From NCBI RefSeq assembly GCF_002211765.1, contig NZ_CP022133.1:496001-560000 (forward strand): a stretch of DNA of 64,000 nt. The letters run 5' to 3'. The notes below the pieces were generated by a model. It ran no database searches, was not told the DNA's origin, and saw only the letters and a program-made list of their open reading frames with translations. A program made the position numbers and the translations under genes. Of the stretch, positions 1 to 64,000 are shown piece after piece. The DNA comes from Idiomarina piscisalsi (GTDB taxonomy: Bacteria > Pseudomonadota > Gammaproteobacteria > Enterobacterales > Alteromonadaceae). Positions within the stretch are counted from its first letter, which is position 1. Every line of letters begins with the position of its first letter.

Positions 1-944
1 GAGAAAGTCACTTCCTCAATTTGGTCAATAGCGTCATTTTGTTCTAAAAATGAGAATTGTTGATTCTTTTGGAAGGCATTGAAAGCGTGCGATTGGGCTT
101 CGTCGAATACTTTTTCATGGTCGTCTTTTAATTTGTCTTTCGATACCCGCATGACCCCGGCGGCGCTGTCCATTTGATAAGAAACGCCATCGACGACAAT
201 CGGTTGTGACAAGAAACTTTCCACTTTTTGCTGTAGCTGCTTGGTATTGGCATCGGCATCGGCGCTGACACCAACCAGTTCATTTTTCGAGGTTTGGCCA
301 ACATGCAGTTGGTCGCCAAGCAGCTTCTTCAACTGCATGGCCATTTGTTTTACCAGCTCGTTGGCTTTTTCAGTACCAATTTGCTGTTGAATTTTTTCGA
401 GATTTTGCAGACGAAAGTTAAAAATATCGACTAATTCATTGGCACTACCATCACTTTCCTGGCCAATGCTTTTCAACTGTTCGAGCAGTGCGTTAATGTT
501 GGGGAGCTCGGTTCCCTGATATTGAAACTTCGCACTTTTCTCCGCCGCAACCAGATCTTGAACAACCGCTGCTACAATGCCAGATATTGTCGCTATGGCG
601 GTATAAGCTAACAGTCTTAAAATCCAGCCACCAGCTATTTCGTCGGGACTTATCATCGAGTCACTAAATGACAGCGGGCTCAACAGAAAACCGCACATAA
701 GTCCGGCTAATGCGCCAATACGTGGTCCCAGTAATAAGCCGGCAAATACTAACGGGAAGTAGAGTAAATGCTCGAATAGGCTGGGGATGCCGCCGGTCAT
801 TTCAATGAGTCTTATTAAGGCGGCAATAACAATAGCCAATACAAAGCCAATGAACACCTGCTTTTCGGCGTTCATTTTTGTGAAATTCACTAAGCTTTCC
901 CGACACCAACTGGTAAAGCTGTATGGGTCACTCGGTTTTGGCAT
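1..944 (-). CDS. Membrane protein with degenerate GGDEF-like domain (3' end missing, runs off left edge)
   Basis: An uninterrupted frame reads leftward from an ATG at 944 to the window edge, 314 codons without a stop, so the gene continues beyond the window. The product starts MPKPSDPYSF, has about three to four hydrophobic segments between residues 30 and 125, and then a soluble region beginning with ELPNINALLEQL, which resembles the start of a GGDEF domain. Where an active enzyme has RxGGDEF it reads GQTSKNELVGV, so diguanylate cyclase activity is unlikely. The rest of the GGDEF pattern (helix before the signature, later DGVSYQMDSAAGVM) is recognisable. Family knowledge suggests that an EAL phosphodiesterase domain may follow outside the window, but this is inference. 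Confidence 0.8.
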   Translation of the reverse strand, partial: MPKPSDPYSFTSWCRESLVNFTKMNAEKQVFIGFVLAIVIAALIRLIEMTGGIPSLFEHLLYFPLVFAGLLLGPRIGALAGLMCGFLLSPLSFSDSMISPDEIAGGWILRLLAYTAIATISGIVAAVVQDLVAAEKSAKFQYQGTELPNINALLEQLKSIGQESDGSANELVDIFNFRLQNLEKIQQQIGTEKANELVKQMAMQLKKLLGDQLHVGQTSKNELVGVSADADANTKQLQQKVESFLSQPIVVDGVSYQMDSAAGVMRVSKDKLKDDHEKVFDEAQSHAFNAFQKNQQFSFLEQNDAIDQIEEVTF

Positions 945-1058
945 GTATTTATTATTTTATGTGTTAAATTAACTCGTTAATTCATACTGAGGTTGTGATT
1001 AATATTGTGACATGTCAAGTGTTTAACCGTAACTCATCGAAAGAAAAGGGACTTGTCC

Positions 1059-2132
1059 ATGCGTGAGTCGATAGAAAGGCGCTCTTTTATACTGGCTTTG
1101 GCGCTTGTCAGCGTGGTTTTCGCGCTCGTATTAAAGCCGTTTTGGGGTGCCATTTTTTGGGCCTGCGCGGTCGCTGTTATCTTTTTCCCGTTACAAGAAA
1201 AGCTCAAAAGTGTGTTTGGTGACAAGCCGAACCGAGCGGCCTTAAGCACATTAATGGTCGCCTTGTTCATTGTTGTGTTGCCGGTGTTAGGCATTGCGTA
1301 TTCCTTTGTTCAGGAAGGCTTAAGTTTTTACCAAAAGTTAGACTCCGGCAAGGTCAACCCGGGTGAGTTTTTCGAAGAAATAAGAACAGCGTTTCCGTTT
1401 ATTAATGATCTGCTCGCTCAGTTTGATATTACGCCGGCTGATGTCAGAGAGCGGTTGTCCTCATTTGCGGTGACAGCCAGCCGAATGCTGGCTGAGCAAG
1501 CACTCAGCATTGGGCAAAACACCTTCGCTTTTATTATGAGCGTCGCCCTGATGCTGTATTTGACCTTCTTTTTACTGCGTGACGGTAAGCAAATTTTGCA
1601 AGTGTTAATGAAGGCGTTACCACTGGGTGACGAGCGTGAGCGCAAGCTCTTTCAAAAGTTCGCGGAGGTCACCCGAGCCACCGTAAAAGGCAATATTGTT
1701 GTCGCTATGGTTCAGGGCGCATTAGGGGGGCTGATATTCTGGCTGCTTGGTATTCCCGGCCCTATTTTATGGGGCGTAGTGATGGCGTTCTTGTCATTAA
1801 TACCGGCGGTAGGCGCGAGTTTGGTTTGGTTGCCGGTGTCGGTTTACTTGTTTGCAACCGGAAGCTGGATTGCGGGCGCTATTTTGGTGGCGTACGGTGC
1901 AATTGTTATTGGGTTGGCGGACAACGTACTGCGCCCTCTGTTGGTTGGCCGTGACACTAAGTTACCCGACTATTTGGTCCTGTTCTCAACGCTGGGCGGC
2001 ATTGCGCTGTTCGGTATCACCGGCTTTGTGCTGGGACCACTTATTGCTGCGCTATTTCTGGTGTTCTGGCAGCTGTTTATGACTGAGTTTAATACCTCAG
2101 ATGTCTATGAGGACGACAAACCGCAGCGTTAA
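1059..2132 (+). CDS. AI-2E family transporter (PerM/YdiK-like inner-membrane permease)
   Basis: The 357-residue integral membrane protein fits the AI-2E exporter/PerM family in length and layout. There are paired N-terminal membrane segments around residues 10-75, a soluble stretch around 80-145, and a C-terminal bundle with the family-like stretches SLIPAVGASLVWLP, ADNVLRPLLVG and FVLGPLIAALFLV. I chose the ATG at 1059 because AAAAGGG lies about 8 bases upstream; an in-frame TTG two codons earlier is less likely. The substrate is unknown: family members have been linked to autoinducer-2 export, Na+/H+ exchange or general permease roles. It converges on cfa, and the two stop codons overlap inside a hairpin. 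Confidence 0.88.
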   Translation: MRESIERRSFILALALVSVVFALVLKPFWGAIFWACAVAVIFFPLQEKLKSVFGDKPNRAALSTLMVALFIVVLPVLGIAYSFVQEGLSFYQKLDSGKVNPGEFFEEIRTAFPFINDLLAQFDITPADVRERLSSFAVTASRMLAEQALSIGQNTFAFIMSVALMLYLTFFLLRDGKQILQVLMKALPLGDERERKLFQKFAEVTRATVKGNIVVAMVQGALGGLIFWLLGIPGPILWGVVMAFLSLIPAVGASLVWLPVSVYLFATGSWIAGAILVAYGAIVIGLADNVLRPLLVGRDTKLPDYLVLFSTLGGIALFGITGFVLGPLIAALFLVFWQLFMTEFNTSDVYEDDKPQR

Positions 2133-2140
2133 AGCTGCGG
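2121..2140. terminator. Hairpin shared by the AI-2E gene and cfa; both stop codons in its loop
   Basis: CCGCAGC (2121-2127) pairs with GCTGCGG (2134-2140) around a six-base loop, GTTAAA. The TAA of the plus-strand gene (2130-2132) and the complement of the cfa stop (2129-2131) overlap in that loop. A short T-rich stretch follows on the minus side (TTTGTC) and TCTTA on the plus side, so the hairpin may terminate in both directions. The U-tracts are weak. Confidence 0.6.
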
Positions 2141-3244
2141 TCTTAGGTATCCGTCGAGTTGCCCGTTTGGCGACAGTACCCACTGCCAAAGCTGAATGTC
2201 GCGGGCGCGAAAAGCGCCTGCACAGGAAAGCAGATAATACTTCCACATACGATAAAACTCGTCGTCAAACTGTGCTTTCAGTTGAGGCCAAGCGGCATCG
2301 AAGTTCTCAAACCAGGCCATAAGGGTTTTGTCGTAATAGGCGCCAAAATTATGAAAATCTTCGCAGACAAACTTCTGCTCCAACGCCTGACCAATTTGAG
2401 AAATCGAGGGAATTTCTCCGTTAGGGAATATGTACTTGCTAATCCATGGGTCGGCGGCGGTATCGCTGACATTTTTACCAATGGTATGTAGTAGGAAAAG
2501 GCCGTCCGATTTGGTGCAGCGCAGAGCAACGTCCATATAGTCGTCGTAGTTTTTCTGGCCAACGTGTTCAAACATGCCCAGGCTAATCACCCGGTCAAAT
2601 TGCTCGTTTAAGTCACGATAGTCCTGTAAACGGAACTCGACAGGTAGCCCTTCACAGCGCTTCTCGCCCAGTGCGACTTGCTCTTTGGATATAGTAACGC
2701 CAACGCATTTTACGCCGTAATTTTCAGCGGCGTACTTCATAAAGCTGCCCCAACCACAGCCTATGTCTAGCACCGTCATGCCGGGCTTAAGCCCAAGCTT
2801 TTGACAGCAAAGCTCTAGCTTCTGACGTTGGGCATCGTCGACATTGTCGGCTTTTTCCCAGTAACCGCAGGTGTAGACCATATTCTCATCAAGCATTGCC
2901 TGATACAGATCATTGCCCATGTCATAGTGGTGCTGGCCCACTTTCCATGCGCGTGATTTATCCTGTAAGTTAAACAAGCGGCTTTTCAGAGAGTGAAAAA
3001 TGAGCCGGGCCGGGTTTACTTCGTCCTGAATGCCGGAACGCAGTAGTTTAAAAAAGAACTGATCAAGAGACTCGGCGTCCCACAGGCGAGCCATGTAAGA
3101 CTCGCCGAGCCCCAGATTCCCACGAGACAAAGCCTCATCAAAAACAGACTCGTCATGAACTTGCATATCCCAGGCCCGGTTTCCGTTAATGCGAATATCG
3201 GCCTTGGCTAATAATTCCTCAACATACGCTTTGGACGTTGCCAT
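2129..3244 (-). CDS. cfa: Cyclopropane-fatty-acyl-phospholipid synthase
   Basis: The 371-residue protein matches CFA synthase, which transfers a methylene group from S-adenosylmethionine to the double bond of unsaturated acyl chains in membrane phospholipids, usually on entry into stationary phase or under acid stress. The N-terminal region resembles E. coli Cfa (LGLGESYM). The SAM-binding motif is VLDIGCGWGSF at about residue 160. Residues matching the bicarbonate/active-site set of the family are visible in YTCGYW, MFEHVG and FLLHTIGKN. The length is close to the E. coli enzyme (382 residues). It appears to be a single-gene unit, convergent with the AI-2E gene. Confidence 0.95.
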   Translation of the reverse strand: MATSKAYVEELLAKADIRINGNRAWDMQVHDESVFDEALSRGNLGLGESYMARLWDAESLDQFFFKLLRSGIQDEVNPARLIFHSLKSRLFNLQDKSRAWKVGQHHYDMGNDLYQAMLDENMVYTCGYWEKADNVDDAQRQKLELCCQKLGLKPGMTVLDIGCGWGSFMKYAAENYGVKCVGVTISKEQVALGEKRCEGLPVEFRLQDYRDLNEQFDRVISLGMFEHVGQKNYDDYMDVALRCTKSDGLFLLHTIGKNVSDTAADPWISKYIFPNGEIPSISQIGQALEQKFVCEDFHNFGAYYDKTLMAWFENFDAAWPQLKAQFDDEFYRMWKYYLLSCAGAFRARDIQLWQWVLSPNGQLDGYLRPQL

Positions 3245-3315
3245 AACATTTGGTCCATTCTTTACAGAAATGTCGCATTAACTTAACAGGAAGCTATAAC
3301 CCTGACAATGACTAC

Positions 3316-4503
3316 TCATTGTCCTTCGGGGGAGCGAATAAATTCCGGGTAAGCCTCTACACCGCAGTCAACTTTGTCGAGCCCGGCATATTCCTCCTCT
3401 TTCGTTACCCTGATACCCAGAGTCACTTTCAGTAAGCCCCAAACCAAGAGACTGGTCAGAAAACCCCAGGCGAGAATGACCGATAGACCGATAAATTGTG
3501 TCAGGAATGCGGCACTTGAATCACTCAGCGGCACCACAAGCGTGCCGAATATACCGATAACGCCGTGAACAGATATCGCCCCAACGGGATCATCAATGTG
3601 CAGTTTATCTAAGACGATAATGGACAGAACAACGATAATGCCGGCGACGAGACCAATCGTCGCCGCTAACCAACTCGGCGGTGTTACTGGCTGCGCCGTA
3701 ATGGCGACCAACCCCGCCAGGGCGCCGTTTAAAATCATGGTCAGGTCAGCTTTTTTAAAAAATACTTTGGTAAACGCGTAGGCTGCGACGGTTCCGCCGG
3801 CAGCGGACAGGTTGGTGTTGACGAAAGCTGACGCAATGGCGTTGGCGTCATCGGCCGAACTTAACGCTAACTGGGAACCTCCATTAAAGCCAAACCAGCC
3901 GAACCATAAAATCAACGTACCCAACGTGGCTAAAGGCATATTCGCACCGGGTATCGCCATGACCGCACCACTTCGGGAATACTTGCCAAGCCTCGGGCCA
4001 AGCAACAGAACCGCGGCAAAAGCGGCAGATGCGCCGGTTAAGTGGACAATACTTGATCCCGCAAAGTCAACAAAGCCAAGCTCTGCCAGGAAGCCGCCAC
4101 CCCAACTCCAGGCGCCTTGTACAGGGTATATTAGGGCGCTTAATGCAATACAAAAAATTAAGAAGCTATTGAGTTTCATACGCTCTGCTACAACGCCTGA
4201 AACAATAGACATTGCAGTGGCAACAAACACCATTTGAAAAAAGAAGCCGGCATCGGCTGAATGGGCAGTAGGCGCTGCATCCGGGTACATGACCGAGTAA
4301 CCAATAAATAGGTAACTAAGGCAGGCTAATGCATACAAGGTGATGTTTTTGGTGAGTATTTCTGTCGTGTTTTTCGCTCTTACCAGGCCGGCTTCAAGCA
4401 TTGAAAAGCCGGCTGCCATCCACATAACCAAGGCGCCGGAGATGAGCAAAAAGAAGGTATCTAAAACAAAGGGAAGCTGAGCCAGTTGCTGCTGATAATC
4501 CAT
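3316..4503 (-). CDS. amtB: Ammonium transporter
   Basis: A 395-residue polytopic protein of the Amt/Rh family that conducts ammonium across the inner membrane. It has about eleven membrane segments. The conserved pore residues are visible: Asp and the first twin His in FVDFAGSSIVHLTGA, and the second His in ISVHGVIGIFGTL. It lies 12 bases downstream of glnK on the same strand, the usual glnK-amtB operon, in which unmodified GlnK plugs the transporter. Expression is probably driven from the sigma-54/NtrC region upstream of glnK. Confidence 0.96.
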   Translation of the reverse strand: MDYQQQLAQLPFVLDTFFLLISGALVMWMAAGFSMLEAGLVRAKNTTEILTKNITLYALACLSYLFIGYSVMYPDAAPTAHSADAGFFFQMVFVATAMSIVSGVVAERMKLNSFLIFCIALSALIYPVQGAWSWGGGFLAELGFVDFAGSSIVHLTGASAAFAAVLLLGPRLGKYSRSGAVMAIPGANMPLATLGTLILWFGWFGFNGGSQLALSSADDANAIASAFVNTNLSAAGGTVAAYAFTKVFFKKADLTMILNGALAGLVAITAQPVTPPSWLAATIGLVAGIIVVLSIIVLDKLHIDDPVGAISVHGVIGIFGTLVVPLSDSSAAFLTQFIGLSVILAWGFLTSLLVWGLLKVTLGIRVTKEEEYAGLDKVDCGVEAYPEFIRSPEGQ

Positions 4504-4515
4504 AATAGGTTCCTC

Positions 4516-4854
4516 TTATAAAGCGTGTTCGTCAGTTTCACCCGTTCGGATGCGTATACATTGCTCCAGCGGTGTGACAAAAATTTTCCCGTCACCAATA
4601 GTTCCGGTTTGGGCGGCGGCTTGAATCACTTCTAATGCACGATCGAGCTGGGCTTCGCTGACCGCAATTTCGATACGAATTTTAGGCAGGAAATCAACGG
4701 TGTATTCGGCACCGCGGTAAAGTTCGGTATGCCCCTTTTGGCGACCGACGCCTCTGACTTCAGACACGGTCAGCCCTCGGCATCCTATTTCGAATAGGGA
4801 CTCTTTAACGTCGTCTAGTTTATAAGGCTTAATGAGTGCAATGATCATTTTCAT
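4516..4854 (-). CDS. glnK: Nitrogen regulatory protein P-II (GlnK type)
   Basis: A 112-residue PII signal protein. It senses 2-oxoglutarate and ATP/ADP, and the linkage to amtB argues for the GlnK role. The T-loop GRQKGHTELYRGAEY carries the uridylylation tyrosine at exactly position 51, counted from the first Met. The start MKMIIALIKPYKLDD matches the family start MKKI. The C-terminal part (GDGKIFVTPLEQCIRIRTGE) contains the usual PII signature. It is the first gene of the glnK-amtB transcript. Confidence 0.96.
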   Translation of the reverse strand: MKMIIALIKPYKLDDVKESLFEIGCRGLTVSEVRGVGRQKGHTELYRGAEYTVDFLPKIRIEIAVSEAQLDRALEVIQAAAQTGTIGDGKIFVTPLEQCIRIRTGETDEHAL

Positions 4855-4892
4855 GAGCTTTACCTTGTTAAATAAATGTTATTATCTCCTAT

Positions 4893-4908
4893 TCACGAAC
4901 CATGCCAA
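4893..4908 (-). promoter_or_regulatory. Candidate sigma-54 promoter for glnK-amtB
   Basis: Read on the minus strand the sequence is TTGGCATGGTTCGTGA. The -24 element TTGGCA is perfect. At -12 the expected GC is GA, so the site is one base off the core consensus. It lies 39 bases upstream of the glnK start and is the only sigma-54-like candidate I found in this intergenic region. The assignment is supported by the NtrC-like dyad farther upstream. Confidence 0.5.
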
Positions 4909-4969
4909 AAGTTAAGGTGTTGATAGTATTAAATAATTTTATTTTTATGGTCGTTTCCGGCCGGGAATT

Positions 4970-4986
4970 TGCACTATGCCAGTGCA
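4970..4986. promoter_or_regulatory. NtrC-like binding site upstream of glnK
   Basis: TGCACTATGCCAGTGCA is a 17-base near-palindrome with the layout of the enterobacterial NtrC site (TGCACYA, three bases, TRGTGCA). It differs from that pattern at about two positions in the right half. It is centred roughly 95 bases upstream of the start point expected from the sigma-54-like promoter, a normal enhancer distance. A weaker half site (TGCACCA) follows at about 4988. It also lies within 100 bases of the start of the divergent cysteine synthase gene, but no sigma-54 promoter is visible in that direction. Confidence 0.6.
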
Positions 4987-5069
4987 CTGCACCAAAAAGT
5001 TCTGTTGATGCAGTGCGCTCAGAAGAGATACTATTTACCAACACTATTGAATGATTACAGGGTTTAGCC

Positions 5070-6122
5070 ATGCTGGTAGGTGAACGTCAAAGTGACTTAA
5101 TTGGACAGACCGATCTGTTGCGTATTCCGTCGTTATCGGACTTGACCGGTTGCGATATATTCGTGAAATGCGAATTTCAAAACCCGGGTGGTTCGATTAA
5201 GGATCGCGCAGCTAAGCAACTTATCGAAGATGCCATGGAGCGGGGCGAACTCAAGCCTGGTATGACGGTGGTTGAGGGAACTGCGGGAAATACTGGCATT
5301 GGCCTGGCGGTGGTTGCCAAAGCATACGGCTTAAACATGCTGGCGGTGATGCCGAATGACCAGACGCCGGAAAAAGAGCGAATGATTCGCTTGCACGGCG
5401 GCGAGTTGATGGCGGTTGACCCAGTTCCGTTTAAAAATGAAAACCACTTTTACCATACCGCTCGTCGATTAGCCGAAGAGCGTGATGACTGTTGGTGGGC
5501 GAATCAGTTCGAGAACACCAGTAATGCAAGAGCGCACTACTTGCATACCGCGCCCGAAATTTGGGAACAAATGAACGGCAATATCGACGTTTTTGTATCG
5601 GTTGCGGGTACCGGCGGAACCATTGGTGGCAACTCTAAGTTTTTCAAAGAGCAAGACTCAACTATTGACGTGTGGCTGGCAGACCCTGATGGCTCGGGCA
5701 TTTATGAGTTTTTGAAAACCGGTGAGTATGTGTCACACGGCGGGTCGATGACCGAAGGTATTGGCATTATGCGTTTGGTTGAAAACTTTAAGCAGGCCAA
5801 AATAGACCATGCGGTTAACTTACCGGATCAGGACTTAGTGACTATTTCCCGCTATGTGCGGGACAAAGACGGTATTGTGCTCGGCAGCAGCTCTGCATTG
5901 AACGTGGCGGCTGCTCTGGCGGCGGCGCTTAGAAAAGGAGCGGGGCAGCGCATTGTCACCTTCGCTTGTGACTTAGGAGAGCGATCGGCCAGTAAGCTTT
6001 ATAACCCTGAATACTTGCGTGGTCGGGAATTAAACCCGGAACCTGAAGCAATAGAAACACTGTTTGAGCGTTACCGCTCGCTGGGCGATAAGGTGTTAGA
6101 TGTGAGTTGGAACCATGACTAA
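5070..6122 (+). CDS. PLP-dependent cysteine synthase / CBS-like enzyme
   Basis: The 350-residue fold-type II PLP enzyme belongs to the cysteine synthase/cystathionine beta-synthase group. The PLP lysine is in NPGGSIKDRAA. The phosphate-binding loop is GTGGTIGG. The substrate-binding loop reads EGTAGNTGIGLA, with Ala where CysK and CysM have Ser (TSGNTG). That variant, and the length (about 30-40 residues longer than CysK), place it in the less-studied branch that includes fungal and proteobacterial 'cysteine synthase 2' proteins. The actual substrates (O-acetylserine, O-phosphoserine, homocysteine) cannot be told from sequence. The gene overlaps glpQ by 8 bases, so the two are cotranscribed. 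Confidence 0.88.
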   Translation: MLVGERQSDLIGQTDLLRIPSLSDLTGCDIFVKCEFQNPGGSIKDRAAKQLIEDAMERGELKPGMTVVEGTAGNTGIGLAVVAKAYGLNMLAVMPNDQTPEKERMIRLHGGELMAVDPVPFKNENHFYHTARRLAEERDDCWWANQFENTSNARAHYLHTAPEIWEQMNGNIDVFVSVAGTGGTIGGNSKFFKEQDSTIDVWLADPDGSGIYEFLKTGEYVSHGGSMTEGIGIMRLVENFKQAKIDHAVNLPDQDLVTISRYVRDKDGIVLGSSSALNVAAALAAALRKGAGQRIVTFACDLGERSASKLYNPEYLRGRELNPEPEAIETLFERYRSLGDKVLDVSWNHD

Positions 6123-7134
6123 AATTATCGCTCTAGCGGCAGCACTGTTCAGTGTCGTGATACTGCCGTTAAAGGCAGAGGAAATATCGCAAGAAGGTTC
6201 ATTATCGAACCTTAAAGTTCCGCAGTTTCTAGACATAGCGCACCGGGGGGCGTCAGGATATGTGCCTGAGCATTCGCAAGCCAGTACAGTGATGGCTCAT
6301 GCAATGGGGGCAGATTACATCGAACAAGACATACAATTGACCCGAGACAGTGTTCCCGTGGTTTTGCATGATGAAGTGCTGGATTATATTACTGATGTCT
6401 CTCAAGTTTTTCCGGAGAAACACCGACCGGACGGACATTATTATGTGGTGGATTTTTCGCTTGGAGAATTAAAGGAGCTGTCAATAACGCCTCGTCATAA
6501 AGACTATGAACTGGTTTACCCGAACCGCTTCTCTAATAACGATGTTCGCTTTCCGGTTCAAACGTTAGACGAGCAACTGAAGCTCATTCATGAACTGAAC
6601 CGCACACGCGGCAAGAGTACCGGCGTCTATGTTGAAATAAAATCGCCACGCTGGTATCAGCAGCAGGGGTACGACGCAACAGCCGCCGTTATGTCAGTAT
6701 TGGCACAAAACGGTTATCACGACACCATGGCGACGCCCATCTTTTTGCAGTCGTTTGACCCGGAAGTGTTGCGCCGTTTGAAACGAGAATATAACTGGGA
6801 GCAACCACTTATACAGCTTATTGGCGATAACGAATGGGGCATGAGCGATGTCGATTACAGCTCGATGCGCACCAGTGCCGGTCTGGAAGCGGTGAAATCT
6901 TATGCTGAAGGGGTGGGTCTTTGGTTGAATCATGTGTTGGAAGGCGTTAACGAGGGACAGCCAACATGGTCGCCGGTGTTAGATACTGCCGATAATAAAG
7001 GTCTGGATGTGCATGTGTATACGTTGCGCGCGGACGACTTACCTGAGGGTGTCGAGTCTCACTCACAATTACGTCAATGGCTAAAAACGGCGGGTGCAGA
7101 AGGTGTTTTTACGGACTTTCCGGATCAAAAGTAA
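6115..7134 (+). CDS. glpQ: Periplasmic glycerophosphodiester phosphodiesterase
   Basis: The 339-residue protein begins with a signal peptide (MTKIIALAAALFSVVILPL, cleavage likely after KA). It continues into a GDPD domain with the GlpQ hallmarks HRGASGYVPEH, YIEQDIQLTRD and VVLHDEVLD, so it should hydrolyse glycerophosphodiesters to glycerol 3-phosphate and an alcohol in the periplasm, supplying phosphate and carbon. Several stretches are close to E. coli GlpQ (DGHYYVVDFSLGELKEL). It overlaps the cysteine synthase gene by 8 bases, and its 3' end overlaps the convergent GNAT gene by 26 bases. No Pho box was seen near it, although the Pho regulators lie elsewhere in the window. Confidence 0.93.
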   Translation: MTKIIALAAALFSVVILPLKAEEISQEGSLSNLKVPQFLDIAHRGASGYVPEHSQASTVMAHAMGADYIEQDIQLTRDSVPVVLHDEVLDYITDVSQVFPEKHRPDGHYYVVDFSLGELKELSITPRHKDYELVYPNRFSNNDVRFPVQTLDEQLKLIHELNRTRGKSTGVYVEIKSPRWYQQQGYDATAAVMSVLAQNGYHDTMATPIFLQSFDPEVLRRLKREYNWEQPLIQLIGDNEWGMSDVDYSSMRTSAGLEAVKSYAEGVGLWLNHVLEGVNEGQPTWSPVLDTADNKGLDVHVYTLRADDLPEGVESHSQLRQWLKTAGAEGVFTDFPDQK

Positions 7135-7570
7135 AACGCATCTTTAAGCCATCAGAGCCATCGTCGTAATAGCTCGCAAGCACATCAACCGTTTCAAAGC
7201 CGCAATCCTGATACCAGGCAATAGCGGCTTTATTGTCAGATTTGACCTCTAGTGAAACGGCTTTCGCTTTGGCTTTTCGTGCGCATGCAATCAACTCATT
7301 CATGAGCTTTTGACCAATGCCTTTGCCTCGTGCGTTGGGTGCCACTGCAATAGAGTAAAGCCGCCAAACCGGACTATTCTTACGCGTTAGTACTAATGCA
7401 TACCCAAGTAGCTTTTCATCCTCTCGCACCACCCAACAGTGAGCCGTTACCGAATCAATTAAGTGTTTAAAGCTGCGGCGACTGATGCAGCTGTAGTCAA
7501 AAGTCGCGCGCTCCAGCCGAACTAATTCATCGAGGTCTGAGGGCTTAGCCAACTCAACGTATACATTCAC
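7109..7570 (-). CDS. GNAT family N-acetyltransferase (RimI-like)
   Basis: The 153-residue protein has the GNAT fold motifs. The acetyl-CoA binding loop motif A is at residues 70-90 (IAVAPNARGKGIGQKLM, fitting R/Q-x-x-G-x-G/A). A following helix and strand carry the C-terminal motif SLEVKSDNKAAIAWYQDCGF. The transferred substrate is unknown. It is only 19 bases downstream of the RimK-type ligase gene on the same strand, and I infer that the two act together or are at least cotranscribed. The gene overlaps the 3' end of glpQ tail to tail. Confidence 0.85.
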   Translation of the reverse strand: MNVYVELAKPSDLDELVRLERATFDYSCISRRSFKHLIDSVTAHCWVVREDEKLLGYALVLTRKNSPVWRLYSIAVAPNARGKGIGQKLMNELIACARKAKAKAVSLEVKSDNKAAIAWYQDCGFETVDVLASYYDDGSDGLKMRFTFDPESP

Positions 7571-7589
7571 TGTGGGTTACCTATTACGC

Positions 7590-9053
7590 TTACTTACGTT
7601 CGTCCAGCCTGCGGTTGAAGTCAGCCATAATGAGGCGATAAAGCTCGTATCCCAGGTGCAAATCTTCCACGCCATATTCAATGGACGGATTATCGTTAAT
7701 TTCGATAACCACAGGTCCTCGGTCCGTTTGCTTGATATCGACACCGTATAGGCCGTCACCAATCAGCCGGGTCGCCTGCAATGCAAGACGAACCACGTCT
7801 TTTGGCGCCTGATGAACGCCAAGCGTTGTAAACGAGCCGCTTTTCGCACGAGAAGAGGACTCTTTATGGTTGTAAATTTGCCAGTGATTGCGCGCCATAA
7901 AATACTGACAGGCATAAATAGGCCGGTTATTCAGTACGCCAATACGCCAGTCGTACTCTGTTTTAATAAACTCTTGTGCCAGCAAAATAGTGGACTGCTC
8001 AAACAAGCTTTCAGCGATAGACTGTAATTGCTCCAGGTTTTCTGCTTTTTCAACGCCAACTGAAAACGACCCGTCAGGAATTTTGAGCACGACGGGATAA
8101 CCGAGATTGTCACCAATCGCTTTGTAATCAATGTCTGACTGACTGAGCAACAACTTGGTTTTTGGTGTGGCGACGTTGTGTTTGTCCAGCAGCTCTTTTA
8201 GAAACACTTTGTTCGCACACTGAACAATGTCGCCAGGGTGGTCAATGACGACCATGCCATTGGCTTCCGCCTTTTTAGCAAAATGGTAGGTGTAGTGATT
8301 GATTCGTGTGGTTTCTCTTATAAATAACGCGTCAAACTCTAGCAAACGGTTGAAGTCGTCTGCGGTTATTAACTCGGCGTCGATATCGGCCTCTTTCGCC
8401 GCCTTAATAAATTGACTCAGAGCGCGCTTGTCGGACGTCGGAATAGCTTCTTCCGGATTATGCAGTATTGCCAAGTCAAAACGCAGTTCTTTGCGTGAAC
8501 GCGCTTTACGCCAAACACGCTTACTGAACTGGTCTAACGCATTGCCAAAGAAGCTTTGTTCATCGTCATTGAGCTCGTTCAACGCCCCAGCTTGCAAGGC
8601 CGAAATATACCAGCGGCCATTAAACTCAAGCTGGATTCGCAATATCGGGCATGGGTAGCGCTCGAAAATTTGCCGGGCAAAGTTCCTCAATGCTTTTTCT
8701 TCACACATACCAAAGCAAATAAGCAGTGACAAAGACTGCTTGTCAGACTGTTGCAGGTAACGCAGCAGTGATCGGTCAGTGGCATTAATGAGTAACTGAT
8801 AATGTGAAAAGTTATTCACATCGTTAATGGTCGCCACCGACGGAATGACCTTTTGACCACGGGCTTCTGCCAGCAAACTGACATAGTAGCCAGTCGATAA
8901 GTAAGACAGGTCGTTACAAAGGTTTAAAATACTTTGACGCGAATTAGAGTGAGTCGTTTGCAAGTACTCACTTGCGCTAAGTAAGCTTTGGCTAGGGTAG
9001 TATGGTTGCCAATCGACCATGTCGTCAATAATGACGTGAGCCTGAGTTTGCAT
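7590..9053 (-). CDS. RimK family ATP-grasp ligase with N-terminal RLAN-type domain
   Basis: A protein of about 487 residues. The N-terminal half (residues 1-200, VIIDDMVDW, NDLSYLSTGYYVSLLAEARG) fits the domain found ahead of some RimK-like ligases. The C-terminal half is an ATP-grasp domain with GYPVVLKIPDGSFSVGV (ATP-binding loop), YDWRIGVLNN and the metal-binding EINDNPSIEYG. Such enzymes join a carboxylate to an amine using ATP, often adding glutamate-like residues. The acceptor here is unknown. I chose the ATG at 9053 (MQTQAHVIIDDM), preceded by AGGA; the frame is open 21 codons farther upstream, but that extension is not protein-like. It forms an operon with the GNAT gene downstream. 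Confidence 0.85.
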   Translation of the reverse strand: MQTQAHVIIDDMVDWQPYYPSQSLLSASEYLQTTHSNSRQSILNLCNDLSYLSTGYYVSLLAEARGQKVIPSVATINDVNNFSHYQLLINATDRSLLRYLQQSDKQSLSLLICFGMCEEKALRNFARQIFERYPCPILRIQLEFNGRWYISALQAGALNELNDDEQSFFGNALDQFSKRVWRKARSRKELRFDLAILHNPEEAIPTSDKRALSQFIKAAKEADIDAELITADDFNRLLEFDALFIRETTRINHYTYHFAKKAEANGMVVIDHPGDIVQCANKVFLKELLDKHNVATPKTKLLLSQSDIDYKAIGDNLGYPVVLKIPDGSFSVGVEKAENLEQLQSIAESLFEQSTILLAQEFIKTEYDWRIGVLNNRPIYACQYFMARNHWQIYNHKESSSRAKSGSFTTLGVHQAPKDVVRLALQATRLIGDGLYGVDIKQTDRGPVVIEINDNPSIEYGVEDLHLGYELYRLIMADFNRRLDERK

Positions 9054-9183
9054 GATATCCTGATATAAAAAGTGTAAAAAACACGAGTTTATTTGCTTAT
9101 TAAAAGCAACTGACACTATATTAGAAAGATAACGGATAACAAGCAGATTTTATTGTTTTTTTGCTTTGAAAGGAGTCAGATAA

Positions 9184-9792
9184 ATGCTGACAATTTTGGC
9201 GAAACTGCTAAAGGCGTTGAACTCGGAAACGAGCCCATGGGCGCTGGCGTTAGCAGTGGTTTTAGGAATGTTCATTGGTCTGACGCCGCTGTGGCGGATC
9301 CATAACCTCATTATTATTCTTGCCGCCCTTATTTTCCGGGTGAACTTAAGTTTGTTTCTGGTTTCTTTCGGTGTGTTTTCTGGTATTGCCTACCTGTTGG
9401 ATCCGGTTTTCCACGATATGGGATTGAGTATTCTTAACGCATCGAGCTGGCAAGGCATTTACGAAGCTGCATACGCTAGTGCGGTAGGACGTTTGTCGAT
9501 GTTTAACCACACCATAACGATGGGAAGTGTGGTCTTTAGTTTGCTGGCCGCTCCTTTCGTTGCTGCGATTAGCTACTTTATTGTCGCCAACTACCGTAAG
9601 CGCATTCAAAAAGCTTTTATGAAACTGCGAGTTGTGCAAATTATTAAAGGCAGTCGGTTCTGGCAAATTTACTCGAGTCTTAGGGGTAATTATGAAACGA
9701 GGTATTATTCGTTGGCCCGGACTGGCCGTATTTACCGGGTTTGTGCTGCTGTTGGTGGCTATTTCGTGGTTATTCCTGGACGCCATTATTAA
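9184..9792 (+). CDS. Small inner-membrane protein, DUF2062/TIGR03546-like
   Basis: A 202-residue protein. The N-terminal 140 residues hold three to four membrane segments and a pattern typical of DUF2062-type proteins (SPWALALAVVLGMFIGLTP, RVNLSLFLVSF). I recognise it as the partner usually encoded before the TIGR03545 family gene; the function is unknown. A ribosome binding site (AAAGGAG) precedes the ATG. The final 33 or so residues (after LRGNYE) lie within the overlap with the next gene, are Arg/Tyr-rich, and are probably a frame-driven extension. Neighbouring families end near this point, so a lost stop codon is plausible. Confidence 0.75.
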   Translation: MLTILAKLLKALNSETSPWALALAVVLGMFIGLTPLWRIHNLIIILAALIFRVNLSLFLVSFGVFSGIAYLLDPVFHDMGLSILNASSWQGIYEAAYASAVGRLSMFNHTITMGSVVFSLLAAPFVAAISYFIVANYRKRIQKAFMKLRVVQIIKGSRFWQIYSSLRGNYETRYYSLARTGRIYRVCAAVGGYFVVIPGRHY

Positions 9793-11443
9793 GGTCACTT
9801 TAGAGCATACACTGGGTCGTTTGAATGGCGCTGAAGTGAATATTGAACGGGTCGAGCACAGTTGGTCACCGTTGGCGCTACGCATAAAAGGTGTGCAAGT
9901 GACTAACCCGCAGCAACCGACACATAACCGAGTACAGGTAGGGGAAGCGTCTGCCGATATCAGTCCAACCGAGTTGATTCTGGGACGCACCTTAATTGAA
10001 CAACTCACAATGACTGGCATTCGCGTTAATCAGGAACGCGACAGTGAGGGGGAGGTTTACGTTCTGCCGTCAGAAGAAGACATGAAGCAATGGGCTGAGC
10101 AGTCCTGGGAAAACTTAAAAATGTCATTGCCGTCAACTGACGAAATTGTTGCTCAGGTTGACTTGCGGACTGACAAAGTCATTGAAGAGTCTAAACAAAC
10201 GTATGAACAACAGAAGCAGCAAGTGTTGGCTGCAAAAGAGGCTTTGCCGAGCGAAGATAAAATAAAAGAGTATGAGCAACAGCTGAAAGAAATAACGGAC
10301 AGTGACACCGCTGGACTTGGTGATATTGCGGCACGTAAAAAGGCGTTCGATGAACTGAAAGAGTCGATTCGTAAAGACAAAGAGGCGGTTACAAACTTCC
10401 GTGAAAGAGTGTCAGAAGCGAAAGACGTTCTGCAAACACAAGTGGCAGAACTGAAAAATGCCCCCGGCAATGACATCGATAGGATCAAGTCGTTTTTTAG
10501 TATGGATGGTCAGGGCTTACAGAACGTAACTGGCTTGCTGCTGGGTGAGCAAGCAAAGCAGTGGAGCCAATACCTGTTGCTGGCCTACGAGCAGTTGGGA
10601 CCCATGCTGGCACGCTCAGACAATTCCGGAACGGTTGAACCGGTGCGTGGTGAGGGACAGCGTATTTCTTTTGCTGAACAAGATGCGCCTCCAGAATTCT
10701 TAATTAAAAAGGCGCGTACCGAGTTTATGGTGGCTGGCACCGTTATTGATGTCGATTGGCAAAATATTACCCACCAGCACAACTTACTTGGACAACCCAC
10801 GACGTACCAGGCGCGCGCTGATAACAGTGAATTATGGAAAGCGTTTAACTTAAATGGTGAGCTGTCGCTAACAGACTTGGGGATTGATGCCAAACAGCAA
10901 TGGCAGCTAAAAGGCGCACAACTGCAAAATCTCGGGTTAAGCCAGAGTGCCGAGCTAAGTGCTCAGATTGTCTCGTCATTGCTCGACAGTGACGGCACTA
11001 TTTTAGTTCGAGAAAACAAGCTTGATGGTAATGCGATGGTCAGAATGCTGAACCTCGACATGGATGCCAGCGGCTCCAGCAAACTGACAAATGCGATTGC
11101 CAGCGCACTGGAACAATTACAACGTCTGGATATTGCCACCAACATTGCCGGCGATATTCAAAGTCCATCGTTGAGTTTCGATTCCGACTTAGATGACCAG
11201 CTGGGTAGCTTATTAGCCGATACTGCCATGGCGGAGGCGGATGGTAAGTTGGCAGACATAAAAGCCGACTTAACCGCGAAAGTGTCTGAACAGCTTGGTA
11301 GTCAGGAAGAGCTGTTACAAAACCTGACGCAATGGAACAGCGAGTCAGGTGAAAAAGGTCAGAAGTTGGAAGAGTTACTGAAGTCTAAACTCGAAGACAG
11401 CCTGAAAGACAAGCTTAAGGGTCGCCTGTTCGGCGACTCTTAA
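9692..11443 (+). CDS. AsmA-like envelope protein of the TIGR03545 type
   Basis: A protein of about 583 residues. It has one N-terminal membrane anchor (WPGLAVFTGFVLLLVAISWL) followed by a segment that reads like the start of AsmA-type proteins (GAEVNIERVEHSWSPLALRI). Residues about 100-270 are highly charged and predicted by eye to be coiled coil. A C-terminal region returns to beta-rich sequence. The start at 9692 is chosen because AGGGG lies 6 bases upstream; an open frame extends 20 codons further but within the upstream gene. The gene overlaps the DUF2062-like gene by 101 bases, so translation is probably coupled. AsmA relatives work in lipid transport or outer-membrane homeostasis, but here that is inference. 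Confidence 0.78.
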   Translation: MKRGIIRWPGLAVFTGFVLLLVAISWLFLDAIIKVTLEHTLGRLNGAEVNIERVEHSWSPLALRIKGVQVTNPQQPTHNRVQVGEASADISPTELILGRTLIEQLTMTGIRVNQERDSEGEVYVLPSEEDMKQWAEQSWENLKMSLPSTDEIVAQVDLRTDKVIEESKQTYEQQKQQVLAAKEALPSEDKIKEYEQQLKEITDSDTAGLGDIAARKKAFDELKESIRKDKEAVTNFRERVSEAKDVLQTQVAELKNAPGNDIDRIKSFFSMDGQGLQNVTGLLLGEQAKQWSQYLLLAYEQLGPMLARSDNSGTVEPVRGEGQRISFAEQDAPPEFLIKKARTEFMVAGTVIDVDWQNITHQHNLLGQPTTYQARADNSELWKAFNLNGELSLTDLGIDAKQQWQLKGAQLQNLGLSQSAELSAQIVSSLLDSDGTILVRENKLDGNAMVRMLNLDMDASGSSKLTNAIASALEQLQRLDIATNIAGDIQSPSLSFDSDLDDQLGSLLADTAMAEADGKLADIKADLTAKVSEQLGSQEELLQNLTQWNSESGEKGQKLEELLKSKLEDSLKDKLKGRLFGDS

Positions 11444-11453
11444 ACTTAAGAGC

Positions 11454-11497
11454 GAATTACTCAGTAGCTAAGAACTCGCTGAGTAATTCAGCTTTTT
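11454..11497 (+). terminator. Hairpin and T-run after the AsmA-like gene
   Basis: GAATTACTCAG (11454-11464) pairs perfectly with CTGAGTAATTC (11479-11489) around a 14-base loop and is followed by AGCTTTTTG. It suits termination of the plus-strand transcript that ended at 11443. It overlaps the last codons of the convergent MetX-like gene. A smaller dyad, CTCTTAA/TTAAGAG (11437-11452), precedes it. Confidence 0.55.
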
Positions 11498-12635
11498 GTT
11501 GAATAGAGAACAACCCGTTTAAGTGTCCCCAGGGACCACTAATTTCTTCGTACTGAACTTCTTTACCCAATTCTTTAAGTGTATTTGCTGTGTTCTCCGC
11601 CATATAAGGCATGAGCAACAAGTCGTTGCTAGACGGCAGAAAGAGTGTTTTTGCAGAAATGTTTTTTAAGCCGTCTTCCAGCGTTTTTTGATGCCCGGCT
11701 ACAAACAGCTGGTTTGCACGCACTAGGTAAAGAATATGGTTTGCATCGGCCAGTGGTGCACGTGCTCGGCTGGCACTGTATAACCATTCTACTGCGGGCA
11801 GCTCATTAGTCACGGATTCCAACCCTTTTTCAGGCAGGGTTTCCTGCTGAGGTACCGCTTGGTTAATGTATTCCGGGTGCATGGCGCCATGGGTGATCAT
11901 GGCTTGTGCCATAGTGACACCGTCTAAAGGTGCGTCGCCGTTGTAGTAGTCACCACCGTTCCAGTTAGGATCCAGTTTAATGGCTTTTGCCCACTGCTCC
12001 AGGCCCATGATGGTCCAGGCGTCTAACGAGCCGGCACCAATAACCGAGACCATACGTTCAACCCAGTCCGGGTAAGCCGCCGCCCATTCAATAGCCTGCA
12101 GTGAGCCCATTGAAGCTCCGACTACTGCATGCAATTTACTAATACCTAAATCTTCCAGAAGCGCCTTTTGAACGTTAACAAAATCACGAATGGTCACAAC
12201 GGGAAAGTCCAGGCCATAAGGCTTGCCAGTATCCGGATTAATGCTGGCAGGGCCGGTAGTAATCACATTAGGCAGGTTAGGGTAAGCGTTAACTAACGAG
12301 TCAACGCTAATAACATAGTATTTGTCAGTATCAATGGCTTTGCCAGGACCGATAATAGCGTCCCAGTAGCCCGCCTGCTGATCATTCTCACTGTACTTAC
12401 CCGCAGCGTGACTGTTACCGGAGAAAAAGTGAGTAATAAGCACGACGTTATCTTTTGCTTCATTGAGTGTGCCGTAAGACTCCCAGCCCACTTTTACGTC
12501 TTTAATGGTTTCACCGCCGTGGGTGGTGTAACTTTCCATACTAAAGGTCTTTTTTTCGACCCATTGTTCGGCTGCTAACGGTAAGCTGATTAGCAATACC
12601 GCAATGCTAATAACCGTTGTCCATAATCGTGTCAT
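11457..12635 (-). CDS. Exported alpha/beta hydrolase, homoserine O-acetyltransferase (MetX)-like
   Basis: A 392-residue protein with a signal peptide (MTRLWTTVISIAVLLISLPL, then AAEQ) followed by a MetX-type alpha/beta-hydrolase domain. The nucleophile elbow is GASMGSLQAIEW, the likely acid is in SSNDLLLMP, and the His is in GPWGHLNGLF. Real MetX is cytoplasmic and acetylates homoserine. The export signal and the Gly-to-Ser change after the elbow (GGSMGG in MetX) argue for a different job, probably an esterase or acyl-hydrolase in the periplasm. The start overlaps the acyl-CoA ligase stop by 4 bases (ATGA), so the two are translationally coupled, and its product may release the acid that the ligase activates. 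Confidence 0.82.
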   Translation of the reverse strand: MTRLWTTVISIAVLLISLPLAAEQWVEKKTFSMESYTTHGGETIKDVKVGWESYGTLNEAKDNVVLITHFFSGNSHAAGKYSENDQQAGYWDAIIGPGKAIDTDKYYVISVDSLVNAYPNLPNVITTGPASINPDTGKPYGLDFPVVTIRDFVNVQKALLEDLGISKLHAVVGASMGSLQAIEWAAAYPDWVERMVSVIGAGSLDAWTIMGLEQWAKAIKLDPNWNGGDYYNGDAPLDGVTMAQAMITHGAMHPEYINQAVPQQETLPEKGLESVTNELPAVEWLYSASRARAPLADANHILYLVRANQLFVAGHQKTLEDGLKNISAKTLFLPSSNDLLLMPYMAENTANTLKELGKEVQYEEISGPWGHLNGLFSIQQKAELLSEFLATE

Positions 12636-14260
12636 GACACATTCTCCTGTAAGTAATTTTGGTAGTGCTCGCGCAATTTATTTTTAACCAGCTTACCGGT
12701 GCCGGTATGGGGCAGTTCATCCACAAAAACCACGTCGTCAGGCATCCACCAACGGGCAATTTTACCGGTTAAAAAGTCTTTAATATCTTGCTTTGACAGC
12801 TGGTGACCTTTATTCAGCACCACCAGCAAGAGCGGTCGCTCGTCCCATTTCGGATGTTTAACACCAATAACACAAGACTCGTTAACCGCTTCGTGCTGGC
12901 TGACAATGTTTTCGATATCCAGAGAGCTTATCCATTCGCCACCGCTTTTAATCACATCTTTTTTGCGGTCAACCACTTTCATAAAGCCTTCTGGGTCAAT
13001 AACCGCAATGTCACCCGTAGCTAGCCACCCATCAGGGAAGCTACTTAAGTCGTCGTTGCGGAAGTACTGTGAAGCAATCCAATGCCCCCGAACCTGAAGC
13101 TCGCCACGTGTTTCCCCATCATTCGGCAGTGGATTATCGTCCGCGTCAACAATGCGGTGTTCAATACCAAAAACCGGGCGGCCTGCCGTTGTTTGTAGCT
13201 GATATTGCTCGTCTTTAGGCCGGTTAATAATATCGGCCTGCGGCGGTACCGAATGCACCAGAGGGCCAGTTTCTGTCATACCCCATATCGGCTGCCAGTA
13301 AACGTCGTACTCTTTGTCGTAAGTTTTCACCAGCCCCATAGGTGAAGCGGCGCCACCAACACAAACGCGTTGCAGCGATGGAATATCCAGTGAGTTTTCA
13401 CTGAGATAATTGTGCAAAGTGAGCCAGATAGTGGGCACGCCTAAGCCTACAGTGACTCGCTCGTTACGAATCATCTCAGCCATTGCCTCACCCGAGGTAC
13501 CGTCGCCGGTAAACACTAACTTACAACCGGACAAAGGACCGGCGTAGGGCGCGCCCCAGGCAGCTACATGGTACATAGTCACCATAGGCATTAAGACGGT
13601 GTCGCTGCGTAAGTCGAGCATGTCGGCACTGACGGTTGCCTGGGCGTGTAAGACCATGGCGCGGTGTGAGGCCAGTACCCCTTTCGGGTTGCCTGTCGTG
13701 CCTGAGGTGTAACAAAGCAGGGCGGCACTGTCTTCATCAACGTCTGGCCAGTCAAAGTCTTGAGACTCTGGTTCCACAAGCTCTTCATAACAAAGCGCAT
13801 TATTGAGTTTGGTGTCCGGCATGTGGCTTTTGTCAGTCATTACCACAAAACCCTTCACGTTCGGGAGCTCATCCTCAATGGATTCCAGTAGCTCGACAAA
13901 GCTGAGGTCTACAAATACCCAGCCACTTTCTGCATGGTTCACTATCCAGGCAATTTGCTCGCCAAATAAGCGAGGGTTTACCGTGTGCATAACAGCACCA
14001 CTGCCACTGACCGCATAGTAAAGCTCCATGTGCCGGTAGGTATTCCAGGCCAGACTGGCTACGCGTTCGCCGGGTTGTACTCCCAGTTTTTTTAAAGCGT
14101 TAGCTAATTGTCCGCTACGTTGCCAGCAGTCAGCATAGCTGTAGCGGTGGATATCACCTTCCAGCCGGCGGGTAACAATTTCCTGCCGTGCGTGTCGGTT
14201 GGCTGCAAACTTCAGTAAGTCGATAATTTGCAGTGGCCGTTTCATCATATTTCCTAACAT
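12632..14260 (-). CDS. AMP-binding acyl-CoA ligase (medium/long-chain or DmdB-like)
   Basis: A 542-residue adenylate-forming enzyme that activates a carboxylate to its CoA thioester. The phosphate-binding motif is YTSGTTGNPKG, the A5-type motif is WGMTETGPL, the A7/A8 segment runs from WLATGDIA to DRKKDVIKSGGEWIS, and the A10 lysine is in TGTGKLVKN. The overall pattern is closest to the fatty-acyl/3-methylthiopropionyl-CoA ligase group, but chain length cannot be read from the sequence. Start choice is open: ATG codons occur at 14260, 14248 and 14245. AGGA spaces best with 14245 (MKRPLQIIDLL), which is also how relatives tend to begin. Second gene of the gntP-ligase-hydrolase operon. Confidence 0.92.
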   Translation of the reverse strand: MLGNMMKRPLQIIDLLKFAANRHARQEIVTRRLEGDIHRYSYADCWQRSGQLANALKKLGVQPGERVASLAWNTYRHMELYYAVSGSGAVMHTVNPRLFGEQIAWIVNHAESGWVFVDLSFVELLESIEDELPNVKGFVVMTDKSHMPDTKLNNALCYEELVEPESQDFDWPDVDEDSAALLCYTSGTTGNPKGVLASHRAMVLHAQATVSADMLDLRSDTVLMPMVTMYHVAAWGAPYAGPLSGCKLVFTGDGTSGEAMAEMIRNERVTVGLGVPTIWLTLHNYLSENSLDIPSLQRVCVGGAASPMGLVKTYDKEYDVYWQPIWGMTETGPLVHSVPPQADIINRPKDEQYQLQTTAGRPVFGIEHRIVDADDNPLPNDGETRGELQVRGHWIASQYFRNDDLSSFPDGWLATGDIAVIDPEGFMKVVDRKKDVIKSGGEWISSLDIENIVSQHEAVNESCVIGVKHPKWDERPLLLVVLNKGHQLSKQDIKDFLTGKIARWWMPDDVVFVDELPHTGTGKLVKNKLREHYQNYLQENVS

Positions 14261-14283
14261 GGCTATTTTCCCTTACGGCTGGG

Positions 14284-15576
14284 TTACAACATGAACAAGC
14301 CAATGGCTACGGCCAGACCCATTAACGGCACAACAACGGTGACGGCAGCGACAGCCCAGTAAGCGGCACTGTGCTTCTCGTTACAAATGGCGCGAATGGT
14401 GGTAACCACATAACCATTGTGTGGTAACGAGTCCAGCGCACCAGAAGAAATGGAAACAATGCGATGGAGTTGCTCCGGGTTAACGCCGGCAGCCATATAG
14501 TGCGGTCCCACTTCAGGTAAGGCGATTGCCTGACCACCGGAGGCAGACCCCGTCAAGCCAGCAATAACGCTGACTGCAACAGCCGCGCCGACTAACTCAT
14601 TACCGGGTAAATTGGTCATGGCGGTCACGGCTGCATCAAAAGCTGGAGTTATCTTGGCAATGCTACCAAACCCAACAACGGCGGCGGTGTTACCGATAGC
14701 AACCAACGCACCGGTTGTGGCTTCATGAATAGCGGTTTGTGGTTTATGAAAATGTTTAAAGTTAATGACCGCGATGGCAATAACACCGCCCAGCAAAGCA
14801 ACAATTAACGCGTTTTGTTGTAAGGTGTCGTGAAAGGTAAAGGACAGCCCCAGCACCACCAACAGCGGAATCAGCCCGCTAATAGGCGAGGGCAGTTCTC
14901 GATCGAGTAAAATAGGATCACCTTCACGCGCTTCAAATTGCTCGCCATTTGCGACGGCACGATTAATGATTTTTTTGAGCCACCAGTAACCGAAAGTTGC
15001 CATTAACACAGCGACTACCAAGCTAACCTCCCAGGCTGCGTAAGGCGAAGTACCTAAGTATTTTACCGGTATCCAGTTTTGAATTTCTGGTGAGCCAGCG
15101 GAGGTCATGGTAAAAGTGACTGAGCCAAAGGCCAGTGCTGCCGGAATAAAACGACGAGGTAAGTTCGCGTCTTTAAACAAACTGAGCGCCATTGGGTAAA
15201 CCGAGAACGCCACAACGAATACACTGACGCCGCCGTAGGTCAGAATTGCGCAGGCCAGAACAACAGCGAGAACCGCCTGTTTTCGGCCTAGCTTATTAAT
15301 AATAAAACGAGCAACGCTGTCTGCTGCGCCAGTGTCTTCCATAAACTTACCGAACATAGAGCCCAGCAAGAACATAAAGAACCAGGCCGCGACAAAGCTG
15401 GCAAAGCCGTCCATATAGGCACTGACAAAGTTCACGTCACCTGTAAATAAAGGGACGCCACTGCATAAAGCCACAATAACGGCGCAAAGAGGGGCACTGA
15501 TAAACAGGTTCATCCCTCGTAGTGTGAGTATGATAAGCAGCACCAAGCCGCCAATCAGGCCAATCATACTTAACAT
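14284..15576 (-). CDS. GntP family permease (gluconate/carboxylate:H+ symporter type)
   Basis: A 430-residue inner-membrane protein with about 12 hydrophobic segments and the GntP/citrate-transporter family pattern, for example GSMFGKFMEDTGAADSVARF, GLTGSASGGQAIALPEVG and SSGALDSLPHNGYVVTT. The family imports organic acids such as gluconate, hydroxybutyrate or lactate by proton symport. It is the first gene of the minus-strand operon with the acyl-CoA ligase (23 bases downstream). That arrangement suggests import of a carboxylic acid which is then converted to a CoA ester. Confidence 0.88.
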   Translation of the reverse strand: MLSMIGLIGGLVLLIILTLRGMNLFISAPLCAVIVALCSGVPLFTGDVNFVSAYMDGFASFVAAWFFMFLLGSMFGKFMEDTGAADSVARFIINKLGRKQAVLAVVLACAILTYGGVSVFVVAFSVYPMALSLFKDANLPRRFIPAALAFGSVTFTMTSAGSPEIQNWIPVKYLGTSPYAAWEVSLVVAVLMATFGYWWLKKIINRAVANGEQFEAREGDPILLDRELPSPISGLIPLLVVLGLSFTFHDTLQQNALIVALLGGVIAIAVINFKHFHKPQTAIHEATTGALVAIGNTAAVVGFGSIAKITPAFDAAVTAMTNLPGNELVGAAVAVSVIAGLTGSASGGQAIALPEVGPHYMAAGVNPEQLHRIVSISSGALDSLPHNGYVVTTIRAICNEKHSAAYWAVAAVTVVVPLMGLAVAIGLFML

Positions 15577-15655
15577 GAGTTACCTCGCAACGAATGAAAA
15601 ACGGACCATGCTCTGAATCGTTGCATGGAAGTATTCTGCGTTATTAAGGAAATTG

Positions 15656-15673
15656 ACCATATAGTACTATGGT
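15656..15673. promoter_or_regulatory. Inverted repeat in the gntP/TonB-receptor divergent promoter region
   Basis: ACCATA and TATGGT flank TAGTAC, giving an 18-base dyad in the 215-base divergent region (15577-15791). It lies 80 bases from the gntP start and 119 from the TonB-receptor start. It could be an operator for a LuxR-type regulator, and the CrbR-like gene is adjacent, but no site consensus was matched, so the assignment is inference. No other strong element is seen in the region. Confidence 0.35.
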
Positions 15674-15791
15674 ACAGATCACAATTTTAACAATTTGCGC
15701 TAGTTTAATGGGCAACCATAGCTCTGAACCGTTAAATTGCTGTAAACGGAAATAATAAATACAAACGACATTATCTGTCAGGGGAACAACC

Positions 15792-18002
15792 ATGAAACAG
15801 CCCAAATTTCAGAAATCAATGATTGCAGCAGCGGTCGCTACGTTGCTGGGGAGTCCGGTGGCTTTAGCGCAGCAAAACGAAGAAGCTGAAGTCGATGAAG
15901 GTAAACTGGAGCGTATTGAAGTAACAGCGCGCCGGACAAACGAAAGTTTGCAAGAAGTGCCGGTGGCAGTATCTGCTTTTGGTGAAGGTGACTTGGAGCG
16001 TGAGGGCATCGAGGACATTACTGAATTGCAGTACAAAATGCCGAATACCACCTTTCAGGTCAGCCGCGGCACTAACTCAACGTTAACCGCCTATATTCGA
16101 GGTGTTGGTCAGCAGGATCCACTATGGGGTTTTGAACCAGGCGTTGGTATCTATATTGACGATGTCTATGTTGCAAGGCCTCAAGGCGCAGTTTTAGAAG
16201 TACTAGATGTTCAGCGTGTCGAAGTTCTTCGTGGTCCTCAGGGAACGTTATATGGCAAGAACACCATTGGTGGTGCCATGAAGTATGTGACGCGTGAGCT
16301 GACTGGCTATAACGAGTTTGAATTAAAAGGTACGGTTGGTACTTACAACCAAAGAGACCTGAAAGTGTCAGGGCAAACTGCACTGGCAGATAACTTCTAC
16401 GTAGGTGGAGCCTTCGCCACGCTTAATCGAGATGGCTTCGGCGAATTCGTTAATACGGGCGATGAAAATTACAATAAAGAGTTAATGACCGGCCGCTTTA
16501 ATGCCAAATGGCTCGTGAATAAAGGCATTAACGTGAAATTCGCCGCCGATTGGACAAAAGACGATTCAAACGCACGCGGTGGTCATCGTGAGCAAGAATC
16601 CTTGTTGAGTGATGAACCACGTTTAACGGACGTTTATGATTCGTATACGGCCATGCCAACCTGGAACGAAGTTGAGACCGAAGGTTACTCAATGACCGTT
16701 GACTGGGCGATCAACAATGACTGGATGTTTAAGTCAATTACGGCTTATCGGGAAGGTTACACCAACACCAATATCGACTTTGACTCCACGGTAAACCCGG
16801 TCCTTTTGGTGCCAGCTGTTTATGAAGATGATCAAACCACCCAGGAGTTCCAGTTCATGTACCGCGATGACCGACTGGACTTCGTGGGTGGTTTGTACTT
16901 TTATGAAGGTGAAGCCTGTGGTGAGTTCGGGACCGTCTTAGGTTTACTGGGGCTTTCTATCGATACCGGCGGTTGTGTTGATACGTCAAGCGAGGCGCTG
17001 TTTGGTCAGGCAACTTACCAGCTGGATGATCAATGGTCAGTGACGTTGGGCGGGCGTTATACACGAGATGATAAGAATGCTGACGTCTTTAGGTACACTT
17101 ATGCTGGTGTTAAGTTCCTGGACCGCGGCGATTACTCGGCGGATCCTATTGTCGTGAATTCAGATTTCACAACGCAGGCTGACTGGAGTAAGTTCAGCCC
17201 ACACGCAAGCGTCAGTTATCAAGTTGCTCCTGCGGTTATGCTTTATGCAAGCTACAGTAACGGCTTCAAGTCGGGCGGTGTTGATATGCGAGCGGATGTA
17301 TCACTGAACCCTGATGCTGCCAACCCTTATGACCCGGAAACGGTTGATACTGTTGAGTTTGGTGTTAAAAGTGAGTTGCTCGATGGTCGTATGCGATTGA
17401 ACGCGGCAACCTTTTTCTCCGATTACCAGGATATGCAGGTCACTGTGCAGCGTGCTATCGAAGGCGGAGGCGTTGCGTCTCAAGTTTTGAACGCAGCCGA
17501 TTCAACCGTTCAAGGTTTTGAGATTGAGTCCACCTTTGCAGCGACTCCAACATTAAACTTTAACGGCTCACTGGGCTACATCGATGCGGAATTTGACTCG
17601 GTAGCGTTCTTTAACCCGGAAACGCAACAAGTGGAAGACGTTTCTGACTTATGGTCTTTCCAAAACACTCCGAAAGTAACGGCAAACCTAGGTTTTACCA
17701 AAGAATTTGAACTCGAGAGTGGCTCAATGGTTTGGTCAACAACCGTTTCTTATCGTGACGACACTCAAATCTTTGAAGTGCCTTCACCTTTAGATGAGGA
17801 AGCATACAGTCTGACGAATACCAGCCTCGTTTGGTACTCAAATTCCGGTCAGTGGACCGTAGGCCTACACGCGAAGAACGTTTTCGATGAAGAGTATCGA
17901 GTCTCTGGCTACAACTTTGGCTCAACCTTTGGCGAAAATATCGTGACTGGCTACTACGGTGACCCGCGGACCGTATCGCTCTCAGTCGGTTATCGTTTTT
18001 AA
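15792..18002 (+). CDS. TonB-dependent outer-membrane receptor
   Basis: A 736-residue protein with a signal peptide (cleavage near ALAQQ), a TonB-box-like stretch (LERIEVTARRT), a plug domain with VEVLRGPQGTLYGKNTIGGA, and a 22-strand-type barrel ending in the outer-membrane signature VSLSVGYRF. It imports an unidentified ligand across the outer membrane using TonB energy. AGGGGA precedes the ATG. It is divergent from the gntP-ligase-hydrolase operon and precedes the CrbR-like regulator, so it may bring in the ester or acid handled by that operon. Confidence 0.93.
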   Translation: MKQPKFQKSMIAAAVATLLGSPVALAQQNEEAEVDEGKLERIEVTARRTNESLQEVPVAVSAFGEGDLEREGIEDITELQYKMPNTTFQVSRGTNSTLTAYIRGVGQQDPLWGFEPGVGIYIDDVYVARPQGAVLEVLDVQRVEVLRGPQGTLYGKNTIGGAMKYVTRELTGYNEFELKGTVGTYNQRDLKVSGQTALADNFYVGGAFATLNRDGFGEFVNTGDENYNKELMTGRFNAKWLVNKGINVKFAADWTKDDSNARGGHREQESLLSDEPRLTDVYDSYTAMPTWNEVETEGYSMTVDWAINNDWMFKSITAYREGYTNTNIDFDSTVNPVLLVPAVYEDDQTTQEFQFMYRDDRLDFVGGLYFYEGEACGEFGTVLGLLGLSIDTGGCVDTSSEALFGQATYQLDDQWSVTLGGRYTRDDKNADVFRYTYAGVKFLDRGDYSADPIVVNSDFTTQADWSKFSPHASVSYQVAPAVMLYASYSNGFKSGGVDMRADVSLNPDAANPYDPETVDTVEFGVKSELLDGRMRLNAATFFSDYQDMQVTVQRAIEGGGVASQVLNAADSTVQGFEIESTFAATPTLNFNGSLGYIDAEFDSVAFFNPETQQVEDVSDLWSFQNTPKVTANLGFTKEFELESGSMVWSTTVSYRDDTQIFEVPSPLDEEAYSLTNTSLVWYSNSGQWTVGLHAKNVFDEEYRVSGYNFGSTFGENIVTGYYGDPRTVSLSVGYRF

Positions 18003-18011
18003 CTCCCGCTC

Positions 18012-18049
18012 GCCAGTATTGCCGATCATCCGGTAATACTGGCTTTTTT
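18012..18049 (+). terminator. Rho-independent terminator after the TonB receptor
   Basis: GCCAGTATT (18012-18020) pairs with AATACTGGC (18035-18043). The stem extends inward past one mismatch to CCG/CGG and is followed directly by TTTTTT (18044-18049). It separates the receptor from the response regulator gene. Confidence 0.85.
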
Positions 18050-18065
18050 CCTCTAAGTCGATAGC

Positions 18066-18758
18066 ATGGTCATGAAAGACACCTCACATAATAATAAGAA
18101 TATGGCCAGAGCAATCATCGCTGATGACCACCCGCTGTTTCGGGCGGCAATGAAGCAGGCTTTAAGCGAGAGCCTGGAAAGTGACATCATTGAAGTTTCT
18201 AGCTTTGAGCAGTTAGAACAGTTGTTAGAACAACAACCCCAAGTCGAAATCGTGTTTTTAGACCTCTCTATGCCCGGCAATAAAGGGTTAACAGGGCTTA
18301 CTGTACTGAGAAGTCAGTACCCCGATATCCTCGTTGTTATTGTTTCCGCAAATGAAGACACCAACGTTATTCGTCAAGCAATGGCGCTCGGGGCGAGTGG
18401 TTACATACCAAAATCCGTGCCTTTACCACAATGGCAAGTAGCGGTATCAACGGTTTTAGCCGGATACAATTGGCTGCCGGAAAGCATGAGTAACATTGAC
18501 TTGTCGGCCAGTGAAGACATGACTGAGTTTGCTAACAAGCTTGAGCAGTTAACACCACAGCAGTTTAAAGTATTGCAATGCATCGCTGACGGCTTGCTTA
18601 ACAAACAGATAGCCTATGAGCTTGGTGTGCAAGAAACCACTATCAAGCAGCATGCATCCGCTATTTTACGCAAGTTGGGCTGTGTTAACCGAACTCAGGC
18701 AGGCATTCTATTCCGGGAGATGTTAGATACCCCGGACGCGACGAATGAGGCGTTTTAA
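18066..18758 (+). CDS. crbR: LuxR-family response regulator, CrbR/ErdR-like
   Basis: A 230-residue two-domain regulator. The receiver domain has acidic residues IIADDHPLF and the phosphoacceptor Asp66 in VFLDLSMPG. The C-terminal NarL/LuxR HTH is at about residues 165-225 (LNKQIAYELGVQETTIKQH). The best parallel I know is CrbR of Vibrio, or ErdR of Pseudomonas, which works with an SLC5-type histidine kinase to control acetyl-CoA synthetase and acetate use; that kinase type is encoded opposite. The symbol is by analogy. The start is uncertain: ATG at 18066, 18072 and 18102 (MARAIIADD) are all possible. The 3' end overlaps crbS by 36 bases tail to tail. Confidence 0.8.
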   Translation: MVMKDTSHNNKNMARAIIADDHPLFRAAMKQALSESLESDIIEVSSFEQLEQLLEQQPQVEIVFLDLSMPGNKGLTGLTVLRSQYPDILVVIVSANEDTNVIRQAMALGASGYIPKSVPLPQWQVAVSTVLAGYNWLPESMSNIDLSASEDMTEFANKLEQLTPQQFKVLQCIADGLLNKQIAYELGVQETTIKQHASAILRKLGCVNRTQAGILFREMLDTPDATNEAF

Positions 18759-21700
18759 AGCGCCTGTTTTTAAAGGTTTAGGGATAAAGTAAGCATTAAC
18801 TTCCAGTGCCTCTTCCCGCAGTGATTCATTAGGGTCAGCAGAATTGATGATGGCTGGAGTTTGGGTATTCCAACGGGCTCGAAGTTGCTTAACAACATTG
18901 ATGCCTGTCAGTCCGTCATCCAGGTGATAGTCTGCCAAAATTAAGTCACATTCGATTGAGTGTTGTATGTCATCCATGCCGCTAGCTGACTCAACATTAG
19001 CGCCCCAGTCCTCCATCAGCTGTGAGGTTGCTTCTAACACTTGTTTATCGTTATCAATCACCAAAACGGTCATGCCATAAAGCGGCTTTGAATTCTCTAC
19101 GGCCTCCTGGGGTTTAACGGTTATCGGGCTTGATGCCCATTTTATCACCGGTAAAGAGAGTTTGAATGCAGTCCCCTGCTCAGGTGCTGAGCGCATATCG
19201 AGCTTAATCGTCAGCAGCTCACACATACGTTTAACAATAGATAGCCCCAGACCCAGCCCTGGGTTATCGCCAGTTGACGGAAGCTGGTGAAACTCCTTAA
19301 AAATTTCCGATTGTTTGTGTTCGGGAATGCCGGGGCCAGTGTCAATAACCCAAATATCGATTGACGCCTGATGACGCCTGATTCCTATGACGATGCGACC
19401 CGACTCGGTGTATCTCACTGCGTTCGATAATAGGTTCTGCAGTATACGCGTTAACAGTTTGCGGTCGCTGCGTATAACAGCCGAGGTTGGGTGATACGTA
19501 AATTGAAGGGTTTTCTCTTCAGCGACAAATCGATAGCGCTCGGCTAACGGTTTTATAATTGAGTTTAGGTCGACTTCTTGGTAATCGGGTTGCAAATTTC
19601 CGGAATCGAGTTTGGTCATATCGAGCAGCATAGTAAGTAATTCTTCTGCATGTTCGAGAGAGCGTTGGATATTCTCCGCTAAAGGTTGCTGCTCTTGCGG
19701 TACGCGCGATTGCAACATTTCACAAAACAAGCTGGCGGCATTAAAAGGCTGCATCAGATCATGGCTTACTGCCGCAAAAAATCGTGATTTGCTTTTATGA
19801 GCTTCCTCTTCAGCAAGCTTGGCCTTCAATAGCTGCTTCGTTCGGTCATCAACGCGCTCCTCAAGCTCTTGGTTGATTCGCTGGAGTTGCTTTTGTGCGT
19901 CGATACGTTCGGTAATATCGCTGTACGTAGTGACGAAGCCGCCCCCCGGCATGGGGTTGCCCTGTAATTCAATGGTCAACTTACCTTGCTGGCGCTGATA
20001 CCGGTATGCGCTACCAGCTTGCAAATAATCAAGCCGCTTTTCAATCTCCTCGTCGGCACTGGCGCCGTCGGAGCAGCTGAGCATGCCTCGTTGGGCATTA
20101 AATCGTAAAAGCTCTTCAACCGGCATTCCAGCTTTAACCAGCCCATCTGGATAATCAAAAATTTCCAGATACCGACGGTTCCAGGCGACCAATCGAAGTT
20201 CCTGGTCTACAACACTTATTCCCTGAGGAATGTTTTCAACGGAGGACTGCAGCAATTCGCGATTAAATTGGTACAGCTTTGATGCTTCCGTTGCCCACTC
20301 CACCATGCTCGATACCGGAGCGTCATTCTGTTTTGACACCGTGTCCAGCAACAGTCTGCTGGCGGACGTGCCGATAATGGCTGAAAGCTCTCGTTCTATA
20401 CGAATAAGTGCTGGCGCAGGAACCACGGCATTGCTATTAATTGTTTGAGCATCGACGTTTAGCCGCGTATGAATTGCTTGTAATTGTTGTTCGTTATAAA
20501 AGCGAGTTAACAGTGAGTGTACGGTTCCCCAACTAATGACCGGTTGGTTAATGTATTCACTTTTATCACTTGCTGGATAATGGTTCCCCATGCTTCCTTT
20601 GGAGAGCAATGAAAAAACGGTAAAACACAATAGATTGAGACTGAGACTGAGTAGTACGCCATTGGCAATCTCGATATCGGTCAGTCCCGAGTCTCTTCCT
20701 ATCGATGGAATAAGCAGTAGTGCCAACCACACGCAGGTGCCGACGAAGAGTCCGCTGAAAACACCAGCTTGAGAAGCGCGCTTCCATAAAACCGTCGCTA
20801 GTATGCCAGGAGCTAGCTGTGCTAGCAGGGCGAGAGATAAAAGCCCGGAGTTAACCAGCGGCATTGAGTCAATGGTGACCTGATAATAGAGGTAGGCCAT
20901 CAACATGACAATGACAATGGTGACTCTGCGTATTCTCAAAATTCGTTTAGGGGTGAAGCTAAATTGCCGTAACCGGCTTTTCGTTAAACGCAGCCAAATA
21001 GGCATTACGACGTCATTAGAAATCATAATGCTGAGCGCTAATAAGGCGATAATCACCATGCTGGTAGCCGCAGATAAGCCGCCAATAAAAGCGACCAAAG
21101 TAATGTCCGGGCGGTCGCTTATCAGTGGAACACTCAGTAAAAATGTGTCATTTGCCGCTTGCTCTGGCGCCAAATGGAGTGCGCCAAGCGCAATGGGTAA
21201 AATGAAGAAGTTAATACCGAATAAGTACAACGGAAATGCCCAGCGGGCTACTTTTAATTCATCGGGGTGCGTGTTTTCCACGTAACTAACATGAAACTGC
21301 CGTGGTAGACAGAACATGGATAATGCCCCCAATAATATATGAACACTAAATACGTAGGCGCCGCCTTTTTCTCCGGTCAATACGTCACGAGTAAGCGGAT
21401 TTTCGAAGCTGCTTTTTAGAAGGTCACTCAGCCCGTCAAAAACACTGTAACTAACGAACAGGCCAACGATAACAAAAGCAACGAGTTTGACGATGGATTC
21501 GAAGGCAATCGCATCCATTAGTCCAGAATGTTGCTCTGCGAGGCTAAGTCTGCGGGTTCCGAATAAAAAACCGAACCCAACCATGAACAAAGCAACCAGA
21601 AACGATAGATCGGAAAGCCAAAGCGGACTGTTGTCGAAGCCTGTGACTGCTGCAAAACTGGATGTCACCGCTCGTAGTTGTAAGGATATATAAGGCACAA

Positions 21701-22070
21701 CAGCGACAAATGCTGTTAGCGCAACCGCTGCCGCTAAAATAGGCGACTTACTGTAACGAGTGCCTATTAAGTCAGCGATAGAGGTGATGTTTTTCTGCTT
21801 ACAATAATTCAGAAGTTTAAGCTGAATGCCGTGCAACAGTAAAAAGACGATAATGGCGCCAACGTAGGTTGGGGCAAACGCCCATCCATAATAAGCCGAT
21901 TGAGTTACTGTGCCAAAGAATGCCCATGAGGTGCAGTGAACCCCTTGAGCCAGTGAGTAACGGTAAGGTTTTACGGTGTTCGACGACGACTTATCGCCTC
22001 TGTATGCAATAAAAAACAGAACAGCGAGGTACGTAATAGCTGCAAATACCGTTAGCTCAATGCTTAGCAT
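18723..22070 (-). CDS. crbS: SLC5-type hybrid sensor histidine kinase, CrbS/MxtR-like
   Basis: A 1115-residue hybrid kinase. Residues 1-490 form a sodium:solute symporter (SLC5) domain with about 13 membrane segments. Then comes a STAC-like linker (about 520-590) and a PAS domain (about 610-720, ENIPQGISVVDQELRLVAWN). The His-kinase core has H-box AAVSHDLMQPFNAAS, then the N-box region LLSNAVRYTESG and G-box GLGLGLSIVKRM. A C-terminal receiver carries Asp in LILADYHLDDG. This architecture is that of CrbS/MxtR/CbrA-type kinases, which sense a transported solute such as acetate. It starts 2 bases after the TRIC-like gene ends, so the two are cotranscribed, and it faces crbR. Assignment to CrbS rather than CbrA rests on the LuxR-type partner. 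Confidence 0.87.
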   Translation of the reverse strand: MLSIELTVFAAITYLAVLFFIAYRGDKSSSNTVKPYRYSLAQGVHCTSWAFFGTVTQSAYYGWAFAPTYVGAIIVFLLLHGIQLKLLNYCKQKNITSIADLIGTRYSKSPILAAAVALTAFVAVVPYISLQLRAVTSSFAAVTGFDNSPLWLSDLSFLVALFMVGFGFLFGTRRLSLAEQHSGLMDAIAFESIVKLVAFVIVGLFVSYSVFDGLSDLLKSSFENPLTRDVLTGEKGGAYVFSVHILLGALSMFCLPRQFHVSYVENTHPDELKVARWAFPLYLFGINFFILPIALGALHLAPEQAANDTFLLSVPLISDRPDITLVAFIGGLSAATSMVIIALLALSIMISNDVVMPIWLRLTKSRLRQFSFTPKRILRIRRVTIVIVMLMAYLYYQVTIDSMPLVNSGLLSLALLAQLAPGILATVLWKRASQAGVFSGLFVGTCVWLALLLIPSIGRDSGLTDIEIANGVLLSLSLNLLCFTVFSLLSKGSMGNHYPASDKSEYINQPVISWGTVHSLLTRFYNEQQLQAIHTRLNVDAQTINSNAVVPAPALIRIERELSAIIGTSASRLLLDTVSKQNDAPVSSMVEWATEASKLYQFNRELLQSSVENIPQGISVVDQELRLVAWNRRYLEIFDYPDGLVKAGMPVEELLRFNAQRGMLSCSDGASADEEIEKRLDYLQAGSAYRYQRQQGKLTIELQGNPMPGGGFVTTYSDITERIDAQKQLQRINQELEERVDDRTKQLLKAKLAEEEAHKSKSRFFAAVSHDLMQPFNAASLFCEMLQSRVPQEQQPLAENIQRSLEHAEELLTMLLDMTKLDSGNLQPDYQEVDLNSIIKPLAERYRFVAEEKTLQFTYHPTSAVIRSDRKLLTRILQNLLSNAVRYTESGRIVIGIRRHQASIDIWVIDTGPGIPEHKQSEIFKEFHQLPSTGDNPGLGLGLSIVKRMCELLTIKLDMRSAPEQGTAFKLSLPVIKWASSPITVKPQEAVENSKPLYGMTVLVIDNDKQVLEATSQLMEDWGANVESASGMDDIQHSIECDLILADYHLDDGLTGINVVKQLRARWNTQTPAIINSADPNESLREEALEVNAYFIPKPLKTGALKRLIRRVRGI
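18748..18771 (+). terminator. Terminator of crbR nested on its stop codon
   Basis: AGGCG (18748-18752) pairs with CGCCT (18761-18765) around TTTTAAAG and is followed by GTTTTT. The TAA stop of crbR (18756-18758) sits in the loop. The stem is short but the T-run is good. It lies within the 3' end of the convergent crbS gene. Confidence 0.5.
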
Positions 22071-22072
22071 GT

Positions 22073-22690
22073 CTAGTAGTGATCCTGATGGTCACGAAAT
22101 ACCGTGAGTGACCATTGATATTTAATCGCCCCCAAGCGCATGACTAATGTTGCTGACATACCTGCTGCAAGTGCGATAAGCGGTTGGAATGGCACTAATA
22201 AAACGTAAACCGTCGCGCCAACCAGACAAGTGGTTGCGTAAAGTTCACCTTTGAGGACCATAGGTACGTCGCGCGCAAGTACATCGCGAAGCATGCCGCC
22301 AAAACACGCCGATATCGTGCCCATAATGACGGCAATGAACGGTGAGAACCCAGCCGTCAGTGTTTTTTCCGCGCCCATAGCGGCGAAAAAGGCGAGACCG
22401 AAAGCATCGGCTATTTGCAGCGTTGTCATGGGTATGTAGGCTTTGAACCTCAACCAGACAATCGTCAATAGCGCCGCCGTTAAAATGGTGTACAGATAGA
22501 CCTCATCATGCGTCCAGAAAACCGGCAAGCCGAGTATAAGGTCGCGGATGGTGCCGCCGCCAATAGCGGTTGCGGAGGCAAGAACGATGACGCCAAAACC
22601 GTCCATCTTCTTACGAAACGCTAATAATGTGCCAGCTATCGCAAAAACAGCGACACCAGCCTGATCTGTCCAGTAGAATATATGTTCCAT
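22073..22690 (-). CDS. TRIC-family cation channel protein (UPF0126/YicG-like)
   Basis: A 205-residue membrane protein made of two tandem repeats of three membrane helices. Both repeats carry the family glycine/Arg-Asp signature: GGGTIRDLILG near residue 45 and FGGMLRDVLARD near residue 130, followed by VLKGELYAT. Prokaryotic TRIC relatives form trimeric monovalent-cation channels; the physiological role in bacteria is not settled. It is the first gene of the transcript that continues into crbS. Confidence 0.88.
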   Translation of the reverse strand: MEHIFYWTDQAGVAVFAIAGTLLAFRKKMDGFGVIVLASATAIGGGTIRDLILGLPVFWTHDEVYLYTILTAALLTIVWLRFKAYIPMTTLQIADAFGLAFFAAMGAEKTLTAGFSPFIAVIMGTISACFGGMLRDVLARDVPMVLKGELYATTCLVGATVYVLLVPFQPLIALAAGMSATLVMRLGAIKYQWSLTVFRDHQDHY

Positions 22691-22798
22691 GTGCGGTATA
22701 AAAGATCAAAATGTTAAGGCTTAGTTTGTCATTAACTTTTGATGATGCCCAGTACAAATTATGCCGCCTCATAACAGTACAGCTAAGGATTAGCGCCA

Positions 22799-24312
22799 AT
22801 GAGTGTTACCCAGTGCACTACAAAGCATGCAGTTGATGAACTGGTAGAATCATATCAGCGAGTGCCTATGCTCATTATAGCGACGCACCCGAACCGCGAC
22901 CGTATTGGCGAACGAGCAGCATTGCTCGACTTGCACTTGTCCGGAACCGACTATTTAAGTCGCGTAAAACCCGAGTTCGCCAAAAATGGTAATGCGGGGC
23001 GAGCGTTGCTTGACGAATATGTGAGTCGCTCCCCCATTATTTTTGAATCCACAGATAATGGCGGCATTAAATTGCGAGCACACAGTACAAAGACAGTGCT
23101 GACTATAGCCGGACGACGTCCCCAGGACGAGTACTTGATAAGTGAGGACGAGCTCGACAATGGCGTGGTGCTAGGGCTTAATCACCGAATTGTATTGTTG
23201 CTTAAAAGTCTTCCATTAAAAGATACAACGGTCGATGATAACCATACACTCATGGGGCTAAGCGCAGACATCCAGGCAATACGTCAGCGGATTTCGCACC
23301 TAGCCACCCTGTCTGTTCCTGTGATTATTCGAGGCGCGATTGGCGTTGGTAAGCAACAAGCGGCGCATGCTATTCATAAAGAGCAGTTTGGTGATGATAA
23401 GCCCTTTATCTCCGTAAACTTAGCCGCAATTCACGATGCGGTCGCTGAGGTTGAATTATTTGGGGTCGTCCGAAACGGCAAACATCAGGCGGGTTATTTT
23501 GAACAAGCCGCCGGAGGAACCATTGTACTGGAGGATATTGAGGATGCTTCCGATAATATCCACAAGTTGCTGAACAGAGCTTTGCAGAGCCAAAGTGTCA
23601 TGCCGAAAGATGGTGCACATGCACTACCTATTGAGTGTCGCATTATTATAACGAGTCACCAGGAGAGCAGCGCGGTCGATGAATCGTCGATGGTTTCAAT
23701 GCTGTTTGAAAAATTGGCTCCTTATCAGCTGTTTATGCCACCTTTAGTGCAGCGCAGAGAAGATATTGGCCTACTCTTTAACGCGTTTGTGCGTGAACAA
23801 TGGTGCAAACTCTATCCGGAAACAACAGACCAATTTGTCATACCGGGTGAATTGATGAAGCAACTTATGACTTTCACCTGGCCGGGCAATGTGCGTCAGC
23901 TTAGAAATGTCGCAAGGCAAGTGGTTATAGACAGTCGAAATCAAGAACAAATGTATTTAGACCCTCAGTTATTATCTTTATTGAAGCCGTCGTCCTCTAA
24001 AGTGGGCCCGGCTGAGTCAGAGTCTAAACAACGTCGACCCAACAGCGTGAGTCGGGGGAATTAACCGGAGCACTTGAGAGCTGCCGCTTTGAACTTCAAG
24101 CCGTTGCTAAAAGGCTGAACATATCCCGGGCGTCTGTTTATCAGCTAATCCAGCGTTTTGATGGTCTTCATACGGCGCAAGATCTCAGTGAGTCGGATAT
24201 TAAAGATTGTTACGCGAAACATCGGGGCGATACCGAAGCAATGATGTGGGAATTACGGGTCTCGCAGATAGGCTTGAGACGCCGTTTAAAAAGCTTAGGT
24301 TATGACATTTGA
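22799..24312 (+). pseudogene. Sigma-54-activator-like regulator, frameshifted before its Fis-type HTH
   Basis: The first frame (22799-24064, 421 codons) encodes an FHA-like N-terminal region (residues 20-140, including HPNRDRIGERAALLDLHLSG) and an AAA+ domain. The Walker A is GAIGVGKQ, the Walker B region is GGTIVLEDIE, and there is a sensor segment FTWPGNVRQLRN. The GAFTGA loop that contacts sigma-54 is absent (GVVRNGKHQAGYFEQA). The expected Fis-type DNA-binding helix-turn-helix is present but in the next frame, ending at the TGA at 24310-24312: LQAVAKRLNISRASVYQLIQ. Moving back one base at the GGGGG run (24054-24058) joins them cleanly into about 504 residues. So this is a mutation, a sequencing error, or, less likely, programmed -1 slippage. 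Confidence 0.8.
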
Positions 24313-24450
24313 TTCTACTGAGAGTGGAAGAACTTTCTGTTAAGATACATTGTCTGTAAATTGCGAATTGTATTTTGGTTCCTGTGTCCCCATATCTTCG
24401 GGGAAGCAACTAAAACGAATAATAATTTAACATTAATTTGAGGGAAACTT

Positions 24451-24786
24451 ATGGACTTTTTTATTAGCCCGGCATATGCCCAGGAAGCTGGTGGACAAAG
24501 CGGTGGCGGTATGGAACTTATTTTCATGCTGGTCATGTTCGCGTTGATTTTCTATTTCATGATTTACCGCCCACAAGCGAAACGCGTGAAAAAACATAAA
24601 GAACTGATGGGCTCTTTAAGTAAAGGTGATGAAGTACTGACTCAAGGCGGGTTAGTTGGAAAAATCACTAAAGTAAGCGATGAAAAAGATTTTCTTGTTA
24701 TCGCATTAACTGACGAGTTAGAAGTGACCATTCAAAAAGGTGCTGTGACTTCTGTTCTTCCTAAAGGAACCATGAAATCACTGTAA
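24451..24786 (+). CDS. yajC: Preprotein translocase subunit YajC
   Basis: A 111-residue small membrane protein with one N-terminal transmembrane helix (MELIFMLVMFALIFYFMIY), followed by the conserved RPQAKRVKKHKELMGSLSKGDEV and a C-terminal beta-rich cytosolic domain (TQGGLVGKITKV). It associates with SecDF to support protein export. It heads the yajC-secD-secF operon, with secD 29 bases downstream. The upstream tgt/queA genes usual in relatives are not present here. GAGGGA lies about 8 bases before the ATG. Confidence 0.96.
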   Translation: MDFFISPAYAQEAGGQSGGGMELIFMLVMFALIFYFMIYRPQAKRVKKHKELMGSLSKGDEVLTQGGLVGKITKVSDEKDFLVIALTDELEVTIQKGAVTSVLPKGTMKSL

Positions 24787-24815
24787 AGTGATAAAGAAAT
24801 AAGCAGGGGCACGAC

Positions 24816-26660
24816 GTGTTAAACAAATACCCGTTGTGGAAAAACTTGCTGGTTACCTTTGTTGTATTAGTGGCAGCGCTTTATGCGCTGCCAAATATTT
24901 ATGGCGAAGACCCAGCGGTGCAAATTTCCGCAGACAGAAACGCAACGATTGATGCAAGCACGATGGATCGTGTGCGCAATGCGCTTGACAGTGTTGATAT
25001 AGAGCCGAAAAGCGTATCATTAGAGAATGAACAACTGTTGGTTCGTTTGAATTCAGACAACGAGCAGTTAAAGGCCAGAGAAACTATTCTCGATAGCCTG
25101 GGCGACAATTACATTGTCGCGCTTAACCTGGCACCAGCAACGCCGGAGTGGCTTAAAAGTTTAGGTGCACAACCTATGAAGCTGGGGCTGGATCTGCGAG
25201 GTGGTGTTCATTTCTTGATGGAAATCGATATGGGCGAAGCAATGTCCAAAATTATCGATGGCATGAAAGACACCGTTAGAGCCGAGTTGCGCGAAGAACG
25301 AATTCGATACAGTGCTGTCCGTGTGGACGGTACGGCGGTCGAGATCGAACTGCGAAATGACGAAGCGTTTCAAGAGGCTGCGCAATACTTAGATAACCGT
25401 TATCAGGGTTATGTGTTGGCCGAAAATGAAGAGACTCGCACTTTGCGCTTGGAAATGACCGAGCAGAAAATTGCGGAGACACGCGACTACGCGGTTGATC
25501 AGAACATCACTATCATGCGCAACCGTGTGAATGAATTGGGTGTTGCGGAGCCGGTCATTCAGCGTCAGGGCTCTAACCGTATTGTGGTTGAATTACCCGG
25601 CGTACAAGATACTGCTCGCGCTAAGGAAATTCTGGGCGCAACAGCGACGTTGGAATTCCGTATGGTCGACAGCGAAAATGATGTCCGTGACGCCATGAAC
25701 GGCCGAGTCCCGTTTGGCAGTGAACTCTTACCTATGCGCGATGGCCCTCAGCAGCTGCTGAAAGAAGACGTTATTTTAACTGGGGACCACATCGTTAACG
25801 CAGGGGTTGGCTACGACGAATATAACCGTCCACAGGTCAATATTACCCTGGACGGTGTTGGTGGTAACAAAATGTCGTTGGCAACCAAAGATAATGTCGG
25901 TAAACCAATGGCAACCGTCTTTATCGAATACGAAGCGACGGATGAACGTGATGAAGAAGGTAACTTACAATTCACCAAAAGTGCTGAAGTTATCAACGTT
26001 GCAACGATACAGTCGCGTCTGGGCAGTAATTTCCGCATTACCGGCGTAGGGGCGCAAGAAGCACAAAACCTCGCGCTGTTATTGCGCGCCGGTGCATTGA
26101 TTGCGCCGATTCAAATTGTTGAAGAGCGCACGGTTGGTCCAAGCCTCGGCCAGCAAAATATCGATTCAGGTACACAGGCTATTTTCTGGGGCTTCGTTTT
26201 AGTTCTGGCGTTTATGGTTGTGTACTACAAGAAGTTTGGTCTAGTCGCTAATGCGGCGTTGGCAACCAACTTAATTTTAATTATTGGTGTCATGTCGATG
26301 ATACCAGGGGCGACACTGACCTTGCCGGGTATGGCGGGTATTGTCTTAACCGTTGGTATGGCGGTCGATGCAAACGTACTTATTTTTGAGCGTATACGCG
26401 AAGAAATAAAAGCGAAGCGGAGTCCGCAACAAGCTATTCACCATGGTTATGACAGCGCGTTATCGACCATTGCCGACGCCAACGTCACCACATTAATTGC
26501 CGCACTTATTTTGTTTGCTATTGGTAATGGGCCAATTAAAGGCTTCGCTATTACTCTGGCAATCGGCATTATTACATCCATGTTCACCGCTATTGTCGGT
26601 ACGCGTGCCATTGTTAACTCCGTTTGGGGTGGCAAGCGCTTATCGAAGCTGTCGATATAA
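24816..26660 (+). CDS. secD: Protein translocase subunit SecD
   Basis: A 614-residue protein. It has one N-terminal membrane helix, a large periplasmic P1 region (containing [16 protein letters not shown], the SecD D1 motif), and a C-terminal six-helix RND-like block with the conserved [15 protein letters not shown]. It uses the proton motive force to pull exported proteins out of SecYEG on the periplasmic side. The start codon is GTG at 24816 (GTG TTA AAC), with an AGGGG-type ribosome binding site 9 bases upstream. It is followed 15 bases later by secF. Confidence 0.97.
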
Positions 26661-26675
26661 GGGAGGTACAGGAAT

Positions 26676-27614
26676 ATGATGAATTCAGAAGAACGACTTC
26701 CCTTTATGCGCTTCCGGGGTATTGCCGGAATCATCAGTGCATTATTGGTTATTGCGTCTATCGTGTCATTGTCGGTAAACAAGCTGAACTTTGGTCTCGA
26801 TTTTACCGGTGGTACTTTGTTGGAAGTTGGCTTTCAGGAGCCGGCTGATCTGAACCGAGTACGCAGTTCTTTAGAAAGTGAGGGTTTTGGAGACGCCGTT
26901 GTTCAAAACTACGGGACTCAGGAGGATATTTTGATTCGCCTTGAGCCTCGTACCGATGTTAAAGCCGAAGAACTTGGCTCAAATATTCTTGAGACATTGC
27001 GTGCAGAGTTCGACAAAACAGTTGAAATGCGCCGTATTGAATTCGTTGGCCCTAATGTGGGTGACGAGTTTATTGAGCAGGGCGGTTTAGCCATGCTGAC
27101 AGCGCTAATCTGTATTTTGCTGTACATTGCGATGCGCTTTGAATGGCGTTTAGCGGTCGGTGCAGTCGCTGCATTGGCACATGACGTGACTCTAACACTC
27201 GGTTTATTTTCTTTCTTGCAATTAGAGTTCGACTTAACGGTACTGGCAGCGCTTCTCGCGGTTATTGGTTACTCCATTAACGATACCGTTGTGGTGTGTG
27301 ACCGAATTCGGGAAACGTTCCGTAAATACGCTAAGTTGACACCGTTGCAAACGGTTAACCGGGCGTTGACGGATACATTAAGCCGTACTTTAGTCACGTC
27401 AATTACTACTATTCTGGTGTTATTGACCTTGTTCTTCTTAGGCGGCCCGTTAATTCACGGTTTCGCAACGGCACTGTTATTTGGTGTGGTTATTGGTACT
27501 TACTCGTCGATTTATATTGCGAGTACCGTCGCGTTAGCCTTTGGTGTAAGCCGAGAAGACTTAATGCCGCCGGAAGTTGAAAAAGAAGGTGCAGACCAGG
27601 ACCCTCTTCAATAA
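26676..27614 (+). CDS. secF: Protein translocase subunit SecF
   Basis: A 312-residue partner of SecD with the same six-helix plan. The signature LNFGLDFTGGTLLEVGF is near residue 35, and the membrane core includes AVIGYSINDTVVVCDRIRE, the SecF counterpart of the SecD D4 motif. GGGAGG lies upstream of the start (two adjacent ATGs at 26676 and 26679). Together with YajC and SecD it forms the auxiliary export complex. The stop codon lies within a strong hairpin that may separate this operon from yaaA. Confidence 0.97.
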   Translation: MMNSEERLPFMRFRGIAGIISALLVIASIVSLSVNKLNFGLDFTGGTLLEVGFQEPADLNRVRSSLESEGFGDAVVQNYGTQEDILIRLEPRTDVKAEELGSNILETLRAEFDKTVEMRRIEFVGPNVGDEFIEQGGLAMLTALICILLYIAMRFEWRLAVGAVAALAHDVTLTLGLFSFLQLEFDLTVLAALLAVIGYSINDTVVVCDRIRETFRKYAKLTPLQTVNRALTDTLSRTLVTSITTILVLLTLFFLGGPLIHGFATALLFGVVIGTYSSIYIASTVALAFGVSREDLMPPEVEKEGADQDPLQ

Positions 27615-27623
27615 GAGGGTCCT
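27598..27623 (+). terminator. Hairpin spanning the secF stop codon
   Basis: AGGACCCTCTT (27598-27608) and AAGAGGGTCCT (27613-27623) form a perfect 11-base-pair stem with a CAAT loop. The secF TAA is at 27612-27614. No T-run follows (GAGTTATC), so it may slow polymerase, protect the 3' end of the secF message or act as a Rho-assisted terminator rather than a classic intrinsic one. Confidence 0.55.
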
Positions 27624-27649
27624 GAGTTATCATTACAGGAGATAAGAGC

Positions 27650-28426
27650 ATGCTAGCCGTTGTTTCACCTGCTAAAAATCTAGACTATGAAAGTGACTTA
27701 CCGAAGTTAGACGTCACCCAGCCAAGAATGCTGGACCAGGCAGAGGCCTTGGTTAAAGTCTGTCGCAAACTCAGTCCGCAAGATTTAGGGTCGCTCATGA
27801 AAATTAGCGACAAGCTAGCGGGCTTAAATGCGGCGCGATTTGAAGAGTGGCAACGGCCGTTCACAGACGATAATGCTCGTCCTGCAATGTATGCGTTTAA
27901 CGGCGATGTATATGCTGGATTAGATGCCGAAACGTTAGACGCTTCTGCCGTGACAAACGCTCAGCAGCACCTGCGTATCTTGTCAGGTTTGTATGGTGTT
28001 TTAAGACCTCTTGATTTAATGCAGCCTTACCGACTAGAAATGGGTACCAAGTTGCAAACCGAGAACGGCAAAAACCTTTACGAATTCTGGGGTGAGTCAA
28101 TAACTGAACAGTTAAATCAGGACTTGGAAGCTATCGGCAGCTCAATGTTAGTTAACTTGGCGTCGAATGAGTATTTCTCTGCGGTAAAACCGAAAGCCCT
28201 TAATGCCGACATTATAACGCCGGTGTTTAAAGACGAAAAAAATGGCCAATATAAAGTCATTAGTTTTTACGCTAAAAAGGCAAGAGGCATGATGGCGCGC
28301 TTTATTGTGAACCAAACGCCACAATCTGTGTCTGATCTTAAAGAGTTTGACGCGGCCGGATACAGCTACAACGGTGACCTGTCAAAAGGTAATGAGCTGG
28401 TATTCTGTCGGGCAGAGCAAAAATAA
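27650..28426 (+). CDS. yaaA: Peroxide stress protein YaaA (DUF328)
   Basis: A 258-residue cytoplasmic protein that begins [15 protein letters not shown], the diagnostic start of YaaA/UPF0246. Further family stretches are [20 protein letters not shown] and [17 protein letters not shown]. In E. coli the protein limits free iron and DNA damage during peroxide stress and binds DNA. AGGAG lies about 10 bases upstream of the start. It is followed 11 bases later by the DUF3014 gene, so the two probably share a transcript. Confidence 0.95.
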
Positions 28427-28437
28427 AGGAGCCCTGA

Positions 28438-29313
28438 ATGAGTGACGACAAAGTAGAAAATTCTCCGGCAACGGAAGACGCTAGCCGGAAAACAACTTGG
28501 GCCGTTGTTATTGTCATTGCGGTTGCTGTCATAGCTGCTGTTGTTTGGTGGTGGTTACCGGCAGAAAAGCCGCAACAACAAGAAAAAGTGAAGGTAGAAC
28601 AATCGACCTCAACTGAGGTGGAAGCCGAGCCTTATCAGCCTGAAGAGCCCGAAGAAGAATCGGAGCCTTTACCTGAGCCGGTAGAGCCAGAGCCTGAACC
28701 GGCTAAACAACCCGAAGAAGCCCCCGAGCCTGAGCAAATAGCACTGCCTGAACTGAACAACAGTACGCCTACGGTTTTACAGGAACTGGACTCGAGCGAT
28801 ATTAACATTCGTCCGCTGAAAAGTTCTCAGCTTATCCGTGACGCTGTTGTATTAGCGGACAATATTAGTAATGGCAGCATCGTCCGAGATCGCACTATTG
28901 TTCAGCGTCCTGATGGCCGTTTTAGTGTGATAAAAGTGGATGGTGAGCTGTACATTGACGAAAGTTCTTACCGTCGTTATGACGCGTTGGTCGACTGGTT
29001 TATCAGCCTCGACGCGTACGCGTTGGCTGACAACTATGAGCTGTTTAAACCCTTAGTCCAGGAAGCCTATGCGGAAATTGGCTACCCAGATTCAGACTTT
29101 GATAATACCTTAATGGAAGCGATTGATGTGCTGTTGTCAACACCGGTACCTGAAGGTTTGGTGGAGGTCAAAGCCGACAGTGTGATGTACACCTACGCCG
29201 ATGACGCCTATGAAGCGTTACCGGCCGCCCAGAAGCAACTGCTGCGCATGGGGCCAGACAACATTGAGCGTATTAAACAGAAATTAAGAGAAATACAGAA
29301 GGCATTGCAGTAA
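28438..29313 (+). CDS. DUF3014 domain membrane protein
   Basis: A 291-residue protein with one membrane helix near the N-terminus (VIVIAVAVIAAVVWWWLP, residues 23-41). A long Pro/Glu-rich linker follows (about residues 45-105, with many PEP and EPE repeats) and then a globular C-terminal domain of about 180 residues that I recognise as DUF3014 (LDSSDINIRPLKSSQLIRD, YRRYDALVDWF). The TonB-like plan of anchor, Pro/Glu spacer and domain suggests a protein that reaches across the periplasm, but no function is known. AAGGAG is 9 bases before the ATG. Confidence 0.82.
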   Translation: MSDDKVENSPATEDASRKTTWAVVIVIAVAVIAAVVWWWLPAEKPQQQEKVKVEQSTSTEVEAEPYQPEEPEEESEPLPEPVEPEPEPAKQPEEAPEPEQIALPELNNSTPTVLQELDSSDINIRPLKSSQLIRDAVVLADNISNGSIVRDRTIVQRPDGRFSVIKVDGELYIDESSYRRYDALVDWFISLDAYALADNYELFKPLVQEAYAEIGYPDSDFDNTLMEAIDVLLSTPVPEGLVEVKADSVMYTYADDAYEALPAAQKQLLRMGPDNIERIKQKLREIQKALQ

Positions 29314-29316
29314 TTT

Positions 29317-29922
29317 ATGGAAAATAACGATCAGCTTCCTGAGTTTGTGAAAGGCGAATTTCCGGTGAGAGACAACCGTTTCTTACGCTGGGTTGGCCGT
29401 GTTGGAATGCGTCTCATGGGAGGCTGGAAAATTAACGGCAGTATGCCAGCGGTAAAGAAAGCCATTCTGCCCGTTGCGCCGCATACGTCAAACTGGGATT
29501 TTCCGGTCGGCGCGTTTGTTATGTTGGCGATGGGTCTAAAGCTGAATTACTTAGGTAAGAACAGCTTGTTCCGGTTTCCTATCAAAACGCTGATGACCAA
29601 GTTAGGCGGTATTCCGGTTGATAGAAGTGCTGCGAACGGTGTGGTTGGCAGTATGGTTGAGCAGTTTCGCAGTAAGGATGAGCTCATTTTGGTCATTACT
29701 CCAGAAGGCACGCGCAAAAAGGTGACCGAATGGAAGAAAGGTTTTTTGCACATGGCGAAGCAGGCAAAAGTGCCGGTCATACCGGTCGCTTTCGATTTTG
29801 CCCGTAAAGCCATCGATATCGGCCCGGCACTCATGATCACCGACGAAATCGAAAAAGAATTGCTTCGTGTGAAGTCATTTTTTGCGCATGCGCAGGGCAA
29901 ACGGAGTGAAGCATCGTGCTGA
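29317..29922 (+). CDS. 1-acylglycerol-3-phosphate acyltransferase-like (PlsC family)
   Basis: A 201-residue protein with the acyltransferase block I motif HTSNWD (His-x4-Asp) near residue 50, a block II/III-like GGIPVDRSA, and PEGTRKKVTEWKKGF. This is the subgroup of lysophospholipid acyltransferase-like proteins often seen beside GNAT genes, not the essential PlsC. It is likely to acylate a lysophospholipid or another polar acceptor at the inner membrane. It starts 3 bases after the DUF3014 gene and overlaps the following GNAT gene by 7 bases. Confidence 0.85.
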   Translation: MENNDQLPEFVKGEFPVRDNRFLRWVGRVGMRLMGGWKINGSMPAVKKAILPVAPHTSNWDFPVGAFVMLAMGLKLNYLGKNSLFRFPIKTLMTKLGGIPVDRSAANGVVGSMVEQFRSKDELILVITPEGTRKKVTEWKKGFLHMAKQAKVPVIPVAFDFARKAIDIGPALMITDEIEKELLRVKSFFAHAQGKRSEASC

Positions 29923-30563
29923 GAAGTTTGGCCGCTGTCATTATGTGTTTTCTTGTACTGGTCGCAATGCCGGCTAAGGCGGGCGACTTTTGGCAGCAGC
30001 AATGGACGGTTCCCGGCCAAGCTGAAAGTAATAATTTAATTATTCGCCCTATACGGGAGTCTGATAAAGCGCGCTTTTTTCACTCTTACATGACGTCACA
30101 ACAATGGTTATATAAGAAACTCGGCTGGGCTTGGCCTTCTGAGAAGAGTACGCTGGAACAAAACAGTACAATGGTGGACTACCACCTGGAACAAGCCGAA
30201 CAAAAGACCGCGTTCACTTATGTGGTACTGGATAAATCCGACAATTCTATTATTGGTGCGGTTTATATGGTGCCTGTGGCGTCGGAACGTCAGGAAAACA
30301 GTGGTATTTCAAAAAGCGCCTATAACGCAGAAGTCAGCTGGTGGTTGTTAGAAAGTGCTGTCGATAATAACCTCCATAACGATCTCTTCGCTTTACTAAC
30401 GCGTTGGCTTGGGGAAAGCTGGCCGTGGCGGCAGGTTATGTTTCCTGTCTCTGAAAATAACGCAACAGCTCTGCAACTGTTAGAAAGCAGTAAAGCACGC
30501 TACATTGGCAGAAACCTCGATACACGGGAAAAGTATTTCTCTTACGCAATTTCACGCAAATAA
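29916..30563 (+). CDS. GNAT-like acetyltransferase with N-terminal signal sequence
   Basis: A 215-residue protein. The first 22 residues (MLRSLAAVIMCFLVLVAMPA, then KAG) look like a cleavable signal peptide. The remainder has a GNAT-like layout, with LIIRPIRESDKARFF, a central strand TYVVLDKSDNSIIGAVYMV, and EVSWWLLESA, but no clear R/Q-x-x-G-x-G/A loop. It is therefore an atypical or degenerate member. Acetyl-CoA is not available in the periplasm, so the protein may be exported with another activity, or the N-terminus may be a membrane anchor. It overlaps the acyltransferase gene by 7 bases. Confidence 0.7.
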   Translation: MLRSLAAVIMCFLVLVAMPAKAGDFWQQQWTVPGQAESNNLIIRPIRESDKARFFHSYMTSQQWLYKKLGWAWPSEKSTLEQNSTMVDYHLEQAEQKTAFTYVVLDKSDNSIIGAVYMVPVASERQENSGISKSAYNAEVSWWLLESAVDNNLHNDLFALLTRWLGESWPWRQVMFPVSENNATALQLLESSKARYIGRNLDTREKYFSYAISRK

Positions 30564-30573
30564 TTCCTCTTTG

Positions 30574-30582
30574 TGCTATGAT
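30574..30582 (+). promoter_or_regulatory. Extended -10 promoter for ribH-nusB-thiL-pgpA
   Basis: TGCTATGAT is an extended -10 (TGn plus TATGAT, five of six matches to consensus), placed 52 bases upstream of the ribH start. No convincing -35 hexamer sits at 17 bases, which extended -10 promoters tolerate. There is no FMN-riboswitch-like leader. Confidence 0.5.
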
Positions 30583-30633
30583 CGCGCGCAATTTGCGATT
30601 TAGTACTAAAGACAGGTCAATTAAGGAAAACTT

Positions 30634-31098
30634 ATGCAGGTAATTGAAGGCGGTATTAATGCGGCTGGCAAAAAATTTGCCATTATCGTATCTCGCTTCA
30701 ACCATTTCGTTGTTGAAAGTTTACTGGACGGTGCGGTTCAAACATTGAAGCACTATGGCGAAGTAGCAGACGACGACATCACTGTGGTACGTGTTCCTGG
30801 TGCTTACGAAATTCCGGTTACTGCAAAGCGTTTAGCCCAATCTGGGAAGTACGATGCAATTATTGCTGTCGGTGCAGTCATTCGTGGTGGCACGCCTCAC
30901 TTTGAATTTGTTGCCGGTGAATGCAATAGCGGGCTAGGTCGTGTTGCAACCGAATTTGGGCTGCCTGTCGCTTTTGGCGTTATTACCACAGATTCACTGG
31001 AGCAAGCGATTGAACGAAGCGGTTCTAAAGCAGGTAATAAAGGCTCTGAAGCTGCATTAAGCGCACTCGAAATGGTTAACGTACTGGATAAGATCTGA
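30634..31098 (+). CDS. ribH: 6,7-dimethyl-8-ribityllumazine synthase
   Basis: The 154-residue lumazine synthase condenses 5-amino-6-ribitylamino-uracil with 3,4-dihydroxy-2-butanone 4-phosphate, the penultimate step of riboflavin synthesis. Signature stretches are [47 protein letters not shown] and [19 protein letters not shown] precedes the ATG. The other rib genes usually found upstream are absent from this position. nusB follows 2 bases after the stop. Confidence 0.97.
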
Positions 31099-31100
31099 AG

Positions 31101-31520
31101 ATGAAACCTGCAGCAAGAAGAAAAGCACGAAAATTAGCGGTACAGGCTATTTACTCCTGGCAGTTATCGCAAAACAGCTTCAGCGATATTGAAGCACAGT
31201 TTTTGACGGACACCGACACCAATAAAGTGGATGTTGACTACTTTTTAGAGCTGGTACGTGGCGTTGGCGGTCAGTACCGTTCGCTTGATGAGTCTCTGAA
31301 GCCCTTTTTGGCGCGTCCAATAAACGAGCTTGATCCTATTGAGTTGGCGGTTCTGCGTATAGCGGCTTACGAGCTAAGTGAGCGCATGGATGTTCCTTAC
31401 AAAGTGGCTATTAACGAAGCTATTGAGCTTGCTAAGTCATTTGGGGCTGATGAGAGCCACCGTTTTGTCAATGGTGTATTAGACAAGGCAGTCGATACGT
31501 TGAGACCCGCACGAAAATAG
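31101..31520 (+). CDS. nusB: Transcription antitermination protein NusB
   Basis: A 139-residue all-helical protein with the family start [18 protein letters not shown] and the core [20 protein letters not shown] followed by [18 protein letters not shown] and [10 protein letters not shown]. With NusE (S10) it binds boxA RNA in rRNA antitermination. It sits between ribH and thiL with 2-base gaps on each side, the standard gammaproteobacterial arrangement. Confidence 0.97.
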
Positions 31521-31522
31521 TT

Positions 31523-32527
31523 ATGCCTCAAGACGAGTTTTCTCTCATTAACGACTATTTCGCAAATCGCTCCGCTTGTCGGAGCGATGTTGCAATTGGC
31601 ATTGGTGACGATGGCGCAGTGGTGAAACCTTTGCCCGAGCATGATCTTGTTGTCGTAACTGATACGTTAGTTGAGGGCGTGCATTTTGATAAAACCACAC
31701 CACCAAGAGCCATTGGACACAAAGCGGTCGCCGTTAACTTAAGCGATTTAGCCGCTATGGGCGCCCAGCCCAGCTGGATAAGCCTTGCACTCACTTGCCC
31801 TAATACTGACAACGACTGGCTAGCAGAATTCAGCAGTGGACTTGACGAAATTTGTCGTTATTACGATTGTCAGCTTATTGGCGGAGACACCACAAAAGGC
31901 CCGCTAACGGTCACCGTAACAGCCCATGGCCAGCTGCCAACCGGAACCGCCATAAGCCGAAGCGGTGCCAAACCCGGAGATTGGGTTTATGTGAGTGGCT
32001 CATTAGGTGATGCAGGGTTAGGCTTAAAAGTAACACAGAATAAAGTCAGCACGACCGGCCGACACTTACAGCATGTCATCGAGCGGCTACACTACCCGAC
32101 GCCAAGGGTTGCAATGGGGCAAGTATTGCGAGGGGTAGCAACGTCGTGCATTGATGTGTCGGATGGTTTGGTTGCAGACTTAGGGCACCTGCTAAAACAG
32201 GCTCAGGTGTCTGCGCAAATAGAGTTAGAAAAGTTGCCACTGTCACTAGCGCTGACGGAAACGCTGGAAGCCAATGAGGCACTAGCGATGGCGCTAACCG
32301 CCGGTGATGACTATGAACTTTGTTTTACCTTGCCGGAAGAACACCGCGGTCGTATGGAAACGCTAACGTCACACTTAAAGACCAAACCAGTCTGTATCGG
32401 CAGAATCGTCAAAGGTGCTGAAGCGCAAATTGACATGCACTATGAAGGCGAACCGTGGGAGCTTCCCGAGGGCTATAAGAGCTTTAACCACTTTGCCACA
32501 GACGAACGGGTCAGAAAAGGCGAGTAA
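31523..32527 (+). CDS. thiL: Thiamine-monophosphate kinase
   Basis: A 334-residue PurM-type ATP-dependent kinase converting thiamine monophosphate to thiamine pyrophosphate. The family segments are DEFSLINDYF at the start, IGIGDDGAVV (metal/ATP site), TDTLVEGVHFD, AVNLSDLAAMGAQP, LIGGDTTKG and DVSDGLVADLGHL. The second gene downstream of ribH; pgpA follows 3 bases later. The final 20 residues are poorly conserved and add little. Confidence 0.96.
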   Translation: MPQDEFSLINDYFANRSACRSDVAIGIGDDGAVVKPLPEHDLVVVTDTLVEGVHFDKTTPPRAIGHKAVAVNLSDLAAMGAQPSWISLALTCPNTDNDWLAEFSSGLDEICRYYDCQLIGGDTTKGPLTVTVTAHGQLPTGTAISRSGAKPGDWVYVSGSLGDAGLGLKVTQNKVSTTGRHLQHVIERLHYPTPRVAMGQVLRGVATSCIDVSDGLVADLGHLLKQAQVSAQIELEKLPLSLALTETLEANEALAMALTAGDDYELCFTLPEEHRGRMETLTSHLKTKPVCIGRIVKGAEAQIDMHYEGEPWELPEGYKSFNHFATDERVRKGE

Positions 32528-32530
32528 GTT

Positions 32531-32995
32531 ATGCCGAAACTAAACTGGTTTAATCCAATACACTGGCTCTCTCTGGGGTTTGGCACTGGGTTAGCCCCAA
32601 AAGCACCCGGCACCTTCGGCACCTTAGTCGGCATCCCCTTTGTTTATCTGACTACCCAGCTCACATGGCAATGGCAAATTGGCGTCTTATTAATGGCTAC
32701 CATTATTGGTGTTTTTCTATGCCAGTATACAGCCAAAGCCATGGGTGAACATGACCATCCTTCCATTGTATGGGATGAAATAGTCGGCTACGGCTTTGCC
32801 ATGTTCGCTTTACCCTTCGAAGCCGTTTGGCTCATCGCCGCTTTCATTCTATTCCGCCTATTCGACATCTGGAAACCCGGCCCTATCGGCTGGTCCGACA
32901 AAAAACTCACTGGCGGCACCGGCATCATGATGGACGACGTCATAGCCGGCATCCTAACCACCGCCATCTTGCATGTAGCGGCATACCTCTTTTAA
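32531..32995 (+). CDS. pgpA: Phosphatidylglycerophosphatase A
   Basis: A 154-residue inner-membrane enzyme that removes phosphate from phosphatidylglycerol phosphate. The catalytic N-terminal segment is GTGLAPKAPGTFGTLVG, and DEIVGYGFAMF and RLFDIWKPGPI follow. Four membrane segments are predicted by eye. It closes the ribH operon. Immediately downstream is the first of three large inverted-repeat elements, which separates it from the convergent dxs gene. Confidence 0.95.
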   Translation: MPKLNWFNPIHWLSLGFGTGLAPKAPGTFGTLVGIPFVYLTTQLTWQWQIGVLLMATIIGVFLCQYTAKAMGEHDHPSIVWDEIVGYGFAMFALPFEAVWLIAAFILFRLFDIWKPGPIGWSDKKLTGGTGIMMDDVIAGILTTAILHVAAYLF

Positions 32996-33018
32996 GGCCC
33001 GAAGGGACAGATAACCCT

Positions 33019-33150
33019 CTTATTTCGCTTGAGCATAGAGAAGCTTCCCTGTGGAGACGCTACGAGTTCATCCATGAACGCTTGACGAAGGCCATCCATG
33101 GCCTTCGACACTCCCCAGTAAAGCTTCTCTATGCTCGTAACGCTTATAAG
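33019..33150 (+). repeat. Large inverted-repeat element, copy 1 (between pgpA and dxs)
   Basis: Outer arms at 33019-33057 and 33111-33150 pair imperfectly, with the longest block GCATAGAGAAGCTT pairing with AAGCTTCTCTATGC. Inside are hairpin I (33066-33079, GTTCATCCATGAAC), the linker GCTTGA, and hairpin II (33086-33107, a 10-bp stem CGAAGGCCAT/ATGGCCTTCG with a CC loop). The right arm includes the last dxs codons and stop. The core matches copy 2 at all but a few bases and copy 3 in layout. The position between convergent genes would suit a terminator, but no T-run is present. Confidence 0.8.
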
Positions 33151-34991
33151 CGGTCTTTGACTTGGGCTTCGATGCCTTTGGCGTCTAGGTTGAGCTCTGC
33201 GCGGATTTCGGCTTGTGAGCCGTGTTTGATGAACTCATCGGGGAGTCCTAGTTGCAGGACAGAAATAGATAAGCCTTTGTCGGCAAGATGCTCGAGCACA
33301 GCACTGCCGGCGCCACCCGCGGTCACGTTTTCTTCAACGGTGACTAAACTGTCGTGTTTGGCAACCGCATCCTCAATAGCTTTGGTGTCCAAAGGCTTAA
33401 CGAAACGCATATCAACAACGCTTGCGTTTAATGCTTCTGCGGCTTGCATTACCTCTGGCAACAGTGTGCCAAAGTTCAAAAAGGCAATTTTTTCACCATC
33501 ACGGACGGTTCTGGCTTTACCGATTGTTAATGGCTTAGGGTCTCTCAGTTCGAGTCCAACACCGGCGCCTCTGGGATAGCGAACAGAGGCCGGACCTTTA
33601 TATTCATAGCCGGTCGTCAGCATATCCAGACACTCTTGCTCGTCACTGGGGGTCATTATGACCATATTCGGTATGCAGCGCATATAGCTAATGTCGAAAG
33701 CCCCCTGGTGGGTTGGGCCGTCGGCACCAACAATACCCGCTCGATCGATAGCGAATAATACATCTAAATTCTGCAATGCTACGTCGTGAATGAGCTGATC
33801 GTAACCACGCTGTAAGAATGTGGAGTATATGGCGACAACGGGCTTCATGCCGGCAATGGCTAAACCAGCAGCGTAAGTGACGCTGTGCTGCTCAGCGATG
33901 GCAACATCAAAGTATTGCTCAGGGTACGCCTGGGAAAACTCAACCATGCCTGAGCCTTCACGCATGGCTGGGGTTATTGCCATAAGGGACTTGTCACTTT
34001 GTGCAGTGCTACACAGCCACTGACCAAAAATATCGGAGTAATTTGGAACGCCCGGCGCCTTTTGCGGCAGCTCTGATGACTTAGGATCAAACTTAGGCAC
34101 GCCGTGGTAACCAATAGGGTCTTTTTCTGCGGGCTTATAGCCTTTGCCTTTTTGCGTCACTATATGCAGTAACTGAGGACCTTTCAGGTCTTTCATGTTA
34201 CGTAGGGTGTCGACCAGCGCATTAACATCGTGACCGTCAATGGGCCCTATGTAGTTGAAACCAAGCTCTTCAAAAATGGTACCCGGCGCCATCATTCCTT
34301 TCATATGCTCTTCGGCACGGCTGGCGAAATGGCGAATATGAGGCAGCGGACTCAGCAGTTTCTTGCCACTCTCACGTAAAGAGGTATAAAAGCGACCTGA
34401 CAATAAACGAGCAAAGTGATGATTTAATGCACCGACGTTCTCCGAAATCGACATATCATTGTCGTTCAGAATAACCAGCATATCCGGTTTTATGTCACCC
34501 GCGTGATTCATGGCTTCAAAGGCCATACCGGCAGTCATAGCGCCGTCACCGATAATGGAGACCACTTTCTGTTCGCGTTTTTGACGCTGTGCGGCTACAG
34601 CTAGCCCTAGTGCGGCGGATATTGATGTACTCGAGTGACCCACAGAAAGCACGTCATAGTCGCTTTCTTCACGCCATGGGAAGGGGTGTAACCCGTCCTT
34701 TTGGCGAATGCTGTGCAGCTGGTCTTTTCGACCGGTCAGAATCTTGTGCGGGTAGGCCTGATGACCAACATCCCAAACCAGCTTATCATTTGGCGTGTGG
34801 TACACGTAGTGCAAGGCAACAGTGAGCTCTACGGTACCTAAACCTGACGCCAGGTGCCCGCTGCTTTGACTCACGGAGGTCAGCAGAAACTGACGAACTT
34901 CAGCGCATAGGTCAGTGAGTTGATTGGGTGACAGTTCACGCAAATCAGCCGGAGAATTAATTTTATCGAGTAACGGGTAATTTTGTATCAT
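33144..34991 (-). CDS. dxs: 1-deoxy-D-xylulose-5-phosphate synthase
   Basis: A 615-residue thiamine-diphosphate enzyme joining pyruvate and glyceraldehyde 3-phosphate, the first step of the MEP isoprenoid pathway. The visible motifs are the cofactor motif [18 protein letters not shown], the early [18 protein letters not shown], and the transketolase-like [18 protein letters not shown] and [15 protein letters not shown]. The length is typical. It is the last gene of the minus-strand xseB-ispA-dxs operon (4 bases after ispA). Its stop codon lies within the right arm of inverted-repeat element copy 1. Confidence 0.97.
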
Positions 34992-34995
34992 TCGC

Positions 34996-35883
34996 TCAGT
35001 GATCCCGCTTCAGCAGGACATCAGAAAATTGTTCGAGTTTTGCCGTATTGTAAGGGATATCGGCGAGTGACAGTAGTGCTTTCTCATGTAACGAGTTTAA
35101 GTATTGCTGAGCCCCGTCGACACCTAATAGTTGAACGTACGTTGATTTATTGGCTGCCGTGTCTGACCCTTGGGGCTTACCAAGCAACTCAGTATTGCCG
35201 ATAACGTCGAGAATATCATCCTGCACTTGAAATGCGAGCCCCAAATGGGCCGCAAAGGTTTTAAAATGCGGTTGCCACTTTTGGGCTTTTTCTTCACCAC
35301 AAAGTACGCCTATTGTCGCAGCGGCTTCAATTAACGCCCCCGTTTTATGCTTGTGCATGTGCTCCAGCTCGGTCTCATTGACATGCTGGTCTGTGGCTTG
35401 CAAGTCAATTGCCTGACCGGCGCACATGCCCGCACTACCACTGGCACGAGCCAATGCGTTCACCATAGACAACTGGCGGTCTGCATTCAACCCACCTAGC
35501 GGGGATTCTGACAACAATTCAAAGGCGAGTGTCTGCAGAGCGTCACCGGCTAAAATAGCGGTCGCCTCATCAAAGGCTATGTGGCAGGTGGGTTGACCGC
35601 GCCTTAGATCGTCATTGTCCATCGCTGGTAAATCATCGTGAATCAGCGAATACGCATGAATGAGTTCAATCGCCGCTGCAGCGGCTAAAGCGGCATGCTT
35701 ATCGCCGTGACAAATATCGGCAATCGTCATTAATAAATACGGGCGCACGCGTTTTCCGCCCAGCAGCACACCGTGCTCCATAGCACGGGTTAATGGTTCA
35801 TTAATGGAGTGGCGAGACAGCTGTTTTTGTAAAAACGTGTCGACTTGCTCGCGCACTTCAGCCGTTAATGCATTAATGCTCAC
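34996..35883 (-). CDS. ispA: (2E,6E)-farnesyl diphosphate synthase
   Basis: A 295-residue trans-prenyltransferase that extends isopentenyl diphosphate with dimethylallyl and geranyl diphosphate to C15. The first Asp-rich motif is [18 protein letters not shown] and the second is [12 protein letters not shown]. The substrate-binding GGKRVRPYL and the conserved GQAIDLQ are present. Its start overlaps the xseB stop by 4 bases, giving translational coupling in the xseB-ispA-dxs operon common in gammaproteobacteria. Confidence 0.96.
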
Positions 35884-36116
35884 ATGACTTCTCCGTCATC
35901 ACTTTCAGAAGAGCCTTCCTGAGCAGCCATGAGGGTTGTGACTTTTTGCTCGGCCTGTTGCAGTTGCTGTTGGCTGGTACGAGCTAATTGAATGGCTTTT
36001 TCGAACTTTTCCAGCGACTTCTCAAGTGGCAGTTCGCCATGCTCAAGTTCATTTACCAATGACTCTAGCTCTTCTAACGCCTGCTCAAATGAAGGGGCTT
36101 TTTGTTGTTCTGACAT
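35880..36116 (-). CDS. xseB: Exodeoxyribonuclease VII small subunit
   Basis: A 78-residue helical protein with the typical XseB sequence FEQALEELESLVNELEHGEL, followed by PLEKSLEKFEKAIQLAR. It joins the large subunit XseA (not in this window) in a single-strand-specific exonuclease. First gene of the operon leading to ispA and dxs. It is divergent from pomA, across a 180-base region that carries a sigma-28-like promoter on the other strand. Confidence 0.93.
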   Translation of the reverse strand: MSEQQKAPSFEQALEELESLVNELEHGELPLEKSLEKFEKAIQLARTSQQQLQQAEQKVTTLMAAQEGSSESDDGEVM

Positions 36117-36160
36117 AGTGCTTCTTGCGCAATTGTTGTGTGTTAGGGCTAATTATCCGA

Positions 36161-36187
36161 TAAAGAATCCCGAATGTCAGCCGATGA
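36161..36187 (+). promoter_or_regulatory. Sigma-28 (FliA)-type promoter for pomAB
   Basis: TAAA at 36161 and GCCGAT at 36180 are separated by exactly 15 bases (TAAAGAAT, 11 bases, GCCGATGA), which fits the flagellar class-3 consensus TAAAGTTT-N11-GCCGATAA. It lies 110 bases before the GTG start of pomA. Motor stator genes are typical FliA targets. No other strong candidate promoter was seen for pomA. Confidence 0.65.
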
Positions 36188-36296
36188 TCTCATTATTCCT
36201 GTGTAACATAACAAGAAGATGCTTGTCAGAGCAGCGCTATTGTTTAAGAATGGAGCGTAGCTGAATGGCAAAAAGTGAATTGGGGAGGAGCACTGA

Positions 36297-37064
36297 GTGG
36301 ATATAGCAACGCTCGTTGGGATAATCGGCGCCATTGGTTTCGTTATCATGGCAATGATTTTGGGTGGCGATATCAGTTTGTTTATGGATACACGATCGGT
36401 ATTCATTGTTTTTGGTGGCTCCCTTTTTATTACACTCGCAAACTTTTCTCTTAGTCAGTTTCTGGGCACAGGTAAAGTCGTTGTAAAAGCCTTCTTTTTC
36501 AAAATCGAGCACCCGCAAGAACTTATCGATACGGCAGTTGAAATGGCGGACGCCGCGCGTAAAGGCGGCTTTTTGGCACTGGAAGAGGCGGAAATTCCCA
36601 ACAAGTTCTTTCGTAAAGGTGTCGACATGCTGGTCGATGGTCACGATGCAGAAGTCGTAAGAACAACGCTATCGAAAGACATAAAAATGAGTTTTGCGCG
36701 TCATGAAGAAGGCGCTCGCGTTTTTAAAATTCTGAGCGATGTCGCACCGGCCATGGGTATGATAGGTACGCTTATTGGCTTGGTGGCTATGCTGTCTAAT
36801 ATGGATGACCCTAAAGCCATTGGCCCGGCCATGGCGGTTGCCTTGTTGACGACGCTTTACGGTGCGTTTTTGGCTAACGTTATCGCGATTCCAATCGCTA
36901 ACAAACTGATGCTGCGTGCCGAGCAGGAAAAACTGAATCAGCAGTTGGTTCTTGATGCCATACTCGGTATACAAGACGGGCAAAACCCACGTGTCATTGA
37001 AGGTATTTTGCGTAACTACCTGGCTGAATCAAAACGCGTTGGTGACGGTGACGAGGAAGAGTAA
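36297..37064 (+). CDS. pomA: Flagellar motor stator protein PomA (sodium type)
   Basis: A 255-residue MotA-family protein that reads closely like Vibrio PomA (start MDIATLVGIIGAIGFVIMAM). Four membrane helices are evident: two at the N-terminus and two around residues 150-205 (MGMIGTLIGLVAML, VALLTTLYGAFLANVI). The cytoplasmic loop contacts the rotor. The start is GTG at 36297 with GGGGAGGAG upstream. Together with PomB it forms the ion-driven torque generator. pomB begins 2 bases after the stop. Confidence 0.95.
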   Translation: MDIATLVGIIGAIGFVIMAMILGGDISLFMDTRSVFIVFGGSLFITLANFSLSQFLGTGKVVVKAFFFKIEHPQELIDTAVEMADAARKGGFLALEEAEIPNKFFRKGVDMLVDGHDAEVVRTTLSKDIKMSFARHEEGARVFKILSDVAPAMGMIGTLIGLVAMLSNMDDPKAIGPAMAVALLTTLYGAFLANVIAIPIANKLMLRAEQEKLNQQLVLDAILGIQDGQNPRVIEGILRNYLAESKRVGDGDEEE

Positions 37065-37066
37065 TA

Positions 37067-38008
37067 ATGGCCTCTGAAACAGTAAGAGACGAAGACGAAG
37101 AAGAGTGCGACTGCCCACCCGCAGGCTTGCCCATGTGGATGGCGACATTCGCCGACTTGATGACGCTGTTGATGTGTTTCTTCGTTTTGCTGTTGGCGTT
37201 CTCCGAAATGGACGTGCTGAAGTTTAAACAAATAGCCGGTTCTATGAAGTACGCTCTGGGCGTTCAGAATAAAATTGAAGTGAAAGACATACCCAAAGGA
37301 ACCAGTGTTATCGCTCAGGAATTTCGGCCTGGTCGGCCTGAGCCAACCCCAATAGAAACCATTCAGCAGCAAACCGTTGAAATGACTCAACAAATGCTCG
37401 AGTTTCAGGAAGGGCAGTCTGACTTTGCCGGCGGTCAGCAAACCGAGCGTGGCGGTCAGGAAGCCGATAGTAAAGAAGATGAAAAACAGGCTGAATCTGA
37501 AAATACTGAAGCCATGACTCAAGTGTCTCAAGAGCTTATGCGTCGCATTGAGCAACAGCTCGAGAACGAAATAAAAGCGGGCACTATCGAGCTGGAGCAG
37601 CACGGTCAGCAAATTATTATTCGTATTCGTGAACAAGGCTCATTCCCGGAAGGCTCGGCTTTCTTACAGCCACAATTCCGCCCAATTATTCAGCAAGTCG
37701 CGACAGCGCTTAAAGAGATTCCGGGCGAAATTACGATTTCCGGACACAGTGACAATGAGCAAGTTGTGTCAGAGATTTACTCTTCACGCTGGGATCTCTC
37801 CAGCAAACGAGCAGTTGCTGTCGCTGAGGAAATGCTAAAAGTCGATGACTTCAGTGAAGACCGCATGGTGGTTATGGGGTATTCAGACACCAAACCGTTG
37901 GTTCCTAATAACTCTGAAGAGAATCGCCGCCGTAACCGTCGGGTTGAGATATCGGTGATGCAGGGTAAAGCGGCCGAGTCTGAGCAACAGGTTGACGTCA
38001 TAGACTAA
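37067..38008 (+). CDS. pomB: Flagellar motor stator protein PomB (sodium type)
   Basis: A 313-residue MotB-family protein. The single membrane helix carries the ion-binding Asp30 in MATFADLMTLLMCFFVLLL; this is the position of Asp24 in Vibrio PomB. The flanking FSEMDVLKFKQIAGSMK, then KDIPKGTSVIAQEFRPGRPE, are PomB-type features, supporting sodium rather than proton coupling. A Glu/Gln-rich spacer (about residues 110-165) leads to a C-terminal OmpA-like peptidoglycan-binding domain (ISGHSDNEQV, NRRRNRRVEISV). Confidence 0.95.
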   Translation: MASETVRDEDEEECDCPPAGLPMWMATFADLMTLLMCFFVLLLAFSEMDVLKFKQIAGSMKYALGVQNKIEVKDIPKGTSVIAQEFRPGRPEPTPIETIQQQTVEMTQQMLEFQEGQSDFAGGQQTERGGQEADSKEDEKQAESENTEAMTQVSQELMRRIEQQLENEIKAGTIELEQHGQQIIIRIREQGSFPEGSAFLQPQFRPIIQQVATALKEIPGEITISGHSDNEQVVSEIYSSRWDLSSKRAVAVAEEMLKVDDFSEDRMVVMGYSDTKPLVPNNSEENRRRNRRVEISVMQGKAAESEQQVDVID

Positions 38009-38075
38009 GCGCTGGTTTCTGGCGCTTAGGACACGTATAATTGCCGACTTTCTCACAAAGCCAAATGATATTGCT

Positions 38076-39530
38076 ATGAAGTTTGTTGTCCGCCTGCACG
38101 CCGAAATCACCATTAAAAGCGCATCGGTCCGAAAACGCCACGGTAAGGTGTTAACCAATAATTTGCGCAAAATTTTGGCACCGATACATTCGTCCATTTA
38201 TGTTAAGTGGCTGTGGGACCGTATTGAGGTGGCAGCGGAGACCGATAGCAACGACGCGCGCGACGCGATACGCGAGGCACTGAGACATACTCCGGGAATT
38301 TCCTGGTTTGCCGAAGTTATTGAGCAGCCATTAACGACCTTTGACGATATTGCTGAACTCGTCGGTGAGCACTGGAATCGTCGCCTGCAAGGCAAAAGTT
38401 TTGCGGTGCGAGTCAAACGTCAGGGCAAACACGAATTTAATTCTCAGCAACTTGAACGCTACATCGGTGGCTATCTTTTAAAGCATTCAGAAAACGCTCG
38501 TGTGCAATTAACCCGGCCGGATGAAGAAGTACAACTGCAGATTACCAATCAAGTGGTGCATCTTATTGGTGAACGTATTGATGGTATTGGCGGTTTTCCC
38601 ATTCCGACTCAGGAGACGGTGTTGTCACTGCTCAGTGGTGGGTTTGACTCCGGCGTTGCCAGCTATGAGTTTATTCGTCGTGGGGCCCGTACTCATTTCT
38701 GCTTTTTCAACTTAGGTGGCGACGCTCACGAAGTGGCGGTGCGTCAAATTGCTTATTTCCTTTGGAAAAAATACAGCTCATCACATCCTATTAAGTTTAT
38801 CAGTGTCGACTTTGCGCCCATCGTTGATGACATTCTGACGAATGTTGATAATGGCCAAATGGGGGTTGTGCTTAAGCGTCAAATGCTTCGGGCGGCATCG
38901 AAAGTTGCTCATTATGTTAAAGCACAGGCGCTGGTCACTGGTGAAGCAATGGGTCAAGTCTCCAGCCAAACACTGTCTAATCTGCGAGTGATTGATCAGG
39001 CGACACCGGCCTTAGTATTGCGTCCGCTTATCACCAAAGACAAACAAGAAATTGTCGACGAGGCGAAGAAAATAGGCACTGAACCGTTAGCGAAATCGAT
39101 TCCTGAGTACTGTGGAGTCATTTCTAATAAACCGACAGTGAAAGCCTTGCCTGACGTTATCGAGGCGGAAGAAGCAAAACTGAACCCGGAGCTTTTAGAT
39201 CAGGTTGTGCGCGCATCCAATGTATTGAGTATGCAGGACATTGCAGAACAAACTGAAAATGAATTGCAAATGCCGGATACAACAGCGGAACTCAGCAAGC
39301 AGAGTGTCATCATAGATATTCGTAACGATGATGAAATTGAAGCGGCACCTTTGAGTGTCAGTGCGGATATCATCGAAATTCCATTTTTCAAATTGGCGTC
39401 TAAGTTTCCTGAATTAGACCAGAGTCGCGATTATTTGCTCTATTGTGACCAGGGAATTATGAGTCGTATGCAGGCGTTGCTATTGCACGAAAATGGCTTT
39501 AACAACGTATCTGTTTATAAGCCTGATTAA
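38076..39530 (+). CDS. thiI: tRNA 4-thiouridine synthase / thiamine sulfur-transfer protein
   Basis: A 484-residue protein with three parts. There is an N-terminal ferredoxin-like/THUMP region (about 1-165), a central PP-loop ATPase (SLLSGGFDSGVASYEF near residue 190), and a C-terminal rhodanese domain with the catalytic Cys in YLLYCDQGIMSR. It adds sulfur at U8 of tRNAs and, in organisms with the rhodanese part, also supplies sulfur for the thiamine thiazole. It starts 67 bases after pomB. The length matches E. coli ThiI (482). Confidence 0.96.
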   Translation: MKFVVRLHAEITIKSASVRKRHGKVLTNNLRKILAPIHSSIYVKWLWDRIEVAAETDSNDARDAIREALRHTPGISWFAEVIEQPLTTFDDIAELVGEHWNRRLQGKSFAVRVKRQGKHEFNSQQLERYIGGYLLKHSENARVQLTRPDEEVQLQITNQVVHLIGERIDGIGGFPIPTQETVLSLLSGGFDSGVASYEFIRRGARTHFCFFNLGGDAHEVAVRQIAYFLWKKYSSSHPIKFISVDFAPIVDDILTNVDNGQMGVVLKRQMLRAASKVAHYVKAQALVTGEAMGQVSSQTLSNLRVIDQATPALVLRPLITKDKQEIVDEAKKIGTEPLAKSIPEYCGVISNKPTVKALPDVIEAEEAKLNPELLDQVVRASNVLSMQDIAEQTENELQMPDTTAELSKQSVIIDIRNDDEIEAAPLSVSADIIEIPFFKLASKFPELDQSRDYLLYCDQGIMSRMQALLLHENGFNNVSVYKPD

Positions 39531-39542
39531 AGAGACGTATTT

Positions 39543-39875
39543 ATGCTGGCACGATTGCTGTTTTTTCTTCTGTTGAGTATCGCGACGGTTTTGTTTTTGT
39601 GGCAATTCCCAAACACCGGCGCGCAGAGTATTCCTTACCTGGATAAGCTTGTGCATTTTGGAATATTCTTCGTGTTGGCGATGACTTTTCACCGAGCGTT
39701 CGCATTGTCAGCGAAGTTGTCTTTATTGTTTTTGGCCTGCTATGGCTTGGCCATTGAGATTGCACAAAGTTATGCACCTGGACGCGGTGCCGATGTCTAT
39801 GACTGGATAGCTGACGCCTGTGGCGTTATTGCTTACTTTGCTCTCCATCATATACGAAAAAAGTCGCGCTCTTAA
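39543..39875 (+). CDS. VanZ-family small membrane protein
   Basis: A 110-residue protein with about four membrane helices and VanZ-like motifs: DKLVHFGIFFVLAMTF near residue 35, EIAQSYAPGRGADVYDWIAD, and a final helix GVIAYFAL. The family name comes from a teicoplanin-resistance gene, but most members have no known role. It lies 12 bases after thiI and overlaps the convergent srmB by 3 bases. Both stops fall in the loop of a shared terminator. Confidence 0.8.
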   Translation: MLARLLFFLLLSIATVLFLWQFPNTGAQSIPYLDKLVHFGIFFVLAMTFHRAFALSAKLSLLFLACYGLAIEIAQSYAPGRGADVYDWIADACGVIAYFALHHIRKKSRS

Positions 39876-39889
39876 CGCGACTTTTTCGG
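39857..39889. terminator. Bidirectional terminator, both stop codons in the loop
   Basis: AAAAAGTCGCG (39858-39868) pairs with CGCGACTTTTT (39876-39886) around the 7-base loop CTCTTAA. The VanZ-like gene stop (39873-39875) and the srmB stop (complement of 39872-39874) lie in that loop. T-runs follow on both strands (CTTTTTCGGTTTTTTT on plus), so it should terminate both converging transcripts. Confidence 0.85.
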
Positions 39890-41125
39890 TTTTTTTGGCT
39901 TAGCCGTTTTTTTCCCTTTTGTTTCTTTCTTCGCCTTCTTTTTCGGCTTAGATTTTTTCGTCGACGGGAATTTGTACTGAGGGCGCAGCCCTTCAATAAC
40001 ACGTCTATCGAGTTGAGCATCTAAATAACGCTCAATCCGGCCTAACAACAACGCATCATGTGCTTCGACTAATGAAATAGCCGTACCTTTTTGCCCACCG
40101 CGAGCCGTTCGGCCAATACGGTGCACATACACATCGGCTTGTTTGGGCAAGTCGTAATTAACAACTAACGAGATATCATCAATATCTAACCCACGCGCGG
40201 CCACGTCAGTAGCAACCAGCGTAATGTCCTGATTCTCTTTCAGTGTATTAATAATTTGCTGGCGCTCATTCTGAGGCATGTCACCTCTTAGCGTGACAAT
40301 CTTGCGGGTATCAGTAAATTCACTGCGCAAGAAGTTAGCGACTATTTCCACCCGCTCACGAGTGCGAACAAAGACAAACTGACGACCTTTAAAGTCCTTT
40401 AGGGATGAGATTAAAAGTTTACGCTTGTGCTCATCGGTGTCAGCCAAATGAATCCACTGAACAATTTTACCGCGTTCGCGCTTGGGTGGTTGCACGTCAA
40501 TGTATTCGGGCTCATTTAAAAGCTCTTTGGAGAATTTAATAACCCCAGAGCTGCCCAGTGTTGCAGAGAACAACAGTGACAGCTGTCTGTGTCGGGCCTG
40601 CAACGCCATTTCTTTTACTGAAGCGGCAAAGCCCATATCCAACATTCTGTCAGCTTCATCAATGACCAGCCACTCAACACTTTCTAAGTTGTACTGTTCT
40701 GCCTCCAGTAAATCCATCAAGCGGCCAGGCGTTGCGACCAACAGATCGTGACTTTTTTCTAGTTGAGACAACTGGCTTCCATAGTTAATGCCGCCGGTGA
40801 CCACCACCGACGACAAACCGGTAGCCTCAGAGAACAGCGACGCTTGTTGGTGAATCTGTTCAGCCAACTCACGCGTCGGCGCCAACACCAAAATCCGGGC
40901 CGGGCCTGGTTGCTTGCGAGGGAAGTCCAATAAGTGCTGCAGCGCCGGCAATAAAAACGCTAAGGTTTTACCGGTGCCTGTCGGCGCACTCACTAACAAG
41001 TCCCGGCCGTCGAGCGCTTGTGGAATACTTAACTGTTGAACTTTCGCTGGTTTGTTTAAATCGGCTGCTTTGAGAACGCCAATTAAGCGATCATCCAGTT
41101 CTAACTCTTCCCAGTCTGGGACCAT
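39872..41125 (-). CDS. srmB: DEAD-box ATP-dependent RNA helicase SrmB
   Basis: A 417-residue DEAD-box helicase. It carries SAPTGTGKTLAF (motif I), PTRELAEQI (Ia), VIDEADRMLDMGFA (II, DEAD), SATL (III), TDVAARGLDIDDI and HRIGRTARGGQKG (VI). The stretches FLLPALQHLLDFPRK and GRQFVFVRTRERVE, plus the C-terminal lysine-rich tail (about 30 residues, KKSKPKKKAKK), match E. coli SrmB, which assists early 50S ribosomal subunit assembly. The gene lies 22 bases downstream of a usp gene on the same strand, so it may share the sulP-usp transcript. Confidence 0.92.
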   Translation of the reverse strand: MVPDWEELELDDRLIGVLKAADLNKPAKVQQLSIPQALDGRDLLVSAPTGTGKTLAFLLPALQHLLDFPRKQPGPARILVLAPTRELAEQIHQQASLFSEATGLSSVVVTGGINYGSQLSQLEKSHDLLVATPGRLMDLLEAEQYNLESVEWLVIDEADRMLDMGFAASVKEMALQARHRQLSLLFSATLGSSGVIKFSKELLNEPEYIDVQPPKRERGKIVQWIHLADTDEHKRKLLISSLKDFKGRQFVFVRTRERVEIVANFLRSEFTDTRKIVTLRGDMPQNERQQIINTLKENQDITLVATDVAARGLDIDDISLVVNYDLPKQADVYVHRIGRTARGGQKGTAISLVEAHDALLLGRIERYLDAQLDRRVIEGLRPQYKFPSTKKSKPKKKAKKETKGKKTAKPKKPKKSR

Positions 41126-41147
41126 TGTTTTTCCTCTTTAAAACAAA

Positions 41148-41999
41148 TTAACGCAACAGCAGCAAGGCTGAGTTGGTTGTTTGTAAAATGCTAGTGGTCG
41201 TGCTGCCCACCAAGAACTGGCGAATGCGCGAATGACCATAGGCACCCATCACCAGCACATCAATATTGTGTTCATTCTGGTAGGCGTGCAGAGTTGATTC
41301 AATCTCTCCTGAGCGCACTTCAAAGCGCACGTCGTGACCCAGTTCCCGTAAATGGTTAGCCGCTGACTCTATTGCTGCATGGTTGTCGTTAGTGTCGGCG
41401 CCAACCATGACCAAGTGTAAAGGCAGACCTTTAAAAATCGGGCTTTCAGCAAGTAAGCGTATGCCTTTGCGTGACGAATCGCTGCCATCGTATGCCAACA
41501 TAACACTTTTCGGTTCCGTGAATTCTTCAGGTGCCACCAAAATAGGGCGACGCATGGTTCTTACCACGGTTTCCAACTGGCTGCCTATGCGATGAGTGCG
41601 TGTCGTGTCTTCACCATGTAAGCCCATGACCAGCAAGCGCATAGAGTCTTCAATTTCGTGCAACGATTCGGCTAAGTCACCATGACGCTGGCGCAGGTGT
41701 ACTTGCTCCACACCGTCTTCCTGAGCGCGTATTTTGGCGCTTTCCAGCATGTGGTGTCCTTGCTCAAGCGCTAATTTACTGCGCTGTTGGTCGAGTTCAG
41801 CCAGCTGTTCCAGTAAGGCTTCGCGACTGCCCAAGCCAATATTGCCCGTCATATCAGTTTCAGTCGGGTAGCGCGCTTCATCCAATACGTGGAACAGCGT
41901 TAATGGGGTATCTAAACGCAGTGCCGCCCAGCTGGCGTAGTCACAAACTGACTGTGTCGAGGCAGAACCGTCAATACAAGCAACAACATGTTTCATCAT
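41148..41999 (-). CDS. Tandem universal stress protein (UspA family)
   Basis: A 283-residue protein made of two Usp domains, about residues 1-140 and 145-283. The second domain has an intact ATP-binding motif, VMGAYGHSRIRQFLVGSTTTS (G-x2-G-x9-G-S/T type, continuing to SIL). The first is a variant (GLHGEDTTRTHRIGSQL). Such proteins bind ATP and are induced under starvation or oxidative stress; a precise function is unknown. It is 11 bases downstream of sulP and 22 bases upstream of srmB. Confidence 0.88.
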   Translation of the reverse strand: MMKHVVACIDGSASTQSVCDYASWAALRLDTPLTLFHVLDEARYPTETDMTGNIGLGSREALLEQLAELDQQRSKLALEQGHHMLESAKIRAQEDGVEQVHLRQRHGDLAESLHEIEDSMRLLVMGLHGEDTTRTHRIGSQLETVVRTMRRPILVAPEEFTEPKSVMLAYDGSDSSRKGIRLLAESPIFKGLPLHLVMVGADTNDNHAAIESAANHLRELGHDVRFEVRSGEIESTLHAYQNEHNIDVLVMGAYGHSRIRQFLVGSTTTSILQTTNSALLLLR

Positions 42000-42010
42000 C
42001 GAATTCCTTT

Positions 42011-43501
42011 TTAGTGACCGCCCATTAATTTATCAACCGCTTCGGGTTTGTCGTGAACACCAAACCGATCGACAATCGTAGCACTGGCTTCGTTAAGTCC
42101 AACCACTTCAACATCAGCACCTTCACGGCGAAACTTCACTACTGCACGGTCAAGTGCTTCAACGGCGGTAATATCCCAGAAATGGGCATTGCTCACGTCA
42201 ATAACAACCCGTTCAACACCTTCTTTAAAGTCAAATGCGGCGAGAAACTTCTCAGACGAGCTAAAGAACACCTGGCCGACAACGCGGTATGTGCGTTTAA
42301 TGCCATCCGCATCAACATCCGAGTTAATATACAGATAATGCCCGATTTTGTTGGCAAAGAACATGGCAGCTAACAGCACGCCGACTAAAACGCCTAATGC
42401 TAAGTTATGTGTTGCGACAACAACCGCAACGGTACTCACCATAACGATATTGGTCGACAGTGGGTGTTTCTTCAAATCTCGAATAGAGCTCCAGCTAAAG
42501 GTACCAATAGAGACCATGATCATCACTGCAACCAACGCTGCCATGGGTATTTGTACCAAAATATTATCCAGCACTAAGACCATAATCAGCAGGAAAATAC
42601 CCGCAACCAAGGTGGATAGGCGCGTACGACCACCCGATTTCACATTAATAATCGACTGACCAATCATGGCGCAACCCGCCATGCCGCCAAGTAAACCCGA
42701 GCCGATATTGGCTATGCCCTGACCTTTACATTCGCGGTTTTTATCGCTGGAGGTATCGGTTAAGTCATCAACAATGGTTGCCGTCATCAGTGACTCAAGA
42801 ATACCGACAACCGCCAATGCCGCAGAATAAGGGAAAATAATGGCTAAGGTTTCGAAGTTTAACGGAACGTCAGGCCATAAGAATATCGGCAGAGCGTCCG
42901 GCAATTCGCCCATATCACCAACGGTGCGAATGTCTAAGCCTAAGAACACGGCAACAATGGTTAAAGAAACAATACAAACCAATGGAGACGGTAAAATTTT
43001 TCCGATAACCGGAATGTAAGGGAATCCGTAAATAATTGCCAAGCCAGCCGCCGTCATCGCATACACATGCCAGGTGACATTGGTCAGCTCAGGTAACTGA
43101 GCCATAAATATCAAAATAGCCAAAGCATTCACAAAGCCTGTCACCACCGAGCGTGAGACAAAGCGCATGAGGTCCCCTAACTTGAGATAGCCCGCAATTA
43201 TTTGCAGCACACCGGTCAATAGGGTGGCAGCTAGCAGGTATTCAAGCCCGTGGTCTTTGACCAGGGTGACCATTAGCAGTGCCATAGCACCGGTTGCGGC
43301 AGATATCATGCCCGGGCGCCCACCCGTAAAAGCGATAACCACAGCAATACAGAAAGAAGCGTATAAGCCTATTTTTGGATCAACGCCGGCAATGATGGAG
43401 AATGCGATGGCTTCAGGAATTAGCGCTAGAGCAACGACAATACCTGAGAGCAAATCACCACGTATATTAGAAAACCAGTTCTGCTGGATAGACTTCAACA
43501 T
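42011..43501 (-). CDS. SulP family anion permease (bicarbonate/sulfate type)
   Basis: A protein of about 496 residues with a SulP transporter domain ([37 protein letters not shown]) and a C-terminal STAS domain from about residue 400 ([20 protein letters not shown]). Marine relatives often transport bicarbonate with Na+; sulfate and other anions are possible. I set the start at the ATG at 43501 ([18 protein letters not shown]), where relatives begin; a GTG ten codons upstream also opens the frame. First gene of sulP-usp(-srmB), with a structured leader of about 170 bases upstream. Confidence 0.88.
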
Positions 43502-43538
43502 AGTTAAATGACACCAAATTTTAAATAACACATATAAA

Positions 43539-43660
43539 AGCGGCCGGAATGGCCAGAAAAGCAGTGAACAGCCTACTGCGCACCTGCGACAAGGAAGTGA
43601 CGGCTAGGGTGGCGTAATACGCGTCAGCACGTAGGTGGCTCCTTATGGTTTGAGGCTGGT
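43539..43660 (-). promoter_or_regulatory. Structured leader of sulP (attenuator-like; riboswitch not excluded)
   Basis: Transcribed on the minus strand from the extended -10 at 43677-43685. A stem pairs CCTAC (43631-43635) with GTAGG (43572-43576), and flanking bases add further pairs. A second hairpin, GCAGT/ACTGC (43575-43579 and 43561-43565), is followed by TTTT (43557-43560) and shares bases with the first, so only one can form. A GGCC/GGCC hairpin (43542-43554) follows. A small open frame lies in the middle. Together this looks like transcription attenuation. No riboswitch consensus was matched by eye. Confidence 0.5.
43604..43630 (-). CDS. Possible 8-codon leader peptide of sulP
   Basis: The frame GTG-CTG-ACG-CGT-ATT-ACG-CCA-CCC-TAG (fMet-L-T-R-I-T-P-P) has a perfect AAGGAG ribosome binding site 8 bases upstream (43639-43644). 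Two prolines before the stop form a potential ribosome-stalling end. The CCTAC arm of the leader stem lies between the ribosome binding site and the GTG, so a bound ribosome would block that stem. It is short enough to arise by chance; the strong site and its placement are the support. Confidence 0.4.
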   Translation of the reverse strand: MLTRITPP

Positions 43661-43676
43661 CAAAAAAAGAGCGCGA

Positions 43677-43685
43677 ATTTTAGCA
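43677..43685 (-). promoter_or_regulatory. Extended -10 promoter for the sulP leader
   Basis: On the minus strand TGCTAAAAT is an extended -10 (TGn plus TAAAAT, five of six). It is about 180 bases before the sulP start and would place the transcript start near 43670, just ahead of the structured leader. It lies directly after the arsJ stop, so the leader belongs to sulP rather than to the ars operon. Confidence 0.45.
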
Positions 43686-43698
43686 TAAAATGTGCCAA

Positions 43699-44907
43699 CT
43701 ACAAGTGCTTTCCTCGCGCCGGTAAAAAGCTAATCGCCATGGTAGATAGCGCCAATAACAGCGTTGATATGATCAGGCAAGCAACCAGCCCCCATTGCTG
43801 ATACACCCAACCGGATAAAACCGTACCTAATAGGCGTCCGGCGGCATTGGCCATATAATAAAAACCAACGTCCAGCGACACCCCGTCAGCGCGTGAATAA
43901 GCCACAATTAAATAACTGTGCAGCGACGAATTGATGGCGAACAAAATACCGAATAGCCCTAAGCCAATAATAATGCTGTGGGCAATCGGTAAGTATTGCC
44001 AAAGTGCCAGAGCAAGCGCTAGCGGGCTCAGTGTCAGTAGGGCGTTCCATACCACCGCCTGAGCTTTGGGCACGTCCTGGCTACTTTTTGTGAATTTAGG
44101 CGCAACGCTTTGCACAAAGCCGTAGCCAATCACCCATAACGCCAAAAAGCTACCGATCTGCCAGTGATTCCAGTTGAGTTGACTGGCAAGAAATACAGGC
44201 AACGCAACCACAAACCAGACGTCACGAGCACCAAACAACAGAAAACGTGCGCCCGACAAAATATTAATAGGTCGGCTTTTGGATAAAATGTCTTTAAATT
44301 TCGGCTTAAACTTGGCCTTGCCGGACTCTTTTTTCAGGCAGATTAAACTGCCTGTCCAGACAACAGCGAGCATTATCGCCATAGCCAGTACCGCGCCTTG
44401 AAAACCAATTAAGGTAAGGAGAAACCCGCCCAGGAAAAAGCCAACGCCTTTTAAGGTGTTCTTCGATCCCGTCAGTATCGCTACCCACTTGTATAGCTGA
44501 CCCTGCTTGTCGTCCGGCACCAAGAGCTTAATGGTGCTTTTAGCGCTCATTTTATTCAGGTCTTTGGCAATACCGGATAGCGCCTGAGCCGCCATCACCC
44601 AAATAACAGTGAGCATCGAACTGGGCACCAGCAGCATGGCGAGTGCCACAATTTGTATGCCGAGCCCAATGTTCATGGTGCGATTGAGCCCCCAACGAGC
44701 CCCCAGCCAACCACCAAACAGGTTGGTGACTATGCCGAAAAACTCATAGAACAGGAACAACATGGCGACTTCCAGCGCACTGTAGCCCAACTGGTGGAAG
44801 TGCAGCACCACCAGCATACGCAGCGCGCCGTCAGTCAGAGTAAAAGCCCAGTAGTTGCCCGTAACAATTAAGTATTGGCGTATTGCCGGCGACAGCTGAC
44901 TCAGCAT
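43699..44907 (-). CDS. arsJ: Organoarsenical efflux MFS transporter ArsJ
   Basis: A 402-residue major-facilitator protein with about 12 membrane helices (WAFTLTDGALRMLVVLHF, LFGARDVWFVVALPVFLASQ). ArsJ proteins export 1-arseno-3-phosphoglycerate, the unstable product made by the partner GAPDH, which gives arsenate resistance. The gene begins at the last base of the GAPDH stop (one-base overlap) within the ars operon, which firmly supports the assignment. Last gene of the operon. Confidence 0.9.
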   Translation of the reverse strand: MLSQLSPAIRQYLIVTGNYWAFTLTDGALRMLVVLHFHQLGYSALEVAMLFLFYEFFGIVTNLFGGWLGARWGLNRTMNIGLGIQIVALAMLLVPSSMLTVIWVMAAQALSGIAKDLNKMSAKSTIKLLVPDDKQGQLYKWVAILTGSKNTLKGVGFFLGGFLLTLIGFQGAVLAMAIMLAVVWTGSLICLKKESGKAKFKPKFKDILSKSRPINILSGARFLLFGARDVWFVVALPVFLASQLNWNHWQIGSFLALWVIGYGFVQSVAPKFTKSSQDVPKAQAVVWNALLTLSPLALALALWQYLPIAHSIIIGLGLFGILFAINSSLHSYLIVAYSRADGVSLDVGFYYMANAAGRLLGTVLSGWVYQQWGLVACLIISTLLLALSTMAISFLPARGKHL

Positions 44908-45902
44908 TAACCGACCTTTTCGACCAGCTCAACCGAGCGGTTGGCATAACCCCACTCGTTGTCATACCAGGCGTAAATTTTTACGTGCGTACCGTTAATG
45001 ACTTTGGTGGACAGGGCATCGACAATGCTTGAGCGCGGATCAGTTTTGTAATCTATCGACACTAACGGGCGCTCTTCGTAACCCAGAATGCCTTTAAGTT
45101 CACCTTCTGCGGCTTCTTTCATCCAGTCGTTAACCTCTTCAACAGAAGTGGCTTTTTCCACTTCGAATACACAGTCGGTTAGGGACGCATTGGCAAGGGG
45201 GACTCGTACAGCGTGACCGTCAATTTTGTCTTTCAGCTCTGGGAAAATCTCCACAATAGCAGTAGCCGAACCGGTGGACGTCGGAATTAAACTCATGCCG
45301 CAGGCGCGGGCCCGACGTAAGTCTTTGTGCGGCGCGTCCAGAATGGTCTGCGTATTAGTTAAATCGTGAATCGTGGTAATAGACGCGTGCTTAATACCAA
45401 TTTTGTCTTGTAGTACTTTTACCACAGGCGCCAGACAGTTGGTGGTGCAGGAAGCTGCTGTAACTATCTGATGCTTTTCCGGGTTATAAAGGTGCTCATT
45501 AACGCCCATGACAATATTCAAAGCGCCGGGTTCTTTAACCGGAGCGGATACCACAACTCGCTTAACGCCCTGTGACAGATAGTCATTCAGAACCTTCACG
45601 GTTTTCATCTTGCCGGAGGCTTCCAGAACCACATCGCAACCACTCCAGTCATTGTCGGCAATGGTTTTGTGCTGAGAAAAAGCAATGCGTTCCCCACCAA
45701 TTTGAATCGCATTGTTCAGAGCTTCGGCCTCATAACCCCAGCGGCCATGCACCGAATCAAAATTCAGCAAGTGCGCAAAAGTAGCCGCATCGGCACCCGG
45801 ATCATTGACCTGAACAATCTCCAGCTCAGGGTTTTCCCATGCTACACGTAAAGCGAGACGGCCAATGCGACCCAAACCGTTAATTCCAACTTTAATTGTC
45901 AT
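44907..45902 (-). CDS. ArsJ-associated glyceraldehyde-3-phosphate dehydrogenase
   Basis: A 331-residue GAPDH with the NAD-binding start [15 protein letters not shown], the catalytic Cys in [13 protein letters not shown], and the C-terminal [16 protein letters not shown]. In arsenic operons such enzymes form 1-arseno-3-phosphoglycerate from glyceraldehyde 3-phosphate and arsenate, and ArsJ then exports it. The sequence differs from glycolytic GAPDH in several loops ([10 protein letters not shown] region), and the location between acr3 and arsJ is the main reason for the specialised call. The glycolytic function cannot be excluded. Confidence 0.9.
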
Positions 45903-45940
45903 AAAAGACTCCCCATTCTATATCTAAAGGGTTTTAGCGC

Positions 45941-46978
45941 TCATGATTTAAACCAGTGTTTCGTCTTATTCGCGAACCAGACTAAAGAGAGCATAACCGG
46001 CACTTCAACTAAGACACCAACAACCGTTGCTAACGCTGCACCCGACTGCAAACCAAATAATGAAATAGCCACCGCAACCGCCAGCTCAAAAAAGTTTGAT
46101 GTACCAATCAGGCAGGCCGGAGCCGCAATGCGGTGAGGGAGCTTTATCAGTAACGCAATAATAAACGTAATAGCAAAAATGCCGTAGGTTTGAATCAGCA
46201 GCGGCGTTGCTATCATGGCAATGTCTAACGGGCGTGTTAGTAGCACCTCGGCCTGAAAGCCGAATAGCAGCACCACTGTTAGCAGTAAGCCGACAATGGA
46301 CCAGGGCTTCATGCGCGTATCAAAGGCCTGCAGTGCGGAGTCGACATTTTGCTGTTGCGATGTTGCTCTGCCCTTTAGCCGCTGGCGCGTTAACAGCCCG
46401 GCAATAAGCGGTGCTACCACGTATAAGCCAACGCTGAGCAATAGGGTTTGCCAGGGCACAATGATGTCGGTAATACCTAAAAGCAGCGCAGCTATTGGTG
46501 CGAAGGCAAAAATCATAATGACGTCGTTGACCGACACCTGTACCAGGGTATAACTGGCATCGCCTTTGGTCAGTTGGCTCCAGATAAACACCATAGCTGT
46601 ACATGGTGCCACGCCCAGAAGAATGACCCCAGCCAGGTATTCGTTGGCGGTCTCGGGCTGAATGAAATCAGCAAATACGCCTTTGAAAAACAGCCAGCCG
46701 ACCAGTGCCATAGTAAAGGGTTTTACCAGCCAATTAATGACCACGGTAAGAATAAGCCCTTTCGGTTCCTTAGCAATTTGAGTAATCGACTCGAAGTTTA
46801 CCTGAACCATAACCGGGTAAATCATCAACCATATCAACACCGCGATAATCAGATTCACTTGAGCAAATTCAATGCCCGACAAGACTTCAAAGATTGACGG
46901 GAATAAGTTGCCCAGTAACGTACCGACAATAATCGCCAGTGCGACCCAAACCGATAAAAACCGTTCAAACACACCCAT
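45941..46978 (-). CDS. acr3: Arsenite efflux transporter ACR3
   Basis: A protein of about 345 residues with ten membrane helices. The ACR3 hallmarks are the Cys in [18 protein letters not shown] (the essential thiol in helix 4) and the Glu in [20 protein letters not shown] (helix 9). It extrudes arsenite, the product of ArsC. I chose the ATG at 46978 ([11 protein letters not shown]), preceded by AAGGA at an 8-base gap; an ATG three codons upstream lies too close to the same site. The gene overlaps the arsR 3' end by 14 bases. Confidence 0.92.
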
Positions 46979-47280
46979 TATCGACATCCTTGACTTGTTG
47001 AGGAATTAACGCTGCGTGATAAGCCGCAGTGGTTTTAATAATTGTTGCCATCCAGTCCTGCAGCGCGGGGTTAATGCGATAGTAAACCCAGCGCTGATCT
47101 TTGCGGTCAGCAAGCAACCCGTATTCGCGCAGTTGCGCCAAATGCCGCGACACTTTTGGTTGTGACATACCCGTCGCGTCCACGAATTGGCAAACACATA
47201 ACTCACCATGGTGTTGTAGCATTAAAATCATTTTCAGGCGTAGCGGATCAGACAGAATTTTGAAGAACTCATGGGGGCAT
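46965..47280 (-). pseudogene. arsR: ArsR-family arsenical repressor, start disrupted by a C5 frameshift
   Basis: From 47231 an intact 88-codon frame encodes the winged-helix ArsR core, with the arsenite-binding ELCVCQF and the recognition helix MSQPKVSRHLAQLREYG. Upstream, the same frame continues with clear ArsR sequence (EFFKILSDPLRLK) but has no ATG, GTG or TTG before an in-frame TGA. One base fewer in the five-C run (plus-strand G at 47273-47277) would give a perfect start MPHEFFKILSDPLRLKMILM at 47280. So either a real +1 insertion shortens the repressor or the assembly has a homopolymer error. It regulates the ars operon. Its 3' end overlaps acr3. Confidence 0.8.
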
Positions 47281-47704
47281 CAAAGAGCTGCGGTCGGTTA
47301 CTTTCCTTGCGTAAAATCAGCAACAGCATCTTTATACGCTCGCTTAATTCATGCGCCGTTTTCTTAAAAGCATCCGCTTTTTTGCTGGCAACAGGATCCG
47401 GGAAGTCCCAGGCAATGAAATGCTGGTCGCCACATAAAGTCTGGCACTCTGTGCGAGCGCGGTCACAGAGGCTTATCACATAATCGAAGCTATCAAGCTC
47501 AATGTCATCAAGCGCTTTCGAGCGAAGCCCCTCTGTCTCAACACCCAGAGCCTGCAACGCCGATAGCCCCTCCGGCTCCGGTTGTGTCGGCTCAGTACCT
47601 GCACTGGCTACCTCAAAGTCATCACCAGCAAACTGCCGAAAAATAGCCTCCGCCATCAAAGACCGCGCAGAATTCGCCGTACACAGAAACAAAACCTTCG
47701 TCAT
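47234..47704 (-). CDS. arsC: Arsenate reductase, thioredoxin-coupled (LMW-PTP type)
   Basis: A 156-residue enzyme of the low-molecular-weight phosphatase fold. The active loop is Cys8 in CTANSAR (C-x5-R), with further cysteines at 80, 87 and 91 (SLCDRARTECQTLC) for the thiol relay, and WDFPDP as the acid loop. It reduces arsenate to arsenite for ACR3 export. The last 11 residues (MSSSKFCLIRYA region) read through arsR in the wrong frame; if one C is removed at 47273-47277 the gene ends ...QLFDAP and overlaps the arsR start, as expected. First gene of the operon. Confidence 0.9.
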   Translation of the reverse strand: MTKVLFLCTANSARSLMAEAIFRQFAGDDFEVASAGTEPTQPEPEGLSALQALGVETEGLRSKALDDIELDSFDYVISLCDRARTECQTLCGDQHFIAWDFPDPVASKKADAFKKTAHELSERIKMLLLILRKESNRPQLFDAPMSSSKFCLIRYA

Positions 47705-47715
47705 CAGGTAACACC

Positions 47716-47755
47716 ATATATTCGATAATTCATATATATGCTATCCCGAATATAT
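47716..47755. promoter_or_regulatory. Inverted repeat at the ars operon promoter (candidate ArsR operator)
   Basis: ATATATTCG (47716-47724) and CGAATATAT (47747-47755) are a perfect nine-base inverted repeat separated by 22 bases of AT-rich sequence (TATATATG within). They lie 12-51 bases upstream of the arsC start, where the core promoter must be. ArsR dimers typically bind such AT-rich dyads containing ATTCG-like half sites, but no direct match to a published operator was attempted. Confidence 0.5.
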
Positions 47756-47782
47756 TGGCCGCGCAATAGCCAAGCTGGGAGG

Positions 47783-47939
47783 AGGCCGGTTGTCACTTGT
47801 TTCGCTTGAGCATTGAACCTCCTGTGGCGGAGACGCTACGAGTTTATCCATGAACGCTTGACGAAGGCCATCCTTGGCCTTCGACACTCCGACACAGGAG
47901 GTTCAACACTCGTAACGCTTACAAGTGAGCAACCGGCCT
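47783..47939 (+). repeat. Large inverted-repeat element, copy 2
   Basis: Arms at about 47783-47831 and 47887-47939 pair over roughly 50 bases with interruptions (GGCCGGTTG/CAACCGGCC with a one-base bulge, CACTTGT/ACAAGTG, TTGAACCTCCTGTG/CACAGGAGGTTCAA). The core has hairpin I (47842-47855, GTTTATCCATGAAC), linker GCTTGA, and hairpin II (47862-47883). The core differs from copy 1 at only a few bases (C to T at hairpin I, A to T in hairpin II), yet the outer stem sequence is different. Lies between arsC and the zinc peptidase gene. Confidence 0.8.
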
Positions 47940-47956
47940 TATCTACCATTGGTCGT

Positions 47957-48116
47957 GAGGGGGCTGAACCATGAGTGCGCCCAACGGTTACAGGAGCTAC
48001 TGAGGAGGTGAGCAGCGCCATGGATGGCGCTGCTCAAGCCCTACAGGGATGTATTCACGGGCGTCCTCCACAGTAGCTCCTGTAACCTCAGCGCTCGTGG
48101 TTTCAGCCCCACCCTC
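47957..48116 (-). repeat. Large inverted-repeat element, copy 3 (opposite orientation)
   Basis: Arms at about 47957-48008 and 48063-48116 pair as GGGGCTGAA/TTCAGCCCC and GGTTACAGGAGCTACTG/CAGTAGCTCCTGTAACC. On the minus strand the core contains hairpin I (48042-48053, TACA-loop-TGTA), the same GCTTGA linker, and hairpin II (48010-48035, a 12-bp stem GAGCAGCGCCAT/ATGGCGCTGCTC). The same GTGGAG and ACGC boundary is seen as in copies 1 and 2. It begins just after the stop of the zinc peptidase gene. Together with copy 2 it fills most of the 416-base gap 47705-48120. Confidence 0.75.
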
Positions 48117-48120
48117 GCAG

Positions 48121-49782
48121 CTAAAGCCCGAGGACGTCTTTGCCTTGTTTGAAGGTGACGTCAACCGGGATGCCGGCGTCGGCGAGTTTGTCGAGGTCGG
48201 CTTTGAGCTGCGGGCTGACAACGCCTAAGGTTGCAACCAGTTCAGCCACACCGTTGTAGTCGCCGTCGCCTTGCAGGGTCAGAATTTTTTCTGAAAGGCT
48301 GTTCATGGCGGCACGCATTTTGTCCATGTCAATGGCGTACTGGCCTTGTGCATTGCGTTTGAAAGCGCCTTCATCGGCGAAATAGTTGAATCGAATCATA
48401 TTGGCTTTGCCGTGAGCGCTAGATGCGCCAAAACGCACTGAACGGAAAATACTGGCCATAAAGGTGGTGTAATAATCTTCCAGTTCGCCTTCGGCTAAAA
48501 CGCCTTGTTCAAATAGCTGAGTCACCATGTAAAGGCCGAGAATATCTGCTTTGCCTTCTTCTAGCGCAGAAGCATGTTCTTTCAACGCCGAACGCACGGT
48601 ACCTTTATCATTTAGCGTGTTTTTAATGCCCAGACCATGAGCCACTTCGTGGAACATGGTATTGGCAAAGAAGGCATTAAACGTAATGTTCTCGCGCTGT
48701 TCTGGCACAATCAGCTGTTCGGCAATAGGAACCAGAATTTTATCGAATTTAGCCTGCATGGCGTTTTTGAGCTGTAAGCGGCGGGTGCCTTTTTCCAGCT
48801 GAACTTCTTCGTCGTTAGGCAGGTTTATCGCAATCGTCTTGCTACCCGCATTAGAGTGCCCGGCGTAGTAAACCGCATCGTAAGCATTTAGCTGGGCATT
48901 AGCGCCCGGCATTTCCGCTTTGTAAGCGTCTTCAACCGGCAAGCCGCGTTGTAATTCAGGCAAGTACTCGGCGTATTTTGCTAAGCGATCACTCCAGGCT
49001 TTGTCTTTAATCAAAACATAAGACTCAAATGCCGTTTTGTAGCCGTACAAGTGATCTTCGTAGTTCTCAATAGGACCAATAACCACATCAATCTCGTTGT
49101 CGGTCATGTCCATCCACGCCATATCAGACGGTTGGTATTCATTACTTAAAAACGCATCGGCACGTAAGCGCAGGTATTCGGCGAAGTCTTTACTTTCCGC
49201 GAGATCCGCCGCCTGGCGCAGTAACTCAGCTGCCTCGGTCAGTGACTCATTGAACGCTTCAGAGTAAGGAACCGTCATTAAGTCGCCGTTTTCATCACGG
49301 CGTAATAACGTGTAAAGACTGTCTTTGTTGGCTAAATCAGCGTTCTCAAACTCAACTTTGGTCATATCCTCCGGGTAGAAGTTGGCGCCGGCAGGCTTGT
49401 CGTCAAAGCCCGTTAAAAAAGGTTGATTGTTGTTAAGGCGATCCCACGGACCGTAGTTTATCACCGTGAACTCTTTAGCGCGTTCTTCTACCTTTGTCAG
49501 CAGCTTCTCTTTGTTTCCCGGGAATGCCTGCTGCCAAAATAGCTCGTCCATTATTTTTGACGCATCAATCAGTAAGCCGATCATTTTTTTCTGGTCGCTG
49601 GATAAATGCGACAGGTCACTGGTCAATTCATACGGCGTGTAAATATCGAGCCGGTGCTCTTTTCCTTCAATCAATTGGTAGCTTTTTGGAGCCGCGCTTT
49701 GGGTATCTTCAGTTGTTGATTGTTGACCGCAGGCGGCTATAGCAAGCGCTAACGGGGCAATAAAAAAGGCTGATTTTTTCAT
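48121..49782 (-). CDS. Zinc metallopeptidase-like lipoprotein (M49/DPP III-like)
   Basis: A 553-residue protein with a lipoprotein signal peptide. The lipobox is IAAC, with Cys18 as the acylated residue, so it should be anchored to a membrane facing the periplasm. The zinc-binding helix is FHEVAHGLG (HExxH), and the third ligand and second glutamate are in ALEEGKADILGLY, a pattern related to dipeptidyl-peptidase III (HExxGH plus EExRAD). The one-residue-shorter HExxH helix means it is a DPP III-like relative, not a classic one. It probably degrades peptides in the envelope. Copy 3 of the repeat element abuts its stop. Confidence 0.78.
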   Translation of the reverse strand: MKKSAFFIAPLALAIAACGQQSTTEDTQSAAPKSYQLIEGKEHRLDIYTPYELTSDLSHLSSDQKKMIGLLIDASKIMDELFWQQAFPGNKEKLLTKVEERAKEFTVINYGPWDRLNNNQPFLTGFDDKPAGANFYPEDMTKVEFENADLANKDSLYTLLRRDENGDLMTVPYSEAFNESLTEAAELLRQAADLAESKDFAEYLRLRADAFLSNEYQPSDMAWMDMTDNEIDVVIGPIENYEDHLYGYKTAFESYVLIKDKAWSDRLAKYAEYLPELQRGLPVEDAYKAEMPGANAQLNAYDAVYYAGHSNAGSKTIAINLPNDEEVQLEKGTRRLQLKNAMQAKFDKILVPIAEQLIVPEQRENITFNAFFANTMFHEVAHGLGIKNTLNDKGTVRSALKEHASALEEGKADILGLYMVTQLFEQGVLAEGELEDYYTTFMASIFRSVRFGASSAHGKANMIRFNYFADEGAFKRNAQGQYAIDMDKMRAAMNSLSEKILTLQGDGDYNGVAELVATLGVVSPQLKADLDKLADAGIPVDVTFKQGKDVLGL

Positions 49783-49880
49783 AATGATACTTTTGTCAAA
49801 TTGAGTTGTTGGAAAGTTCTGTTAATCTACTGCTATGCCTGATTAGAAGCAATAGAATAACCATAAAAAAGGATCTCTCA

Positions 49881-50729
49881 ATGGCATCGCAGAATGCGCT
49901 TTATTTACTCATTGATGAACGGTTACAGCGTGACGAACTAACGTTGCCCGGTTTGCCGAAAACGGCTGAGCAAGTGCGTAACGCAACACTTGATCCTGAT
50001 TGCAACTTGCACGATTTGGCGCACATCATTCAACAAGATGCCGTATTGTCGGCTCGATTAATACGTCTGGCAAACAGTGCTTATCTGGGGGGCCGCAATA
50101 AAGCTGAAAGCCTGATGCAGGCGCTAACACGTATAGGTATGCGTCGAATTCGCACCTTGGCTTTTGCAATGGCCATGGAGCAGGTATTTGAGCCCGGCAA
50201 CGACATTGTGAAGATGTTCTCAGAACAATATATCAAAGAGAGCAGAGAAATTGCCGCTGCATCGGTGGTTATCACGAAAGATCTTCAGCGCAGAGGAATA
50301 GGACACCGGTTACACCAGGATGTTTCTTTGCTGGCAGGGATGGTATCCAGAATTGGCGTGACGCCTATTTTAAGAATGGCCAGTGAGTTTGAGGACAGTT
50401 TTGCCAATCCAACGTTTATTAACGAATGCATTTCACAGTTAAGTTCACCGCTGGGTACTAACATTTTGAAATACTGGCAATTCACACCAAATTTAGTGCA
50501 GGTACCGTTACATTTTAATAAAGGGCGCATGAATCTGGATGACGCTATTACCGTGAATTATTGCGATATTGTGCATTTAGCCAGTCTATTAACAGGCAAT
50601 AACGCCAGTAAAAGACACAATGTTACCGTGGTGGAGTATGAATTACGGGGGATTATTGAACGAGAGGATTTCTGGCAGCAAGACTCAACTCAAGAGTCTT
50701 ACCACCAGGTATTGGATTTATTTGGCTAA
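49881..50729 (+). CDS. HDOD domain protein
   Basis: A 282-residue protein with an HDOD domain (about residues 20-210). It starts with LPGLPKTAEQVRNATLDPDC, continues IIQQDAVLSARLIRLANSAYL and MQALTRIGMRRIRTLAFAM, and ends with the usual helix pattern. HDOD proteins are signalling proteins with an inactive HD-like fold, often linked to chemotaxis or c-di-GMP control. The start at 49881 (MASQNALYLL) has AAGGA 7 bases upstream; the frame is open 25 codons farther but that stretch is not conserved. Its 3' end faces rdgC with a 6-base gap. Confidence 0.82.
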   Translation: MASQNALYLLIDERLQRDELTLPGLPKTAEQVRNATLDPDCNLHDLAHIIQQDAVLSARLIRLANSAYLGGRNKAESLMQALTRIGMRRIRTLAFAMAMEQVFEPGNDIVKMFSEQYIKESREIAAASVVITKDLQRRGIGHRLHQDVSLLAGMVSRIGVTPILRMASEFEDSFANPTFINECISQLSSPLGTNILKYWQFTPNLVQVPLHFNKGRMNLDDAITVNYCDIVHLASLLTGNNASKRHNVTVVEYELRGIIEREDFWQQDSTQESYHQVLDLFG

Positions 50730-50735
50730 TCCAGG

Positions 50736-51626
50736 TTATGCGAACGCTTTTTTTAAATCATCGAATAACTGACCGGCTTCGCCACTAATTAAAGCGAAGT
50801 CGGCATCGATCTTCTCTTCTGGTGTCGGATCAACTAAATCGTCTTTCGCGTCTAACAACACGTCGGTCGGCTTGACGCGTTTCAGCGCCATATCGGACTC
50901 AATAATGAACTCGAGATTTTCCTGCCACACCAAACCTAACCGAGTCACTTGCTTACCGGCAGTTAAATGAGCTTGAATGTCGTCACGAGTCAGGTCTTCT
51001 TGTTTGCAACGAATGATGCCACCGTCGGCCTGGGGTGAACGCAGCTCCGCTTCGTCGCCCAGTTCAAAAGGTGCAGGAATCTCTTGTTTTTGTAACCAGT
51101 CGGTCAAGTACACTTCAACGGCTTCAGACGGGCTCAAAGGTCTGACGGGTAAAGAGCCCACCGAGCCACGCAATAAACCGAGGAAGTCTTCTGCTTTATT
51201 CGCCGCCGACTCGTCAACCGCTATAAATTGACGGTCTAAATCGATGTAGCCCCAGCTTAAGCGAAAACGACTAAATGCTTGTGGTAATAACTGATGAATT
51301 AAGTCTTCTTTTAAGTTTTGTTTTTCTTTGCGCGGCACAGAGCGGCCTTCGGCTTCACTAATCTGACGGACTTTTTCATCGAGTTGTGCGTTGACGACCG
51401 TGCTGGGCAATACTTTCTCTTCACGCTTGGCACATAGAAGCCAACAGTTACCGACGCTGTGGGTTAACGTATCGTTGTCCGGGCCAAAAGGGGAGAACCA
51501 GCCAAAACTGCTTTGTTCAGTTCGCGAACATGGGTGAAATGTATGTTCAGATAGCTGCTCTGCAAAATCATCGGGTAATGAAAAAGTCTCACTGAAATGG
51601 TAAAAGCGAAGGTTTTTAAACCACAT
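50736..51626 (-). CDS. rdgC: Recombination-associated protein RdgC
   Basis: A 296-residue DNA-binding ring protein that modulates RecA activity. It matches RdgC throughout: start MWFKNLRFYHFS, GWFSPFG, KREEKVLPSTVVN, FSRFRLSWGYIDLDRQFIAVD and FELGDEAELRSPQADGGIIR. The length agrees with the family (about 300). The gene lies convergent to the HDOD gene and is followed in reverse direction by an orphan kinase gene. Confidence 0.96.
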   Translation of the reverse strand: MWFKNLRFYHFSETFSLPDDFAEQLSEHTFHPCSRTEQSSFGWFSPFGPDNDTLTHSVGNCWLLCAKREEKVLPSTVVNAQLDEKVRQISEAEGRSVPRKEKQNLKEDLIHQLLPQAFSRFRLSWGYIDLDRQFIAVDESAANKAEDFLGLLRGSVGSLPVRPLSPSEAVEVYLTDWLQKQEIPAPFELGDEAELRSPQADGGIIRCKQEDLTRDDIQAHLTAGKQVTRLGLVWQENLEFIIESDMALKRVKPTDVLLDAKDDLVDPTPEEKIDADFALISGEAGQLFDDLKKAFA

Positions 51627-51686
51627 AAATTAGGGTTCCTGTCCGGCATTAGAAACCCTGAATTGTATCGACTAACAACGTTGCTG

Positions 51687-53420
51687 TCAGTTTAAAACCT
51701 GTACAGGAAACGAAAAGGTGTAAGTTAGGCCGTGACCCGGTTCGCTGGTCGCGTCAATATCGCCTTTCAGGGTTTGAGTGACCAAATTACGCACAATATG
51801 GGTACCCAAGCCACTGCCACCATCGTTAAGCTTAGTCGTAAAGAAGGGATCAAACAGCTTGCTGAGGTTCTCTTCAGACAGACCATTACCATTATCTTCG
51901 TAAACAACATGAAGCTCGCTGTCGCGCAGTTCGATATTGATGGTCATGGTACCTTGTTCAATGCCGTCAAAGGCGTGGCGTAACGAATTTAAAATTAAGT
52001 TAGTGAATATCTGCGACAACGCGCCGGCAGGGCACCGAATAAATAAGTCATCGGCACAGTTGAGCTCAATTTTATGCAACGTTTTCTTCAAATGGGGCTG
52101 CAATGACTGAATCAACTCTTCTATGTAGCGCTTCACATTAATATCACGAATGGCGTCAGACGCCTGGTCGACTGCCACTTGCTTAAAGCTGCTGATAAGA
52201 TCGGACGCTCTGTGCAAGTTGTTATCGAGTAGGCTTAAGCTTTCTCTGCCTTCCTCGATAAATTTTTGCAGTTGTGGCTGAGTCAGTTCTTTATTGGTTA
52301 ACGCGGTATCCAGTGAATCTAACTTCTCGCGCAGATAAGAGGCTGCAGTCACACTGATCCCTATGGGTGTGTTCACATCGTGAGTAATGCCCGCGACAAG
52401 GCCCCCCAGTGACGCCATTTTCTCGGATTCAATCAGTTGCTGCTGAGTCTCGCGTAGGTGGTTGAGTGACGACTCGAGTCGCTGGTTAGATTGGCGCAAG
52501 GTATTTTCCATGGTGCGACGCTGACTAATTTCTCTTTCGAGTTTTTCCTGTCGCATTTCCAGCTCGTTTTTACGCTGTTCAAGGTCGAGCATCACCTGGC
52601 TCAAACGAGAGGTTTTACGAGCCACTTCCTGCTCTAGAATCGCGTTCTGTTCATCCAGCTGCCGATTCGCTGCTTTCAGTTTATTTTGAGTACGGTCTAA
52701 ATCGGCCTGGTACTCTTCAATATTATCGAGAAGTTGGTTGTAAGCCTGCTCAATCAGTACCAGTTCGTTATTATGCTGGTCTTTTAAGCGGATCCGCGAA
52801 CGTTCCAGGTTGTCCAGCCTGAAGCTTTTTATTTGCTGTGTTAAGTCATTGAGAGGGCGGCTTAGCATACGGCTGAAGGCGACCGTAAACAGAATAATTA
52901 AGAAGGTACTTTTTATGAGTGCGTTACCAATAATAAAGCCCAGGCTGACTTTAATCCGGTCAATAGCGATGTCGCGCGTTGAAAACAGGCTAACGTCACC
53001 GACTTTTGTAGAATGCCCGGAAAACTCGAAAATAAGTGAACTGTGGTAGCCAAAAACACCATTGCGTTCAGGGAGTAAAACACCTTCACTTGTTTCTTCC
53101 GGTAAGTCAGACATTTCCGATGTTTCGCCCAGTTGCACCAAAATATTACCGGCGTCATCACGAATTAAAACACCGGCAATTGCCGGAATGCCAATGAGGC
53201 CGTCAGCAATGCTGTCAATTTGGTCACTATTAAACTCCCACAGCGAACGCGTTAATGAGCCATTAAACGTGCGCTGTTGGTTTTGCAGCTCGGCAATGAG
53301 TATGCGTTTGGTATCAAAGTATTCCGCACCAATTTGTACTGCGGTAACAATAAATGTCAGCACAAAATAAACGGACAGAACCCGTGTCAGCAGCGATGAT
53401 GAAATACTTTTGATGGCCAT
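51687..53420 (-). CDS. Membrane sensor histidine kinase (orphan)
   Basis: A 577-residue kinase. It has an N-terminal helix (VYFVLTFIVTAVQIG) and a periplasmic sensor of about 130 residues (SLTRSLWEFNSDQIDSIADG), then a second helix near residue 175 (FIIGNALIKSTFLIILF) and a long cytoplasmic coiled coil (about 210-330). The His-kinase core has the H-box ITHDVNTPIGISVTAAS, an N-box LILNSLRHAFDG and G-boxes VYEDNGNGLSEENLSKLFDP and GGSGLGTHIVRN. No response regulator gene lies nearby. It is divergent from the Pho-box-controlled TonB2-type operon, with its start about 95 bases from the array. Confidence 0.88.
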   Translation of the reverse strand: MAIKSISSSLLTRVLSVYFVLTFIVTAVQIGAEYFDTKRILIAELQNQQRTFNGSLTRSLWEFNSDQIDSIADGLIGIPAIAGVLIRDDAGNILVQLGETSEMSDLPEETSEGVLLPERNGVFGYHSSLIFEFSGHSTKVGDVSLFSTRDIAIDRIKVSLGFIIGNALIKSTFLIILFTVAFSRMLSRPLNDLTQQIKSFRLDNLERSRIRLKDQHNNELVLIEQAYNQLLDNIEEYQADLDRTQNKLKAANRQLDEQNAILEQEVARKTSRLSQVMLDLEQRKNELEMRQEKLEREISQRRTMENTLRQSNQRLESSLNHLRETQQQLIESEKMASLGGLVAGITHDVNTPIGISVTAASYLREKLDSLDTALTNKELTQPQLQKFIEEGRESLSLLDNNLHRASDLISSFKQVAVDQASDAIRDINVKRYIEELIQSLQPHLKKTLHKIELNCADDLFIRCPAGALSQIFTNLILNSLRHAFDGIEQGTMTINIELRDSELHVVYEDNGNGLSEENLSKLFDPFFTTKLNDGGSGLGTHIVRNLVTQTLKGDIDATSEPGHGLTYTFSFPVQVLN

Positions 53421-53515
53421 ATATGAGGTGTGCGTAAGATTTTTGTAAATATAAGCTTAAACTAAATCATTGCTGTTAATAACGCAATAAAGCAAAGCGT
53501 TCTCGCCCAGAGCAA

Positions 53516-53581
53516 TTGACACAAAACTGACACACTTTGGTCATCAAGCTGTCACTAAAACTCACTAAAGTTGCCACAAAT
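53516..53581 (+). promoter_or_regulatory. Array of 11-bp Pho-box-like repeats before the TonB2-type operon
   Basis: Six consecutive units with an 11-base period resemble PhoB half sites (TGTCAyAAA). They are TTGACACAAAA, CTGACACACTT, TGGTCATCAAG, CTGTCACTAAA, ACTCACTAAAG and TTGCCACAAAT. Units 3-4 (53538-53559) match the Pho box best and units 1-2 are also good. Units 5-6 are weaker and overlap where a -10 (TAAAGT at 53566) would lie. The array ends 22 bases before the DUF3450 start. PhoB is encoded 7 kb downstream. Confidence 0.65.
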
Positions 53582-53603
53582 TAATTCACAAGGGTCATAA
53601 CTT

Positions 53604-54404
53604 ATGAAGTTCATTACCTCGGCTGGCGCTTTGGTTTTAAGTTCTGCGCTTTTAGCGCAAGCGCACTCAGCTCCATTACAAGAGCAAGACAAGCTTGAAC
53701 CGGTTGTTGAACAAGCCTCTTCAATTAACCAGTCTGCACGTCAGTCTCAGCTGACCATCGACCAAATCTCAGACAACATGCAAGAGCGTTTGCAGCAGTA
53801 TAAACGCATCATGAAGGAAATTGATGGTTTAAAAGTGTATACCGCACAGCTTGAGCAGCAAATTAATAATCAGCAACAGGAAAAGCAGGACATCAATGAC
53901 TCAATAGACAAGGTCAGTTATGTCGAGCGTCAAATTACTCCGCTGATGTTACGCATGATCGACTCGCTCGAGTCCTTTGTTGAGCTGGACGTTCCCTTCC
54001 TTGAAACCGAGCGTAACGAGCGTTTAGCGCAATTAAACGACTTGATGGAGCGCGCCAACGTCGACGTTTCTGAAAAGTTCCGCCGTGTTATGGAAGCTTA
54101 CCAAATAGAAGCAGACTACGGCCGCAACATTGAAGCCTACACTGCAGAGCATGAGATTAACGGCCAACAGCAAGACGTGACGTTTCTGCGCATTGGTCGG
54201 GTAGCGCTTATTTACAAAACCCGCGACGGTCAGCACCTGGGGATCTGGAACCAACAGGAGCGCAAGTGGCAAGAGCTCGATAGTAAGCACTTACCTGCCG
54301 TTGAAGAAGCTATTCGCATAGCCCGAAAACAGTTAGCACCGGACATGCTGATGATGCCTGTCTTCGCTAACAAAGCCGCTACCAACACCGCTGCTGGTCA
54401 ATAA
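53604..54404 (+). CDS. DUF3450 domain periplasmic protein of a TonB2-type operon
   Basis: A 266-residue protein with a signal peptide (ALVLSSALLAQAHSA) followed by a long coiled coil (about residues 30-120, QLEQQINNQQQEKQDIND) and a C-terminal globular region (RIGRVALIYKTRDGQHLG). DUF3450 proteins are encoded first in the TtpC/ExbB/ExbD/TonB operons of Vibrio and Alteromonadales and probably belong to the same energy-transducing complex. Pho-box-like repeats lie directly upstream. The ATG follows AAGGG-like sequence at about 8 bases. The next gene starts 12 bases after the stop. Confidence 0.83.
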   Translation: MKFITSAGALVLSSALLAQAHSAPLQEQDKLEPVVEQASSINQSARQSQLTIDQISDNMQERLQQYKRIMKEIDGLKVYTAQLEQQINNQQQEKQDINDSIDKVSYVERQITPLMLRMIDSLESFVELDVPFLETERNERLAQLNDLMERANVDVSEKFRRVMEAYQIEADYGRNIEAYTAEHEINGQQQDVTFLRIGRVALIYKTRDGQHLGIWNQQERKWQELDSKHLPAVEEAIRIARKQLAPDMLMMPVFANKAATNTAAGQ

Positions 54405-54416
54405 GGAGTCACACAC

Positions 54417-55796
54417 ATGAAGCTAACACAACGCATTGTCCAGTGGTTCTCAGTGATTGCGCTGGCAGCGAACTCAAGCGCTGCACTAGCCGCGCCGTTG
54501 CCGCAAGACCCGATTAACTTAGATCAATTACTACAGCAATTAGAGCAAGGCAAGTTCTCGCAATCAGAGAGCAATAAGCAACGTGAACAGCGTTTCCGCG
54601 AAAAAGAGCAAGAGCAAAAAGCCATGCTCGAAGACGCAATTGCTCAAAGAAACCAGCTGGAGCAACGCGCCGAGCAGCTGGAAACGAACTTTGAACAGAA
54701 CGAAGTCGACTTAGGCAACTTAAGCGACACGCTGACCCAGCGCATGGGCTCACTCAAAGAGCTGTTTGGTGTGCTGCAGCAGGTGGCGAATGACGCATCA
54801 GGCAAGTTCGACAACTCGGTTATTTCAGCTCAGTATCCGGGCCGCTCCGAAGCGCTTAAGCAGCTGGCAGAAAATATGAGCTCGTCATCGAAACTGGCGT
54901 CCATTGAAGACATTGAAAGCGTCTGGTTTGCCCTGCAAAAGGAAATGACCGAGTCGGGCAAAGTAGCCGAGTTCACGACTGAGGTGACAGCAGCCAACGG
55001 CGACAAAGCGGAGCAAGAAGTGGTTCGCGTAGGTGCCTTTAACCTAGTTTCAAATGGTAAGTACTTAGAACGCATGAGTTCAACCGGCTCTGTGGCTGAG
55101 TTAGTGCGTCAACCGTCCGGTCGCTATTTGGATACGGCTGAAAATATCCAGCAAACCGACAGTGGCATTGTCACCTTCGGTCTTGATCCAACAGGCGGCT
55201 CAATTCTTGGCTTATTAGTTCAGGCACCAAGCTTAGGTGAGCGCATCGATCAGGGTGGCACCGTGGGTTACATCATTCTGGCGTTGGGTGCTATTGGCTT
55301 GCTGTTCGCATTAGAGCGCTTTGTATCACTGATGCTACTGGGCAACAAAGTGAAACGTCAGCTTAAGAAAGACAAGCCAAGTCAGGACAACCCGCTGGGT
55401 CGAGTCATGCTGATTAAGGACAAGTACCCGCAAGCCGACACTGAAACGCTGGAGTTGAAGCTCAGTGAAGGTATCTTGCGCGAAGTGCCTAAAATTACGC
55501 GCAACCTGACGTTCATCAAAATCATTTCCGTGGTCGCACCACTGATGGGTCTGTTGGGTACCGTCACCGGTATGATCAATACCTTCCAGGCGATAACGCT
55601 GTTCGGCACAGGTGACCCGAAACTGATGGCAGGTGGTATCTCACAAGCCCTGGTCACAACGGTACTCGGCTTGGTGGTCGCAATACCCATGACCTTACTG
55701 TTCGCCACTTTGCACACTCGCAGTAAAAACCTGATTCACATATTGCAGGAGCAGGCGTCCGGCATTATTGCGGAGCGCTCAGAGCGAGGAGAGTAA
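54417..55796 (+). CDS. TtpC-like MotA/TolQ/ExbB-family proton channel protein
   Basis: A 459-residue protein with a signal sequence and a coiled-coil periplasmic region (about residues 30-250, many Glu/Gln). The C-terminal ExbB-like domain has three membrane helices, about 285-450 (GYIILALGAIGLLFALERF, APLMGLLGTVTGMINTFQAI, LVTTVLGLVVAIPMTLLFAT). This length and layout is that of TtpC, the extra component of Vibrio TonB2 systems, required for function of that TonB. Encoded between DUF3450 and ExbB with 3-12 base gaps. Confidence 0.87.
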   Translation: MKLTQRIVQWFSVIALAANSSAALAAPLPQDPINLDQLLQQLEQGKFSQSESNKQREQRFREKEQEQKAMLEDAIAQRNQLEQRAEQLETNFEQNEVDLGNLSDTLTQRMGSLKELFGVLQQVANDASGKFDNSVISAQYPGRSEALKQLAENMSSSSKLASIEDIESVWFALQKEMTESGKVAEFTTEVTAANGDKAEQEVVRVGAFNLVSNGKYLERMSSTGSVAELVRQPSGRYLDTAENIQQTDSGIVTFGLDPTGGSILGLLVQAPSLGERIDQGGTVGYIILALGAIGLLFALERFVSLMLLGNKVKRQLKKDKPSQDNPLGRVMLIKDKYPQADTETLELKLSEGILREVPKITRNLTFIKIISVVAPLMGLLGTVTGMINTFQAITLFGTGDPKLMAGGISQALVTTVLGLVVAIPMTLLFATLHTRSKNLIHILQEQASGIIAERSERGE

Positions 55797-55798
55797 CC

Positions 55799-56329
55799 GT
55801 GTTATTTCTCATCGAGTTTAATAATGCGATTCGAGACTTTATCGAGGCCGGCGGGCAAGTCCTGCTGGTCATCGGAATCCTCATTTTTAGTATGTGGTTA
55901 ATGATTCTCGAGCGCATTTTTTACTACCTGAAAGGGCATCGCGCGCGGGTTAAAGACACCCTTAAGCGCTGGCAGCAACGTGAAGACAAGTCGTCTTGGA
56001 ACGCAGAGCAAATTCGTCAGGCAATGATTTCACGCGTCAGTTTGGCATTGGGCGGTAATTTACCGGTTATCAAAGCGTTGGTTGCCTTGTGTCCTTTATT
56101 AGGCCTTATGGGCACCGTGACCGGCATGATTGAAGTGTTCGACGTTATGGCGGTAACAGGAACCGGAAGCGCCCGCTCAATGGCATCAGGCGTGTCTAAG
56201 GCCACCATCCCGACAATGGCCGGCATGGTTGGCGCGCTGTCCGGCGTCTTCGCCGCTACCTGGTTACAGCGCACCACCCGTCGTGAGCGCATGAAGCTGG
56301 AAGACAAAATACTTTTAGAGCGTCACTAA
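55799..56329 (+). CDS. ExbB-family biopolymer transport protein
   Basis: A 176-residue protein of the ExbB/TolQ type with three membrane segments. The pore-forming region contains LVALCPLLGLMGTVTGMIEVF and KATIPTMAGMVGALSGVFAA. With ExbD it harvests the proton motive force to power TonB. GTG is the start codon (55799; GTGTTATTTC). It is shorter than E. coli ExbB (244) and is typical of ExbB2. Second channel protein of this operon, after the TtpC-like gene. Confidence 0.9.
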   Translation: MLFLIEFNNAIRDFIEAGGQVLLVIGILIFSMWLMILERIFYYLKGHRARVKDTLKRWQQREDKSSWNAEQIRQAMISRVSLALGGNLPVIKALVALCPLLGLMGTVTGMIEVFDVMAVTGTGSARSMASGVSKATIPTMAGMVGALSGVFAATWLQRTTRRERMKLEDKILLERH

Positions 56330-56350
56330 AGTGAGGCTGAGGAAACAACG

Positions 56351-56758
56351 ATGAAACAGCATTTTGCCAACTTAATTGAAGAAGAAGAGAGCAACATCGA
56401 CATGACGCCCATGCTGGATGTGGTGTTCATTATGCTTATTTTCTTCATTGTTACCGCCTCTTTTGTGAAAGAAGCGGGTATTGATGTAAACCGCCCTGAT
56501 GCCGCCACCGCGGTTCAGAAAAACAGGGCAAACATCTTAGTTGCGATAAGTGATAACAACGAAATTTGGATAAACAAGCGTCAGGTGGATGTGCGTGCGG
56601 TGCAGGCGAATATCGAACGCTTATACGCAGAGAATCCGCAAGGTTCTGTGGTCATTCAGGCCGACGAAGAGTCGAATACACGCGTACTTATTAAAGTAAT
56701 GGATGCAGCGCGAGCCGCCGGTGTGTATGACGTATCTGTTGCAACTGACGAAGAGTAA
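56351..56758 (+). CDS. ExbD-family biopolymer transport protein
   Basis: A 135-residue protein with one N-terminal membrane helix containing the essential Asp23 in DMTPMLDVVFIMLIFFIVTA and a periplasmic beta-rich domain (VAISDNNEIWINKRQVDVRA). It couples proton flow with ExbB to TonB. The gene lies 21 bases after exbB and 6 before tonB in the same operon. Confidence 0.93.
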   Translation: MKQHFANLIEEEESNIDMTPMLDVVFIMLIFFIVTASFVKEAGIDVNRPDAATAVQKNRANILVAISDNNEIWINKRQVDVRAVQANIERLYAENPQGSVVIQADEESNTRVLIKVMDAARAAGVYDVSVATDEE

Positions 56759-56764
56759 TCCGCA

Positions 56765-57370
56765 ATGAGACTTTTGGCAGCATTATTGGTCGCCGCGTTT
56801 GTCACTATTGGGCTGTTTTACTTGATGCAGTCGCTAATCAGCGGTGGCGAAGGGGCAATGAGCGAACCGCCGCGAGGCAGTGTGCTGGACTTTGTGCGCA
56901 CGCCAGAGCCTGAAGAAGTGCAGGAGAAAGAGCGCAAGCCTGAGCGCCCGCCGGAGCCAGAGCAACCGCCGGAGGACTTGCCGCAACCGCAAATGGATAA
57001 CGACATTGCTGATGCCGATAGCGGCTCAGGTTACGACTTCTCTGCCAGTATGGACGCGGGTGCAGACATTGGTAATGGCATGTCATTGCAAGCCAGTGAC
57101 GGCGAGTATCTGCCGATTGTGAAAGTACAGGCGGCTTACCCACGACGCGCTTTACAGCGTGGCATTGAAGGTTATGTGGTTGTGGAGTTCACTGTGACCA
57201 AGCACGGTTCAGTGCGCGATCCTGTCGTTATTGAGGCTGAGCCGGAAGGCATTTTTGATCAGGCCGCCATGGATGCGGTACTGAAGTTTAAATACAAACC
57301 AAGGGTCATTGACGGGGAAGCGGTAGAAGTGGGCGGAGTCAGAAACCGCATGACCTTCGAAATGAACTGA
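56765..57370 (+). CDS. tonB: TonB-family energy transducer
   Basis: A 201-residue protein with one N-terminal anchor (LLAALLVAAFVTIGLFYLMQ), a Pro/Glu-rich spacer (about residues 45-78, PPEPEQPPEDLPQPQ) and a C-terminal TonB domain (YPRRALQRGIEGYVVVEFTV, AVLKFKYKPRVIDG). It transmits energy from ExbB/ExbD to TonB-dependent outer-membrane receptors. The short spacer is typical of TonB2. Receptors in this window, such as the one at 15.8 kb, could use it, but this is inference. Confidence 0.93.
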   Translation: MRLLAALLVAAFVTIGLFYLMQSLISGGEGAMSEPPRGSVLDFVRTPEPEEVQEKERKPERPPEPEQPPEDLPQPQMDNDIADADSGSGYDFSASMDAGADIGNGMSLQASDGEYLPIVKVQAAYPRRALQRGIEGYVVVEFTVTKHGSVRDPVVIEAEPEGIFDQAAMDAVLKFKYKPRVIDGEAVEVGGVRNRMTFEMN

Positions 57371-57381
57371 TTGGGTGACTT

Positions 57382-58644
57382 ATGAATATGAAATTTGTGA
57401 TTATTGCCGCCTTAAGTGGTTGGATAGCATTAACTCAGCCAGTGCTTGCGCAACAAACTGAACGTGTGCCAGCCCTGCGCGAAAAAGTCTATGGTCAGCT
57501 GGCACGGGCGCAGGAACAAGCCGACAATGGTAATGTTCAGGAAGGCCTCAGCATACTGTCAGACATTGAAGGAAAAGCCGACAGTATGAACAGTTACGAA
57601 CGCGCCATGCTTTGGAATTTTTATGGCTTTATGTATTACGAGCAGGATCAAATAAGCCAGGCTATTCACTATTTTGAAAAAGTGGTGAATGAGTCGCCAA
57701 TTCCCGAGTCGCTTAAAAAAAGCACCTTATTCAGCCTGGCGCAGCTGGCGTTGAGCGAAGGTCAGTATCAACGTTCTGTCGAATTTCTGGGGCGTTGGGA
57801 GACGTTGGCCGAGCCAGACGAATTGGGCAAAGCCTGGGTATTAAAAGCGCAGGCCTTTTACCAGTCGGGAGACTTTACTAAAGCGCTGCCGCTTATTGAT
57901 AAAGCCATTGCGAATGCCGACGCCAACAATAAAACCCCCGACGAAAACTGGTTAATTCTCAAGCGCGCACTGCACTACGAACTAGAGCAGCCGAAGCACG
58001 TTGCCAAAGTCATGGAACGTTTGGTCACAGATTACAGTAAGCCGGAATACTGGCTGCAATTGGCGGGCGTTTATGCGCAGTTAGAGCAAGACAAAAAGCA
58101 GCTAGCGGTTTTGGAAGCGGCAAATCAACAGGGCTTTATTGAAAAAGCCAGCGACTGGCGTCAGCTAGCGCAAGCGTATTACTTCAACGAACTGCCATTC
58201 AAAGCGGCAGAAACGTTAAATAGTACCATACAAAAAGGTGTGGTCGACGCTACTGTCGATAACCTGAAGTTTATGGCGCAGGCTTACGCTCAAGCAAAAG
58301 AATACGAGCTAGCGATTCAGGCGTATGAAAAAGCATCAGAGCAAGTTGACCACGGTAACTTCGCGGCTCAAATTGCACAGTTGCACTTAAACCTGAACAA
58401 TAATGACCAAGCCATCGAGTACGTTACCCGTAGTCGTAATAAAGGGCAGGTGTCTAACCCGGGGCATTTGCACTTAGTGGAAGGTATGGCGGCGCTAAAC
58501 CTAAAAGACTACAAATTGGCGCTGGAAGCCTTTGAACAGGCAAGTGAGTATGAAAAAACAGCGTCGACTGCAAAGCAGTGGTTAAAGTACGCAAAGGCAC
58601 AACACCGACAAAAGGAGCAGTTGGCTTCGTTAATTGACTTATAG
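57382..58644 (+). CDS. TPR repeat protein of the TonB2-type operon
   Basis: A 420-residue exported protein: signal peptide (ending ALTQPVLAQQ) then about nine tetratricopeptide-like repeats (e.g. AMLWNFYGFMYYEQDQISQA, LFSLAQLALSEGQYQ, YKLALEAFEQASEYEK). Such periplasmic TPR proteins commonly end this operon and may scaffold or stabilise the TonB complex; the exact job is unknown. It starts 11 bases after tonB. The Pho-box of the following porin begins with its stop codon region. Confidence 0.85.
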   Translation: MNMKFVIIAALSGWIALTQPVLAQQTERVPALREKVYGQLARAQEQADNGNVQEGLSILSDIEGKADSMNSYERAMLWNFYGFMYYEQDQISQAIHYFEKVVNESPIPESLKKSTLFSLAQLALSEGQYQRSVEFLGRWETLAEPDELGKAWVLKAQAFYQSGDFTKALPLIDKAIANADANNKTPDENWLILKRALHYELEQPKHVAKVMERLVTDYSKPEYWLQLAGVYAQLEQDKKQLAVLEAANQQGFIEKASDWRQLAQAYYFNELPFKAAETLNSTIQKGVVDATVDNLKFMAQAYAQAKEYELAIQAYEKASEQVDHGNFAAQIAQLHLNLNNNDQAIEYVTRSRNKGQVSNPGHLHLVEGMAALNLKDYKLALEAFEQASEYEKTASTAKQWLKYAKAQHRQKEQLASLIDL

Positions 58645-58688
58645 CTGTCATAAAGCTGTAACAAAAAAGACATAGAATTGACTCATGG
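58645..58688 (+). promoter_or_regulatory. Pho box upstream of the porin gene
   Basis: CTGTCATAAAG followed by CTGTAACAAAA (58645-58666) is close to the E. coli Pho box (CTGTCATAAAACTGTCAT). Two further weaker 11-base units (AAGACATAGAA, TTGACTCATGG) extend it to 58688. The box ends about 85-105 bases before the porin ATG, leaving room for a promoter and leader. Confidence 0.75.
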
Positions 58689-58772
58689 CAGAAAAATAAC
58701 TGCAATAATTCTTATCGTGTCTATAATGCGGTTAAGAATTGGGCAGTTGGGTTATAAGTTAATGAGGGTTCT

Positions 58773-59738
58773 ATGAAAAAGTCTTTAATTGCGTTGTTAA
58801 TTGCTGGTGCGACTTTCCCGGCGTTTGCGAACGATGACGGTACGTTAACCGTTTACGGTCGAGCTAATGTATCTTTGCAAAGCAATGATACCGGCAACGG
58901 CTCTGACACCGACGTTGTTAGCAACTCGTCGCGCTTTGGTTTTAAAGGCGCGGCTGAACTGAAAAATGATTTAGAAGTTTTTTACCAGCTTGAGTTTGGC
59001 GTTGACTTAGCGGACTCCAGTGATGATAAAGATGCGGTAACCAACCGTAACCAAATCGTCGGTTTACGCGGCAACTTTGGTGAAGTCATGATCGGCCGTT
59101 ACGATACCTTCCTGAAAGACTCTCAGGGATCTATCGACGCGTTTAAAGACTACGAAGCGGACTTAAAAAGCTTATTCGTTGGTGAGGAGCGTCCGGACAA
59201 CACCGTGACCTATTACTCGCCAACCTATAATAACTTCACCTTCGGTGTGACCTATATTGCCTCTGGCGGCGACGCACAGGAAGACGGCGTGTCTATGGGC
59301 TTACTGTACGGTGACGACAAACTGAAGAAAACGCCGTTTTACGCTGCTATTGCGGTTGATCGCGACGTTGACGGTTACGACACGGAGCAGTTAAGTGTCC
59401 ACACAAAATTAGGCGACTTCAAACTCGGTGCTGCACTGCAGCAGTTTGAAAGCACCGACGGTCTGGAAGACGGTGATGGCTACTTACTGAGCGCAACCTA
59501 CCCAATGGATAACTGGGTGTTTAAAGGCCAATATCAGTCCGTTGACGAAAGTGGTGAAAGCGATGCGTCGTTCTCGTTCGGCGCGGACTATCATTTCACC
59601 GGCAATACGCGTGTTTACGCATGGTACACCGGTCGTGAGTGTGACATTGCCACCTATGAAAGCCGTGGCTGTGGTGCAACACCTGGCGCAGAACAAGACT
59701 TCTTCGCTGTAGGCATTCGCCACGACTTCTCCTGGTAA
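58773..59738 (+). CDS. Gram-negative porin, probably phosphate-starvation induced
   Basis: A 321-residue outer-membrane protein with a signal peptide (MKKSLIALLIAGATFPAFA) and a 16-strand-type porin sequence: GTLTVYGRANVSLQ, RFGFKGAAELKNDLEVFYQL, RNQIVGLRGNFGEVMIGRYD, and a C-terminal Phe-Ser-Trp ending (VGIRHDFSW). An acidic loop near residue 100 may line the pore. The upstream Pho box suggests a role like PhoE/OprP, letting phosphate or phosphate esters in during starvation, though ion selectivity cannot be judged. Confidence 0.88.
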   Translation: MKKSLIALLIAGATFPAFANDDGTLTVYGRANVSLQSNDTGNGSDTDVVSNSSRFGFKGAAELKNDLEVFYQLEFGVDLADSSDDKDAVTNRNQIVGLRGNFGEVMIGRYDTFLKDSQGSIDAFKDYEADLKSLFVGEERPDNTVTYYSPTYNNFTFGVTYIASGGDAQEDGVSMGLLYGDDKLKKTPFYAAIAVDRDVDGYDTEQLSVHTKLGDFKLGAALQQFESTDGLEDGDGYLLSATYPMDNWVFKGQYQSVDESGESDASFSFGADYHFTGNTRVYAWYTGRECDIATYESRGCGATPGAEQDFFAVGIRHDFSW

Positions 59739-59756
59739 GCGTCTAAAGCAGACTAA

Positions 59757-59785
59757 TGTAGCCTGATCGCCTTGGTCAGGCTACA
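59757..59785 (+). terminator. Hairpin after the porin gene
   Basis: TGTAGCCTGA (59757-59766) pairs perfectly with TCAGGCTACA (59776-59785) around TCGCCTTGG. No T-run follows (CTATAGCC), so it may be a Rho-assisted end or an mRNA-stabilising hairpin separating the porin from the AEC transporter gene. Confidence 0.55.
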
Positions 59786-59818
59786 CTATAGCCGTCACTC
59801 TCAACCTCTGTACTTAAT

Positions 59819-60730
59819 ATGACCAACCTGGCGGTACTCGGCTTTTACCTACTTATTGGTTTTATTCTAAAACGTTCCGGAAAGTGTCCCGACAACACGG
59901 CAGAAGTTCTTAACTTATACGTTATTTATGCCGCGTTACCCGGCGTTATTTTTAGCAAAGTGCCCGGCCTTGAATTTTCCGCTGACTTACTTATTCCCGT
60001 TATTATTCCCTGGGTATTGCTGGCGTTTAGTGCTGTGTTTATTTTCCTTATTGGCAGAGCACTGAACTGGCGCAAAGAAATTGTCGGCGCCTTGTTGGTT
60101 TGTGTGCCATTGGGCAACACGTCTTTCTTCGGCTTCCCCATGATAGAAGCCTTCTACGGCAGCGACGCCATTGCCTACGGCCTGCTCTATGACCAGTTTG
60201 GTTCGTTCTTCGGGTTGGCCATTTACTCAACCGTTATTATTGCGCTTTATAAAGACCAAGACGAAAGGCCGACCGTGGCAGGCGTTTTTAAAAAAATTAT
60301 TACTTTCCCGCCGTTTATCGCTTTGGTGCTGGCGCTGTTAACTAAAAGCCTGAGTTACCCCGATGTTTTTCAGCGCCTAATTGAGTCATTAGCCGTTACG
60401 CTAGTGCCGGTCATTATGATAGCTGTGGGTTTTCAACTGAAGTTCCGTTTACCCAAAGGCAGTAAAACACCGTTGGCCATTGGCCTGTTAACCAAGCTGG
60501 TACTCATGCCGGCAGTGGCTATGTTACTGCTGTTCAGTTTTGGTTTTGACAACACACTGATTCAAGTCACTGTTTTTGAAGCCGCTATGCCGCCAATGAT
60601 AACCGCAGGAGCTGTCGCTATTATGGCCGGGTTAGCACCGCGATTGTCAGCCGCTATGGTCGGTTATGGCATACTGCTGGCCTTTATTACATTGCCCCTA
60701 ACCTATGAATTCATGCAGTTTCTGGCGTAA
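59819..60730 (+). CDS. AEC family (auxin efflux carrier-like) transporter
   Basis: A 303-residue membrane protein with about ten helices in two five-helix halves (VLGFYLLIGFILKRSGKCPD at the start; GNTSFFGFPMIEAFYG, the conserved region of the first half; FEAAMPPMITAGAVAIMAGL in the second). Bacterial AEC proteins transport organic acids such as malate or malonate; the substrate here is unknown. It is located between the porin and phoB, but no Pho box is visible directly in front of it. Confidence 0.83.
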   Translation: MTNLAVLGFYLLIGFILKRSGKCPDNTAEVLNLYVIYAALPGVIFSKVPGLEFSADLLIPVIIPWVLLAFSAVFIFLIGRALNWRKEIVGALLVCVPLGNTSFFGFPMIEAFYGSDAIAYGLLYDQFGSFFGLAIYSTVIIALYKDQDERPTVAGVFKKIITFPPFIALVLALLTKSLSYPDVFQRLIESLAVTLVPVIMIAVGFQLKFRLPKGSKTPLAIGLLTKLVLMPAVAMLLLFSFGFDNTLIQVTVFEAAMPPMITAGAVAIMAGLAPRLSAAMVGYGILLAFITLPLTYEFMQFLA

Positions 60731-60760
60731 AACAAGAGAAATCTTACAGCAATGTGTCGC

Positions 60761-60782
60761 TGGTCATAAAAATGTCATATTC
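60761..60782 (+). promoter_or_regulatory. Pho box upstream of phoB
   Basis: TGGTCATAAAA followed by ATGTCATATTC is a two-unit Pho box (TGTCATAAA core), about 45-66 bases before the phoB start. It supports autoregulation of phoBR by phosphate, as known in E. coli. Confidence 0.75.
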
Positions 60783-60826
60783 TTTAGTAATAATTGGCTC
60801 AACTGATCCAATAAGGGACTAAATAC

Positions 60827-61513
60827 ATGTCGCGCAGAATTCTAATTGTAGAAGATGAAGCCCCCATTCGTGAGATGTTGAGCTTTGTTATGGAGCAACA
60901 CGGCTATCAAGCAGTCGAAGCTCATGATTTTGACGCCGCCGTCGGTAAAATTGCCGAGCCATACCCCGACATGGTATTGCTTGACTGGATGCTCCCCGGC
61001 GGTTCCGGTATTCAACTGGCAAAAAAAATTAAAGGCGATGACTTCACCCGCAACATTCCTATTATTATGTTGACTGCTCGCGGGGAAGAAGAAGACAAAA
61101 TAAAAGGGTTAGAAGTGGGGGCTGACGACTATATTACTAAGCCGTTTTCCCCGAAAGAACTGATGGCTCGCATGCGTGCCGTGTTTAGACGTGTGGCGCC
61201 AACGGTATTAGACGAACCGTTAGAAGTTGATGGTTTGAAGCTTGATCCTGTGTCCCACCGAATTTCCGTTGCTGATAACAGCGTTGATATGGGGCCGACC
61301 GAATTCAAGCTCCTGCACTTTTTTATGACTCACCCTGAGCGGGTATATAGTCGTGAGCAATTACTGGACCACGTTTGGGGCACCAATGTTTACGTTGAAG
61401 ACAGAACGGTGGATGTCCACATTCGTCGCTTACGTAAAGCTCTGGCTGATCACGGTTATGACCGTTTAATCCAGACTGTTCGTGGAGTTGGTTATCGTTT
61501 CTCAAGTCGCTAA
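60827..61513 (+). CDS. phoB: Phosphate regulon response regulator PhoB
   Basis: A 228-residue OmpR-type regulator. The receiver has phosphoacceptor Asp53 in [13 protein letters not shown], the conserved Lys in [13 protein letters not shown], and the Thr in IIMLTARGE. The C-terminal winged helix is [20 protein letters not shown] and [17 protein letters not shown]. It binds Pho boxes when phosphate is scarce; such boxes occur in this window before the porin, phoB, pstS and the TonB2-type operon. phoR follows 17 bases later. Confidence 0.97.
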
Positions 61514-61530
61514 CAGCGGGTCTGCTTGAT

Positions 61531-62826
61531 ATGGACAGAGACTATTCAAACTGGCAGTCGCTGCGTAACCTCGCTCTCTTTCTGCTGCCGTTTATTTTTA
61601 TTGGATGGCTGTTCGATATTTTTTGGCCGCTGCTGACATTTGCCTTGCTGGGTCTGGTGTGCTGGCACTATTTTTATCAGCAAAAGCTTATTAAATGGCT
61701 GTGGCAAAGCCGTACACTCATGCCGCCATCAGCTCCGGGCAGTTGGTCCTATATTTACGACGGTATTTATCGTTCCCAACGCCGCAGTCAAAAGCGCCGC
61801 AAGTCGCTGGCACGCCTGTTAAGACGTTTTCGTGAAGCGGCGGAGGCTCTGCCGGATGCGGCTATTGTGTTTCGTGCCGATGGTGCTTTGCTGTGGAGCA
61901 ACAAACTCGCCCAATTTTATTTTGGGTTACGCTGGCCGGACGATGCGGGGCAACGACTCTCTAATCTTATTCGTCACCCGGAATTTTCGGTGTATCTCAG
62001 CAAAGGTCAGTTTGATGACGCACTGACGATACCGTCGCCGGTGCGGGACAGCCTCGATATTGAAATTCGCATTATGCCGTACAGCGACGATCAGTTCCTG
62101 CTGGTTGCGCGCGACGTCACCCAAGTTAAACGGCTGGACTCTATGCGCCGAGAGTTCGTTGCCAACGTGTCGCATGAATTAAAAACGCCGCTTACCGTGT
62201 TGCAGGGCTATTTGGAAATGCTGGAAGATCCTGAGCAAACACCACCCGCTATGCTCAAAAAGGCGGTCGAGAACATGAATGCGCAAAGTGATCGCATGGC
62301 CAACCTAGTTGACCAACTTCTGGTTCTGTCTCGCATGGAAACGCCAAGTGATGATGTGTTTGACCACGAAGTCAACGTACCCGCTTTGCTGGAACAACTA
62401 CAAACGGAAGCCCATCGCCTCAATGAGCAAAAGCAGCATAACCTCATATTCAAGGTTGACCCTATTCGTATCTATGGCAAAGAGTCATTGCTGCGCAGTG
62501 CCATGCAGAACCTGATCACGAACGCCATTCGTTACACGCCGGAGGGCGGCGAAATAGAGGTGTGCTGGAAAGAAACGTCAGGTGGTGTCGAGTTCAGTGT
62601 CACCGATAATGGCAAAGGCATACCCGCGCAGCACCTACCGCGATTGACTGAACGTTTTTATCGTATTGATGAAGACCGTAATAGTGCCAGTGGTGGAACT
62701 GGGCTGGGGTTATCTATTGTGAAACAAGCCATCGAACATCATAACGCTCAACTGGATATTAGCAGTACACCGGGCAAAGGCAGTCGTTTTGCATTTCAAC
62801 TGCCGCAAGGATTAATTAAGTCATAA
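61531..62826 (+). CDS. phoR: Phosphate regulon sensor histidine kinase PhoR
   Basis: A 431-residue kinase with two N-terminal membrane helices (residues about 11-50), a PAS domain (about 100-195), and a catalytic core with His215 in NVSHELKTPLTVLQGYLEML, the N-box LITNAIRYTPEGG and the G-boxes DNGKGIP and GTGLGLSIVKQAIEHH. Length and layout equal E. coli PhoR (431), with a short or absent periplasmic sensor typical of PhoR. It phosphorylates PhoB when phosphate is low. Confidence 0.95.
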   Translation: MDRDYSNWQSLRNLALFLLPFIFIGWLFDIFWPLLTFALLGLVCWHYFYQQKLIKWLWQSRTLMPPSAPGSWSYIYDGIYRSQRRSQKRRKSLARLLRRFREAAEALPDAAIVFRADGALLWSNKLAQFYFGLRWPDDAGQRLSNLIRHPEFSVYLSKGQFDDALTIPSPVRDSLDIEIRIMPYSDDQFLLVARDVTQVKRLDSMRREFVANVSHELKTPLTVLQGYLEMLEDPEQTPPAMLKKAVENMNAQSDRMANLVDQLLVLSRMETPSDDVFDHEVNVPALLEQLQTEAHRLNEQKQHNLIFKVDPIRIYGKESLLRSAMQNLITNAIRYTPEGGEIEVCWKETSGGVEFSVTDNGKGIPAQHLPRLTERFYRIDEDRNSASGGTGLGLSIVKQAIEHHNAQLDISSTPGKGSRFAFQLPQGLIKS

Positions 62827-62836
62827 ATTTTTCACA

Positions 62837-62858
62837 TTGTCATAAAGCTGTCACAAAT
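62837..62858 (+). promoter_or_regulatory. Pho box upstream of pstS
   Basis: TTGTCATAAAG and CTGTCACAAAT are two adjacent 11-base units that match the Pho box consensus at nearly every core position. They lie about 70-91 bases before the pstS start. A -10-like TAAACT sits at 62865. Confidence 0.8.
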
Positions 62859-62927
62859 CGTTCTTAAACTACTCATCATCGAAGAACGATTTCTTGAATT
62901 CAGACAAAACCCACAGAGGTGAAAAAC

Positions 62928-63908
62928 ATGTTTCAATCTACTTTGAACAAGACATTAACTGGTTTAGTCGCGGCGGGCACGTTAATGTTCAGCTCGCTGG
63001 CAGCAGCAACCGAGGACCTACCAGAGTACGAAAAAGTCAGCGGTTTATCAGGCAACCTATCGTCAGTAGGCTCTGACACCCTGGCCAACATGATGACGTT
63101 CTGGGGCGAAGAATTTAAGCGCATGTACCCAAGCGTTAACATTCAAATTCAGGCGGCAGGCTCTTCAACTGCGCCGCCGGCATTAACCGAGGGGACGTCA
63201 AGCTTTGGCCCAATGAGCCGCGCTATGAAGTCAAAAGAAATTGAAGCGTTTGAGAAGCGTCACGGCTACAAGCCAACCCCAGTGCGAGTTGCTATCGATG
63301 CGTTAGCGGTTTTCGTACATAAAGACAACCCAATTGAAGGTTTATCCATTGCGGAAGTCGACGCAATATTCTCGTCAACTCGTAAATGCGGTGCGAACCA
63401 GCAAGTCAACCGTTGGGGTGATCTGGACTTAGGCGGTGACTGGGCTAACCGCGACTTACAGCTTTACGGCCGTAACTCGGTATCCGGTACTTATGGTTAT
63501 TTTAAAGAAGTGGCACTGTGTGACGGTGACTTCCGTGCAAACGTCAACGAACAACCGGGCTCAGCGTCAGTTGTTCAGTCAGTGTCTACGTCACTGAACG
63601 CGATTGGTTACTCAGGTATTGGTTATGTCACCTCGGGTGTGAAAGCGGTACCGATTGCTAAGGGCGACGGCGACGACTTTATTGAAGCGTCACGTGAAGC
63701 CGCATTGGCAGGCAAATATCCGCTGGCACGTTTCCTCTACGTATACGTGAACAAGCACCCGAACAAACCATTAGGTAAAGCAGAAGCTGAGTTCATGAAA
63801 ATGATTCTGTCAAAACAAGGCCAGGACATTGTGAACAAAGACGGCTATATCGGCTTGCCGAAGCAAGTGGTCGAAGCAGAGCTGAAAAAACTCGGCCTTA
63901 GCCACTAA
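62928..63908 (+). CDS. pstS: Phosphate ABC transporter substrate-binding protein
   Basis: A protein of about 326 residues. It has a signal peptide ([16 protein letters not shown], cleaved after AATE) and a periplasmic phosphate-binding fold of the PstS family: [15 protein letters not shown] near the start, [20 protein letters not shown], and [15 protein letters not shown] with the phosphate-contacting Ser/Thr residues. The start at 62928 has AGAGGTG 7 bases upstream; a GTG three codons earlier is less likely. It is not clearly linked to pstC/pstA/pstB inside the window; a terminator follows it. Confidence 0.93.
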
Positions 63909-63924
63909 AAAATTACGTCATAAT

Positions 63925-63959
63925 AAAGCCGGTAGTTCTTTGAAACTGCCGGCTTTTTT
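63925..63959 (+). terminator. Rho-independent terminator after pstS
   Basis: AAAGCCGGTAGTT (63925-63937) and AACTGCCGGCTTT (63944-63956) form a 13-bp stem with a single G-T wobble and a six-base loop, followed by TTTTTT. A strong intrinsic terminator, so pstS is probably transcribed alone or with partial read-through. Confidence 0.9.
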
Positions 63960-64000
63960 CTATTTTGACAGTTTAGTGAAGAAAATATGACGGTACTGTA

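Follow-up and report, generated by a model that had tools for sequence, protein, structure and literature searches.

The sponge RNAs CsrB, RsmY and RsmZ, whose GGA hairpins fit a CsrA dimer, are encoded by one or a few genes, each with several GGA motifs. CsrA binding was proposed earlier also for the TwoAYGGAY RNA (Rfam RF01731), which consists of two CANGGAUG-type hairpins, one of them with G.A mispairs in its stem, a CAAG linker and a poorly conserved external stem; mobility is not mentioned in the descriptions consulted. A mobile palindrome of about 168 bp, YPAL or RU-2, has been described in Yersinia and Erwinia, where it is intergenic and multicopy; according to PMC2229807, its target duplications measure 3-26 bp and its targets span or adjoin dyad symmetry. 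The fourth system relevant here is Ysr224 (RF02770), a small RNA of Yersinia.

When examining a window of 64,000 nucleotides from the genome of Idiomarina piscisalsi (the whole stretch of DNA that was analysed), we found three copies of a long inverted repeat, exactly where the sequence-only reading had placed them, with the following components.

33019..33150, RNA on the minus strand: element copy 1, subtype A, adjoining dxs directly downstream
33031..33056, no strand: outer arm of copy 1, pairs with 33111-33136
33066..33079, minus strand: hairpin I of copy 1, predicted CsrA site, GGA at 33073-33071, coordinates taken from the sequence
33083..33110, minus strand: hairpin II of copy 1, predicted CsrA site, GGA at 33097-33095
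33111..33136, no strand: outer arm of copy 1, pairs with 33031-33056
47783..47939, RNA on the minus strand: element copy 2, subtype A
47808..47832, no strand: outer arm of copy 2, pairs with 47887-47911
47842..47855, minus strand: hairpin I of copy 2, predicted CsrA site, GGA at 47849-47847
47859..47886, minus strand: hairpin II of copy 2, predicted CsrA site, GGA at 47873-47871
47887..47911, no strand: outer arm of copy 2, pairs with 47808-47832
47957..48116, RNA on the plus strand: element copy 3, subtype B
47986..48008, no strand: outer arm of copy 3, pairs with 48065-48087
48009..48036, plus strand: hairpin II of copy 3, predicted CsrA site, GGA at 48022-48024
48042..48053, plus strand: hairpin I of copy 3 UACAGGGAUGUA, predicted CsrA site, GGA at 48047-48049
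48065..48087, no strand: outer arm of copy 3, pairs with 47986-48008

The proposal that these copies represent one family with a conserved two-hairpin core is supported. The host genome as a whole contains 18 full copies and one partial copy, the three in the window included. Within the window, the core 20-mer is matched twice with up to three mismatches (0.03 expected from shuffling), and GCCATCCATGGC three times with up to one mismatch (0.27 expected). The outer arms of the three copies are 88-96% complementary, and the differences between copies that had been pointed out in the stems of hairpins I and II are present in the sequence.

All three copies fold far below shuffled sequences on either strand (z from -7.3 to -11.2, with 0 of 200 shuffles as low). 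An outer-stem filter requiring at least 16 of the 22 outer pairs was passed by 101 of 122 genome-contig matches, five being unscorable at contig ends. In an alignment of 47 copies from many genera (59 aligned copies minus 12 gap-opening rows; two of the three window copies are included, and copy 3 is among those dropped), 92.2% of the cells are paired, versus 60.1% after shuffling, a percentage that is somewhat inflated because 45 of the 47 had passed the filter beforehand. Two-sided changes number 491, compared to 143 in the shuffled alignment, and the covariation score is 0.798, compared to 0.200 after shuffling and a maximum of 0.180 with slid structures. Pairing and two-sided changes thus bear out the suggestion that the variable yet self-complementary stems are under selection for structure, and the covariation, the lack of which in a larger alignment had been named as one of two refuting outcomes, lies well above background. 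Template switching during replication, by which one arm is copied onto the other, might also keep the stems paired, as envisaged if the element is purely selfish palindromic DNA, the fold of which serves transposition as single-stranded DNA or a cruciform and the GGA loops of which are recognition sites of a transposase. Such an explanation, which we regard as unlikely, agrees, like the reading favoured below, with the comparison of orthologous loci, where stem changes are many and come paired and the core hardly changes.

The mispairs in the outer helix speak to the same issue. On the strand that reads GGA in the loops, G-U mispairs outnumber A-C mispairs 35 to 6 in the 47 copies and 62 to 19 in the 101 copies (36 copies versus 7, p=9e-6). 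Because this excess is found on that strand only, the informative strand is the opposite of the one given in the sequence-only reading, namely, minus for copies 1 and 2 and plus for copy 3. A G-T over A-C asymmetry confined to one strand would not be expected from symmetric conversion of the arms in selfish DNA. Purine-purine versus pyrimidine-pyrimidine mispairs also favour the GGA strand in the 47-copy set (38 versus 5); in the 101-copy set, they show no preference for it (31 versus 27 copies, p=0.69).

Read from the GGA strand, the core folds into an RNA three-way junction, in the order outer stem, UGU, hairpin II, YCAAG, hairpin I, GGCGU, outer stem, and both conserved loops take the form C[ANGGAU]G, as is canonical for hairpins recognised by CsrA/RsmA. 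The two loops are 23 or 24 nt apart in all 47 aligned copies, seven of which contain the exact CsrA SELEX consensus RUACARGGAUGU. PMC7652899 gives, along with this consensus, an ANGGAN hexaloop and a bridging distance of 10-63 nt, and the element accordingly possesses two ANGGAN hairpins at the spacing of one dimer, so that a single CsrA dimer could bridge both predicted sites. Conservation of the loops within the 101 copies is partly by construction, given that the pattern with which these were gathered fixed CATCC, TG and GCTTG. In the 18 full copies of the host genome, counted without this pattern although with a model built on pattern-collected copies, and with the partial copy L207 excluded, ANGGA is retained in 35 of the 36 hairpins. 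Judging from sequence and predicted fold, the core RNA would offer two near-ideal landing sites for CsrA, and CsrA probably binds it. That the loops match the CsrA site, its free N included, speaks against purely selfish DNA. The host genome encodes csrA, as do 61 of 62 genomes with the element versus 219 of 252 without it (completeness of 90% or more, contamination of 5% or less; p=0.006), an association confounded by phylogeny; no csrA was seen in 5 of 75 genomes that carry the element.

Identity with an already described repeat, which the sequence-only reading had named as an outcome that would refute it, was found in part. Alignment and folding of the published RU-2 sequence revealed the same core and a similar fold: the two GGA hairpins, the GAGCC linker and TTTACGGCGTC all occur there, arranged as in the element. 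The overlap with TwoAYGGAY is partial. The ANGGAU loops and the covarying outer stem of the element amount to two AYGGAY-loop hairpins inside an external stem, although in many cases A or G takes the place of a pyrimidine at the second loop position. A search of the window with RF01731 gave no matches, and neither did a class scan of the host genome with stricter filters; on the GGA strand, the best host copy scored 31.1 bits and locus L050 41.0 bits, so that the gathering threshold of 43 was not reached by any window or host copy. Conversely, when 12 fetched RF01731 loci were compared with R2, our model of the element, three gave strong matches (56-69 bits), and the other nine gave either no match or one that did not exceed 20 bits; L311, L315 and L316, loci of other genomes, pass the RF01731 threshold and also match R2. 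The Ysr224 consensus can be aligned with the cores of copy 3 (23.7 bits) and of locus L012 (44.7 bits), in both cases below the cut-off of 70, and the strand that it models is the complement of the GGA strand. Among the matches listed, no link to CsrA was found in the literature on YPAL/RU-2, covered in part through PMC2229807 and PMC2759123, or in searches for such a link to repeats of this kind; a search of papers for words of the core sequence produced none on bacterial repeats by title.

Mobility, which the sequence-only reading had not proposed, was observed in relatives of the window elements in another genome of the class, G269, which alone provides the target-duplication evidence: among 27 copies fetched, 18 of the 22 with both ends carry target duplications of 8-11 bp and terminal repeats. 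A DDE-type insertion sequence with a PF01609 transposase has the same 16-bp end as the elements. The G269 copies therefore have all the features of MITEs, that is, terminal inverted repeats, target duplications, ends shared with a resident insertion sequence and no coding capacity (judged by length), and the window copies probably share this kind of mobility, at present or in the past. Target duplication is as expected of selfish DNA; by contrast, the only matching insertion sequence is of the DDE type, and no single-strand (Y1) transposase is linked to the element. Specifically, Y1 genes are present in 14 of 20 element-bearing genomes, the host genome has none (no PF01797 match), and none of 30 fetched Y1 loci holds the element within 1.5 kb by two methods; for these last two reasons, we reject a REP/RAYT origin. 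A phage or plasmid origin was rejected as well, considering that blastn of 47783-48116 against phage and plasmid collections gave no match in either and that none of 32 viral stretches passed the outer-stem filter, a recognisable half element being seen only in L148.

Conceivably, the outer stems derive from the target, being the retained arms of stem-loops (terminators, for example) that were already there when the element inserted. The dyad symmetry at or beside YPAL targets (PMC2229807) and the greater number of convergent than divergent contexts (26 versus 12, or 17 versus 9 once placements overlapping ORFs are removed, against a background of 47 and 47) are compatible with this scenario, which becomes quite improbable given that the stems of the same insertion differ between species by paired changes and that the G269 copies have nearly constant arms at different sites, with the direct duplications outside them. 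No terminator-like site coincides with any window copy, and an intrinsic terminator was thus rejected; a terminator-like site at 33209-33222, at chance level, and a promoter-like site at 47729-47756 lie outside the elements.

Orientation relative to flanking genes in tandem contexts is random (23 versus 22; 12 versus 16 without ORF-overlapping placements), which rejects a 3'-UTR element of fixed orientation and is as expected of selfish DNA. At the M49-peptidase locus, the GGA strand of the A element runs along the gene in only three of six copies, and the cores of the G087 copies are inverted, indicating that the arms also recombine as DNA; a core that flips inside its arms is likewise in line with selfish DNA. 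The least probable explanation, in our estimation, is a family of conventional, conserved sRNA genes like those of CsrB and RsmY, multicopy by chance, for which the dual CsrA-type hairpins and the alignment of Ysr224, below threshold and on the opposite strand, might be adduced. Such a family would not be expected to occupy lineage-specific loci, as the element does (present in 4 of 8 dxs loci shown, of 30 fetched, and in 8 of 12 M49-peptidase loci shown). Furthermore, the GGA strand has no promoter preference (99 copies, p=0.28), so that an independent sRNA promoter was rejected, no promoter- or terminator-like site makes a window copy a transcription unit, and each unit has just two GGA hairpins, the element differing from CsrB, RsmY and RsmZ in consisting of many dispersed two-site units inside palindromic repeats.

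The interpretation that we favour, with a probability of roughly 0.7, is that these are MITE-like, non-autonomous mobile palindromes of Gammaproteobacteria that carry a predicted one-dimer CsrA-binding RNA. The random orientation to genes, the missing promoter preference of the GGA strand and the recombination of the arms as DNA weigh against it. Copies would spread as a superfamily whose core, read on the GGA strand, is constant, and the three-way junction of that RNA would present two CsrA/RsmA-type loops to one bridging dimer; the stems would diverge through paired changes, since the fold has to be preserved, and the GGA loops would be kept as they are. Transcripts with the element might titrate CsrA or be stabilised by it, which is a guess. 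More tentatively, and with the odds slightly against it, a single superfamily across Gammaproteobacteria, including YPAL and at least part of TwoAYGGAY, may carry the CsrA-dimer site, with insertions rewiring CsrA regulation or the element controlling itself via CsrA.

The family apparently comprises widespread, mobile palindromic DNA elements, and a single picture joins TwoAYGGAY, YPAL, Ysr224, the entry for which appears to have been modelled on the complementary strand, and repeats of Marinobacter, Stenotrophomonas, Idiomarina and others, and supplies a testable partner protein, CsrA. If CsrA binds these RNAs, mobile DNA has spread CsrA sites, which bears on the differences between the Csr regulons of relatives and on the effects of MITEs on mRNA fate. 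On the more tentative reading, every insertion would supply a decoy or a module that responds to CsrA, and transposition would thereby rewire the global post-transcriptional regulator of the host.

Three palindromic repeats occupy the positions proposed in the sequence-only reading, and in each of them long, almost perfect outer arms enclose a core of two hairpins. The repeats fall into two subtypes, A and B, and are listed here with the GGA strand, that is, the strand opposite to the one originally noted, which carries CATCC:

33019-33150, GGA strand minus: copy 1, subtype A, intergenic, between pgpA (32531-32995, plus) and dxs (33144-34991, minus)
47783-47939, GGA strand minus: copy 2, subtype A, intergenic, between the arsC-arsR-acr3 operon (47704 down to 45941, minus) and an M49-family peptidase gene (48121-49782, minus)
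47957-48116, GGA strand plus: copy 3, subtype B, in the same intergenic region as copy 2

The family has further members in the host genome, a single contig of 2.59 Mb, in which a covariance model of the element identified 19 copies, 18 of them full and one partial, the three in the window included. Directly upstream of arsC, there is also an AT-rich 20-bp inverted repeat (47716-47755), with similar sequences in several congeners, which we take to be perhaps an ArsR operator.

The fold of the element is conserved and covarying. For this analysis, 45 of 101 copies that passed an outer-stem filter (below) were aligned with two window copies, 12 of the 59 initially aligned copies, including window copy 3, having been left out because they opened gaps. 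Standard pairs fill 92.2% of the pair cells, a value somewhat inflated by the filter, compared with 60.1% after shuffling, and two-sided changes occur at all 18 outer pairs. The covariation score is 0.798, against 0.200 for shuffled alignments and at most 0.180 when the pairing is slid by 1-3 columns. The copies from the host genome (19 distinct rows including the partial copy) score 0.779 in an alignment that was fitted to the model and hence leans towards it.

The strand on which the element was originally described is disfavoured by the outer-helix mispairs: 35 C-A versus 6 G-T on the CATCC strand of the 47 copies, which amounts to 35 G-U versus 6 A-C on the GGA strand. Among all 101 copies, 62 G-U versus 19 A-C mispairs were counted on the GGA strand (36 copies versus 7, p=9e-6), even though the pair offsets chosen favoured the opposite answer, the CATCC strand. 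Purine-purine mispairs also lie on the side of the GGA strand in the 47-copy set (38 versus 5), with no clear strand preference in the 101-copy set (31 versus 27 copies, p=0.69). Thus, one strand is preferred, and these asymmetries, together with G.A mispairs that this strand shows in the stem of hairpin II, point to folding of the GGA strand in single-stranded form, as RNA or DNA.

On that strand, both core loops read C[ANGGAU]G and are predicted CsrA sites; the review PMC7652899 gives RUACARGGAUGU as the CsrA SELEX consensus, with an ANGGAN hexaloop, and has a single CsrA dimer bridging two sites 10-63 nt apart. In the 47 copies, which were collected with a pattern that fixes part of the loop letters, the loop starts are invariably 23 or 24 nt apart, and the exact consensus is found in 7. 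The GGA loops are conserved also in the 18 full host-genome copies, which were found by the model and retain ANGGA in 35 of 36 hairpins. The host encodes csrA, as do 61 of 62 element-bearing genomes that are at least 90% complete, compared with 219 of 252 lacking the element (p=0.006); for all 369 genomes of the class, the fractions are 70/75 and 243/294 (p=0.019), the five element-bearing exceptions having been selected by hand from the listing, and this association is confounded by phylogeny.

With respect to described repeats, the comparison proposed earlier yielded a core relationship but no Rfam family at or above threshold in the window. The Yersinia palindromic MITE RU-2/YPAL, as printed in PMC2759123, aligns across both hairpins and folds alike. 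TwoAYGGAY (RF01731) matches the GGA strand of a B copy in the host genome (31.1 bits) and of locus L050 (41.0 bits), both under the threshold of 43. Like the element, RF01731 is multicopy in several genomes of the class; it has matches in 23 of the 369, 15 of them above the cut-off. Among 12 loci fetched with RF01731, a model of the element, R2, scores 3 at 56-69 bits and the other 9 at 20 bits or less or not at all, so the two models meet only in part. The element shares its core with YPAL and overlaps in part with TwoAYGGAY, which was proposed from motif matches to bind CsrA (PMC4333381) and is listed for human gut, gamma-Proteobacteria and Clostridiales (PMC2864571). Ysr224 (RF02770) gives sub-threshold matches to locus L012 and to window positions 48007-48124, in both cases opposite to the GGA strand.

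The family is found well beyond the host. R2 matches 75 of the 369 genomes of the class (E<=1e-4), copy numbers being lower bounds given that 11 candidates were scored per genome. A loose core pattern recovered at least 118 stretches, most of them in Marinobacter, Stenotrophomonas and other Gammaproteobacteria including Idiomarina relatives, with a few from other groups among the matches listed. Among the listed genome-contig matches, 101 of 122 have an outer stem with at least 16 of 22 pairs (5 were unscorable, the contig end being too close), one of the 101 being L061, labelled Desulfuromonas; none of 32 viral-contig matches has such a stem. At a predicted prophage end in one IMG/VR contig (L148, 7480-7510), other sequence takes the place of the left half of a Stenotrophomonas-type element directly before AGTAAACCCATCC, as if a phage had integrated in the element core.

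In the genome G269, palindromes of this family are mobile and have target duplications; the window copies may be, or may have been, mobile in the same way. In G269, the same core lies inside elements with the ends CAGCAATTCCCARTTT; the end sequence has 300 matches with at most one mismatch, which suggests about 150 end pairs, counted by ends, with or without the core. Both ends are present in 22 of 27 fetched stretches, and 18 of these 22 have direct repeats of 8-11 bp at, or within 3 bases of, the ends, compared with a mean of 2.2 bp, and 7 bp or more in 4.3%, for shuffled flanks. One of 30 fetched DDE_Tnp_1 loci is flanked by the same 16-bp ends, 1.6 kb apart; its reading frame is apparently divided, and this element shows no clear target duplication. 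The G269 elements with these ends at loci L285-L304 are 162-297 bp long, and in some of them hairpin II contains nested hairpins and extra GGA loops. In another genome, G087, some copies hold the core the other way round between flanks that are otherwise repeated. PMC2229807 likewise describes YPAL as a mobile repeat, whose target duplications measure 3-26 bp and lie beside dyads.

Comparison of the same loci in relatives indicates that the insertions are lineage-specific and flippable. Among 8 dxs loci listed of 30 fetched from 40 relatives, 4 contain elements, in differing arrangements, and one insertion is common to two of them, its stem differing by paired changes. Downstream of the M49 gene, R2 matches 8 of 12 listed congeneric loci (19 genomes searched); 3 of 6 A elements and 2 of 8 B elements have the GGA strand in the direction of the gene, and the differences between stems are paired, apart from exceptions that include G-U. 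In the host, the dxs stop codon (within 33140-33150) seemingly derives from element-adjacent sequence; because dxs ends differently in relatives, one of which has a further B element at that spot, a deletion probably fused the two. At the M49 locus of three congeners (L318, L322, L326), GTAG...CTAC palindromes resembling REPINs interrupt the core hairpins or stand in their place, although the Y1 transposase has no match in the host genome.

Simple ORF calls placed 83 of the 101 copies: 26 between convergent genes, 12 between divergent ones, and 23 and 22 in the two tandem orientations (17, 9, 12 and 16 without 29 ORF-overlapping copies; background gaps, 47, 47, 45 and 57). Promoter scores of the GGA strand do not exceed those of the other strand (99 copies, p=0.28), and the window copies have no promoter-like or terminator-like site delimiting a transcription unit. 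Accordingly, neither a fixed 3'-UTR role, given the orientation counts, nor a dedicated promoter is supported, and transcripts would start from neighbouring genes.

Each element is predicted to bind one CsrA dimer. Conceivably, the elements could serve as dispersed CsrA decoys or CsrA-responsive stabilisers, from which either the host or the element itself might benefit.
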